Shown here: piece by piece, positions 1-34,975 of the stretch | Layout: each line of letters opens with the position of its first letter | Position numbering within the stretch: the stretch's first letter is position 1 | Virus record (IMG/VR): IMGVR_UViG_3300013285_000039 | Span: 1 to 34,975 of that record | Direction: 5' to 3' (one strand) | DNA from: a virus | Length of the DNA: 34,975 nucleotides | The notes under the pieces: model-generated | The model's database searches: none | Told to the model about the DNA's origin: nothing | Seen by the model: the letters and a program-made list of their open reading frames with translations, nothing else | Made by a program: the position numbers and the translations under genes

Positions 1-1050
1 ATCTCCTGCGGCGACTGTGCTAGCCGTTGTACCAACCGGGAGCACAGCAGCTCCACCCAGTCCAAGGTTTGAGCGAGCTGTTGTCGCAGATGCGAGATCA
101 GACAGGTTAGACGACTTTTGAGCTGCGCCTGAAATCCGGGTGTCGTCTCCTGCTGCAACCGTATTTGCAATAGTACCTACAGGCAAAACAGCTGCTCCTC
201 CGAGACCTAGTTGAGTACGTAGATTCGGAGCATCAGCAGCTACTCGCGCAGCAAGCGTTGAAGGGGTTTGAAGGACACCAGCAATAACTTCAACCAAACC
301 GGTTCCTGAAGGAGCAGGCCCTGCCGGGCCTGTAGCTCCCGTAGCTCCCGTAGCTCCCGTCGCACCCGTCGCACCCGTCGCACCCGTCGAGCCGGAAGCA
401 CCGGAAGCGCCAGTCGCGCCTTGGGAGCCTGTGGCGCCCGTCGCACCCTTGATGTTCGCCACCACTGAGTAGGTACCAGACGCCTTCTGGTACACATTGC
501 CCGTAGCATCATCCAGGTAGTAGTCCCCATTCGCGCCCAACCCAGAAGACGGCACTCCAAATCCATCTCGCCACACGGAGCCTGCAGAGCCAGCGGATCC
601 TGCCGCTCCCGCAGCCCCCGTCGGCCCCTTAATGTTGCACTTCAGCGAGTATGTTCCGGACGCTCTCTGGTAGACGTCTCCAGTGGCGTGATCGAGGTAG
701 TAGTCACTGTCTATCCCGATCGAGTTCGATGGAACTCCAGTTCCGTCCCGCCATGTTGCTCCAGGCGTACCGGCAGCGCCGGTTGCTCCAGTCGGCCCAG
801 TGGATCCAGCGAGGCCGGTTGGCCCCTGGGATCCGGTGGCGCCAGTTGGCCCCGTGGGACCTTGCGGCCCTTGGGCGCCGGCAGCTCCAGTGACCCCAGG
901 AACCCCTTGGGGGCCCTGGGGGCCGGTATCACCCTTTGCTCCATCAACTCCTGGAGCGCCTTGAGGGCCGCGGGCACCGACGGTGGCTGTGACCTCAATG
1001 GGAACCTTGACGAAGTTGCGGTCGACGACCTCGATAATTTGGGTGCTCAT
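1..1050 (-). CDS. Collagen-like tail fibre protein (3' end cut by window edge)
   Basis: The frame starting ATG at 1050 is open to the window edge, giving at least 350 residues without a stop. Residues about 25-75 are Gly-X-Y collagen-like triplets. Two copies of a module follow, each with a WRDG-G-VPS segment, then DYYLD-ATG-VYQ-ASGTYS, then another Gly-X-Y stretch. After that come two copies of [13 protein letters not shown] followed by TVAAGD, a repeat typical of phage tail fibres. It is likely a trimeric receptor-binding or side fibre of the virion. Its start overlaps the upstream gene by ATGA, which implies translational coupling. It is the last readable gene of the leftward series, so a virion protein sits on the same strand as replication genes. 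The C-terminus, where receptor specificity usually lies, is outside the window. Confidence 0.85.
332..385. repeat. Six tandem 9-bp units in the collagen-like gene
   Basis: Three exact copies of GTAGCTCCC (332-358) are followed by three exact copies of GTCGCACCC (359-385). Read on the minus strand they encode Gly-Ala-Thr triplets. The unit is a multiple of three, so slippage would add or remove triplets without breaking the frame and could alter fibre shaft length. Confidence 0.85.
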
Positions 1051-1403
1051 GAGTGCGAAACGTCTGGGTGGATAGAGCCTGAGTACTCCACCAGCGTAGT
1101 GGTGGGCATGGCGTCGGTAGTGACCTCGATGTCTCCCACGAACCTCCCGACTGGGAAATCCTTTGAGGCGTCACCATCAGGAATGATCAATCCCACAGAG
1201 AGGTATCCGTCCCCACTGACTACCGTGATTACTGGGGTGATCTCGAATTCGTAGATCAGATTCCCATTGAGGTCTCGAATTTGGGACCGAACGATAGGGT
1301 TGTTCCAGAAGTTTGGATCCCCAGCCCGCTTAAACGGGAACGTCATCCCCTCCCATGCGTCTCCGCGCCGGAGATCAAACTTCTCTTGAGCTGCCTTCGT
1401 CAT
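1047..1403 (-). CDS. BppU-like fibre-associated structural protein
   Basis: 118 residues from ATG at 1403; a TTG at 1445 would add 14 residues and is less convincing. The N-terminus reads [12 protein letters not shown] and the C-terminus has a pattern close to [13 protein letters not shown], then [10 protein letters not shown]. This layout (an intake segment with RGD-W, then a Y/F-x-DIEV strand, then a closing G-x-I strand) is known from small beta-sandwich proteins encoded beside phage tail fibres, such as the N-terminal domain of baseplate upper proteins. It ends in an ATGA overlap with the collagen-like fibre gene, which supports a role in fibre attachment or assembly. The family call is by pattern only. 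Confidence 0.5.
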
Positions 1404-1485
1404 GCCACCCTTTATTCGAGGTATCGCTCCGGAAATCAACCCCAAAGAGCCACGCTCGTCTCTGGGAAGAATTTTTGGTGAAGAT

Positions 1486-2103
1486 TCAAAGCTCCCAAAA
1501 GTAGATCGACGCCACCTCAGCGTCGGACAGCCTGACTCGCTGCCTGCTTTGGGGCTCGTAGAAGATCAGCGAGCCGTCAGAGAGAATCCCGAAATTTATC
1601 GCATGGGCCATCTTGTTGGCGGCTGGATCCTCAGGCTTGTAGTAGAGGAACCCAAATGCTGGTGATGCATCTCTGATTCGGCCAGGCGCACTGAGGTGGG
1701 CAGCCTTTGCGACGAACGTCGCTCCAAGACTAAAGTCCTCGCAGTTGAGAGCGCCACCTCTCCACGCCGCTCCCGAATCGAAGATGATCCTGTTGAGCTC
1801 CACAGAGTAGGCCCCATCCACCCAAGACTTCTCCACCGGTTGGTAAACGTCGTGGGATATGTGAGCGTGCAGGAGATCCCTCACGCCGGCTTTAGCGATG
1901 GCATGCTGCACTCCCTGGCGGAACAGCAGCTTGTCAGCGTCTCGTCCAAACGATGCTCGGAGGTCTGCGTCTGCTTTGTCGCTGGCCTCCATCGCTACCT
2001 CGTGCTCACTCTTGGCGGTCTCTTGCTTTGAGCACCCAAAAATGAGCGTGAACAAAATAGCGAACGCGGCGGCCCCAAGTGGGATATATGCAAACTCTTT
2101 CAT
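1486..2103 (-). CDS. Lipoprotein with papain-like Cys/His/Glu motifs
   Basis: 205 residues. A hydrophobic N-terminus (residues 7-22) ends in the lipobox-like LIFGC with Cys24, so it is probably exported and lipidated. The C-terminal half has an NCEDFS motif (Cys121), a HAINFG motif (His167) and IFYEPQS (Glu183). The order Cys-Asp, His-Asn, Glu-Pro-Gln resembles papain-fold cysteine peptidase or transglutaminase-like domains, including those that phage annotations call lectin MOA-related. Residues 25-70 are charged and probably helical. A two-helix membrane protein gene lies 7 bp upstream, so an envelope or lysis role is possible. A moron that alters the lysogen surface is an alternative. Enzymatic activity is inferred only. 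Confidence 0.5.
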   Translation of the reverse strand: MKEFAYIPLGAAAFAILFTLIFGCSKQETAKSEHEVAMEASDKADADLRASFGRDADKLLFRQGVQHAIAKAGVRDLLHAHISHDVYQPVEKSWVDGAYSVELNRIIFDSGAAWRGGALNCEDFSLGATFVAKAAHLSAPGRIRDASPAFGFLYYKPEDPAANKMAHAINFGILSDGSLIFYEPQSRQRVRLSDAEVASIYFWEL

Positions 2104-2110
2104 GAGTGGT

Positions 2111-2344
2111 CTATTTGTGGGATTTGAAGATCACCGCGAGTGCGGCCAGAATGATGATAGATTGCATAAGGAAGTCGCTCATTTTAAGCAGCCTGATCCA
2201 GCTCTTCCTAGACTCAGGATCCAGAGGTGATCTATCGAACGATTCCTTTACGTCGATGAAGACTCCGCATGCGTGACGGGAAATAAACACAGCCAGTGTA
2301 ACGGCAAGAATGGTGACAGTGTTGGAGGAGATGATGCTCATCAT
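2111..2344 (-). CDS. Small two-helix membrane protein, possible holin
   Basis: 77 residues with two hydrophobic stretches, about residues 5-27 (SNTVTILAVTLAVF) and 57-73 (FLMQSIIILAALAVIF), separated by a charged loop and ending in a short Lys/His tail. Size and topology suit a class II holin, but many small phage membrane proteins look alike. Its ATG overlaps the upstream stop codon by ATGA, and the lipoprotein gene begins 7 bp downstream. A second holin-like gene lies at 25549-25854, so which one is the holin cannot be decided here. Confidence 0.4.
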   Translation of the reverse strand: MMSIISSNTVTILAVTLAVFISRHACGVFIDVKESFDRSPLDPESRKSWIRLLKMSDFLMQSIIILAALAVIFKSHK

Positions 2345-2805
2345 GACGCCTTCTCGGGAAGTAGTGCCTTGAATCCGTTGGACTTCATCTTCTCGTACAC
2401 CGTGGATCCATTAAGGTCGGTGACGATGTGGGGCAGGAACGCGGCAACCACGTCCTGCTGCTTTAGCCGGATCAGTGAGAGTTGAACCTCAACCCAGTCT
2501 TGCTGGAGTTTCCATGCCGTGCGCTCAGACTGGTCACGAAAGTCCTCACGAGTCTTCTTGGACCGCAGCGACCGCCCACTGCAATGATCCTTCCAGAAGG
2601 CGTCCATGCAGGCCTCAGCGTTTGCCGGCAGTTGAACAGTGACCAAACGGTCCTTGTCGACAGGGATTTGGAATGCTATGGCAACCACACTTCGGTTCGC
2701 AGTGCGCTTCATAATTCCGGTGGCGCCGGCATCCATGAGGAGCCGCTCAATCCTCGAGATTGTGACGTCGGTTGAGATTCCAGAGGTATAGTTCTTTAGG
2801 TTCAT
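2341..2805 (-). CDS. Conserved phage protein of unknown function
   Basis: 154 residues, starting MNLKNYTSGI and containing IERLLMDAGATGIM, VAIAFQIPVDKDRL and a helical half with RTAWKLQQDWVEVQLSLI. I recall the same order (an MNIKNYTT-like start, a predicted beta sheet, then a WR-x-x-KDW-x-E-QMALI-like helix) from many phage hypothetical proteins, where function is unknown. It overlaps the downstream membrane protein gene by 4 bp and lies 3 bp after its upstream neighbour, so it is part of the operon. Confidence 0.6.
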   Translation of the reverse strand: MNLKNYTSGISTDVTISRIERLLMDAGATGIMKRTANRSVVAIAFQIPVDKDRLVTVQLPANAEACMDAFWKDHCSGRSLRSKKTREDFRDQSERTAWKLQQDWVEVQLSLIRLKQQDVVAAFLPHIVTDLNGSTVYEKMKSNGFKALLPEKAS

Positions 2806-2808
2806 AGA

Positions 2809-3042
2809 TCACCCCTTCTTGTACCCAGGCGTCATCTGCCGAACTGCCCTCGCGTGACTCCGGCGCACTCCTTTGATCCGATACTTCGGCCGCTTAATCT
2901 TGATCTTCGGCGGTGGCGTGTAGGTATCCAGCGGCTTAAACGGATTGATTGGCTCCCTGCTGATGTGCGTGGTTGACTGTCCACCACCAAGAATGGCCCC
3001 AGCTATAGCAGCGAACGCCGACAGTTTGGATCCAAAGTTCAC
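2809..3042 (-). CDS. Small basic protein with hydrophobic N-terminus
   Basis: 77 residues. The GTG start at 3042 overlaps the DHH gene stop by GTGA. Residues 7-20 are Ala/Gly-rich and hydrophobic; the C-terminal half is proline-, lysine- and arginine-rich (PPPKIKIKRPKYRIKG). No family recognised. It could be a membrane-associated or nucleic-acid-binding peptide. The operon overlap is the best evidence that it is translated. Confidence 0.45.
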   Translation of the reverse strand: MNFGSKLSAFAAIAGAILGGGQSTTHISREPINPFKPLDTYTPPPKIKIKRPKYRIKGVRRSHARAVRQMTPGYKKG

Positions 3043-4112
3043 TGCACACCTCCTTGAACTGGAAGCACGCCATCCACCTCAGAGTTGTAGAACCCGCCAA
3101 GGATTCCATCGAGCGCCGGCAGTCGGATACGGAATCCGCACGCCCCTTTGTGCCCGCCGCCACCCCACCGCGAGGCTATCTTCGATAGGTCGATGCCCTC
3201 ATGGTCCGGCGCGTGGTACAGGCTCACGTAGATTGGTGTCTCTCCATCTCCAGTGTGGCGCCACGCGAACAGTGCCTGGTGCTCTGGCTTGATGCCTCCG
3301 TTGAACAGGTCGCTGCTCCCGCGCTGGCCAATGTTCAGGGCGCACATAGTGAGCCCATGGAACTTGATGGTGTGGCAGTGGGCCGCGGCGTACTCGGCGT
3401 TCTGCTTGTCGCAGTAGGACTTGATGGAGCGTCCAGTCTGGATCGCTTGCTCAAGCAGAATTTCCCCACCACACCCGCCGTTGAACTGAGAACGTACGAG
3501 CTTACTAATCTCTCGGTCACCCAGTGCGCGAAGCCCAAACTGGAGCGCCTTCGCATCTGGATCTCGGTGATCCCAGCAATCGTATTCCCCAGCGAGACGG
3601 ATCAACTCAGGTTCGAACACCTTGCGGTCGATGAAGTCCTGTTTGTTCGGCAGTGTGAATTTAACATCACCACCTTCCGTGTTGTTGAGGTGTATAACTG
3701 TGAACCACTGCAAACACAGCCGGCACGCAGCCACGCCGTCGATGCGGAATCCGTTAAATTTGCTCACATTGGGAATTCCGTGGTCGTCGTAAATGCCATC
3801 CCACTTCTCGATTGCTGACTTGTGGTGGTCGATCCAGACGACCTTCGAGCGCAGCTCAGGACGAGCCATCAGTTCATCCACCGAGAGATCGACGATGTAG
3901 ATGGCGTCGTAATCGGACCAGTAAACCTTACTTGGACGCTCATCGAGCACATAACAAAGCGGGATTAGTACCGGCAGCGGACGGCCATAGTCCCACCCAT
4001 ACGAATGAATGGCAGCTTCTGGGTAGTTATGCTCCAGGTAGAATCGGCACACCCCGTTGGAGAGTCGGCCATCCATGTCGGCATTGTGGTATATGATGGC
4101 GATGTTTTTCAT
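3039..4112 (-). CDS. DHH-family phosphoesterase (NrnA/NrnB-like)
   Basis: 357 residues. Metal-binding motifs appear in family order: HNADMDG at residues 9-15, VDLSVD at 74-79, IDHHKS at 94-99, and the DHHA1 motif GGGGHKGACGF at 317-327. DHH/DHHA1 enzymes hydrolyse phosphodiester bonds in short oligonucleotides (nanoRNases), cyclic dinucleotides or pAp, with two Mn ions. All key residues seem present, so it should be active. The substrate cannot be read from sequence. Phage roles could be nucleotide scavenging or removal of a cyclic-nucleotide defence signal; both are inference. It has its own ATG, with 42 bp of non-coding sequence upstream, and it overlaps the next gene by 4 bp. Confidence 0.85.
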   Translation of the reverse strand: MKNIAIIYHNADMDGRLSNGVCRFYLEHNYPEAAIHSYGWDYGRPLPVLIPLCYVLDERPSKVYWSDYDAIYIVDLSVDELMARPELRSKVVWIDHHKSAIEKWDGIYDDHGIPNVSKFNGFRIDGVAACRLCLQWFTVIHLNNTEGGDVKFTLPNKQDFIDRKVFEPELIRLAGEYDCWDHRDPDAKALQFGLRALGDREISKLVRSQFNGGCGGEILLEQAIQTGRSIKSYCDKQNAEYAAAHCHTIKFHGLTMCALNIGQRGSSDLFNGGIKPEHQALFAWRHTGDGETPIYVSLYHAPDHEGIDLSKIASRWGGGGHKGACGFRIRLPALDGILGGFYNSEVDGVLPVQGGVQ

Positions 4113-4154
4113 GTGTTAGTTTGGAATCCTAAAAACGGCTTCTGGTTACGCCAC

Positions 4155-4457
4155 CTAGTAATGAACGGCGCGAACCATTTTATCCAAAGTCTCATCGGTC
4201 ACTTTTCCGATGAACTCCTTAGTCAGCCGTTCCGCCACGGCCGCAACCACAGCTGCCTTCACTTCTTCAGAGTGGTTCTCGCGGATGATTTCCTGGGTGA
4301 GCGAAGAAACGTAGTCCTTAACGGCCGCTTCGACTGGGCTGTTGTATGCCTGGAGGCACTTGACAACTGCATCCGTGATTGCCTTGGTGACTCCCGCATT
4401 AAGGATTGCCTGTTTAACGATCTTGTCGACGTCTTCGGGGGATAGATTGAGATTCAT
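4155..4457 (-). CDS. Helical phage protein, unknown function
   Basis: 100 residues, almost entirely predicted alpha helix with no clear catalytic motif: SPEDVDKIVKQAIL, a central NSPVEAAVKDYVSSL, and repeated valine/alanine-spaced helices ending TDETLDKMVRAVHY. Similar all-helical proteins with a YDNPIKK-V-like centre occur in phage early regions; their role is unknown to me. It lies 33 bp downstream of the HTH gene, in the same series. Confidence 0.55.
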   Translation of the reverse strand: MNLNLSPEDVDKIVKQAILNAGVTKAITDAVVKCLQAYNSPVEAAVKDYVSSLTQEIIRENHSEEVKAAVVAAVAERLTKEFIGKVTDETLDKMVRAVHY

Positions 4458-4490
4458 GGTGTGATGGGTTGGTTCGTGATGGGTCTTGAG

Positions 4491-4733
4491 TTAAGCCTGA
4501 GCGATGGTGATTGGACCTCCGGCATCGCAGTACGTCTGGCCGGTGACCAGCTTCTGGACAGCTGTCTTGGACACGCCGAAGGCATCCGCAAGGGCCTGGA
4601 GCTGCTCCCCTTTGCTTCTGCGCTTCCTGATCTCAACAGCTTGAGCGTTGGTGAGTGAGCGTGAAAGCTCGGATGGGGTTTTGCGCTTCATGCGTGTTAC
4701 CCGAGATTTAGGGTTTCGTTGTGTTTTGTCCAT
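4491..4733 (-). CDS. Helix-turn-helix DNA-binding protein
   Basis: 80 residues. A basic N-terminus (RVTRMKRKT) is followed by TNAQAVEIRKRRSKG and then ALADAFGVSKTAVQKLV, a good helix-turn-helix with the usual G-V-S turn. The arrangement resembles the DNA-recognition helix found in HNH homing endonucleases and resolvases, but here it stands alone, without a nuclease domain. It may be a small regulator. ATG start at 4733. Confidence 0.6.
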   Translation of the reverse strand: MDKTQRNPKSRVTRMKRKTPSELSRSLTNAQAVEIRKRRSKGEQLQALADAFGVSKTAVQKLVTGQTYCDAGGPITIAQA

Positions 4734-4748
4734 AAAAAACTATCAGAA

Positions 4749-5081
4749 TCATTTACTAGATGGTGTCTCCCTGGAGGATTCACCCTCAAACGGAACACCC
4801 GGCCTGCCCTGCATGTGCTCAGCGAACCCCATGTACGCCTGACCATCGACGTAGTTGTCTGGGTGGTACACCCTTGCGGCCCTCTGCATTTTGAACGCGA
4901 CCATCATCTGAGCGACAAGCTCTGGTGGGATTGGGTGGTCCAACTTGATGCCGAAGTGCTGTTGGATAAGCGCGGTCCATGAGAGGCCAATGTTCTCGTG
5001 GGACGTCACGACGGCGCCATACACCTTCGCTCGTTCAATCACGGTTTCGTCAACGACCTCCTGCTTACTTTTTTTGCTCAT
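4749..5081 (-). CDS. DUF6378-like phage protein
   Basis: 110 residues from ATG at 5081. An upstream TTG at 5183 in the same frame would add 34 residues of poor-quality sequence running through the neighbouring gene. The core reads ERAKVYG, SHENIGLSWTALIQQH, VAQMMVAFKMQRAARVYH and DNYVDGQAYMGFAEHM. This matches the common phage protein family with an R-A-x-x-YG, N-H-x-x-x-A-x-x-W, V-A-x-M-M-x-x-x-K-x-x-R, D-N-x-x-D-x-x-x-Y signature, which I recall as DUF6378. Function unknown; often found in phage early operons. Its start overlaps the end of the upstream gene by 17 bp. Confidence 0.65.
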   Translation of the reverse strand: MSKKSKQEVVDETVIERAKVYGAVVTSHENIGLSWTALIQQHFGIKLDHPIPPELVAQMMVAFKMQRAARVYHPDNYVDGQAYMGFAEHMQGRPGVPFEGESSRETPSSK

Positions 5082-5304
5082 TGATTTCGAATGGTTGCTC
5101 TCCCCCACCACTGACCCGAACCCGAGTGACCCTCGGAAATTGTTTGATGTGCGTCGCCAGATCGGCGTGTCCAAGATACCCATGGGCGCCGCATGCTCCG
5201 TGGATGTCGTGCCCTGGAGGCTTCTTCGGCTTCTCTTTGGCGTCTGTTCGCCAAACCTCCAGAAGTCGGCCGCCAGACAGATTCACTAAGATGGTTGGCT
5301 TCAT
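5065..5304 (-). CDS. Small protein, unknown function
   Basis: 79 residues. The chosen ATG at 5304 overlaps the upstream stop as ATGA and follows GGAGGG, a good ribosome-binding site. Sequence such as TILVNLSGGRLLEVWRTD near the start, and RVTRVRVSGGGEQPFEI near the end, suggests a small beta-rich fold. No family recognised. The overlap arrangement is the main evidence that it is real. Confidence 0.5.
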   Translation of the reverse strand: MKPTILVNLSGGRLLEVWRTDAKEKPKKPPGHDIHGACGAHGYLGHADLATHIKQFPRVTRVRVSGGGEQPFEINEQKK

Positions 5305-5588
5305 CGCCAACCCTCCAGTGGCGCACCAACCTCATTCGCCCAGCACCCGCCACCAAAACGCGCCTTAGTCGGGACATGACACCCACAGCCGTGCTCGGCG
5401 CCAGGCCATGGCCGGCACTGATGCATGCGGGCGTTGTAGACAGGGCATCGGTAGCATTTCCGTAACAGTGTGAGAGTGGATCGCCGATCTCTCCATCGCC
5501 ACGGGGCTAAAAGGAACCTGAGCATCCACAACCCAGGCTGCTTCCCTTCAAGGCGCATCACGACGATCCACTCTCTGATTCGTTTCAT
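5301..5588 (-). CDS. Cysteine-rich phage protein
   Basis: 95 residues. After an N-terminal basic/hydrophobic helix comes CYRCPVYNARMHQCRPW, then HGCGCHVPTKARF and GGCWANEVG. Six cysteines in CxxC, C, CxC and C spacing suggest a small metal-binding fold. I recall a recurrent phage family with an RCRPF...LGCGCYVP...CWARE pattern, usually of unknown function. It is coupled to the next gene by ATGA. Confidence 0.6.
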   Translation of the reverse strand: MKRIREWIVVMRLEGKQPGLWMLRFLLAPWRWRDRRSTLTLLRKCYRCPVYNARMHQCRPWPGAEHGCGCHVPTKARFGGGCWANEVGAPLEGWR

Positions 5589-5597
5589 ACCCTCTTT

Positions 5598-5840
5598 TCA
5601 GGGTGTTTTTTCCGGCGCAGCTTCGGGGCGCTTACCGAACAAGCTGAACTGCCCAACCACGGCATCAGCGAGCTCCTCGGCGCTGATCTCCTTCTTCTTG
5701 CGCGTGTGCTTCTCCCACCCGGTCAGCATCATTTTGACAGGATCCCACGCGAACACCCAAACCTTGCCGTGAGCGTTGGCTTCGAACTTGCATCCTCGGC
5801 GGCGCTTCTTTGGCTTCGGTGGTACTGGTGCATTGCTCAC
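5598..5840 (-). CDS. Small basic protein, unknown function
   Basis: 80 residues from GTG at 5840. That start overlaps the upstream stop as GTGA and has GAGGAGG about 10 bases before it, which decides the start over a longer frame beginning at 5891. The N-terminus is Pro/Lys/Arg-rich (KPKKRRRG). The middle reads GKVWVFAWDPVKMMLTGWEKH, and the C-terminus KKKEISAEELADAV is helical. It could bind nucleic acid. No family recognised. Confidence 0.55.
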   Translation of the reverse strand: MSNAPVPPKPKKRRRGCKFEANAHGKVWVFAWDPVKMMLTGWEKHTRKKKEISAEELADAVVGQFSLFGKRPEAAPEKTP

Positions 5841-6820
5841 AGACGAACAACCTCCTCTCCTGGTCCAAACCACTCCCCAGCCCGGGACCATCGGACTGCT
5901 GGGGCATTGCCATCCACAACGCGGATCGTTGGCAACCCAAGTTTGTGGATGATTCCTTGAACTGTGGATTCTTCAGGTTGGCCGCTTACCAGCTGGTAGA
6001 TTTCCTCCATCACATTGGTGAGGTACATTTCTCGAGCCCGATCGTGCTTTGCGTAGAACCGCTTCGAGTTCCACAGATGGTAAGCCTTCTTGCTTGGAAC
6101 CATGTGGTCCTTGCCGATGTCGAGGTCGCCAATGCACCGGACTGAGCAGTTCATTGACTGAGCTACAACAGCGAGCAGGTACTGCTCAGCGAAAACCATC
6201 TCAGCGACCGGCGTTGCGGAACCAGACCCACCAACAGACACCTTGTAGGAGTCCGGAATGCCACCGTTCGGCCTCGAGCAGATCTGCATGAGCTTGATCG
6301 CCAAATTGGTGTACTGATCGCGCAGGTCCTCGTTGTAGAACGCGGCAACGGCCACATTGATTGGGGCCAGGCGCTGCCACCCGTTGGCACCGAGCAGTTG
6401 GCCCGCTGTTTCCCACATCGGGTTCCATCCGTAGGTTGCCCAACTGATTGGCTCATAGTGGAGCCCGTGGAGATCAATGAGCGGCGAAGGCTTTCGGTAG
6501 AGCACGGCATCCAGATCAACGCTTATGACGTGCCCACTCATGCGAGACAGCGCGACCAACTTTCCGGCCGCCCAGAAGGTGAACTTGTCGATCCCAGGCG
6601 GAATCTCGATCGGCATAACGTCGTCGTAGAGCTTGTTTAACCCAACAGCGCACGCGAAGTGTAGGCCACCAGTGTCGACTGCAAGCGTCATTGGGCCGAT
6701 GTTCGCTTTGTAGGTAAGCACGGACAGCAACATGGTTGCGAGCTCAACCTCGTCCATGCACCTTCCAAGCGTGATGGTGTGCAACCCCATTGGGGGTGTG
6801 AAATATCTCCTCAGGTTCAT
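5837..6820 (-). CDS. Glycosyltransferase-like protein (GT-A fold)
   Basis: 327 residues from ATG at 6820, which overlaps the HU-like stop by ATGA; the longer frame to 7027 is the reverse shadow of neighbouring sequence. A strand-helix start (HTITLGRCMDEVELATMLLS), VDTGGLHFACAVGLNKLYDD, FWAAGKLVALSRM and the metal-binding-type motif VDLDAVLY (Asp102, Asp104) follow the order seen in GT-A nucleotide-sugar transferases and in DUF6734-type proteins. The substrate is unknown. Placed among early genes, it could modify host surface sugars, phage DNA or a phage protein; the sequence does not decide. A second, unrelated-looking transferase is at 27896-28474. Confidence 0.55.
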   Translation of the reverse strand: MNLRRYFTPPMGLHTITLGRCMDEVELATMLLSVLTYKANIGPMTLAVDTGGLHFACAVGLNKLYDDVMPIEIPPGIDKFTFWAAGKLVALSRMSGHVISVDLDAVLYRKPSPLIDLHGLHYEPISWATYGWNPMWETAGQLLGANGWQRLAPINVAVAAFYNEDLRDQYTNLAIKLMQICSRPNGGIPDSYKVSVGGSGSATPVAEMVFAEQYLLAVVAQSMNCSVRCIGDLDIGKDHMVPSKKAYHLWNSKRFYAKHDRAREMYLTNVMEEIYQLVSGQPEESTVQGIIHKLGLPTIRVVDGNAPAVRWSRAGEWFGPGEEVVRL

Positions 6821-7125
6821 AACTTGAATGCGTTTGGATTCTCTAAAGCAAGTCGGACTAGGTGTGGTTTCATTTCTTTCGATGGCTTGAACTTCAGAAC
6901 GAATTGGCCTGGCTGATTTGACTTGAACACTCCAACGCCAGTGCGTCCTTTCCGGAGTTTGCCATGAATCGTACCAACCCCCTGAAGCGTCACGCGCTCG
7001 CCGGCAGCGATCTTTGAAAAGATCCACATCGTGTATGCACGGAGAACCTTCTTAGCCTCGTTGCGGCGGTCCTTTTTCCCGAGCCCGGTGTACTCAACCG
7101 AGAAGTGGGTGTGGGTGTTTCTCAT
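6817..7125 (-). CDS. HU/IHF-like DNA-binding protein
   Basis: 102 residues from ATG at 7125, coupled to the upstream gene by ATGA. The pattern VLRAYTMWIFSKIAAGERVTL, then QGVGTIHGKLRKGRTGVGVF, then FVLKFKPSKEMKPHLVRL matches HU/IHF: a helical dimer region, the G-x-G-T-F-like turn, a beta arm and the F-K-x-S-x-x-L-K end. The usual RNPQTG-like tip is changed. The family bends DNA and helps origin unwinding and integrase complexes, both relevant in this phage. Confidence 0.7.
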   Translation of the reverse strand: MRNTHTHFSVEYTGLGKKDRRNEAKKVLRAYTMWIFSKIAAGERVTLQGVGTIHGKLRKGRTGVGVFKSNQPGQFVLKFKPSKEMKPHLVRLALENPNAFKL

Positions 7126-7340
7126 CCGATGCCTGCTTCCTTTAGGGCCTTCTCGGCGTTTGTTGATCCTGGTTGGCACTCAGTGCATAACGGCAACCCA
7201 ACGGATAGGTCCTGGTATTTGTGTCCCCCATCGTTCTCGGGATTTACTTCAGACGACAACAAACCGCAGATGTGGCATCTGCCTTCCAGGTTTCGCTTGG
7301 CTCGAATGACGTATCGGATGTCTGTGCGGTGTTTGGCCAT
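7122..7340 (-). CDS. Small zinc-finger-like protein
   Basis: 72 residues. The cysteine pairs CHICG (residues 22-26) and CTEC (52-55) are about 26 residues apart, suggesting one zinc-binding knuckle pair. A His-rich loop (DGGHKYQDL) lies between them. The layout recalls small HNH-like or zinc-ribbon phage proteins, but no HNH catalytic set is visible. It starts 5 bp after the helicase stop and ends in ATGA with the HU-like gene. Confidence 0.55.
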   Translation of the reverse strand: MAKHRTDIRYVIRAKRNLEGRCHICGLLSSEVNPENDGGHKYQDLSVGLPLCTECQPGSTNAEKALKEAGIG

Positions 7341-7345
7341 AGGTG

Positions 7346-8716
7346 TTAATAGACTCGTGATGCTTCTTCGAAATGAGTGTGCTTCGGCGTGAAGACGAGC
7401 CGAACATCAACCCCAGCTGGTCCGTTGCGCTGCTTCGCTAGGTAGGCGTTGACGTTGGTTGTCGCGCCGTCCTCGGGTTGCTCCTTGGCTTTGTAGAGGA
7501 AGAAGATTGCATCTCCATCCTGCTCGATCTGACCGGACTCCCGGAGGTCCGACAGCCTCGGCTTCCGATTCTTGTCCTTGTCGAGCTCACGGTTCAGCTG
7601 AGCCAACACAACCACGGGAATCTCCAGATCCCTGGCAAGCGACTTGAGATCTCGGCTAATCTCGTCCACGGCCTCGCGTCGATCCACGCCGCGACGTGAC
7701 CCAATGAGCTGCAGGTAGTCGATGAAGAGGATCTTAATTCCATGCTTCTTCTTCCACCTTCTGGAAATCGCCTTGATCTCAGCGACAGTGATTCCCGACT
7801 TGTCGTTGATATAAAGAGGCCACTTAGCAATCGTGACAGACGCCGCGGTGAAAGCCTTCCAGTCGCGCTCAACCCAGGTGTCTGGGTTCATTGTGTCAAC
7901 ACGAGCCTTGCATGAGCATAGGCGCTCAATGAGCTCTTCGTCTGGCATCTCAAGAGAGAAGATCCCAACCGGAGACCCGTTGCTCACGATGTAGTCGCAA
8001 ATGTTCATCGCGAGGGCTGTCTTACCAACCGACGGGCGTGCCGCGATGACGATCAGATTCTTCGGCTTGAATCCTCGGGTAAGCCTGTCGATTCCAACAA
8101 TCCCAGTACGAATCCCTTTGTCGGTTCCCTTCGCTCGCTTCTCCAGGTTGTCGATGACGCCGCGGACCATTTCATTCGGGGTTCTCTCCTTCTGGGTGCC
8201 CACCAACTCGCGCACCTTGAGAACCCGAACTTCAGCCTCGTCGATCAACTCGGCGATGTTCTCATTGTCGCCTTTGAGAGCGTCGATAGTTTCACCACAA
8301 GCCCTGAGCATCCCGCGGGCCATGAACTTCTCGGTCGCGATCCCAACGTAGTACATCAGGTTCGCCGAGCTTGGCACGGAGTCCATCAAGCTGCTCAGGT
8401 ATGGGAGTCCGCCAATGCTTTCGAGCTGGTTGGCGTCCTTGAGGTGTTGCTGGACGGTGATGAGGTCCAGCGGGAGCATCGCTGCATGCATCGCTAAGAA
8501 GTGCTCGTAGAGGAGCTGGTGCCTTAGATCGTAGAACACTTGGGCGCCAGCAGGCATCGCTTCGACGCATTGATCGATCGATTCACCGGGAGTGATTAAG
8601 ATGCACCCAAGGATCCCCTGCTCCGCCTCAAGGCTGTGTGGAGGAAGGCTGCCGTTGAGCGGGGCGTCGTCCTGGAGGGCGTCGGCGTAGCGGCGGGCGC
8701 GGGGCGGAACACTCAT
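7346..8716 (-). CDS. dnaB: Replicative DNA helicase, DnaB family
   Basis: 456 residues, the usual DnaB length. The N-terminal domain has PPHSLEAEQGILGCIL (residues 25-40) and GGLPYLSSL (102-110). The RecA-like motor has Walker A ARPSVGKT (226-233), FSLEMPDEELIERL, Walker B ILFIDYLQL (329-337), a VVVLAQLNREL sensor and SDLRESGQIEQDGD. This is a complete hexameric 5'-3' helicase that unwinds the fork. Its ATG overlaps the initiator-like gene stop by 4 bp, so helicase and its probable loader or initiator are made together. Confidence 0.95.
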   Translation of the reverse strand: MSVPPRARRYADALQDDAPLNGSLPPHSLEAEQGILGCILITPGESIDQCVEAMPAGAQVFYDLRHQLLYEHFLAMHAAMLPLDLITVQQHLKDANQLESIGGLPYLSSLMDSVPSSANLMYYVGIATEKFMARGMLRACGETIDALKGDNENIAELIDEAEVRVLKVRELVGTQKERTPNEMVRGVIDNLEKRAKGTDKGIRTGIVGIDRLTRGFKPKNLIVIAARPSVGKTALAMNICDYIVSNGSPVGIFSLEMPDEELIERLCSCKARVDTMNPDTWVERDWKAFTAASVTIAKWPLYINDKSGITVAEIKAISRRWKKKHGIKILFIDYLQLIGSRRGVDRREAVDEISRDLKSLARDLEIPVVVLAQLNRELDKDKNRKPRLSDLRESGQIEQDGDAIFFLYKAKEQPEDGATTNVNAYLAKQRNGPAGVDVRLVFTPKHTHFEEASRVY

Positions 8717-9612
8717 GACTGTTGCCCTTTCAACTGAGCTAGTAGGGCTCGCTTCGCTCGTAGGTCAGCGATCTGCTCTGGAGTGGTCTCTCCGTGGAAG
8801 TACGAGATCGATTCTGGGTTAGCTGGGTGGGACTCGATAGCCTCCTCAAGCTCCCGGATCTGAACGTGACGTGGAACGTGCCGTCCCAGTTGCACTTCGG
8901 AGCCTCCAGATTCACTCACTGATACCCCCATGGCGCGGTCGATCTCACCGTTCCAGTTGTTGAGCAGGGTGAGAACATCCCGACGAAGGAACTGATCCCC
9001 AGATCGGTACCTAGCCTCGAGGGCTTGGATTTGATCCTCGGGAGTTTTGAGCTTAAAGACCACCTTGAGTGCTTTGAGCTCCTTTTCGCTCCAAGCGGTA
9101 TCCGGACGCCTTCTGAGCATTGCCCCAACCCGAAGTCTCAAGGCATCAAGATCCAGCCTTACCACCCCCTCAGCCGCTTCAGCGGCGGGGCTCTCGAGCC
9201 CTCCCTGTTCCTTTCCCTGATCCCTGATCCCTGATCCCTGATCAGGCGCGAGTCCTTCGCGAGTATTCGCGAGACTCTCGCGAATAAAGTAATCCTTTAA
9301 TTTAGAAGCACTTGGGTGGTCAACCCTCTGATGCTTCTTCCAATTCGCTATCAAGCCAATCTTCCCCTGATTTGGGTGTTCCCCGAGCTCTATCCACCCC
9401 ACTTCGGACAACCTCTCGAGGTCTCGCGAGATGCTCGCGAGATTGTCGCGAAATGGAGCGCATGACCCACGAATGATCGCCTCATCAGCGCGGAAGTAGC
9501 CCTCGTCGTCGGCGCTACTCAGAAGAGCCAAGGCCAGGAGCTGGGTCTCAGCCGGCAATCTCGCCATGATTGGGTGGGACCAAAACTCCGGTTTAATGGT
9601 GCGGATTCTCAT
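8713..9612 (-). CDS. Replication initiator-like protein
   Basis: 299 residues from ATG at 9612; the frame extends to 9792 but the family start MRIRTIKPEFW is unmistakable. Residues 1-90 (FWSHPIMARLPAETQLLALALLSSADDEGYF, then LSEVGWIEL) form a winged-helix-like domain found in phage replication proteins of the MRxRTIKPEFF type. The middle is low-complexity (DQGSGIRDQGKEQ) and the C-terminal part is helical (ELKALKVVF, LLNNWNG). It probably binds the origin and recruits DnaB, whose gene overlaps by 4 bp, as in lambda O-type systems. Its own gene contains phased repeats that look like the origin (see 9215-9451). Confidence 0.7.
   Translation of the reverse strand: MRIRTIKPEFWSHPIMARLPAETQLLALALLSSADDEGYFRADEAIIRGSCAPFRDNLASISRDLERLSEVGWIELGEHPNQGKIGLIANWKKHQRVDHPSASKLKDYFIRESLANTREGLAPDQGSGIRDQGKEQGGLESPAAEAAEGVVRLDLDALRLRVGAMLRRRPDTAWSEKELKALKVVFKLKTPEDQIQALEARYRSGDQFLRRDVLTLLNNWNGEIDRAMGVSVSESGGSEVQLGRHVPRHVQIRELEEAIESHPANPESISYFHGETTPEQIADLRAKRALLAQLKGQQS
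9215..9451. other. Candidate replication origin (iterons inside initiator gene)
   Basis: Seven CGCGA motifs occur in two clusters: 9247, 9258, 9268 and 9279, then 9425, 9436 and 9447. Spacing is 10-11 bp, about one helical turn. Four tandem CCCTGAT heptamers fill 9215-9242, and an AT-rich stretch (9283-9308) lies between the clusters. The motif falls in different reading frames of the host gene (as CGC-GAG, C-GCG-A and TCG-CGA), so the repetition acts on DNA rather than protein. Iterons beside an AT-rich segment inside the initiator gene are the layout of lambda-type origins. Confidence 0.55.
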
Positions 9613-9664
9613 GCGTGATGGGTAACCGGCGGGCCGAGGTAGCCAGCCCGCCAGGTGGTAATCC

Positions 9665-10201
9665 TCAGAACTTCTTCCCTCCAGCGGCAGCGCGTGCCTC
9701 GTAGGTGTGGTCAGCGCGGGTGGCGTTGAACGCCAACTTCTCCTTGATTGCACCAAAGAGATCCAATCCGTTGATCTCGCAGTACGTCTCAATGTCTAAA
9801 ACCGCATCGCAGAGGGCCACACTTCCGTCGTAGCCTTCATCAACTGCGGGAGCTAGGGATCCGCAAATCTCAAGCAGGTATTCCGACTTGTTCCCCTTCC
9901 ATGGAAACGGATTATTTCGGAACATGTCGGGATCCTTAAAGTCGATATCGAACCCGCCCGCTAAGTCCATGATCCGGATGTAGGCGTCGGCCACCTCGAC
10001 CTCCTCCATCTTCCGATGGGGGAGCTTGTCGTCCATGAGGCCCTTACGCATCCCCTCGACAGCTTCGGCCAGTTCAGTGACGACGAGCATCAGCAGCTCG
10101 CCGCGGTTACGCTCCAGGCGAACACCTTGAGCGTCATGCCACCACTTCTTGGCGGCATCGTGGCACTTGTCGCGCCAGTAGTTTCGATTGATCTGCTTCA
10201 T
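9665..10201 (-). CDS. MazG-like nucleotide pyrophosphohydrolase
   Basis: 178 residues. The MazG-type metal-binding arrangement is visible: ELLMLVVTELAEAVEGMRKG, then HRKMEEVEVADAYIRIMDLAG, that is E-x-x-E followed by E-x-x-x-A-D. Family members hydrolyse (d)NTPs or related alarmones to monophosphates. The C-terminal 80 residues are an added helical region (SEYLLEICGSLA, GSVALCDAVLDI), longer than the minimal domain. Phage copies are thought to balance nucleotide pools or ease stringent control. It lies between the initiator and SSB-like genes. Confidence 0.7.
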   Translation of the reverse strand: MKQINRNYWRDKCHDAAKKWWHDAQGVRLERNRGELLMLVVTELAEAVEGMRKGLMDDKLPHRKMEEVEVADAYIRIMDLAGGFDIDFKDPDMFRNNPFPWKGNKSEYLLEICGSLAPAVDEGYDGSVALCDAVLDIETYCEINGLDLFGAIKEKLAFNATRADHTYEARAAAGGKKF

Positions 10202-10219
10202 TGTGGTATTGGATGAAGA

Positions 10220-10840
10220 TCAAAAAGGCACATCGTCATCCTCAGGTGGTGGACCATCATCACCAACAGCTGCCGGCGAAGTGCCAGGCAGGCTTGGTTG
10301 GGATGTTGCTGGCGGGTGTGCGGGCGCGGAGGGACGGGCCGCTGGAGCACCAGTGGTTAATGATGGTGTCTTGGTTGCGATAGCCTTTGCGCGGCCAGTG
10401 ATCTTTGCGAGCAACCCCTGCAGCTTCGCGGGCTCCATGGGATCCTTTTTCGGGAGCCCACCAGGAGGGTTCAGCCATTTGATCCTGCACTTCTGCTTGC
10501 CCTCGTAGGTCTCCATCTCGGTCTCAATCTGACACGGGAGGCCAACGAGCGAGATGCGGCCATTGTTGAGCGACACGAAGTCGCCATTGAATCCGAAGAC
10601 CTCCTTCAATCGGGCCGCGGTACGGTCGACGTTCTCATCGGTGTTCAGCCACCCAAACCACGAGATGAACTCACCAGTGTGCCGCCCATCTTCACCAACA
10701 ACGTGGAGCGGGATTCGGATGTAGTCCTTACCGTTTGGTGTAGCGTTGAACCATCCAGATTCTTTCGGATCAACAACAATACACTCAACGATGCAGGCTT
10801 CATTTAAGGCGCGGACATTGCCGCTTGGAGTAGTACTCAT
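10220..10840 (-). CDS. Single-stranded DNA-binding protein-like
   Basis: 206 residues. The C-terminus ends EDDDVPF after a Pro/Ala/Gly-rich linker, matching the acidic tip by which SSBs recruit partner proteins. The N-terminal 130 residues contain a beta-rich segment (VECIVVDPKESGWFNATPNG, IRIPLHVVGEDGR, EFISWFGWL), plausible for an OB fold, though not the canonical bacterial SSB sequence. It sits directly after the Sak4-like ATPase in transcription order, as usual for Sak4 recombinase systems that work with SSB. Confidence 0.7.
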   Translation of the reverse strand: MSTTPSGNVRALNEACIVECIVVDPKESGWFNATPNGKDYIRIPLHVVGEDGRHTGEFISWFGWLNTDENVDRTAARLKEVFGFNGDFVSLNNGRISLVGLPCQIETEMETYEGKQKCRIKWLNPPGGLPKKDPMEPAKLQGLLAKITGRAKAIATKTPSLTTGAPAARPSAPAHPPATSQPSLPGTSPAAVGDDGPPPEDDDVPF

Positions 10841-10862
10841 AGGGATTTAGCGAAAGGCACCC

Positions 10863-11774
10863 TTATTTCGGGGTAGCAGCCAGGGTTTCGAGTTTTGCGA
10901 GAGCGCCTTTAAGGGTCTCGATTGGAGCGGAGTTCACGTTGGCAATCCATTTCGACCACTTAGCCTTTTCCGCCTCAGGGATTGCAGCGGCAGCGTACGC
11001 GGTGTTCACCTTGGAGCGGATCGAGCTGATGCTATTCTCCTCAACCGCTTGCGCGAATTCCGCCCACGAACGATCAGCTGGGAATGGAATTTCAGGGGGG
11101 AGGTTGAGGCGATTCTTGGCATCCCAAGCGGGCGACCAAACAGTGTGGATGACACGTTCACCAGAGACGGCCCGGCTGGATTTCTCGGACTTGTCCTTCG
11201 TCTTAAACACTGGAGTGACCGCGAACAAACAGGCGTCGGCCCACTCCCGGAGGATGCCGGTCACCTTCTTGTTTCCCTTCATCTCGTAGCGATCCCACTC
11301 ACCGCCGGAAGGATCCTTGAACGTCCGGATCTGAACGTGGGACAGGATAATGATCACCACCTTGTGGGCCTGACGAATTCGGTCCAATCGGCCCAGGATC
11401 GCGCTGAACTCCGATTCAGCGATCGTGAACCCCTTGCCGTAGCCGTAGTCTTCGATGTTGGCCTTATTGTCACGGAGGCACATGCCGGCGTACACGAGTC
11501 GTTCCAGCCAGTCCGCGGTGTCGATCACCAAGGTCTTGTGGCCGCCCATGTCCTGTTCCAGCCCGTCAAGGATACCAAGCAGATCAACAAGGCTGGTCGG
11601 GGAGATGCGAGAGACATGCTCCAATCCCGTCAAGCCCTCCTCGGCTGACAGGAAGAGCGGCTTTGGAGCCTGGGACGCGAATGTTGACTTACCGATTCCC
11701 TCAGGGCCGGCGAGTGTGATGCGGGGCGGAAGGGTTGCCTCCCCCTGCTTGATGCGTTGGAGAACACTGATCAT
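10863..11774 (-). CDS. Sak4-like RecA-fold recombinase/ATPase
   Basis: 303 residues. Walker A GPEGIGKST is at residues 23-31 and Walker B TLVIDT at 81-86. IILSHVQIRTF and a short helical C-terminus complete a single RecA-like core. It fits phage nucleotide-binding proteins of the Sak4 family, single-strand annealing or pairing proteins that act with SSB. Its ATG overlaps the nuclease stop by ATGA, and SSB is next, giving a nuclease-recombinase-SSB operon for recombination-dependent replication or repair. Confidence 0.75.
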   Translation of the reverse strand: MISVLQRIKQGEATLPPRITLAGPEGIGKSTFASQAPKPLFLSAEEGLTGLEHVSRISPTSLVDLLGILDGLEQDMGGHKTLVIDTADWLERLVYAGMCLRDNKANIEDYGYGKGFTIAESEFSAILGRLDRIRQAHKVVIIILSHVQIRTFKDPSGGEWDRYEMKGNKKVTGILREWADACLFAVTPVFKTKDKSEKSSRAVSGERVIHTVWSPAWDAKNRLNLPPEIPFPADRSWAEFAQAVEENSISSIRSKVNTAYAAAAIPEAEKAKWSKWIANVNSAPIETLKGALAKLETLAATPK

Positions 11775-12844
11775 ACGGTGATGGTTTGGTTTTCTTTCAT
11801 GTGGTTGAAGTAGGCCTCGAGGGCCAGGTGAATCAGGGTGCCGAGGTGAAGGGCTTCAGCCTCTTCGCCATCGACGCGGCGCACACCCTCCTCGTAGTGG
11901 AGGAAGTGCTTCCGAGCGCACTGCCGAAGGCACGAGACGCGGGAGTTTGTCAGCAGTTGACGGTCTCCGTCCCGTTGGAGTCTCAACTCGTTGTGGACGT
12001 TAGGAACCTTGTGATACCGGATTCCATCGACGGAAGCCCGGCCGGTGCACAGGTCGAAAAACTCACAGGTCCGGTTGTAGGCAGTGCAGGCGTTTGGGTT
12101 CCTTGGCCACAGCTTTTTGCTTCGGTAGTGGAGGATTTGCTGGGACAGATTCCATTCATCCTCCATGAAAGCGATGATCTCAGAATCCAAACGAGGAACC
12201 TCCTTTTGCGCGAAGTAGTCGTTGCGCTGCTCACGCAGGACTCCAATCAGGCGAGCTTCAAACTCGTCCGGAGTTTCCGGGCGCGTCTTGAGTACGTAGC
12301 CCTGCGCGGAGTCGGCAGACTCTCGCCACTTCTTCCCATCCTTTGTGCGGACCCGCTCACCGTTTGCGTCCATCACAATTTTCACGCCATCCGCATCTAG
12401 CAGGGGGATCTGTGACGGCCGGTGGGCTGGCTTTCCCATGACGTCGTACAGAACCCCCTGCACTTCCTCTCCCATACTTCGAGCCCCAAGGTCGTACTTC
12501 AAAACCTGGCCATCCATCTTCAGCCGGAGCCAGTAGTCACTCTCGGGGCCAACATCGTCCGAGGTGGTTTTGTGCTCTAGGACAGTCAGACGACCTGTTG
12601 ATCGGCGACGCAGCAGGACATCCATCTTGCCGGCCTCAACGAATGATTGGGACTTTCCCTCCGTGTCGGGATTCATCAGCGGGAACGAGAACTCATGTTC
12701 AACAGCAACAACCTCAAAATCCTTCCACCGATCAGCACCCCACACCTCATGGTACACAGAGATAATCGCCCGAGCTCTTGCCTGGGCGAACGCATCAGTT
12801 GATTTGATCGCGGACAAAGCCGCGTTCAGTGCTTCGGTGGTCAT
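11771..12844 (-). CDS. RecB/Cas4-like PD-(D/E)XK nuclease, circularly permuted
   Basis: 357 residues. Catalytic motifs run from the N-terminus: VAVEHEF (Glu49), AGKMD (Asp75), LEHKT (Glu90, Lys92), QVLKY (113-117). They are followed by three cysteines (253, 260, 266). The family's usual N-terminal block, LLTNSRVSCLRQCARKH (Cys305, Cys309) and LGTLIHLALEAYF (His339), is instead at the C-terminus. All expected parts, including the cysteines for an iron-sulfur cluster, are present but in rotated order. It probably resects DNA ends for the Sak4-like ATPase encoded by the overlapping next gene. First gene after the promoter at 12881-12909. Confidence 0.75.
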   Translation of the reverse strand: MTTEALNAALSAIKSTDAFAQARARAIISVYHEVWGADRWKDFEVVAVEHEFSFPLMNPDTEGKSQSFVEAGKMDVLLRRRSTGRLTVLEHKTTSDDVGPESDYWLRLKMDGQVLKYDLGARSMGEEVQGVLYDVMGKPAHRPSQIPLLDADGVKIVMDANGERVRTKDGKKWRESADSAQGYVLKTRPETPDEFEARLIGVLREQRNDYFAQKEVPRLDSEIIAFMEDEWNLSQQILHYRSKKLWPRNPNACTAYNRTCEFFDLCTGRASVDGIRYHKVPNVHNELRLQRDGDRQLLTNSRVSCLRQCARKHFLHYEEGVRRVDGEEAEALHLGTLIHLALEAYFNHMKENQTITV

Positions 12845-12864
12845 GATGAGTATCGGTTCATGGT

Positions 12865-12882
12865 GTCTTTTCTTGAAAAGAC
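12865..12882. promoter_or_regulatory. Palindromic operator candidate
   Basis: GTCTTTTCTTGAAAAGAC is a perfect inverted repeat: 8-bp arms with a 2-bp centre. It covers the end of the -10 element and the expected transcription start, the usual place for a repressor site. The protein that binds it is unknown; the divergent gene at 12965 is the nearest candidate. Confidence 0.5.
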
Positions 12883-12909
12883 TATTGCGAATGCATCTTT
12901 TGCTGTCAA
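12881..12909 (-). promoter_or_regulatory. Leftward sigma70-type promoter of the early operon
   Basis: On the minus strand a perfect -35 TTGACA (12909-12904) is followed by a 17-bp spacer and a -10 AATAGT (12886-12881, 4 of 6 consensus bases). Transcription would start near 12874 and read into the nuclease gene about 30 bases later. It is the best promoter seen in the window and sits at the head of the recombination/replication series. Confidence 0.65.
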
Positions 12910-12964
12910 CTGCCTCTTTTGCTTTTTTCTTTACGGCGGGTGTTTTTGTTAGAAGTTCCAGCCT

Positions 12965-13162
12965 GTGAGCTCGAAAACCCCAATCACGTACCGGCCAGAT
13001 GCACAGGCCGCAAAAGCCATTGAGGATGCGGAAAGATTGCTGGGTTGGTCACAGCAGAAGATTGTTAATGAGTCGGTTTTGTTGGCGATTCCAGAACTGA
13101 TCAAGCAGCAGGCGGAGCGGTTGAAGGAGTTTACTTCGACGAAGGTTCAGCGCCCGCGTTAG
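12965..13162 (+). CDS. Small ribbon-helix-helix-like regulator candidate
   Basis: 65 residues from GTG at 12965. The pattern ITYRPDAQAAKAIEDAERLLGWSQQKIVNESVLLAIPEL (one strand, two helices) is reminiscent of Arc/CopG ribbon-helix-helix proteins, followed by a basic tail. It is the only plus-strand gene within the leftward block and is divergent from the nuclease operon, whose promoter and palindrome lie in the 120 bp between. That position fits a repressor. No clear ribosome-binding site was seen. It meets the RusA-like gene tail-to-tail with a 4-bp overlap. Confidence 0.5.
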   Translation: MSSKTPITYRPDAQAAKAIEDAERLLGWSQQKIVNESVLLAIPELIKQQAERLKEFTSTKVQRPR

Positions 13163-13533
13163 GTTTCTTCCGAAACCAATCCTGCGGGGAAGACTTCGAC
13201 GACTGTTTCTTCTTCCTCTTTGCTGCTGACTCTTGTTTGGAAGATCTTGATTCCGACAACGCCAGGAGCATCTGTCGGCAGAACTCCGGCGTAGCGGAGC
13301 AAATCAACGAAGTACTTCCCGCAGAGGTTGTCCTCGTCGAGCAGCCGGACGCGACGGCTTTCAATGATGACTCGAATGCGGCTTCGGTCGCCTTCTTCTC
13401 GGACAGTCGCCGCCACGGGTCCATCCGGAACAGCACGTTCAGGGATGGGACCTTGTGCTTGATGCGAATTCGCAGCCCTGAGGCTGGGATTCCTGGCGAG
13501 TGCGGCGTCGATGTCACTTTGGTTCCAAGCCAT
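13159..13533 (-). CDS. RusA-like Holliday junction resolvase
   Basis: 124 residues. The key segment is RRVRLLDEDNLCGKYFVDLLRYAGVL, followed by a beta strand region (VVGIKIFQTRV) and acidic residues (KEEEETVVEVF). The D-E-D-N motif followed by a D-x-L-R-x-A-G-x-L helix is typical of RusA-type endonucleases, which cut Holliday junctions as dimers. The usual second D-D pair after the helix reads LPTDAP, a partial match. Its start lies 20 bp inside the upstream excisionase-like gene. Confidence 0.6.
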   Translation of the reverse strand: MAWNQSDIDAALARNPSLRAANSHQAQGPIPERAVPDGPVAATVREEGDRSRIRVIIESRRVRLLDEDNLCGKYFVDLLRYAGVLPTDAPGVVGIKIFQTRVSSKEEEETVVEVFPAGLVSEET

Positions 13534-13720
13534 GGAGGTGCTTGATGACGGTTGGCCAATGGAACCTCAGGTCCCGGGGGTTCAGGCGGATCGCTGGAAT
13601 TCTTCCAGAGGCGACGTAATCCCTCACCCGCCTGGCTTTGAACTTCAGCCTCTTTGCGATCTCCTCGGTGGTGAGGAGCTCATCTCCCGATGATTCAACT
13701 GGCGCTGACGCGGCTGGCAT
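13514..13720 (-). CDS. Excisionase-like MerR/HTH_17 DNA-binding protein
   Basis: 68 residues. ELLTTEEIAKRLKFKARRVRDYVASGRIPAIRLNPRDLRFHW is the standard winged helix of Xis-type and HTH_17 proteins: helix, turn, R-x-V-x-x-x-x-x-SG-x-IP-x-x-x-x-x-x-R-x-R-x-x-W. It lies next to the attachment region and faces away from integrase, so a directionality factor is the natural reading. A DNA-binding protein that only primes the RusA-like gene's operon is possible. Confidence 0.7.
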   Translation of the reverse strand: MPAASAPVESSGDELLTTEEIAKRLKFKARRVRDYVASGRIPAIRLNPRDLRFHWPTVIKHLHGLEPK

Positions 13721-13841
13721 TTCGTGAGAATGTTACCCCTTGTTGAGGGTGTCAATTTCAAGAGTCGGCACAGTGATGTTTTTGACATACCCTTTTCAGG
13801 GGATCCATTTCACGTCACCACACGCCAGGTGTGGATTTTTC

Positions 13842-14068
13842 TGGCACCATTTTGGCGCCACGCTTGGATTGGAATTCATTTCACCAATGAATACGGGCTT
13901 TTTCTTCACAATGGCATTGTGGGGGTCGCAGGTTCGAATCCTGTCGGCTCCACCAGTCAAAAGCCTCTGTTTCAAGGAGTTTTGCAGGATACCAAAAGAC
14001 GAACATGTCGCCACCGTGGTGCCAATATGTCGTTTTTGACGTTGAAAATGTGGCACCAGTAGGCACCA
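13842..14068. repeat. Putative integrase arm-type sites around attP
   Basis: The octamer TGGCACCA or a one-base variant occurs at 13842-13849 and 13853-13860 (TGGCGCCA), then at 14017-14024 (inverted, TGGTGCCA), 14051-14058 and 14061-14068 (AGGCACCA). Two lie left and three lie right of the tRNA core, at similar distances. This is the distribution expected for arm-binding sites of a lambda-type integrase. Confidence 0.55.
13906..13955 (+). other. attP core: 3' half of tRNA-Ala(GGC)
   Basis: The 50 bases can be read as the 3' part of a tRNA: anticodon stem TCACA/TGTGG around the loop ATGGCAT (T33, anticodon GGC, A37), variable loop GGGTC, T-stem GCAGG/CCTGT around TTCGAAT, acceptor strand CGGCTCC, then ACCA. 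No D-arm or 5' acceptor strand precedes it, so it is not a whole tRNA gene. A tRNA 3' end beside integrase is the classical attachment core that restores the host tRNA after insertion. No second copy is in the window. The rest of the 13721-14078 gap holds arm-type repeats and no further gene. Confidence 0.85.
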
Positions 14069-14078
14069 GTGTCCTCCG

Positions 14079-15221
14079 GTGAACACCTACAAGACCACCA
14101 AGAGGGGAAAGCAGATCTGGATTGCTGACCTCGGGAGGGTTGGTGGCAAGCGGAAGCGCATCCAGTGCGGCTCCCGCCGGGAAGCTGAGCTCGCCGTCGA
14201 GAATGCCGGGATCGAACAGAGACTGTCCGGTGAGCTCTGGGTTGGACTCTCGGCGCCGGAGCGTGTTGAGGTTGCGGCAATCCTTCAGGAAATGGGCCGG
14301 CATGGCGTCAGTCTCTCCACTGTCTGGCGAACCTACCTCGACGCCCAGAAAGGCCCGCCACGGGTCACTATGACTCTGGCGGAGGCTATCAAGGAGACGA
14401 TCTCTGTTAAGACGGCCGCCCGGCGCCGCCCCCGGTATGTAGAGGGTCTCCAAGACTACCTCAACCTGTTCGCCCGCGGGAGGGAAGAGATGGGGATCCA
14501 CCGCATTACTCCGGCAACGATCGACCAGTGGTTTGCCGGCAGGAGCGAGGCGCCACACACCAGGTCATCCAACACGGGCCGACTCGCGTCAATGTTCGCC
14601 CTAGCCGCCCGTCGAGGGTGGATCTCCGACAACCCTATAGACAGACTAGAGCGTGTCCATGTAGAGACCAAATCCCCGGCGGTGCTGTCCTCATCCCAGG
14701 CCAAGAGGATCCTCGCATTCACTCTGGAGAGGTACCCCAAGTGCTGTGTTCACCTCGTGCTCGCCCTGTTTGCCGGCATCCGACCCGAGGAGTTGCTGGC
14801 TATCCAGTGGGACTGCATTCGACTCCAGGACGGTACCGTCGAAATCGGCGCGGCTGCCTCGAAGGTTCGACGGCGGAGAGTGGTGCAGTTGGAGCCCGCT
14901 GCGGTGAAATGGCTGGAGCTCGCGAAATCTCAGAAGGCCGATCTTCCACTCACCCCAGGGCGGGCTCGCGTGTTCATCCGGAAGCTGCGTGGCGTCCTTG
15001 GATTTCGGAAATGGCCCCAAGACATCCTCCGCCATACCGCGGCGTCCTACTTGGTCGCCAAACGGAAAGACCTGCCAGCGGTGGCGTACAGCCTCGGGAA
15101 TTCACCTGGGGTACTACTCAGGTCCTACCACAACTTGGTCTCCTCCCAGGAGGCTGAACGGTTCTGGGGGCTGCTCCCTGATTCAGTGGGTGTGGACAGC
15201 GGAGACCGCGGGGCCACCTGA
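14079..15221 (+). CDS. int: Tyrosine recombinase (phage integrase)
   Basis: 380 residues, GTG start at 14079. An N-terminal arm-binding-like segment (residues 1-35) is followed by a core-binding SAM-like domain (about 98-195) and a catalytic domain with Arg235 (AGIRPEEL), Lys262, Arg318 (DILRHTAASY) and Tyr350 (LLRSYHNLV). The usual histidine three before Arg318 is Asp315, and the usual G-H-S histidine is Asn341 (LGNSP); such variants occur in integrases of Verrucomicrobiota-type elements. It should insert the phage at the tRNA-Ala core just upstream. It ends convergently, overlapping the terminase gene by 39 bp. Confidence 0.92.
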   Translation: MNTYKTTKRGKQIWIADLGRVGGKRKRIQCGSRREAELAVENAGIEQRLSGELWVGLSAPERVEVAAILQEMGRHGVSLSTVWRTYLDAQKGPPRVTMTLAEAIKETISVKTAARRRPRYVEGLQDYLNLFARGREEMGIHRITPATIDQWFAGRSEAPHTRSSNTGRLASMFALAARRGWISDNPIDRLERVHVETKSPAVLSSSQAKRILAFTLERYPKCCVHLVLALFAGIRPEELLAIQWDCIRLQDGTVEIGAAASKVRRRRVVQLEPAAVKWLELAKSQKADLPLTPGRARVFIRKLRGVLGFRKWPQDILRHTAASYLVAKRKDLPAVAYSLGNSPGVLLRSYHNLVSSQEAERFWGLLPDSVGVDSGDRGAT

Positions 15222-18029
15222 GACTGTGCCGCCGAGCTCGTACTTCAGGATCGGGTAGGACAATCCATCGAAGACGTGGATGTGCCCGGCGACAGTTTTC
15301 TTCGGCCGCAGTGGCTTCGCCTTGTCCTCCTCGAGCATGTTCAGCATCTCTTTAACATGGTGGCACTGGTCCGAGATTAGGAGCCTGTCCTGCTGTAGCA
15401 ATCCCTGAGTGAGACGCACTCGAGTCTCAACCGACCCATCCCCCTTCGGGCAACCAACCATGGTCATTGGAGGTAGGTTATTGATCAAAATTGCGCGGTT
15501 GAACTCAGACTGAAACTCCCAGGCATCGTACGAACCACCAGAACCGGGGCGCCACTGGTTAACCGCTGAGTCGTCAGCGATGTGCTCCCAGGCCATCTTT
15601 TGGCCAATAAATTTGTTCCACATCAGGATCTTCTCGACGATCTCGATGGCCATCACCTTGTAGAGGATTTTCTCGTTCAAGTGGCACACCTCGTCGAACA
15701 CCATCCACACAGCGCCGTCTTTTGTTGGAACCAACTGCTCAAAGATCGCTGTCGAGTACACCTGGCCAAGGTCGTACCCAATCGTGCATGGCAGCCCCGG
15801 CTTCGGCCTCAGCCCGGTGCCGAGCCTGGCATTCCCAACAACGTGACGTTGCGGGATGAATCTAGCCCGAAACAGAGCGTCACCAGTCGGCCTCTCAACC
15901 CACTTACCCTCGATCAACCGAGCCCGCTCAATCGGATCGTCTCGGACTGCCCGCTCAAGATTCTCCAGGTACGACCGCATCTCCGGCCGGTGGGAGTTCT
16001 CTCGGAACGGCACATGGTAGACCGAGAATGCTGGATCTCGAACGCCGGTCTCATGGTTCACCGGCTCCTCGAAGAAAGCCTTGTAAACCCAGTTTGACGG
16101 ACCCTTTGGATTGCAAGTTCCAACGTACTGTTGAGGCCCTTGGATGTGCCGGCGCCGGTTCAGCTGGGCCGACACTAAGCGTAGATACTCACGGCCCTCG
16201 CAGTCAGTGAGCTCGTCAGCGAGCGCGTACGAAGGGTGGATGCCTTTAATGCGGCTGGCGATTGCTTCGGCGTACGGAATGGCGATCTGAAGAACAGTTG
16301 ACCAGCCGCCATGGCGGTTCGCCACCTTCATCACTCGATCCTTAGTGTTTGGATCCAGCTTGGAAGGAATCCACTCCAGGCCAATTCCTTCCTCCCACGC
16401 CGGCAATACCAGCGTCTCTAGGTCATGGATGACGCCAAATTTTCCAGTACGAATCGAAGGAGTGATAATCAACCCGAGCGCATCCCAGTTTTCGTAGCAG
16501 TGCCGAACCATCTTGTGCTCGGCGCCAACGGACTTTCCTGAGTTGTGGTTAAGAGTTCCTGAGGCGATAAAGCTGTGCGGTCCTGGAACGCGCAGGTCAG
16601 CAAGGGATGCGGTTGAGCTAGAGGTCTTGATGACCTCTAGCCAGTTTTCTGATGCGAGGAATTGGTCAAGCTCTTGGCATTGGCCGTAAATAGCTTTGAA
16701 CTCCTCAACCTTTGGTTTTTGCGGTATTGACCCAAACGAATGGATTTTCCGGTGTTTATCGTGCCACTCCCGATTTCTGTGCTCCAACCCATCGTGACTC
16801 TTCCTAATTCCAGATCGACTAGCAAAGGCGATCCCATTCATTACCGAACGAATCGGATCTGGGTATCCATACCTATTTGAATTCCACCCATTTGGAGACA
16901 GTCTGCTTACTTTTGGATCGCGGATACGATCCAGCTTCCTAGCAATCTCAAACCCAACTACTTTACCAAACTCATGGGCGTGCTTACCCATGATTGAAAT
17001 CGTCCACGTCGGATTTCCACTGGCCGACTTTTTGGGTCTCCTGGAAGACAAGATTCCCATTACCAACAGAATGTCTTGAACATCCCTTCCGAGCCCCTCA
17101 GAGGTGGTGCAAAATGAAACGGTTCCAGATTTTTCGACAGTGCCATCCGTGTCGAATAATCCACGAAGGAATGCTGTTGTGCATAATTTTCCTGAAGCCA
17201 CTACTTTTCCAGGGATTCGCTTCGAATTGGATAATCCAACCAACCCGAGGTTCTGGAGCACCTTTGCGATGTTACCTCTGGGAAGGACGGAGTATTGGCA
17301 GTGCTTTGATTGGCTTGGAGACTGGTTTAGGAAGCAACTGATTTTCCTAAGTCCAGCATCAACCCGCCGGATGCATTCCGGATCCATGTTCGTGAACCCA
17401 ATGGACCTCGCGTCTCCAGAATCGAAATTCAGACTACCATCACCACACAGGGCGCCAAGTGAGTAGCACAGATCCAAATCCATCAAACTCGGCTGATCCC
17501 ATGACGGATGGGGGACTATGGGAGTCCAGAATCTTCGACCCAAATGCATCAATGCATTCAGCTCATCGAACTTGACCCAACGAAACGTGAAACTCCCGTC
17601 CAGACGTGATTCGCATGCCCAAATTGGGTGGCGCGGGGAACCGGTAATTTCTGATCCATTCTCAAGATCCACACGAACAGCCTCAGTTCCAGGCTCAATC
17701 CAATAAGCGTCAGCAGTGGCTAGCTCATTTTGGTTAGCCCAAACCCGTTGGGAGATTTGGTTGAATCCGTAGGTTGCTCCCGGCGGAGAAAGATCCCCAA
17801 GCCTGGATACTCCTTGGTCAGTGCAGATCCACGTATCCAGCGTCCGGCACCCCTTCTCCCCGTATGCCAAAATAAACGGAGCGGGATCATCGAAGATCTT
17901 TTTCTGTGTCGGATTCAGGTCCGGAGACCACGGTTTTTCATCAGGCTTACGAGGGCTATGGTTTGGCTCGAAGTCAGCCTCAATGGCTGCCAGTGCCTCG
18001 ATCTCTTGTTCAGTTGGAAGTGACGGCAT
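15183..18029 (-). CDS. terL: Terminase large subunit containing an intein
   Basis: 948 residues, 512 after removal of the 436-residue intein. Extein 1 (residues 1-60) ends FILAYGEKG and extein 2 begins SGKSVGAEHK; joined they give the Walker A motif GEKGSGKS. Walker B-like YALADELTDCEG and a coupling-like VGTCNPKGPSNW follow. The C-terminal nuclease domain starts IGYDLGQVYST, with later acidic residues (HIADDSAVNQW, HVFDGLSYP). The enzyme pumps DNA into the prohead and cuts concatemers. It is on the minus strand, divergent from portal and convergent with integrase. No small subunit was firmly identified. Confidence 0.93.
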   Translation of the reverse strand: MPSLPTEQEIEALAAIEADFEPNHSPRKPDEKPWSPDLNPTQKKIFDDPAPFILAYGEKGCRTLDTWICTDQGVSRLGDLSPPGATYGFNQISQRVWANQNELATADAYWIEPGTEAVRVDLENGSEITGSPRHPIWACESRLDGSFTFRWVKFDELNALMHLGRRFWTPIVPHPSWDQPSLMDLDLCYSLGALCGDGSLNFDSGDARSIGFTNMDPECIRRVDAGLRKISCFLNQSPSQSKHCQYSVLPRGNIAKVLQNLGLVGLSNSKRIPGKVVASGKLCTTAFLRGLFDTDGTVEKSGTVSFCTTSEGLGRDVQDILLVMGILSSRRPKKSASGNPTWTISIMGKHAHEFGKVVGFEIARKLDRIRDPKVSRLSPNGWNSNRYGYPDPIRSVMNGIAFASRSGIRKSHDGLEHRNREWHDKHRKIHSFGSIPQKPKVEEFKAIYGQCQELDQFLASENWLEVIKTSSSTASLADLRVPGPHSFIASGTLNHNSGKSVGAEHKMVRHCYENWDALGLIITPSIRTGKFGVIHDLETLVLPAWEEGIGLEWIPSKLDPNTKDRVMKVANRHGGWSTVLQIAIPYAEAIASRIKGIHPSYALADELTDCEGREYLRLVSAQLNRRRHIQGPQQYVGTCNPKGPSNWVYKAFFEEPVNHETGVRDPAFSVYHVPFRENSHRPEMRSYLENLERAVRDDPIERARLIEGKWVERPTGDALFRARFIPQRHVVGNARLGTGLRPKPGLPCTIGYDLGQVYSTAIFEQLVPTKDGAVWMVFDEVCHLNEKILYKVMAIEIVEKILMWNKFIGQKMAWEHIADDSAVNQWRPGSGGSYDAWEFQSEFNRAILINNLPPMTMVGCPKGDGSVETRVRLTQGLLQQDRLLISDQCHHVKEMLNMLEEDKAKPLRPKKTVAGHIHVFDGLSYPILKYELGGTVSGGPAVSAVHTH
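16542..17849 (-). other. Intein with LAGLIDADG homing endonuclease domain
   Basis: 436 residues, Cys61 to Asn496 of the terminase precursor. Splicing motifs: N-terminal Cys (CRTLDTWICTDQG), block B ITGSPRHPIW, block F/G PHSFIASGTLNHN, with Ser as the first residue of extein 2. The centre holds two LAGLIDADG-type helices, LGALCGDGSL and LRGLFDTDGTV, both keeping the catalytic aspartate. Everything needed for splicing and homing seems intact. It sits between the glycine and serine of the terminase P-loop, so unspliced protein could not bind ATP. A hand count of two sampled lines gives 45% GC here (17101-17160) against 53% in the extein (15661-15720), which hints at separate origin. Confidence 0.92.
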
Positions 18030-18099
18030 CGTTGACTCTCCTGCTGAGATACCCTATCCCGAATGTAACGCGCCAATCAAGGCGACAACCGTCCAATCT

Positions 18100-18405
18100 A
18101 TGATGCCAAACCGACTTGTGTTTTCGACTGAGGGAAACACCGAGCTCCAGGAGGTGCTCGCAAAACTCACACCAGGAGACGAAATCGAGCTCAACGTGAC
18201 CTGCACCTTAGACGAGGCCACGCCCAAGCAGGCATCCCTCTCAGTTAAAGACGTCGAGGTATGCGACTCCAGCGACCCCTCCGAGCCTTCTGAATCCCCA
18301 AGTGAGGAAGGTGAATCATTGGGGGAAGACAAGTCGGCCGGAGCAGGAGAAAACCCGGCCGCAATGTTCTTGAGCTCCAAGCCAAGTCCCGGCTCGAAAA
18401 CCTGA
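18100..18405 (+). CDS. Small acidic-tailed protein, unknown function
   Basis: 101 residues from ATG at 18100 (another ATG at 18103). Residues 3-50 form an ordered part with RLVFSTEGNTELQEVL, LTPGDEIELNVTCTLDE and ASLSVKDVEV, probably beta-rich. A Ser/Pro/Glu-rich acidic tail follows (SSDPSEPSESPSEEGE). No family recognised. It lies 70 bp from the divergent terminase start and before portal, so a packaging or head role is plausible. No good ribosome-binding site is visible, so the start is uncertain. The last 15 residues look less protein-like than the -1 frame (see findings). Confidence 0.5.
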   Translation: MMPNRLVFSTEGNTELQEVLAKLTPGDEIELNVTCTLDEATPKQASLSVKDVEVCDSSDPSEPSESPSEEGESLGEDKSAGAGENPAAMFLSSKPSPGSKT

Positions 18406-18431
18406 ACCCACAGATCATACGCGCAGCGAGG

Positions 18432-18653
18432 TTGTACAGTGAACTTGGTACCTGGAATGGGTGGGGGATGGATAGATTCCGAAAGTGCTGCCGACTTCTC
18501 GGCACAACTCCTGAGGAGTTGGGTGCATCTTGCTCGGTCCATCCAAAGGACATCAGGGCGTGGATTCGGCGAGGATTTTTTCCGTCCCATGCTGCGCTTC
18601 TTTTCTACATGCGAGAACAGGACTGGTTTAGAGCCCAAGGGCTGAAAGGATAA
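18432..18653 (+). CDS. HTH-like small protein between terminase and portal
   Basis: 73 residues from TTG at 18432; a CTG at 18402 overlapping the upstream stop (CTGA) would add NPQIIRAAR-type helical sequence that looks genuine. The core FRKCCRLLGTTPEELGASCSVHPKDIRAWIRRGFF has XRE-like helix-turn-helix spacing. The stop TAA at 18651-18653 directly abuts the portal ATG. The position suggests a small-terminase-like DNA recognition role, but there is no oligomerisation domain, so this is a guess. The start codon is unresolved. Confidence 0.5.
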   Translation: MYSELGTWNGWGMDRFRKCCRLLGTTPEELGASCSVHPKDIRAWIRRGFFPSHAALLFYMREQDWFRAQGLKG

Positions 18654-20933
18654 ATGCCACTCAACTACGAAATCCTCAAATCAGTTGGAACCACCGACGA
18701 GCGACTGCGCGAGCTATTCACTGCTGACAGTTCAATGATTAAGGAGGGAATCAGTGACGACGCAAGGAAGCGAATTGAGGCAGACATTAAGAAGCGAGCA
18801 GAGATCGAGGACATGATCTACACCAGAGTGCAGGAGGCCACCCTGCAGACTCTGAAGACCAGCCACTTCTTCTCAGCCGTTGATCTCGCTTGGGACTCAT
18901 CGACGATCACTCAAAGAACGATCCCATTGGTCCTCTACGCCCAGCGACGCATCGACATGCAGTTGTGTGCCAAGCAGCTGGGAGACATGAAATGCGCCGA
19001 CTCCTACGTTAAATACGACGCCAGCCATAAGCCGGTTGGAATTGATCTTCCGAAGTTCACCGAGGTGAACATCAACATACTTCGTTCGATCATCAGCCGT
19101 CGCGTTGCAGCTCAGTCGGCCCGCTACACCAACCTTTATCCGTTTTTCAAGTACGACTGCCGAGGCACCTCTGAAGAGGAGAAGCTGAAGGCGGACCTGC
19201 TATCCCAAAGAATGGACATCATGGCCGACCAGTTCGGCTATCGAGATCTGCAGGTCCAGTGGATTCGGGACATGCTCCTGTATCCGTACAGTGTAGTTTT
19301 CCCCGCCTGCCGGTGGCAGCGTGATGTTGAGTGGTACTCAGATGCTGAGGATATTGCCGCTGAATTTCAGGCCAGCGATCAGCAGGTAAGGCCAAAGGCT
19401 AGAGTCACCCGAGAGGGGGTCCCACTCACCTCGCCTCACCCGTCGAGGGTTTTCTACGACCTCGCTCACCCGATCCAATCGATCAACTCCGACAGTGGGT
19501 GCGAGTGGTTTGGATTTTGGGACATAGCTCGATTCAGCACGGTTTTCGACAACCCTGAATTCTTCAACAGAAACAACATCACCTACTCACCCGATGTGGT
19601 GCAGTGGTTTGGCAACTACTCGTCCTACTTCTCGCAGTACTACACCACCGTCACACCTCCCCCAATGAGTGAGGATATGGCGATGGCGAACGATCGCCTG
19701 GCCCAGATTGGCAAGTACACCATGACGCTCAAGGACACCTCAGTGTTCATGGCTCATCTGTACCTGAAGATCTCTCCAGCCCAGTGGGGCATCGGCAGCT
19801 ACCCGTTTCCGGTTTGGATCCATTTGGTGGTAGCCAACAACAAGCACGTTGTCGCAGCTGAGATCATGCCGGACTGCCCGGGATTCGTGTTCACTTTCAA
19901 CACAAGTTCCCAGCGGCTCGTAAACATGTCGATGGCTCACGAGCTTCTCCCTTTCCAGGATCAGCTAAGCAACCTCTACAGCCAGCTCTTGGAGTGCGCC
20001 AAGCGCGACCTGTTTGGGATCGCGATGATCAACTTGGATGCATTCCCGACAGAGAATCCAGAATCTAAAAAGGCGTTGGAGCAGTTCCGAGCCGCCATGA
20101 AGGGGGACAACTTCTTCGCATCAACCACGATCTTGGAAGTTTCCCTCATCAAGTTCAGAGAGCTTGGGATCGATTTGGATAAGGTGTTCAAAATCATCCG
20201 ATCGGAGCCAAACACCGAGCTCAACATGATCATCAACGCGATCCGACAGACCATCGAGTTGTCGGAGCGAGTGATGGCATTGTCCCCTCAAGAGCAAGGC
20301 CAGCAGAGCCCTCGAGAAACCTCTGCCACTGAGGTGCAGATAATCGCCGGCACCACGGAGAACATCTACCAGTTCATCAGTGACGCGATCGACAGCGGAC
20401 GGTCGGCAATCAAGCGATACGACTACAACGCTCTGATCTCGTGCGGAACGGAAGAGATCTACCTACCAGTGATCAGCCGCTATCGCAAGGAGACCGCTAT
20501 AAAGGCCGGGTTCAAGATCACCTCCGAGGAGCAAATCCCAGTGCAGGGATCTGTTGGGAATGCATCTCACTTTGCGGTCGAAGGCACGAAGAAAAACTTG
20601 ATCGCGGCGTACATCTTCAACTCCCGAGACGGAGCCGAGAGATCCAGCAACATCCAGGCGGCCCAGGCGCTCACTCAGATGCTTGGAATCCTGATGCAAC
20701 CGGCCGTCATGGCGATGCTAACCAAGGACGGGCTGGCCGACATTATCAACAGCATCATTCGACAGTCCGGGGCTGGAATCGACGTAACAATCGAACCACC
20801 ACCAGGCCAAGGCGGCACCCCAGTGATGGACACCCAGGCGGCTCAACCTGGACCCGCCCAGGCTCAACCGCAGCCGCAGCCCCAAGGGGGCATTAGCCCG
20901 GCGGTGATTTCCCAGACACTTCCCACGCAGTAA
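18654..20933 (+). CDS. Portal protein
   Basis: 759 residues, ATG directly after the upstream stop. Position between terminase and scaffold, great length and the layout support portal: a long helical N-terminus, a middle part with VWIHLVVANNKHVVAAE and PFQDQLSNLYSQLLECA, a helix-rich region with SPRETSATEVQIIAGTTENIYQF, and a Pro/Gln-rich end (AQAQPQPQPQGG). The S-A-T-E-V-Q element recurs in portal proteins. It forms the dodecameric ring at the capsid vertex through which DNA passes. The size is close to that of P22-like short-tailed phages. Confidence 0.8.
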   Translation: MPLNYEILKSVGTTDERLRELFTADSSMIKEGISDDARKRIEADIKKRAEIEDMIYTRVQEATLQTLKTSHFFSAVDLAWDSSTITQRTIPLVLYAQRRIDMQLCAKQLGDMKCADSYVKYDASHKPVGIDLPKFTEVNINILRSIISRRVAAQSARYTNLYPFFKYDCRGTSEEEKLKADLLSQRMDIMADQFGYRDLQVQWIRDMLLYPYSVVFPACRWQRDVEWYSDAEDIAAEFQASDQQVRPKARVTREGVPLTSPHPSRVFYDLAHPIQSINSDSGCEWFGFWDIARFSTVFDNPEFFNRNNITYSPDVVQWFGNYSSYFSQYYTTVTPPPMSEDMAMANDRLAQIGKYTMTLKDTSVFMAHLYLKISPAQWGIGSYPFPVWIHLVVANNKHVVAAEIMPDCPGFVFTFNTSSQRLVNMSMAHELLPFQDQLSNLYSQLLECAKRDLFGIAMINLDAFPTENPESKKALEQFRAAMKGDNFFASTTILEVSLIKFRELGIDLDKVFKIIRSEPNTELNMIINAIRQTIELSERVMALSPQEQGQQSPRETSATEVQIIAGTTENIYQFISDAIDSGRSAIKRYDYNALISCGTEEIYLPVISRYRKETAIKAGFKITSEEQIPVQGSVGNASHFAVEGTKKNLIAAYIFNSRDGAERSSNIQAAQALTQMLGILMQPAVMAMLTKDGLADIINSIIRQSGAGIDVTIEPPPGQGGTPVMDTQAAQPGPAQAQPQPQPQGGISPAVISQTLPTQ

Positions 20934-20953
20934 ATACCAAGGAGAGAAAAACC

Positions 20954-22249
20954 ATGCCCAAAGAAGCACCCGCAGATCAGGCGCCGCGAATGATTGATGA
21001 CCCACTTTTGGCGTCACTCGCGGATGACCTGTCGATCACCATCAACACCGAAGCTGCGACAGCCGAAAATGCTGCGCCCCAGATCACAGCTGCCCCTGCA
21101 GAGGAAAAGCCGGCGGAGAAAAAGGCGGACCCAGAACCCGCCAAAGAGGCCGCTCCAGCTCCGAAGGTTCGGGTTGTTAAGAAGCCGGACATCACCAGCG
21201 CGGTTGAGGAAGGTGTTCGTCGAGGGATGGCGGCAAGTCAACCGGTGGCTCCAAAACTTCCAGACCCCAAGCCTGAAGAAATCGACACCACCGGCTTGTT
21301 GCCTGAGCAAGTTGAAGAGATCAAGGATGCTCAGTTTGCTGAAACCGTTGATCCAAGCCGAAAGGGGTACGCCAAGGAGGTGGCTGCTTATTACAAGGGA
21401 GTTGACGCCTGGGTTGAGGCAAAGAAAAAGGAGAACCCAGATCGTGTGTTTGACCGCAGCGACCGCGAGTTCATGGAGTTCATCGAGAAGTCGCGCCCGA
21501 AGGTGAGTGATTCTGATCGCCAGAAGTTCAAGCGCGATCGGGTTACCGCGGAGGTTACTGCCAAAGTGAAGGCAGATCTCGCTGGAGATCTCGAGGCTAC
21601 ACGCCGAACCGCTGACGAGGCCCGTGTGGCTCCAGTGATTGAGAGGGCTGTCTCGAGCTTCCAGGAATCGTTCCAGAAGGCTACCGAGACAACCGACCCA
21701 TTGGCTGCCGGAATATATGAGACCGCAGCAGCATCAGCAGCCCGTTACGCCGAGGACCTGCTTCGCGTAGTGAATGGCGTGGACGTAATCGGCCACAAGA
21801 GCAACACCGCAGATCTCTCCGAGCGCCACAGAAACCTCCTGGGGTTCATTGGAGATCGAGCTGAGCACTTCAAGAAGCATGGCGGAGACGAGCGTATTCG
21901 AGATGGTCGAGAGTTTGTCACACTCACCGAGTTCCATAACGCGAAAGTTGCTGGCAAGGATACGAGCAAGATCTGGACCTATGGCACCAATGATCTGCTG
22001 AACCTCATAAAGACTGGGTTCGTTGATAGCGCAAATTCCCAGATAAAAGCCGAGGAAGAGCGGGTCGCTAAGCTGGGTTTTGTTCGTCAGCCGAAAGCTG
22101 AGGAGCGCAAAAAGGCAGAAGACCCAAAGCCTTCATCTGGCATCAGGGTTAACCCAACCCCAGCTCCAGGTGCCGCAAACACCAATGCCCCAGCGGAGAT
22201 TGAGCATATTGGAAACGAACTCATTCAGGTTCTTGGTCTGAAGTCGTAG
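20954..22249 (+). CDS. Capsid scaffolding protein
   Basis: 431 residues with ribosome-binding site GGAGAG 8 bases before the ATG. It is very Ala/Glu/Lys/Pro-rich: a disordered N-terminus (AAPAEEKPAEKKADPEPAKE), long charged helices in the middle (SDRQKFKRDRVTAEVTAKVK, ERHRNLLGFIGDRAEHFKKH) and a disordered stretch before a short C-terminal helix (IEHIGNELIQVLGLKS) of the kind that contacts coat protein. Its place between portal and major capsid genes is the standard one for an internal scaffold of the prohead. No protease motif was noticed. Confidence 0.75.
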   Translation: MPKEAPADQAPRMIDDPLLASLADDLSITINTEAATAENAAPQITAAPAEEKPAEKKADPEPAKEAAPAPKVRVVKKPDITSAVEEGVRRGMAASQPVAPKLPDPKPEEIDTTGLLPEQVEEIKDAQFAETVDPSRKGYAKEVAAYYKGVDAWVEAKKKENPDRVFDRSDREFMEFIEKSRPKVSDSDRQKFKRDRVTAEVTAKVKADLAGDLEATRRTADEARVAPVIERAVSSFQESFQKATETTDPLAAGIYETAAASAARYAEDLLRVVNGVDVIGHKSNTADLSERHRNLLGFIGDRAEHFKKHGGDERIRDGREFVTLTEFHNAKVAGKDTSKIWTYGTNDLLNLIKTGFVDSANSQIKAEEERVAKLGFVRQPKAEERKKAEDPKPSSGIRVNPTPAPGAANTNAPAEIEHIGNELIQVLGLKS

Positions 22250-22272
22250 TTTCACAGGCAGGCAATTCACGT

Positions 22273-22322
22273 CGCCCACTGGATGCGCTCTGAAAAAGAG
22301 CACTCCTGTGGGCGTTTTCTTT
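22273..22322 (+). terminator. Nested stem-loop with T-rich tail before the capsid gene
   Basis: An outer stem CGCCCAC/GTGGGCG (22273-22279 with 22308-22314) encloses an inner GCTCT/AGAGC hairpin and is followed by TTTTCTTT. It looks like a rho-independent terminator lying 46 bp before the major capsid ATG, so it may separate scaffold and capsid transcript levels or mark a processed mRNA end. Confidence 0.65.
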
Positions 22323-22368
22323 GGAGCGTCAGCTATCGCGGGAGGATGTGGGCGAAAACTAAAAGCCT

Positions 22369-24171
22369 ATGTCCGTCCAAACCACCTTTCCCGGTTTTAA
22401 TGCCAATAACTGCACTCCGCTGTTCTTCGGCGTTGATGGCAGCACTGGCGCATCACTCACCCGAGCCGACATCCGGCCCTTCACGAAGGACGACTTCGCT
22501 GCACAGGGAATGAAGGAGGTCGGTATGGACCGTATCATCGCCCAGACCAAAGAGGCTCGACTCATTGGTGTTCCCCAGCGGGCCTTGATGGATCTGATCC
22601 TCTCTCGGCATGCCCCAATCAAGGAAGGGTCCGCCGGCCCGAGCCAGTCCGTTATCGCTCCGTACCGACTTATCCCGCGCCGGTCGGTTGTGAACATCAA
22701 CTACTTCTTGGTTGGTGCCGGCTCCGCAACGCAACCCAGCGATCCCGCAACCCCGTTCCCGAACACCCTGCCTGCCACCGCGTGGTATCTCACGGTCACC
22801 GCCTCTACTGGCGGGTTCGGTAGCGCGATCAACAACATCGAGCGGTACTTCCTGCCTGGGATGTATCTCTCCGTTGAGACCACTGCCCGCCACGTTGGAA
22901 CTGCCTGGCAAACCTTCGTTGGCGGTGGCGCCATCGACTCTGGTCTGCAGCTGCAGTTCCGAGTTGTTGCCGCGGTTGGTAAGCTCGGCGACGCAACTAC
23001 GGCGTACCTAGTTGTTGCTCCCACGGAATTTCAGTCACAGGAGGCGTCGGCCTCCGGTTGGGCTGCCTACTCTGCTGACTCCACCACCGGGTCCGCGCCG
23101 TTCCAGAACGCCCGCGTTGCCAGCACTCAGGTCACCAAGGGCACCTTGCTGATCCTGGCGAACAGCGTCAGCGACAGGGAAGCCTGGTGCTACCAGCCGC
23201 CGGCCATCAACAACCTCGGACTGATCGAGCGTTGGCGCCAGACCTACCGATGGACCCACCAGTACGACGACGAATACGTCAAGGCTCTGGAGGCTCCTCT
23301 CACAAGCGAGTTCTTCAAGAAGTTCCGCACCCTTCCGATTGCTGAGCAGCGCCGGCAGCAGGAAATGCTGAACCAGAAGTGGTATTTCAACACCGTCTTC
23401 TACGGCCAGCGAATCAGTGACCAGCAGACCGTCGGAAACTGGCTGAACCTACCTCAGGTGACCGACATCACCAACCCCGGCAATGTGCTGGAGTACAAGT
23501 CGAACACACTCGGAATCCGGACCCAGCTCGGAGAGTGCGGCAAGATCCTCGACCTGAACGGTGGAGCTCTGAACATCGATACCATCATGCTTCTGGCCTA
23601 CAACCTGAAGCGCGAGCGCGGCAACGATGGCTCTGACATTCAGACCATCGACATCATGACGGATCGTTTCACAAAAGCGAAGATCCGCGATTTGATGGTA
23701 TCGTACTACAAGGCAAAGTACGGCGCCAACATCACAATCATGATGCAGCTCAACCAGAAGCTGGTTGCGAGCGTCACGAATCGGATGGTGTTCGAGTACG
23801 ATACCTACGACCTGCCTGATCAGGGCGTGTCGATCTCGATCTTCACCGACACGTTCTTCGACGACCGCATCGGTGCCGCCCAGAGTCTGGGTGCGAGCGG
23901 TGGAAATAAGTTCCGAGCCAAGTCGATGTGGTTAATCGACTGGTCGGACATCAGCATCGATGTCCACGGAAACCGGTCTGTCACCCGCCAGACCAACGTG
24001 GCCGACGACATCTATAACTGCGTGATTGATCCCAACATCAATCACTACAAGCTGAACTCCCGCACCATCGAGGTGGCTGTTGGCAATGTGAATCGCCACT
24101 GCCTCATCGAGAACTTCAGTGATGCATGTCCGACGGTCAGCGTCTCTAGCTGCGCCGTGACTCTGGTGTAA
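22369..24171 (+). CDS. Major capsid protein
   Basis: 600 residues following scaffold. It has the mixed alpha/beta composition of coat proteins: a long N-arm (residues 1-45), a helix with GMDRIIAQTKEARLIG, LIERWRQTYRWTHQYDDEY, and a C-terminal part with TIDIMTDRFTKAKIRDLM and FEYDTYDLPDQGVSISIFTD. The exact family was not recognised, but gene order (portal, scaffold, this, decoration-like protein) and size make the call strong. An HK97-type fold is expected but not shown. It is large for a coat protein, so an insertion domain is likely; residues about 110-270 are beta-rich and Gly/Ser/Thr-rich. Transcription hairpins flank the gene on both sides. Confidence 0.8.
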   Translation: MSVQTTFPGFNANNCTPLFFGVDGSTGASLTRADIRPFTKDDFAAQGMKEVGMDRIIAQTKEARLIGVPQRALMDLILSRHAPIKEGSAGPSQSVIAPYRLIPRRSVVNINYFLVGAGSATQPSDPATPFPNTLPATAWYLTVTASTGGFGSAINNIERYFLPGMYLSVETTARHVGTAWQTFVGGGAIDSGLQLQFRVVAAVGKLGDATTAYLVVAPTEFQSQEASASGWAAYSADSTTGSAPFQNARVASTQVTKGTLLILANSVSDREAWCYQPPAINNLGLIERWRQTYRWTHQYDDEYVKALEAPLTSEFFKKFRTLPIAEQRRQQEMLNQKWYFNTVFYGQRISDQQTVGNWLNLPQVTDITNPGNVLEYKSNTLGIRTQLGECGKILDLNGGALNIDTIMLLAYNLKRERGNDGSDIQTIDIMTDRFTKAKIRDLMVSYYKAKYGANITIMMQLNQKLVASVTNRMVFEYDTYDLPDQGVSISIFTDTFFDDRIGAAQSLGASGGNKFRAKSMWLIDWSDISIDVHGNRSVTRQTNVADDIYNCVIDPNINHYKLNSRTIEVAVGNVNRHCLIENFSDACPTVSVSSCAVTLV

Positions 24172-24193
24172 TCGCCAAGGATTCAATCAATAG

Positions 24194-24216
24194 CCCCGGG
24201 GCGCAAAACCCCGGGG
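24194..24216 (+). terminator. Strong GC hairpin after the capsid gene
   Basis: CCCCGGGG, loop CGCAAAA, CCCCGGGG: a perfect 8-bp stem, 23 bases after the capsid stop. No T-run follows (AGTAAAAAC), so it may stabilise the capsid mRNA 3' end or pause transcription rather than terminate it. Confidence 0.55.
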
Positions 24217-24239
24217 AGTAAAAACAAACTCCCCAATTT

Positions 24240-24674
24240 ATGGCCAAATCCGAAGCCCCTCTCCACCAAGTTGGTGCCACTCAAATACCTCAAGACAAAG
24301 TCGGCGGTCGTCGCGTATTCGCTGACGAAGTTGTGGCCGAAGGCGGGCTCACCCAATGGGTCGCCCAGACTGCCCCCGTCGTCGTACTGGCTGCGGCCGG
24401 TACAAACCAAGCCACCGCATCCGCAATCACCTTGGTTCCGATCACGAAGGTTACCGGCGGAGATGGCACCAAAGGTGTCGTTCTCCCGCAGCCAACAGGA
24501 GCACTTGCCAGCACTATGCGTGTGGTCTCTGTGAGTGGCGCATTGAAGGTTTACCCCCCAGTCGGAGGAACCATCAATGGCGGATCCGTGAACGCCAACA
24601 TCACCCTGTCTCAGAACATTCCCGCTGAATTCACCTGCCTTGACGGCCTGACCTGGTTCAGCCGATTCAGCTGA
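24240..24674 (+). CDS. Capsid decoration/head-fibre-like protein
   Basis: 144 residues. The pattern GTNQATASAITLVPITKVTGG, KGVVLPQPTGA, MRVVSVSGALKVYPPVGGTINGG and ECT-type ending FTCLDGLTWFSRFS matches a beta-sandwich domain common in phages directly after the coat gene: A-T-x-I, G-V-x-L-P, V-x-N/S-x-x-x-x-x-V-Y-P-x-x-G-x-x-I-N-G, C-x-x-x-x-x-W. Such proteins decorate capsids or form head fibres. It lies between two hairpins, so its expression may be linked to that of the coat protein. Confidence 0.65.
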   Translation: MAKSEAPLHQVGATQIPQDKVGGRRVFADEVVAEGGLTQWVAQTAPVVVLAAAGTNQATASAITLVPITKVTGGDGTKGVVLPQPTGALASTMRVVSVSGALKVYPPVGGTINGGSVNANITLSQNIPAEFTCLDGLTWFSRFS

Positions 24675-24713
24675 TCAATTTTGGCTGCGTTCTCTCCCGC
24701 AGCCATCCCGACG

Positions 24714-24750
24714 CCCCCAGGTGCAGCGTGAGTTGTGCCTGGGGGTTTTT
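24714..24750 (+). terminator. Rho-independent terminator
   Basis: CCCCCAGG (24714-24721) pairs with CCTGGGGG (24738-24745) over a 16-base loop and is followed by TTTTT (24746-24750). It ends the head-gene block and lies 8 bp before the lipoprotein ATG. Confidence 0.8.
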
Positions 24751-24757
24751 GGTAGCT

Positions 24758-25552
24758 ATGAAAAAGTACATCCCACTCCTGCTGGTGCCAGCCATTGCTG
24801 GATGCGTTCTATTCCACCCTGCTGAGAGGGCTCAAAAGAAAGCCCTATCCAAAGCCGCGGCGAGCGATACCTACATGGCTGAGGAGGCAAAGTCGATGAC
24901 TACGGCCGCGCTCGACGCGCTCCAGCGGGCGCCGACGAACGCTCCGGTAAACATGGCAAAAGCGTTTCTGGAGCGCGACCAGCAGATCCTTGGGCTGCCA
25001 GTGCAGCGGATCGACGTGGATTCCCTCCTGGCTTCAAACAGGGTGGCGATAGACGACCTGCGCCGCAGGTTTGATGTCCAGCAGGCAAGGTTCGAGGAGC
25101 GGGCGTCCATTCAGCGGGAGCTGAAGGAGGTCAATGATCGTCTTGCTGAGATGGGGAAGCTCTACGAGCAGGAGAAGGCCAAGCACGTCTGGCGCAGAAT
25201 CTGGGAGTGGGCGATCGGCACGTTGGGGTTCGGCGGTCTAATTGCCATCGTGATTTTCTGCCCCGTGGTGATTCCGATCATTGGATCGCTGTTTGGATCC
25301 TTGGTCTCATCGTTTCCACAGATCGGCCACTTCATTGGACTGGTCTCCAAGCCGGCCGCGGACGCCGTCATCAAGGGAATCGGTGAGGCTAGGGCCAAGC
25401 TCAAGCTCACCGCAGATGTAGCACCGGAAAAGACCTACACAGCGAAGGATGCGCTCGCCCTGTTGGACTCCGAGCTCAAGGAGGCCACTGAAGTTGGAAG
25501 CGCAAACTTCAAGAAGTTCGTCGATTTCTCACGTCAAAAACTCAACGTATGA
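24758..25552 (+). CDS. Spanin-like lipoprotein with transmembrane segment
   Basis: 264 residues from ATG at 24758; a GTG at 24728 in frame lies inside the terminator hairpin and is unlikely. The signal peptide MKKYIPLLLVPAIAGC carries a lipobox with Cys16. Residues about 95-143 are a charged coiled coil (DDLRRRFDVQQARFEER, ELKEVNDRLAEMGKLYEQEK). Residues about 152-183 are strongly hydrophobic, and an 80-residue helical tail follows. An outer-membrane lipid anchor, a coiled coil and an inner-membrane segment in one chain is the plan of unimolecular spanins that fuse the two membranes at lysis, though the long C-terminal tail is unusual. It overlaps the holin-like gene by ATGA. Confidence 0.5.
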   Translation: MKKYIPLLLVPAIAGCVLFHPAERAQKKALSKAAASDTYMAEEAKSMTTAALDALQRAPTNAPVNMAKAFLERDQQILGLPVQRIDVDSLLASNRVAIDDLRRRFDVQQARFEERASIQRELKEVNDRLAEMGKLYEQEKAKHVWRRIWEWAIGTLGFGGLIAIVIFCPVVIPIIGSLFGSLVSSFPQIGHFIGLVSKPAADAVIKGIGEARAKLKLTADVAPEKTYTAKDALALLDSELKEATEVGSANFKKFVDFSRQKLNV

Positions 25553-25854
25553 GCCTAATTCAGCACGCCAGCGAACTTGTTTCAAACCTGCTGTCACAGC
25601 CAGACCACCCCCGGGACTCCATACCGGTCGCAGTCGTTAAGGGGGCGATTGGTGTGGCGGCGGCTACCGGCCCCGTTATCGCGTCACGGCTAGTCACCGT
25701 AGAGTTGTGGATGAAGCTCGGCGCTATTGGGTGTGGAATCTTGGTTTCGATCCTCACCGGAATATCGATCGGCATGACCATCGAGCGGAAGATTCGACTT
25801 CGGCATGAGGAGATGAAGCAGGGCCACATCATCAGGACCCAGGATCCAAGTTGA
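25549..25854 (+). CDS. Holin-like membrane protein
   Basis: 101 residues with two hydrophobic segments: about 27-48 (VAVVKGAIGVAAATGPVIASRL) and 54-77 (WMKLGAIGCGILVSILTGISIGM). A charged C-terminus follows (IERKIRLRHEEMKQG). This is the plan of small phage holins with a cytoplasmic basic tail. ATGA overlap with the spanin-like gene gives a compact lysis pair, but no endolysin gene is next to it. Confidence 0.5.
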   Translation: MSLIQHASELVSNLLSQPDHPRDSIPVAVVKGAIGVAAATGPVIASRLVTVELWMKLGAIGCGILVSILTGISIGMTIERKIRLRHEEMKQGHIIRTQDPS

Positions 25855-25885
25855 CTTTTCTGCCACCCTTTTTCAAAGGTATCAC

Positions 25886-26260
25886 ATGGCCAAATACTTT
25901 CGGCTCGTAGCCAGCATTGGAACTCCCACGTTTCGCCCCATCAACCACTACATGGGTGTGTGGTACGGAGTTGCTGAGGTGAATGACGATGTTGAGATTG
26001 CTCGCCTCACTGCGGCTGGATGCCAGGAGATCACTGAGGCTGAGTACGAGGATCAGCTGGCAAAAAAAAAGGCACTGGACTCATCGACGGGATTGGATTT
26101 TCGGCCACTCCACAACGGAGCTGCCCAACCTGCGGCCCCAAAGGCTCCAGAGCCCCCTAAGGACATTAAGGCTGAGGACCTACGCTCCGCAGAGACCATC
26201 CCCGCGCCGGCTACCCCGCCGGTCCCCTCACTGCCTGAGCCCAAGAAGGCGTCGAAATGA
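25886..26260 (+). CDS. Small Pro-rich protein, unknown function
   Basis: 124 residues. Residues 1-60 look folded (YFRLVASIGTPTFRPINHYMGVWYGVAEV, ITEAEYEDQL). The rest is Pro/Ala/Glu-rich and probably disordered. No family recognised. A run of nine A at 26062-26070 contains an in-frame A-AAA-AAG heptamer. It is coupled by ATGA to the connector gene, so a head-completion role is possible. Confidence 0.55.
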   Translation: MAKYFRLVASIGTPTFRPINHYMGVWYGVAEVNDDVEIARLTAAGCQEITEAEYEDQLAKKKALDSSTGLDFRPLHNGAAQPAAPKAPEPPKDIKAEDLRSAETIPAPATPPVPSLPEPKKASK

Positions 26261-27903
26261 CCTGGAAGGACTTCAAGAAGTCCGTCGATCAGCTACTGCT
26301 GATCGATCGGCGCAGGCTCGGAGCCCAGGAGTTTATCGACCAACAGATCCTTGTTGCCGTCGGCGACATCCAGCGCCTGATCGACTATTACCGCCGCGGC
26401 ATCACCTCCACCTTCGAGCACGACGATGTTGCGCGAGACGGATTCGCCTCCAAGCTGGAACTCCCGGCCGGAGCCAATCTTCAGCAGATCTTCCACGTCA
26501 GGTCTGGCAACAGCATCGCCAAGCGGCCCCTCTACGAGTACCCGTTCACCAACAGGTTTGACCTTGTGGCTGGCGTGGTTGGTTTAGACTCCAGGACCAA
26601 CTCGTTCTTCCGGTACTCCATCGACTATCGAGATGGAGCCAAGAGCATGTGGGTGTACCCAATGATCACCGACGGGTACTCGATTCAAGTCGTCTGGGAT
26701 GCGATCTCCGGCCGCAATGATTTCGACTACAAGGACACTGACGAGGTTCCGTTCGATCGGCCCTTCCAGAATTTGGTATTCCTGTACGTCAAGATGATGC
26801 TCGCCCGGGACGTCAACGGGAACGCGGTGGCATTCAAGAGCTACTCCGACAGTTACAGACTAGCAATCGCCAGCCTCTACTCAGAGGTGCAGGATCGCCT
26901 GCGACTAAAACGCGCAGAGGCCGAAGCTAGCTGCAGACCTTGCGCCTCCCCTGCCTCTGAGGTGTTTGGGGCCACTCAACTGATCGGATCCGCGTGCGAG
27001 TCTCCAGTCATGGGAGCCATCACAACATCGGGCTGCACCATCCCAAAGAAGCCAGAGATAGAGTGGGTGATGTTCGGTGACAGTGGCGACACCACAACCA
27101 TCCAGGACACGATCGCCGTGGCCACCGGCGTTAAGGCGATCAACCCCGACTTCATTGTCCACCTTGGTGATGCAGCCTACGGAACAGGTGGTCAGATCGG
27201 CGGCGCGATGCCACTGCTGCGAGACCTCTTCGAGAAGCACTACCACAACTTCCTGCAGCAGGGCCGGATGTACCTAGCGTTCGGAAACCACGACCTGGAG
27301 TCTTATTACGGGGACAATCTATTCTCCGTGGTTCCATCCATTTGTGGGCTCGTCGGGAATGGTCGCCCCAACCACAAGCTTTGGTACGAGTTCGCTAAAG
27401 GTGATGTGCGGTTTTTCGTACTGAACAGCGGATCTTCAGATTCCGACTCCAACCTGTTCTTGGACGAGCAGAAGGACTGGTTGCGCCACCGGGTCTGCGC
27501 CGCCAAGGAGAAGTGGCTCGTGGCGGTACACCACCGACCGCAGTACACCTCGGACGCGAACTACCACCCTGGCAGCTCGGTAATGCGGACGCTCAACCTG
27601 CACACGCTTGGAATCGACCTAGTGGTGAGTGCCCATGGCCACAACTACGAGCGCGTTCTCGACCCGTATGGACTCATGCACGTTGTGTGCGGCCTTGGAG
27701 GTGCCCCGCGTCGAGCGAAGGCCGTGAGCGGCCTGCCATCTGGATCCCAGTTTTTCTACAACAGCCAGCCTGGATTCCTGCATTTCACCGCGTCGGAGGA
27801 TGCGATGCAGTTCACGCTGATGGGTGTAGACGGAAAACCAATCGACCGAGTCACTCTGGAGAAATCCACCCCACGGGTGGTTGAGTGCTACGGATATGCC
27901 TGA
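26257..27903 (+). CDS. Head-tail connector fused to metallophosphoesterase
   Basis: 548 residues. Residues 1-220 resemble phage adaptor proteins: a helical start (FKKSVDQLLLIDRRRLGAQEF), QQILVAVGDIQRLIDYYRRG, beta strands, then long helices ending SEVQDRLRLKRAEAEA. Residues about 265-548 are a calcineurin-like phosphoesterase of the purple-acid-phosphatase type: FGDSGDT (Asp275), HLGDAAY (304-305), FGNHDLE (343-346), VHHRP (425-426), SAHGHNYER (His460, His462). All metal ligands seem present. The join (221-264) is Cys/Ser/Pro-rich. The enzyme domain would sit at the virion neck. Overlaps the next gene by 8 bp. Confidence 0.75.
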   Translation: MTWKDFKKSVDQLLLIDRRRLGAQEFIDQQILVAVGDIQRLIDYYRRGITSTFEHDDVARDGFASKLELPAGANLQQIFHVRSGNSIAKRPLYEYPFTNRFDLVAGVVGLDSRTNSFFRYSIDYRDGAKSMWVYPMITDGYSIQVVWDAISGRNDFDYKDTDEVPFDRPFQNLVFLYVKMMLARDVNGNAVAFKSYSDSYRLAIASLYSEVQDRLRLKRAEAEASCRPCASPASEVFGATQLIGSACESPVMGAITTSGCTIPKKPEIEWVMFGDSGDTTTIQDTIAVATGVKAINPDFIVHLGDAAYGTGGQIGGAMPLLRDLFEKHYHNFLQQGRMYLAFGNHDLESYYGDNLFSVVPSICGLVGNGRPNHKLWYEFAKGDVRFFVLNSGSSDSDSNLFLDEQKDWLRHRVCAAKEKWLVAVHHRPQYTSDANYHPGSSVMRTLNLHTLGIDLVVSAHGHNYERVLDPYGLMHVVCGLGGAPRRAKAVSGLPSGSQFFYNSQPGFLHFTASEDAMQFTLMGVDGKPIDRVTLEKSTPRVVECYGYA

Positions 27904-28474
27904 GCGGGTACTGATCCAGGGCTACGACGAAAACCACGACTGGCTTGCGGAGATTACGCTCCCAAGGATGCGGGCGTGGTGTGACGCCAATGGCTGGGAG
28001 CACCGGCCAGTGCGCTTCCCAATCTCGCTAGCCGAGGACTACAACTTCCGCAAGTATCCGCTGGTGCTCGACGCACTTAACCAAGGTATCGAGACAGTAG
28101 TGTGGTGTGATCTCGACGTGGTTCCGGTGTCTGGGCGTCAGCTCGAAACTCACGGCGCACACATCAGCATATCGCTTGATCGGTGCGGCATCTGCGCTGG
28201 ATTCGTGGCGTACGAAAACAGTGAGTGGACTCGGCAATTCGTTACCGGACTGCTCGCGATCATCCCGAAGGTCGGCAGATACCACTGCCATGAACAGGAG
28301 TGCCTTAAGGCGGTGGTCAACATCGGCGAGGCTGTCCACAACGTCCGAACCATCCCAGAGAGCGTGGTGGCCAACCCATGCACCCCGCTTGATTCTCGTC
28401 CTACCTTTTTCCACCTCTGGGCGAATCGAGGGAGGGCCATGGTCCTTAACGAAATACTCAAGCTATGCATCTAA
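27896..28474 (+). CDS. Glycosyltransferase-like protein
   Basis: 192 residues from ATG at 27896; a TTG at 27881 would add five residues. RVLIQGYDENHDWLAEITLPRMRAWCDANGW is a GT-A-like first strand and helix. NFRKYPLVLDALNQGIETVVWCDLDVVPVSG gives the D-x-D metal/nucleotide-sugar site (Asp72, Asp74), followed by GICAGFVAYENSEWTRQF and a C-terminal FFHLW segment. The layout matches small galactosyl/mannosyltransferase-like proteins with a W-x-D-x-D motif. It overlaps both neighbours (8 bp before, 10 bp after), so it is co-translated with the connector fusion and the propeller protein. Confidence 0.6.
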   Translation: MPERVLIQGYDENHDWLAEITLPRMRAWCDANGWEHRPVRFPISLAEDYNFRKYPLVLDALNQGIETVVWCDLDVVPVSGRQLETHGAHISISLDRCGICAGFVAYENSEWTRQFVTGLLAIIPKVGRYHCHEQECLKAVVNIGEAVHNVRTIPESVVANPCTPLDSRPTFFHLWANRGRAMVLNEILKLCI

Positions 28475-29475
28475 GCTCTGAGATCAATTTCAGCCAATGG
28501 CTGTCGATACCCCTCCCGAGCTCAGTAAGTGCGGCCCTCGCACTCAACCGGCCGATGCCTCCGAAGTTCTGGATGCTGAATCGCTACCGATTCCCAATGC
28601 CCGACATGAGGGCGTACAACCCATCAATCATGAGGTTTCCAGATGGTGTGATTCGCATGACGTATCGCCGGCATGGGTTGGCCGACGCCAGCGCGGCGAT
28701 TCCGGGTGACAGGTCCGAAGTGGTTATTTGCGATCTCGACGAGCAGCTGGAGAAGCCAACAAACCACCGGGTGATTTCCGGAATGGTTGGCCCCAACAGC
28801 GAGGACGCCAGACTGTTCATGCATGCTGGCGTCCCACAAATCGCCTACACAGCCGCGGAGTACCGAAAGGACGCCGGGTGGATCTGCCATCTTGAGTGTG
28901 GTGCGCTGGCGCCAGATGGGTCGTGGGACTCGGTTGTGTTCCATAGGCAGACAGACTACGGAGTGAACCGGATCTTCATGGAGAAGAACTGGTCGTGGTT
29001 CTCCGACGGAACCAATCTGAGGTTTGTTTACTCCATCGCTCCGTTGGTGGTTTTTGACCACGGAAGCCGAAATCCAAGCATTCACCGGCACATGGCTGAG
29101 TGGGTTTTTGGAGTTCCACACGGGGGAACCCCGCCGATTTGGGCGGATGGGTTATGGATCAGTTTTTGCCACTCGTATCGGATCTGCGCCAAAAACAAGC
29201 GCCAGTACTTCCTTGGAGCTTATGCGTTCGACTCCGAGATGAAGCTGCAAAAGTTCACCAGATGGCCGATCATGGCAGGATCCGAGGCTGAGGGGTTTAT
29301 CTTCAACACCACCTCGTCGACATGGCATCCAACGGTGGTTTTCCCATGCGGTGCGATCTTCGAAAAGGACATGTGGACGGTATCCATTGGCGTCAATGAC
29401 TCCTGGTGCGGAATGATTCAATTCCACAGGGACTGGCTGAACACGCTCTTGCAACCTGTCCCAGTATCGGGATGA
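28465..29475 (+). CDS. Glycosidase-like five-bladed propeller protein (GH130/GH43-like)
   Basis: 336 residues. Repeated blade-like units are visible: AYNPSIMRFPDGVIRMTYRR, GPNSEDARLFMHAGVPQIAYTAAEY, FMEKNWSWFSDGTNLRFVYSI, GTPPIWADGLWISFCHSY and TSSTWHPTVVFPCGAIFEKDMWTVSIGVND. N-P-S-I, N-S-E-D-A-R and M-E-K-N-W recall beta-propeller glycoside hydrolases and phosphorylases (GH130 and relatives), where an Asp/Glu in these loops acts on mannosides or similar sugars. The catalytic residue could not be assigned with certainty. It overlaps the glycosyltransferase gene by 10 bp. Confidence 0.5.
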   Translation: MHLSSEINFSQWLSIPLPSSVSAALALNRPMPPKFWMLNRYRFPMPDMRAYNPSIMRFPDGVIRMTYRRHGLADASAAIPGDRSEVVICDLDEQLEKPTNHRVISGMVGPNSEDARLFMHAGVPQIAYTAAEYRKDAGWICHLECGALAPDGSWDSVVFHRQTDYGVNRIFMEKNWSWFSDGTNLRFVYSIAPLVVFDHGSRNPSIHRHMAEWVFGVPHGGTPPIWADGLWISFCHSYRICAKNKRQYFLGAYAFDSEMKLQKFTRWPIMAGSEAEGFIFNTTSSTWHPTVVFPCGAIFEKDMWTVSIGVNDSWCGMIQFHRDWLNTLLQPVPVSG

Positions 29476-29496
29476 TACCCTCCGAAACGGGTTACC

Positions 29497-31920
29497 ATGC
29501 AGTTAACTGTCACACCGAAAGATGGAGGCGCACTTGTCACGCGGGTTTCCTCCGCCGAGGCAGGTGCTCCCCGGTACACTCAAAAGGTGAACTGGCGTCG
29601 CGACCTATCGGATGAGGTCACCCGAGAGGGTTGGTGCTACTTCAACCCAATACCTGGAGCTGACGACTACCAGACGTTTCCGTTTCCCAGCCCAGCGGTT
29701 GAGCCGATCACTCTGATCCACCACGTCCGCCGCCCCAATGGTGATTCCGCCATCGTGGCGGGAACCAAGACGACGCTGTACAGGTTCAACCAAGTAATGG
29801 CCGGCTACGTGTCCGGAAACTACGCAGATGGAGTGTACGATGGCCCCGGGAATTCCCTGCAACCGTACTTCGCAACACCTACTCGCTGGCAGATTATTGG
29901 GTCTGGATTTTCTCCGAATGGCAAGCGGTGGGAAACCGCGGACGACAATGGCTCAACGATCTTCTCAAACGGGGTTGATCTGCCGGTCGAATTCAGAACT
30001 GAGTATTGGGACACCCAACCCCTCTACGAGCTCCGAGAACAAGGCGTGCTTTCGTGCGGCACCATCACTGAGTCGAATTCGCTGATGGTTGGCGGAGACA
30101 TCACGGAGATCGCAGCAGAGGATGTTGGCACCGTGCTTGATGTCGTGTCGTCCGGAGCGGTGACACTTTCTCAATACGGATTTCGCCGAAGCCACACAAT
30201 TTCTGCGACTTCAATTTCTGGAGCAGTAGTCTCCAGTGCGGCGTTTTTTGTCTCAGGTGACGTCGGAAGGGTGATTGTGTGGTCGAACGGGATCCGCCAG
30301 ACAATTACCTCGTTCACGGACTCCACTCACGTCTCAGTCGGCGGGTCTGGGTCAATTACTGCCGCCCGGTCGTTTTGGGTAACCGACGACTTCCAGCTTG
30401 GAAGTCGTCCAGCATTCGAGATCCACGCATCCGCAGACTTTTTTACCAGCGATATGGTTGGTGGGTTGATTGCGTGGGCAAGCGGAGACGTGCGAAAGAT
30501 CGTGCAGGTCGTGAGCCCAACGGTCGCAATCACTGATCAGGACAGGTATGTGAGGTTTGGATCGGTTACGATGGACAATCCAAAGGCGTTCATGAAGACC
30601 GCCCCACTGAAGGCGTCCATCCTCAGCGGCCGAGTAACTGAGCTGCAGACCGAAGAGTGGCAATTCCGACTCCTTTGGTCCGAGACCAGCCAGCCCGCCA
30701 GGTTTGCTATGCAGCTTTCCTGCACCATTGTTGCAAACTCCCGAGTGCTCACCCTTACGAGAACCACCAGGTCATTCTCGGTTGGTGACGTCGTGACGGT
30801 GGTAGGGGCGGGAGTTGATGGTGGCGCACTGAAGACCTCCATAATTGGAATCGGGCCCGGAGTTATCATCATCAAGGATCAGGCGCTTACCGGCGGAGAT
30901 GGAACACTGATTCGAACATCAGCAATCGGAGGAACTGCTGGGTACTACGACCTGCAGGACGAGGGTGCTCCAATCCTGAAGATTTCATCACTTCGAGAGC
31001 AGATGGTGGTGTACAAGGATGGGAACATCTTCCTCGGGGCCTACACCGGTATTTCAGCAAACCCGTTCAATTTTACGAGGATCGTCGTCCCTCATGAGCG
31101 GTCGCTGTTCTTCCGGCACACCCTAGTGACAGTCGGTGGCACGGCCCACTTCTACGCCGGCAGAAATCGATTCTACATGTTCGACCTGGTAACCCGAACT
31201 CCTCAGCCAGTGGAGTCCGCGGACGCCATGTCGAACCTCTTCTATGACGCGGCAAACATCGCGGACACTGAGCTAATCTACGCCAGCGACAATGGCCCAA
31301 CACAGGAAATCTGGATCACCTGCCCGTCAGCCTCGGCGACCACAATCTGCTTCGACCACATCTACAAAACATTCTCGACGATCGATTTCGCATTCTCAGC
31401 TGCAGCTTCGGTTAAGGATCTCTCACAGAGCCTAGCCCAGGAGACGTCCAACTGGTTCCTTGCTGGAACCACTGACGGCACATTGGTGCAGTACGGTCTT
31501 TCGGATAAGCCGGTGGCGCTTTGGGACGGTGAAAAGGCGATCTGGTACAGGCAGCAGATGCGGCCGTACAGCGACGATCTCGAGACCCCGAAGTGTGTTC
31601 TGTCCAGTGGAAGGATCCACTTTGGAGATGCCTTCAATGAGAAGCAGGTCACTGGGTACGACCTTCAGTTTTCATCTACGCACGAGGATGGGCAGGTTGC
31701 TGTAGTTTCGTTCTACTCATCGCTCAATCAGAACTCCCCAGAGTTCCTGATCGGGTCCGCTGCGATCTCAAACGACGACCGTCGAGGGTTGGTCCCATTG
31801 TGGTCGGTTACCCACTACATCCGAGACGAAATCGTTTCAGAGGCCCAGGTCCAGGTTCGTCTCCACACGAGGACTTGGGACTTTGATGTAGTAAACAGCA
31901 AGAGCTACACGCGCAAATGA
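29497..31920 (+). CDS. Tail hub/nozzle-like structural protein
   Basis: 807 residues, predominantly beta strands. The start has a region reminiscent of short-tailed-phage hub proteins: GGALVTRVSSAEAG, NWRRDLSDEVTREGW, TLIHHVRRPNGDSAIVAG. Residues about 220-340 have repeated SGDVG-R-I-V-W/I-A-W units, and the C-terminal half has propeller-like strands (MVVYKDGNIFLGAYTG, HFYAGRNRFYMFDLVTRTP, WFLAGTTDGTLVQYG). Position after the connector and before the fibres, plus the absence of tail-tube genes, suits a P22 gp10 or T7 gp12-like nozzle. The exact family was not recognised. It overlaps the next gene by ATGA. Confidence 0.6.
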   Translation: MQLTVTPKDGGALVTRVSSAEAGAPRYTQKVNWRRDLSDEVTREGWCYFNPIPGADDYQTFPFPSPAVEPITLIHHVRRPNGDSAIVAGTKTTLYRFNQVMAGYVSGNYADGVYDGPGNSLQPYFATPTRWQIIGSGFSPNGKRWETADDNGSTIFSNGVDLPVEFRTEYWDTQPLYELREQGVLSCGTITESNSLMVGGDITEIAAEDVGTVLDVVSSGAVTLSQYGFRRSHTISATSISGAVVSSAAFFVSGDVGRVIVWSNGIRQTITSFTDSTHVSVGGSGSITAARSFWVTDDFQLGSRPAFEIHASADFFTSDMVGGLIAWASGDVRKIVQVVSPTVAITDQDRYVRFGSVTMDNPKAFMKTAPLKASILSGRVTELQTEEWQFRLLWSETSQPARFAMQLSCTIVANSRVLTLTRTTRSFSVGDVVTVVGAGVDGGALKTSIIGIGPGVIIIKDQALTGGDGTLIRTSAIGGTAGYYDLQDEGAPILKISSLREQMVVYKDGNIFLGAYTGISANPFNFTRIVVPHERSLFFRHTLVTVGGTAHFYAGRNRFYMFDLVTRTPQPVESADAMSNLFYDAANIADTELIYASDNGPTQEIWITCPSASATTICFDHIYKTFSTIDFAFSAAASVKDLSQSLAQETSNWFLAGTTDGTLVQYGLSDKPVALWDGEKAIWYRQQMRPYSDDLETPKCVLSSGRIHFGDAFNEKQVTGYDLQFSSTHEDGQVAVVSFYSSLNQNSPEFLIGSAAISNDDRRGLVPLWSVTHYIRDEIVSEAQVQVRLHTRTWDFDVVNSKSYTRK

Positions 31921-32396
31921 GCCTTGCGTCCAAAACGTCGTCGATTGTCGCCAGGAACCCCCTTAGCGATCTTCCGGAGCTGCCAGACCTGCCAAGCCTA
32001 GCGGTCACCGACAGGTCAACGCTCGCGGAATTCTGGCGTCAGGTCCGCGAGGTTTTGCTCCGGAACGACGCATCAGTCAGGGCAAGCTCAACCCAAGCGC
32101 AGCAACAGCCTCAGGGGGCTCAATCTTCACCTGCGGCTTCTGGATCGTCCGACTCGGTAACTCATTCCGAGATGGGGGTGGCGATTCAGCAGGCGATTGC
32201 TGATTCAAAATTCACCTTCATTCAAGGCACTCCATCCAAAGAGTGGCGGATAGTTCACAGCCTTGGATTCAATCCTTCAGCGACAGTTATTGACTCAATG
32301 GGGAACGTGGTTTTCGGAGAGGAAATCCACGTCTCTACATCTGAGATGATCGTAAAATTCAACTCAGGATTCAGCGGAAAAGCGTACCTCGTTTAA
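31917..32396 (+). CDS. Fibre-associated virion protein
   Basis: 159 residues. Residues 1-55 read LPELPDLPSLAVTDRSTLAEFWRQVREVLL (a helical attachment-like part), followed by a Ser/Gln/Ala-rich linker. The C-terminal domain is FTFIQGTPSKEWRIVHSLGF, then ATVIDSMGNVVFGEEIHV, then IVKFNSGFSGKAYLV. That domain (W-x-I-x-H-x-L-G-x-x-P-x-V-x-V-x-D-x-x-G, F-x-x-x-x-x-G-x-A) recurs in phage tail-fibre and tail-spike proteins as a small beta-sandwich. A similar end (ATHSLNTTNVQAFLYDAGNN) appears near the end of the readable part of the next gene. Confidence 0.6.
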   Translation: MSLASKTSSIVARNPLSDLPELPDLPSLAVTDRSTLAEFWRQVREVLLRNDASVRASSTQAQQQPQGAQSSPAASGSSDSVTHSEMGVAIQQAIADSKFTFIQGTPSKEWRIVHSLGFNPSATVIDSMGNVVFGEEIHVSTSEMIVKFNSGFSGKAYLV

Positions 32397-32408
32397 CCAC
32401 CTCTCCCT

Positions 32409-34975
32409 ATGGCTAGGAAATTTTTTGTACCAATCGACCTGACGAATAACGAGCTGCAGAACGCGCTTCTGCAAAACGTCGCCACGGCGTCACTCCCTTC
32501 GACAAACCGAGCTGGCCAGATCCTTTACGATTCAACCGTAAACCTTCCGGCATGGAATAACGCCTCAGGGTTCCAGTACATCTACAAGATGGTGTCGGCA
32601 AACACGCCCACCACAGCGGTGCTGCGTGATTCGTCGGGAAACTTTTCAGCGGGCACTATCACGGCGTCATTGAGCGGTACTGCATCGCTGGCGATCTCCA
32701 TGTCTGGAGGTTCTGCTGGCGGGTTACCGTACCAGACCGCCCCTGGATCCACGTCGTTCCTTGGGATTGGGACTGCGAATCTGGCGCTCATCTCAAACGG
32801 ATCAGTTCCAACCTGGGGTCAGGTATCACTGACTGCCGGGGTTACGGGAACCCTTCCAATCGCAAACGGCGGCACCGGACTCACTTCAACGTCCCAGAAT
32901 TTCGTCTTTATTGGACCCACATCCGGAGCCGGAGCTCCAACGTGGCGTGCGCTGGTCGCTGGAGACATCCCAAGCCTGAGTGCGACCTATTTGTCGCTCT
33001 CTGGCGGTACCCTCACGGGAGGGTTACTTGGAACCACCGGCAACTTCTCGGGCTCAATGACGGCGTCGTCATTCACTGGAGCTGGCACCGGACTCACCGG
33101 TACAGCTGCATCGCTCAACATTGGAGGGAACGCTGCAACGGCAACCCTTGCTTCCTCAGCAACGGTTGCAGCGAACGCCACGGTTCTTTCGACTGCTCGG
33201 TCGTTTTCAATCACTGGCAAAGCAACGGCATCCGGCGTGTCGTTCGATGGGTCCGGAGCAGTCGCGCTCAACGTGACCGCGCTATCGGTGGCAGTCGGTG
33301 ACATCTCACTCACCTCTGGCTACTTCCTGATTGGCGCTGCCGGTGTTGGGTCTGCGGTGGCCAAGACCGCGATCCCGCTATCCGGGTTTGGCGCTGCCGG
33401 TGCTGATCTCGCTTTGGGCGGATTCAAGATCACTGGGATGGCGGATCCCACCCAACCCCAGGATGCAGCTACAAAGGCGTATGTTGATGCCACGGCCCAG
33501 GGGTTGAGCGTCAAGGCTGCCTGTAACTACGCCACGACGGCCGCCCTGCCGTCCTGCACGTATTCCGGAGGCGGACTAACACTCACGGCGTCATCCAATG
33601 GAGCTCTTACAGTTGACTCAGCTGGTCTGACGTCCGGAAATGTTGGTAATCGAATCCTGGTGAAGAACCAGGTCGCTGGCCAGCAGAATGGGCTCTACGT
33701 AGTCACCCAGGCGGGCGACTCCGGGACTCCATTCATCCTCACTCGCGCATCAGACTTCAATACCTCTGCGAAGATCCTGACCGGTTCATTCGCGTTCATC
33801 GAGTTTGGCACTCTGAATGCCAACACCGGCTGGTCACTTACAACTCCTCCAACGATCGTCATGGACACTACGTCCCTGACTTTCGCTCAGTTCTCGGGCG
33901 CTGGAACATACTCGTCCGGAAACGGAATTGTCCTGGTTGGCACTCAGTTCCACTTTGCCACCTCATCACCGTATGTGGTTGGCGACATGTACTACGCCAA
34001 CAGCACAAATTCGCTGGCTACGCTTACCGCTGTCGCGACTGGAAATGCACTGATCTCTGGCGGCACCGGAACCGCTCCTTCCTGGGGAAAGATTTCCCTC
34101 ACAGCCCATGTGAGCGGAACACTTCCGATCGGATCTGGCGGTACCAATGCCACCACCATCACGCCAAATGGCGTGGCATACGGTGGAGCCAGTGCGTACG
34201 CATTCACAGGCGTTGGCACTCCAGCTCAGATCCTGATGGCCAACTCTTCGAACGTGCCCACGTTCGTGACGGTCTCTGGAGACATCACTCTCACTAGCGC
34301 GGGAGTGTCTGCGATCGGGGCAAATAAGGTCCTGTATTCAATGATCCAGGGGGTTGCAGCGACCTCAATCATCGGAAATCCGACGGCAAGCTCTGCGACA
34401 CCCCAGGCCATCTCAGCATCTGCTGACGGACAGGTTCTTCGCCAGTCCGGAACCACGCTAAGCTGGGGCGCAATTACGCTCTCGAACGCGAACTCGGTGA
34501 CAGGAACGCTTGGGGCCGCAAACGGTGGAACAGGCCAGTCAAGCTACTCGATTGGAGACATCCTCTACGCCTCTGGCGCCTCGGCGCTGTCGAGGCTCGC
34601 CGCTGTGGCTGTTGGTAGCGCACTGATCTCGGCGGGCACTGGCACTGCTCCGGCTTGGGGAAAGATCGACCTGACCGCCGCGGTGTCTGGAATTCTTCCG
34701 TCTGCAAATGGTGGAACTGGAATCGCCTACTTCACTGCGGCTGGACCCACGGTAGCCCGCACGTTCACATTCAAGGACCAGAACGGAAACATCCCTCTCC
34801 ACAAGACCGCCACGTTCACTGGAGACAACACGACGACCACGTTCAGTGCCACACACAGCCTGAACACCACCAACGTGCAGGCATTCCTGTACGACGCCGG
34901 AAACAACCAAGTTGAGGCCGACGTGCTCACCTTTGACGCCAATACCGTGAAGTTCTCGTTCTCGGTGGCGCCAAC
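32409..34975 (+). CDS. Large tail fibre protein (3' end cut by window edge)
   Basis: At least 855 residues from ATG at 32409, open to the window edge. The N-terminus MARKFFVPIDLTNNELQNALLQN is a virion-attachment-like start. Repeats typical of long fibres follow, including four copies of a V-T/S-G-T/I-L-P-x-A-N-G-G-T-G element (near 32840, 34110, 34495 and 34690) and an L-I-S-x-G-T-G-T-A-P-x-W-G-K element. A middle domain reads GMADPTQPQDAATKAYVD, then RILVKNQVAGQQNGLYVVT, known from many fibre proteins. It should bind the host receptor, with the tip beyond the window. Confidence 0.85.
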   Translation, partial: MARKFFVPIDLTNNELQNALLQNVATASLPSTNRAGQILYDSTVNLPAWNNASGFQYIYKMVSANTPTTAVLRDSSGNFSAGTITASLSGTASLAISMSGGSAGGLPYQTAPGSTSFLGIGTANLALISNGSVPTWGQVSLTAGVTGTLPIANGGTGLTSTSQNFVFIGPTSGAGAPTWRALVAGDIPSLSATYLSLSGGTLTGGLLGTTGNFSGSMTASSFTGAGTGLTGTAASLNIGGNAATATLASSATVAANATVLSTARSFSITGKATASGVSFDGSGAVALNVTALSVAVGDISLTSGYFLIGAAGVGSAVAKTAIPLSGFGAAGADLALGGFKITGMADPTQPQDAATKAYVDATAQGLSVKAACNYATTAALPSCTYSGGGLTLTASSNGALTVDSAGLTSGNVGNRILVKNQVAGQQNGLYVVTQAGDSGTPFILTRASDFNTSAKILTGSFAFIEFGTLNANTGWSLTTPPTIVMDTTSLTFAQFSGAGTYSSGNGIVLVGTQFHFATSSPYVVGDMYYANSTNSLATLTAVATGNALISGGTGTAPSWGKISLTAHVSGTLPIGSGGTNATTITPNGVAYGGASAYAFTGVGTPAQILMANSSNVPTFVTVSGDITLTSAGVSAIGANKVLYSMIQGVAATSIIGNPTASSATPQAISASADGQVLRQSGTTLSWGAITLSNANSVTGTLGAANGGTGQSSYSIGDILYASGASALSRLAAVAVGSALISAGTGTAPAWGKIDLTAAVSGILPSANGGTGIAYFTAAGPTVARTFTFKDQNGNIPLHKTATFTGDNTTTTFSATHSLNTTNVQAFLYDAGNNQVEADVLTFDANTVKFSFSVAP

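Follow-up and report, generated by a model that had tools for sequence, protein, structure and literature searches.

Two phased repeat arrays within a phage initiator gene as a putative origin of replication

The gene for the replication initiation protein of the phage examined here carries two arrays of short repeats, A and B, whose copies recur about every 11 bp, and sequence comparisons indicate that both are very probably iterons of the encoded initiator that jointly form the phage replication origin, in the manner of the lambda ori. Relatives keep arrays at two corresponding locations within the gene, and the repeated word changes together with the protein, which supports an earlier proposal, made from the DNA letters, of an initiator-binding array located inside the initiator gene.

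An initiator gene with two repeat arrays

The DNA analyzed, referred to below as the window, is a linear virus record of 34,975 bases. Residues 1-116 of the initiator match the phage replication initiation proteins of phrog_1408 in a profile search (E 1.2e-23), and no Pfam family matches the protein at E <= 0.001. It consists of a winged-helix N-terminal domain, a repeat-rich linker, and a C-terminal domain; tblastn matches are confined to residues 148-247, a region that is kept in phages having different N-terminal domains. Downstream of the initiator gene, and on the same strand, lie the gene of a DnaB-like helicase and, further on, that of an HU-like protein, which the sequence-only reading had named and which is real. 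An integrase gene is also present in the window. The features relevant to the argument are the following:

6817-7179, minus strand: HU-like DNA-binding protein, same gene run (PF00216, E 1e-6; phrog_379)
7346-8716, minus strand: DnaB-like replicative helicase, adjoining gene (phrog_19, E 1.2e-93; PF03796, E 1.4e-79)
8713-9612, minus strand: replication initiation protein gene, 299 aa (profile matches phrog_1408, phrog_2149, phrog_16167)
8899-9153, minus strand: C-terminal domain of the initiator, residues 154-238 (tblastn and translations)
9199-9242, minus strand: purine-rich tract, four copies of ATCAGGG and then AAAGGAACAGGGAGGG, fitting a G-quadruplex motif on the coding strand
9246-9283, minus strand: array B, TCGCGA at 9278-9283, 9267-9272 and 9257-9262
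9282-9321, no strand: 40 bp of lowest nearest-neighbour stability in the gene, candidate unwinding element
9319-9321, minus strand: Asp98 codon, between the arrays and outside both, covarying with the iteron word
9403-9441, minus strand: codons for residues 58-70, the predicted recognition helix (H3), which overlap array A (AlphaFold2 secondary structure)
9414-9451, minus strand: array A, TCGCGA at 9446-9451, 9435-9440 and 9424-9429

Elsewhere in the window, the terminase large-subunit frame (15183-18029, minus strand, 948 aa) includes at residues 285-350 a LAGLIDADG domain (PF14528), whose flanking residues resemble those of an intein inserted into the ATP-binding loop. A virion-region protein (26257-27903, plus strand) contains a calcineurin-like phosphoesterase domain (PF00149, residues 285-464), and a collagen-like repeat protein (1-1050, minus strand, PF01391) is cut off by the window end.

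The repeats were initially described as seven CGCGA motifs in two clusters, accompanied by four tandem CCCTGAT heptamers, and all are present: CGCGA occurs at 9247, 9258, 9268 and 9279 (spacings of 11, 10 and 11 bp) and again at 9425, 9436 and 9447 (11 and 11 bp), being translated in three ways, as CGC-GAN, N-GCG-A and TCG-CGA, and the heptamers start at 9215, 9222, 9229 and 9236. In addition to the copies listed above, array A includes a fourth, degenerate one (TCGAGA, 9414-9419) and array B ends in a partial one (TCGCGC, 9246-9251), and every pair of TCGCGA words in phase within the window falls inside the initiator gene. When synonymous codons were permuted within the gene, preserving both the protein and its codon pool, none of 20,000 permutations attained five CGCGA pairs in phase, none attained six TCGCGA words, and only 7 of 20,000 matched the seven CGCGA motifs; the count of CCCTGAT (five in the gene, four of them tandem) was matched by 214 of 20,000 and is thus only moderately unusual. 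A stricter test, which looks for one 8-mer, with one mismatch allowed and on either strand, recurring at 10-12 bp in both places, gave the window gene a score of 6, as compared to a maximum of 0 over 200 synonymous permutations. As a positive control, the same kind of test applied to lambda gene O recovered its known iterons, with 0 of 500 permutations doing as well. The arrays are therefore real and well beyond chance, in agreement with the initial view that protein constraint could not easily produce them.

The sequence-only reading had not recognized that the heptamers are part of a conserved purine tract located just after array B, which in the window runs beyond the heptamers to about 9199. 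Within the family this tract is found about 20-60 nt past the last B site, with a purine fraction of 0.76-0.83 as compared to the 0.69-0.75 expected from the protein, and in 76 of 126 genes, where the null model gives 3.3, its most purine-rich 42 nt repeat in tandem, with periods of 8 (50 genes), 7 (12), 5 (11) or other lengths (3). G3 quadruplex motifs occur in 35 of the 126 genes (11.2 under the synonymous null) and G2 motifs in 121 (94.0), the tracts of many relatives having GG runs only. The AT-rich stretch that had been noted is also real: stability in the gene is lowest over the 40-mer at 9282-9321, which starts at gene nt 292, directly 5' of array B in the coding sense. Among the 126 genes the least stable 40-mer starts at nt 240-319 in 54 and at nt 360-439 in 40. 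Over the family the AT content rises only modestly before array B (0.52-0.54 versus 0.49-0.51), and a general AT-rich element was not retained.

Conservation and replacement of the repeat word

If the arrays serve as binding sites, relatives should keep phased repeats at silent sites, and such repeats are indeed found in the same two places. Loci were first gathered as the best 80 from bacterial genomes and the best 80 from viral contigs, and three viral scans contributed a further 240 (best 80 each); after removal of 4 of the 160 that lacked an in-frame stop and 6 of the 240 that were short or open, and the collapse of near-copies, 137 and then 232 distinct genes remained from these best 80 matches per scan. 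An exact-6-mer test is passed by 38 of the 137 genes at <=3/300 permutations, a few of them being simple tandem repeats (for example L165, L189 and L192), and the two-cluster test by 55 of 137 at <=2/200. Phased cores number 235 in array A (39.1 expected) and 285 in array B (43.6 expected) over the 137 genes, as compared to 66 for a control stretch in 124 genes, and at least two phased cores are present in each of both places in 124 of the 232 relatives. Propionibacterium phage PFR1 and Mycobacterium phage RonRayGun, for instance, carry TCGCGA arrays at the same two gene places, followed by a G-rich octamer tract.

The printed arrays suggest a general iteron composed of TC, two or three bases, and GA, or else of TA...TA, with the next copy 11 bp further on. 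The TC-N-GA formula leaves 100 of the 232 relatives unclassed, some of which may have no arrays or may employ other words. Six word classes account for 126 of the 132 classed genes: TCGCGA (52), TAC(C/G)GTA-like (24), TCG(A/T)CGA (18), TCA(C/G)TGA (15), TCCAAGA/TCTTGGA (11) and TCCGGA (6); the other 6, with rare words (ACG 2, CAG 2, AT 1, CCC 1), were excluded from the covariation analysis. The 126 genes contain 652 words, as compared to an expectation of 93.6 for a fixed protein, and exact words are separated by 11 bp in 329 cases, 22 bp in 35, 10 bp in 16, 21 bp in 9, 24 and 33 bp in one case each, and in none by 9 or 12 bp. The words are spread evenly over the three reading frames (217/236/199). 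Assigning classes from cores 10-12 bp apart biases the spacings toward that range, but does not explain the preference for 11 over 12 bp, nor the even frames.

In Streptomyces relatives with longer genes (L111, L113, L119, L121, L124) phased CACTGA words are located deeper, at about nt 596-746, and these arrays may move along with an enlarged domain. Acidipropionibacterium timonense has two loci with an initiator gene (L116-L117), of equal match score and about 41 kb apart, whose TCACTGA-type array is longer than in most relatives. Finally, large Klebsiella plasmids (records H42-H53, among 16 plasmid-collection records matched in all) encode an N-terminal-domain relative that bears a DnaT-like annotation, and are possibly phage-derived replicons.

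The word is lineage-specific, and arrays A and B within one gene use the same one, which is replaced as a set in both arrays together, a trait that had also escaped the sequence-only reading. Identity between the A and B spacers is 0.507 within genes and 0.103 between genes for a set of 74, and 0.583 and 0.172, respectively, for 124 genes, where random re-pairing reached at most 0.258 (0 of 5000 as high). On a tree that covers 56 N-terminal domains and omits the columns encoded by the arrays, the words require 16 changes, where the least possible is 5 and the shuffled mean is 35.0; over 126 rows at least 18 changes are needed. The window, despite its TCGCGA word, clusters with TCGACGA and TACGGTA relatives (97/89), away from the actinobacterial TCGCGA genes, and its word has thus probably been switched separately.

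The predicted recognition helix and residue 98

The AlphaFold2 model of residues 1-124 is a confident winged helix (pLDDT 90.9), with predicted helices at residues 21-33, 44-51 and 58-70 (H3), and wing strands at 74-79 and 83-88. Structure searches with this model return generic winged helices; Foldseek hits include 4pt7, 4pql and 5kbj, which are RepA_N initiator structures, with 4pt7 at rank 4 (E 6.5e-3) and its VIA Z of 7.8 lying within the generic winged-helix band. By analogy with other proteins of this fold, H3 would be the element that reads the putative sites. The location of array A within the codons of this helix was absent from the initial description: of the 750 codon hits that array-A words make in the 126 relatives, 738 lie within residues 54-70, and H3 is a three-frame translation of the array, as in RDNLASISR in the window and DEDSSNVRRALDD in the relative L088. 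Since 11 bp span 3.67 codons, and an alpha-helical turn is nearly as long at 3.6 residues, a phased array could be written into a helix-coding stretch. We consider the chances to be about even that the initiator is self-encoding in this sense, its recognition helix being the translation, in three frames, of its own binding-site array.

Residue 98, whose codon lies outside the arrays, tracks the word in all 126 genes. It is Asp in the TCGCGA (52/52), TCGACGA (18/18) and TCCAAGA (11/11) classes, Asn in the TCACTGA (15/15) and TACGGTA (24/24) classes, and Ser (5) or Asn (1) in TCCGGA genes. On the best tree, with column 98 omitted, 12 of 12 independent pairs agree, and on well-supported branches there are only two such pairs (2/2 in agreement); the runner-up column outside the arrays, residue 96, reaches 7.9 of 12. 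Residue 98 can therefore be read as a putative specificity determinant. Residues 59, 62, 63 and 66 likewise track the word, and were set aside as evidence of recognition since the array itself encodes them.

Phages that share the C-terminal domain (residues 148-247) and have other N-termini also contain phased words, in 22 of 37 distinct genes at <=3/300 permutations, a set that includes close 'MRIRTIKPEFW' kin. Two other N-terminal types joined to this C-terminal domain likewise carry two arrays. Genes with two clusters include L048 (CGGTTG at nt 146, 169, 180 and 191; CAACCG at 371, 382, 394 and 406), L024 (TGCCAA at nt 179, 190 and 202, and at 330 and 341) and L007 (ACGCGT at nt 192, 203 and 214, and at 374 and 385). 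Pfam DUF1376 matches L024 and L038, with L048 under the curated cut-off. In a model of the DUF1376 type (pLDDT 81.8), array A of L048 (codons 57-66) spans a helix end, a loop, and a short helix, so that its coincidence with a recognition helix is only partial, and that placement was not adopted for this fold. In other initiators that share the C-terminal domain (L052, L063, L068-L072) the linkers are made of simple repeats, DREDRED, DKDKDK and SPSPSP among them.

Known origins and alternative explanations

An origin inside the initiator gene is a known principle, found in lambda O and in RepA_N plasmids, of which the two-array, self-encoding layout would be a variant. In lambda, too, origin iterons lie in the linker between the DNA-binding N-terminal and the C-terminal parts of the initiator, and a helicase-loading gene adjoins, where the window has its DnaB-like helicase gene. 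The lambda iterons occupy O nt 349-433, about the place of array B, but are 18-19 bp inverted repeats (PMC5043065) whose starts are 20-24 bp apart, whereas those of the window are 6-7 bp cores 11 bp apart. The first 300 nt of O lack all of their 7-mers, which indicates that lambda has no array A, and no Pfam link exists between the window protein and lambda O. RepA_N plasmids pSK41 and pSK1 employ a winged-helix N-terminal domain that binds Rep boxes central in rep, with the origin doubling as linker-coding DNA, and in pPR9 the N-domain and the origin have been swapped together (PMC5703833). The passages of that article that were consulted describe one central set of four boxes and no second set in recognition-helix codons; in addition, the window protein has no Pfam RepA_N domain, and its fold match is generic (for 4pt7, E 6.5e-3 at best). 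A layout of two arrays with one in recognition-helix codons was not found described in open-licence PubMed Central full text. The iterons of iteron plasmids lie outside coding sequence, are longer, and are about two DNA turns apart. Like those of the window gene, they are helically phased; in P1, F and RK2 (Rep_3; PMC5043065) the initiator binds them beside an unwinding region, and their spacing is 22 bp in pSK639 (PMC5703833). A 2020 report in mBio shows that repA and its flanks suffice for plasmids of Miko, Rachaly and Jeeves to replicate, with the origin presumed to be in or beside repA (PMC7157519); Miko RepA, the sole experimentally tested phage RepA compared, shows no family-profile match and no phased array, and these plasmids were set aside as direct support.

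Taken as an origin, the locus could operate as follows. The N-terminal winged helix would bind one 6-7 bp iteron per DNA turn in arrays A and B, and the complex may bend or wrap the roughly 150 bp between them. Such wrapping could strain the AT-rich stretch beside array B, the purine tract beyond it, or both, after which the C-terminal domain would help to load the DnaB-like helicase of the adjoining gene, perhaps with the aid of the HU-like protein.

An improbable alternative is that the arrays are an operator, where binding by the initiator would repress its own gene or set the timing of transcription, with the origin located elsewhere. Intragenic binding can block transcription, binding and initiation are inseparable on present evidence, and GC skew, a check that the sequence-only reading had put forward, displays no minimum at 9.3 kb in this linear record, a result that neither supports nor refutes an origin at the gene. 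Nevertheless, the arrays are located well within the gene and not at a promoter, in the position taken by the lambda iterons in gene O, with a helicase as the adjoining gene and a purine tract placed after array B, all of which argues against an operator. Still less probable is a role in the mRNA, where palindromic words would form hairpins that regulate translation or stability. The array-B strand of the window folds far better than shuffles (z -5.5, DNA parameters), but against the synonymous null the RNA folding z of array B averages close to zero (-0.04 in the GAC class, 0.36 in the CCG class); array A gives moderately negative values (-0.65 to -1.73), as fits palindromic words, and a strict 11-bp spacing is a property of the DNA helix.

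It is highly improbable that the repeats are a by-product of protein constraint or slippage with no function in the DNA: low-complexity linkers are common in these proteins and the heptamer count by itself is only moderately unusual, but the permutations already disfavour this explanation, the words are even over three frames at 11 bp, they occur in a folded domain as well as in the linker and are replaced as a set, and the periods of the purine tract (7, 8, 5) are not multiples of three. Short phased repeats also serve partition systems. A centromere-like parS/ParB site, dedicated to partition rather than initiation, is equally improbable even though parS repeats occur in mycobacteriophages (PMC7157519), given the integrase, which argues against a need for partition, the fact that no partition gene was named among the window genes searched, and a word that follows the initiator's own residue 98.

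If the arrays form an origin, the sequence rule predicts origins in many temperate phages and prophages, such as mycobacteriophages RonRayGun and Glaske and a Propionibacterium phage, whose initiator records have no origin annotated in the regions examined. The natural word switches, tied to residue 98 and to the recognition helix, open initiator specificity to direct tests, and could provide sets of orthogonal replicons. The gene also shows two codes that stay in register across one set of bases, and its two-array grammar is seen again with other N-terminal domains, DUF1376 among them, attached to this C-terminal domain. Should the initiator be self-encoding, site and reader would change in one stretch of DNA, and the alteration or exchange of a single gene segment could let a phage switch the specificity of its origin and so escape incompatibility.

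Follow-up and report, generated by a model that had tools for sequence, protein, structure and literature searches.

In RecB/Cas4-like nucleases, the block that carries a cysteine and the histidine helix normally stands at the start of the chain. Cas4-type nucleases possess an Fe–S 'iron staple', made up of one N-terminal and three C-terminal cysteines (PMC4176176, PMC5704561). Cas4 and Cas4-like nucleases of pfam12705, among them SSO0001, Pcal_0546 and phage exonucleases such as Keanu gp40, share with the protein described here the PD-(D/E)XK motifs and the four-cysteine staple but are unpermuted and mostly shorter. Canonical phage relatives belonging to PHROG 1218 (L024, L027 and L032, from IMG/VR) are about 45–50% identical to it over the core, have the same motifs and, in most cases, the DGKKWRE insert, and are likewise encoded upstream of Sak4 and SSB; they differ in that their Cys/GTxxH block is N-terminal.

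Recurrent permutation is known from Type I restriction S subunits (PMC3874165), where a two-part repeated layout makes it easier; no internal repeat was seen in the nuclease described here. It is also known from amino-methyltransferases, including jumbo-phage DAMs with and without permutation (PMC7824862, PMC3320104). Like the present nucleases, these are DNA enzymes that have been permuted repeatedly, phages included, but they have another fold, and duplicated intermediates are documented among them, whereas none was found in the nuclease family. Circular permutation as such is known; its recurrence at several sites of an iron-staple nuclease we have not found described. Our literature search returned no description of permuted Cas4/RecB-like or PD-(D/E)XK nucleases. 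The 2012 superfamily review by Steczkiewicz et al. reportedly notes permutations within the wider PD-(D/E)XK superfamily. What is unusual in the present case is the occurrence of at least three separate events at three cut points, one of them inside the active-site hairpin.

Segment order of the window nuclease

The window, by which we mean the whole stretch of 34,975 nucleotides analysed here (IMG/VR virus record IMGVR_UViG_3300013285_000039), contains an intact 357-aa open reading frame with an ATG start at 11771..12844 on the minus strand, as are all the nuclease features and neighbouring operon genes given below. The initial annotation described it as the nuclease of a recombination operon and claimed that it is circularly permuted, with the normal N-terminal block attached to the C-terminus. 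The order of genes at the locus is nuclease–Sak4–SSB. The Sak4-like single-strand annealing ATPase (10863..11774; PHROG 124, 1.2e-38; Pfam AAA_24) shares 4 bp at its start with the nuclease stop, and it is followed by a probable single-strand DNA-binding protein having an acidic tail with a DDDVPF end (10220..10840; PHROG 378, a weak match with E 0.02).

Read from the N-terminus, the nuclease shows a helix, NPDT, G72-x-x-D75, E90-H-K92 and Q113-xxx-Y117, then C253, C260 and C266, and finally C309 and G335TLIH339LALE343. The canonical chain order, with the first core helix before the three strands, is absent, the GTLIH helix being C-terminal. For comparison within the family we used four segment profiles: A, the N-terminal Cys block and GTxxH helix; B, up to GKxD; C, from ExK to DGKKWRE; and D, the three-cysteine end up to HxEL. 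In these terms the window gene encodes a PD-(D/E)XK (Cas4/RecB-like) nuclease of the permuted order B-C-D-A. Segment B, delimited by its HMM, covers residues 16–77 (12614..12799), with the first helix, the NPDT motif and the strands up to G72-x-x-D75. Segments C and D were delimited by segment HMMs and conservation: C covers residues 88–184 (12293..12583), including the E90-H-K92 and Q113-xxx-Y117 motifs and the DGKKWRE hairpin insert, and D covers residues 185–287 (11984..12292), including C253/C260/C266 of the Fe–S motif and an HNEL end that corresponds to the canonical C-terminus. Linker lengths in the family place an eight-residue linker at 288–295 (11960..11983), between the former C-terminus and the former N-terminus. 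It leads into segment A, residues 296–346 (11807..11959; PDDEXK_1 positions 4–54, PHROG 1218 positions 6–61), which is the canonical N-terminal block, now C-terminal, and holds C309 and the core helix G335TLIH339LALE343. The initial annotation had placed this block at residues 280–357; its C-terminal location stands, its start has to be moved to about residue 291–296, and residues up to about 287 still belong to the canonical C-terminal segment.

The PDDEXK_1 profile (PF12705) matched the window protein with 57.5 bits against a cut-off of 22, in two stretches in swapped order, the better one aligning residues 300–350 with profile positions 4–54. PHROG 1218 also matched in two swapped stretches, residues 14–267 corresponding to profile positions 90–330. 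When the pieces were given separately, each found its own part of PHROG 1218, the C-terminal piece alone covering positions 6–61 (6e-10); this small piece alone also matched PDDEXK_1 (1.8e-9), whereas PDDEXK_1 gave no match to the large piece alone. Against a canonical profile built from 27 canonical-order relatives, the native window protein scored 352.7 bits over profile positions 59–345 only, and the same protein rotated by 290 residues scored 410.5 bits over positions 5–344; rotation points between 280 and 295 scored almost equally. Rotation also raised the scores of L022 from 408 to 465 bits, of Tunturi_2 from 190 to 240 bits and, with a different rotation point (210), of the CDAB protein L135 from 279 to 402 bits. 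A canonical control protein scored highest without rotation, and a shuffled sequence remained below 0 bits. The gain on rotation, set against the shuffled copy, shows that the rotation is not a chance effect. Profile–profile comparison in linear mode aligned the permuted and canonical families over segments B–D only.

The short length of the C-terminal piece (about 65 aa) might suggest that residues 291–357 are instead an unrelated C-terminal domain of chance or convergent likeness, the true N-terminal block being missing. We consider this very improbable, and it can be taken as already refuted by the profile matches. The piece on its own matches both PDDEXK_1 and PHROG 1218, at positions absent from the remainder of the protein; it contains the invariant Cys and His; its relocation by rotation completes the canonical profile; and AlphaFold2 places it confidently inside one domain. 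Comparison with close homologues shows that residues from about 291 to 357 are homologous to the N-terminus of the canonical relatives.

Whole-record searches with the canonical profile in 12 virus records that encode a permuted protein gave exactly two matches each, both within one open reading frame and in reversed order; the canonical record L278, searched in the same way, gave a single linear match. With this profile no extra copy of any segment was found in the window or in the other records searched whole, no further credible segment copies occurred in the short open reading frames of the relatives' loci examined, and a second N-terminal block did not turn up in any permuted relative. 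Neither of the two outcomes that the initial annotation had named as refuting its claim was thus observed. The pieces are all present once, as the initial annotation had proposed; their order is cyclically shifted, and homologues have the other order. Because the remaining sequence features of pfam12705 are present, we regard the window protein as a permuted variant of the RecB/Cas4-like branch rather than an ordinary member of it.

Relatives and the three chain orders

We collected 87 distinct complete relatives by scanning IMG/VR, contigs of GTDB and phage records; most of them are from IMG/VR. Three orders are found among them: the canonical ABCD (35 sequences), the BCDA of the window (37) and CDAB (15). 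None of the 87 has the order DABC or a duplicated or partly duplicated order, and no plasmid relatives were found. Besides the window protein, 36 distinct sequences have the order BCDA. Among the BCDA carriers are two cultured phages of Acidobacteriota with complete genomes, the Tunturiibacter phages Tunturi_1 and Tunturi_2, and a Chthoniobacterales MAG contig. L033, L135 and 13 others represent the second rotation, CDAB, whose cut separates the catalytic Asp from ExK. Its members start with a sequence like 'MKVYLWETKT', a few residues ahead of ExK, and end right after 'GGKVDAIV', the catalytic Asp and Glu/Lys lying at opposite ends of the chain.

In-frame stops located one or two codons upstream of the Met in L277, L010 and L135 indicate that the new N-termini of the permuted forms are genuine; in L135 the stop two codons before the start makes a longer N-terminus impossible. 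The D-to-A linkers are 6–14 residues long in all permuted forms. Every relative checked, with all three order classes represented, encodes Sak4 downstream of the nuclease, and in many of them an SSB follows Sak4. This retained order of nuclease then Sak4 argues that the nuclease does the same job in all three classes.

An artefact, such as a mis-assembled contig, a frameshift or a wrong start, could in principle yield an apparent change of order, the more so as the relatives come mainly from metagenome contigs and the canonical L164/L271 gene is split by an NN gap. This explanation is scarcely credible: the order of the window is present in 37 distinct sequences and in two complete genomes of cultured phages, in-frame stops bound the start in several cases, and both parts form one open reading frame under strong purifying selection.

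Three further observations concern individual relatives. The split gene of L164/L271 was examined as a candidate fission intermediate and rejected, as it is a canonical relative in two frames with an NN assembly gap. L035 and L198, from Tunturi phages, lack the DGKKWRE hairpin insert that most members keep, or have another sequence in its place. L197 is a canonical-order copy on a bacterial MAG chromosome and is broken across several frames, either as a degenerate prophage gene or through sequencing errors.

Number and origin of the rotations

For the phylogeny, the four segments of each sequence were rearranged into the canonical order; the maximum-likelihood tree (66 rows, IQ-TREE, LG+C20) requires three changes of order. 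The first leads to the main BCDA clade, to which the window and Tunturi sequences belong (support 96/85); the second concerns L022 alone, nested with the canonical L024, L025, L027 and L028 (100/97); the third gives rise to the CDAB clade, which has 100/100 support and sits within canonical sequences. Trees that force all BCDA sequences into one clade are rejected (p-AU 0.001), as are those that do so for all permuted sequences (p-AU 0.0002). When distant canonical-order phage nucleases were included as an outgroup, the base of the tree was poorly resolved and the nesting of L022 and CDAB persisted. The branches of the Tunturi type are long and the basal nodes uncertain, which affects the count of rotations preceding the three clear ones.

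The position of L022 is also indicated independently of the tree. In each segment its closest relative is canonical, and for A, B and D the nearest is L024, L025 or L027. The chain is broken about 15 residues further on than in the window type, and a short AALxAL helix is C-terminal in L022 and N-terminal in the window type. The L022 form was found in three contigs from different IMG datasets, one of them partial (L022, L277 and the partial L300), and its core identity to the closest canonical relatives reaches about 68%. In this type the C-terminus overlaps the ribosome-binding site and start of Sak4. The L022 tail 'AQHAA' was considered as a relic of the canonical C-terminus, an idea that was discarded: these residues are just the reading frame running on across the ribosome-binding site and start of the following gene. 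Judged by these comparisons, the L022/L277 rotation is a third, independent and relatively recent one.

The sequences consequently indicate that the family has rotated at least three separate times and in three different places: in the main BCDA clade, in the BCDA of L022/L277 and in CDAB. The initial annotation had spoken of a rare clean rotation; the idea of a single rare event was an understatement.

An alternative scenario derives BCDA, CDAB and ABCD from one event, an ancestral ABCD-ABCD duplication that was kept for a while and then trimmed in different ways. The D-to-A fusion and the short linkers of 6–14 residues shared by BCDA and CDAB would fit this scenario, and duplicated intermediates of this kind are predicted by permutation by duplication (PMC3320104). 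However, none of the 87 sequences is duplicated, even in part; L022 and CDAB lie inside canonical clades, joint clades being rejected with p of 0.001 and 0.0002; and the scenario requires the intermediate to have lasted through several lineages and then to have disappeared from all of them. We consider a single duplication improbable and favour separate rotations.

For such separate rotations, tandem duplication followed by trimming would be the simplest genetic route (PMC3320104): a tandem gene copy could be joined by a few linker residues and shortened at whichever outer loop, with the fold retained. No tandem or partly duplicated intermediate was found among the relatives, and the route is put forward as a proposal. 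As for why the family should tolerate rotation, the Fe–S cluster would hold the former N- and C-terminal regions close to each other, and a linker of only 6–14 residues would be enough because the staple keeps the old termini adjacent. The staple is likely the cause of the permutability, as a rationalization of the pattern; the finding that cysteine mutants of one Cas4 remained active (PMC4176176) counts against it. On balance, we find it rather probable that a family without internal repeats was permuted at least three times in phages, at three loops of which one lies between the metal-binding Asp and ExK, and that the Fe–S staple predisposed it to this. If so, a cut between Asp and ExK leaves each end of the chain to supply one half of the active site.

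Predicted function and other genes of the window

The residues expected of a RecB/Cas4-like nuclease were located in the window protein by conservation. The catalytic Asp75 (RecB motif II; 12620..12622) and His339 (RecB motif I; 11828..11830) are invariant in all 87 relatives. The equivalent of His339 in Cas4 is the metal-site His (PMC4176176). The catalytic E90-H-K92 (RecB motif III) lies at 12569..12577 and the QhXXY motif, Q113-xxx-Y117, at 12494..12508. A single CDAB row, gapped at these positions, is the only one of the 87 without Lys, Gln and Tyr, and Glu is replaced by Asp in five BCDA sequences. The iron-staple pattern is present with its chain order rotated: C253, C260 and C266 (12047..12088) form the three-cysteine end, and the fourth cysteine, C309 (11918..11920), is N-terminal in canonical relatives and C-terminal here. 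All four are invariant in 87 of 87 sequences, across the three orders. The conserved cysteine set recognized by the initial annotation is borne out, the number being exactly four instead of 'four-plus', with C309 the only invariant cysteine of the proposed 'CxxC/RKH' block.

Selection on the permuted genes is purifying, with dN/dS of 0.04–0.16 in permuted pairs with estimable dS. For the window/L001 pair, synonymous sites are near saturation and the overall dN/dS is about 0.10; dS was saturated, giving no ratio, for the L010/L016 pair and for the C-terminal part of the window/L001 pair.

AlphaFold2, given the window protein together with 23 permuted relatives, predicted a confident single domain (pLDDT 92.7, pTM 0.87). 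The model shows the core elements to be expected, with strands at 43–57, 64–80, 86–94 and 128–137, a helix region at 103–123 and the core helix at 328–351, C-terminal. The three break sites of the family all fall in loops on this model, namely after residue 351, in the 13–17 loop and in the 81–85 hairpin between strands two and three. The corresponding CDAB model is poor (pLDDT 49, only 10 sequences). PDB searches with the window protein or the permuted-family profile gave no useful match; the canonical family profile matched 4IC1, which we take to be SSO0001, weakly and in canonical order.

It is conceivable that the permuted protein is catalytically dead or has been repurposed as a DNA-binding partner of Sak4, and that rotation was tolerated since activity was no longer needed. 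Nuclease activity is predicted from sequence, and the termini of CDAB flank the active site, which would be compatible with such a loss. Yet His, Asp, Lys and QxxxY are kept in the permuted rows, apart from the single gapped CDAB row and the five BCDA sequences with Asp for Glu, and purifying selection acts on both parts of the protein. A dead or repurposed protein therefore seems quite unlikely to us.

We consider it highly probable that the window encodes a functional permuted Cas4/RecB-like iron-staple nuclease that resects DNA for Sak4 and SSB, in a family rotated at least three times, with the Fe–S tie as the most likely reason. Its order, homology, single segment copies, conservation and recurrence are read from the sequences, and from these we infer a Cas4-like fold, nuclease activity, an Fe–S cluster and an origin by tandem duplication. 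In the proposed structure, the canonical termini would be fused by the linker of eight residues, the new termini would lie in the loop after the first core helix, and the usual alpha-beta-beta-beta-alpha-beta core would carry an Fe–S cluster on C253/C260/C266/C309. The enzyme would work like its canonical orthologues, resecting DNA ends and so providing the single-stranded DNA for annealing by the adjacent Sak4 and SSB proteins in phage recombination. Sak4 is an annealing protein stimulated by its own SSB (PMC5928155). The window protein has no match to the Cas4 model TIGR00372, in NCBIfam or in PADLOC, and its neighbours are Sak4 and SSB; it thus lacks the marks of a Cas4 of CRISPR adaptation, namely a match to that model and nearby cas genes.

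One enzyme with three chain orders, the same operon and the same catalytic residues represents a natural experiment in re-threading. Direct comparison of the three forms could address the route through a tandem duplicate, the tolerance provided by a metal-cluster clamp and the cost of a cut in the active-site hairpin. Such questions are testable because the three orders coexist and one rotation is recent, core identity to the nearest unrotated relatives reaching about 68%. Permuted proteins are split or scored too low by linear annotation profiles, which suggests that phage recombination nucleases are probably being missed.

Several other genes of the window were also recognized. A tyrosine integrase at 14079–15221 on the plus strand (Phage_integrase, 8e-10) lies on the strand opposite the recombination operon, which suggests a temperate phage. 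The 948-aa large terminase (15183–18029, minus strand) is interrupted close to its Walker A motif ('GEKGC...NHNSGKSV') by an intein that includes a LAGLIDADG endonuclease domain (LAGLIDADG_3 1e-14, Intein_splicing weak). A DHH phosphoesterase-like protein is encoded at 3039–4112 on the minus strand (PHROG 4771, 3e-22). Little of the structural module received an assignment: the region 18654–29475 on the plus strand is occupied by large open reading frames without PHROG matches, and it is followed by one match to a virion structural protein at 29497–31920.
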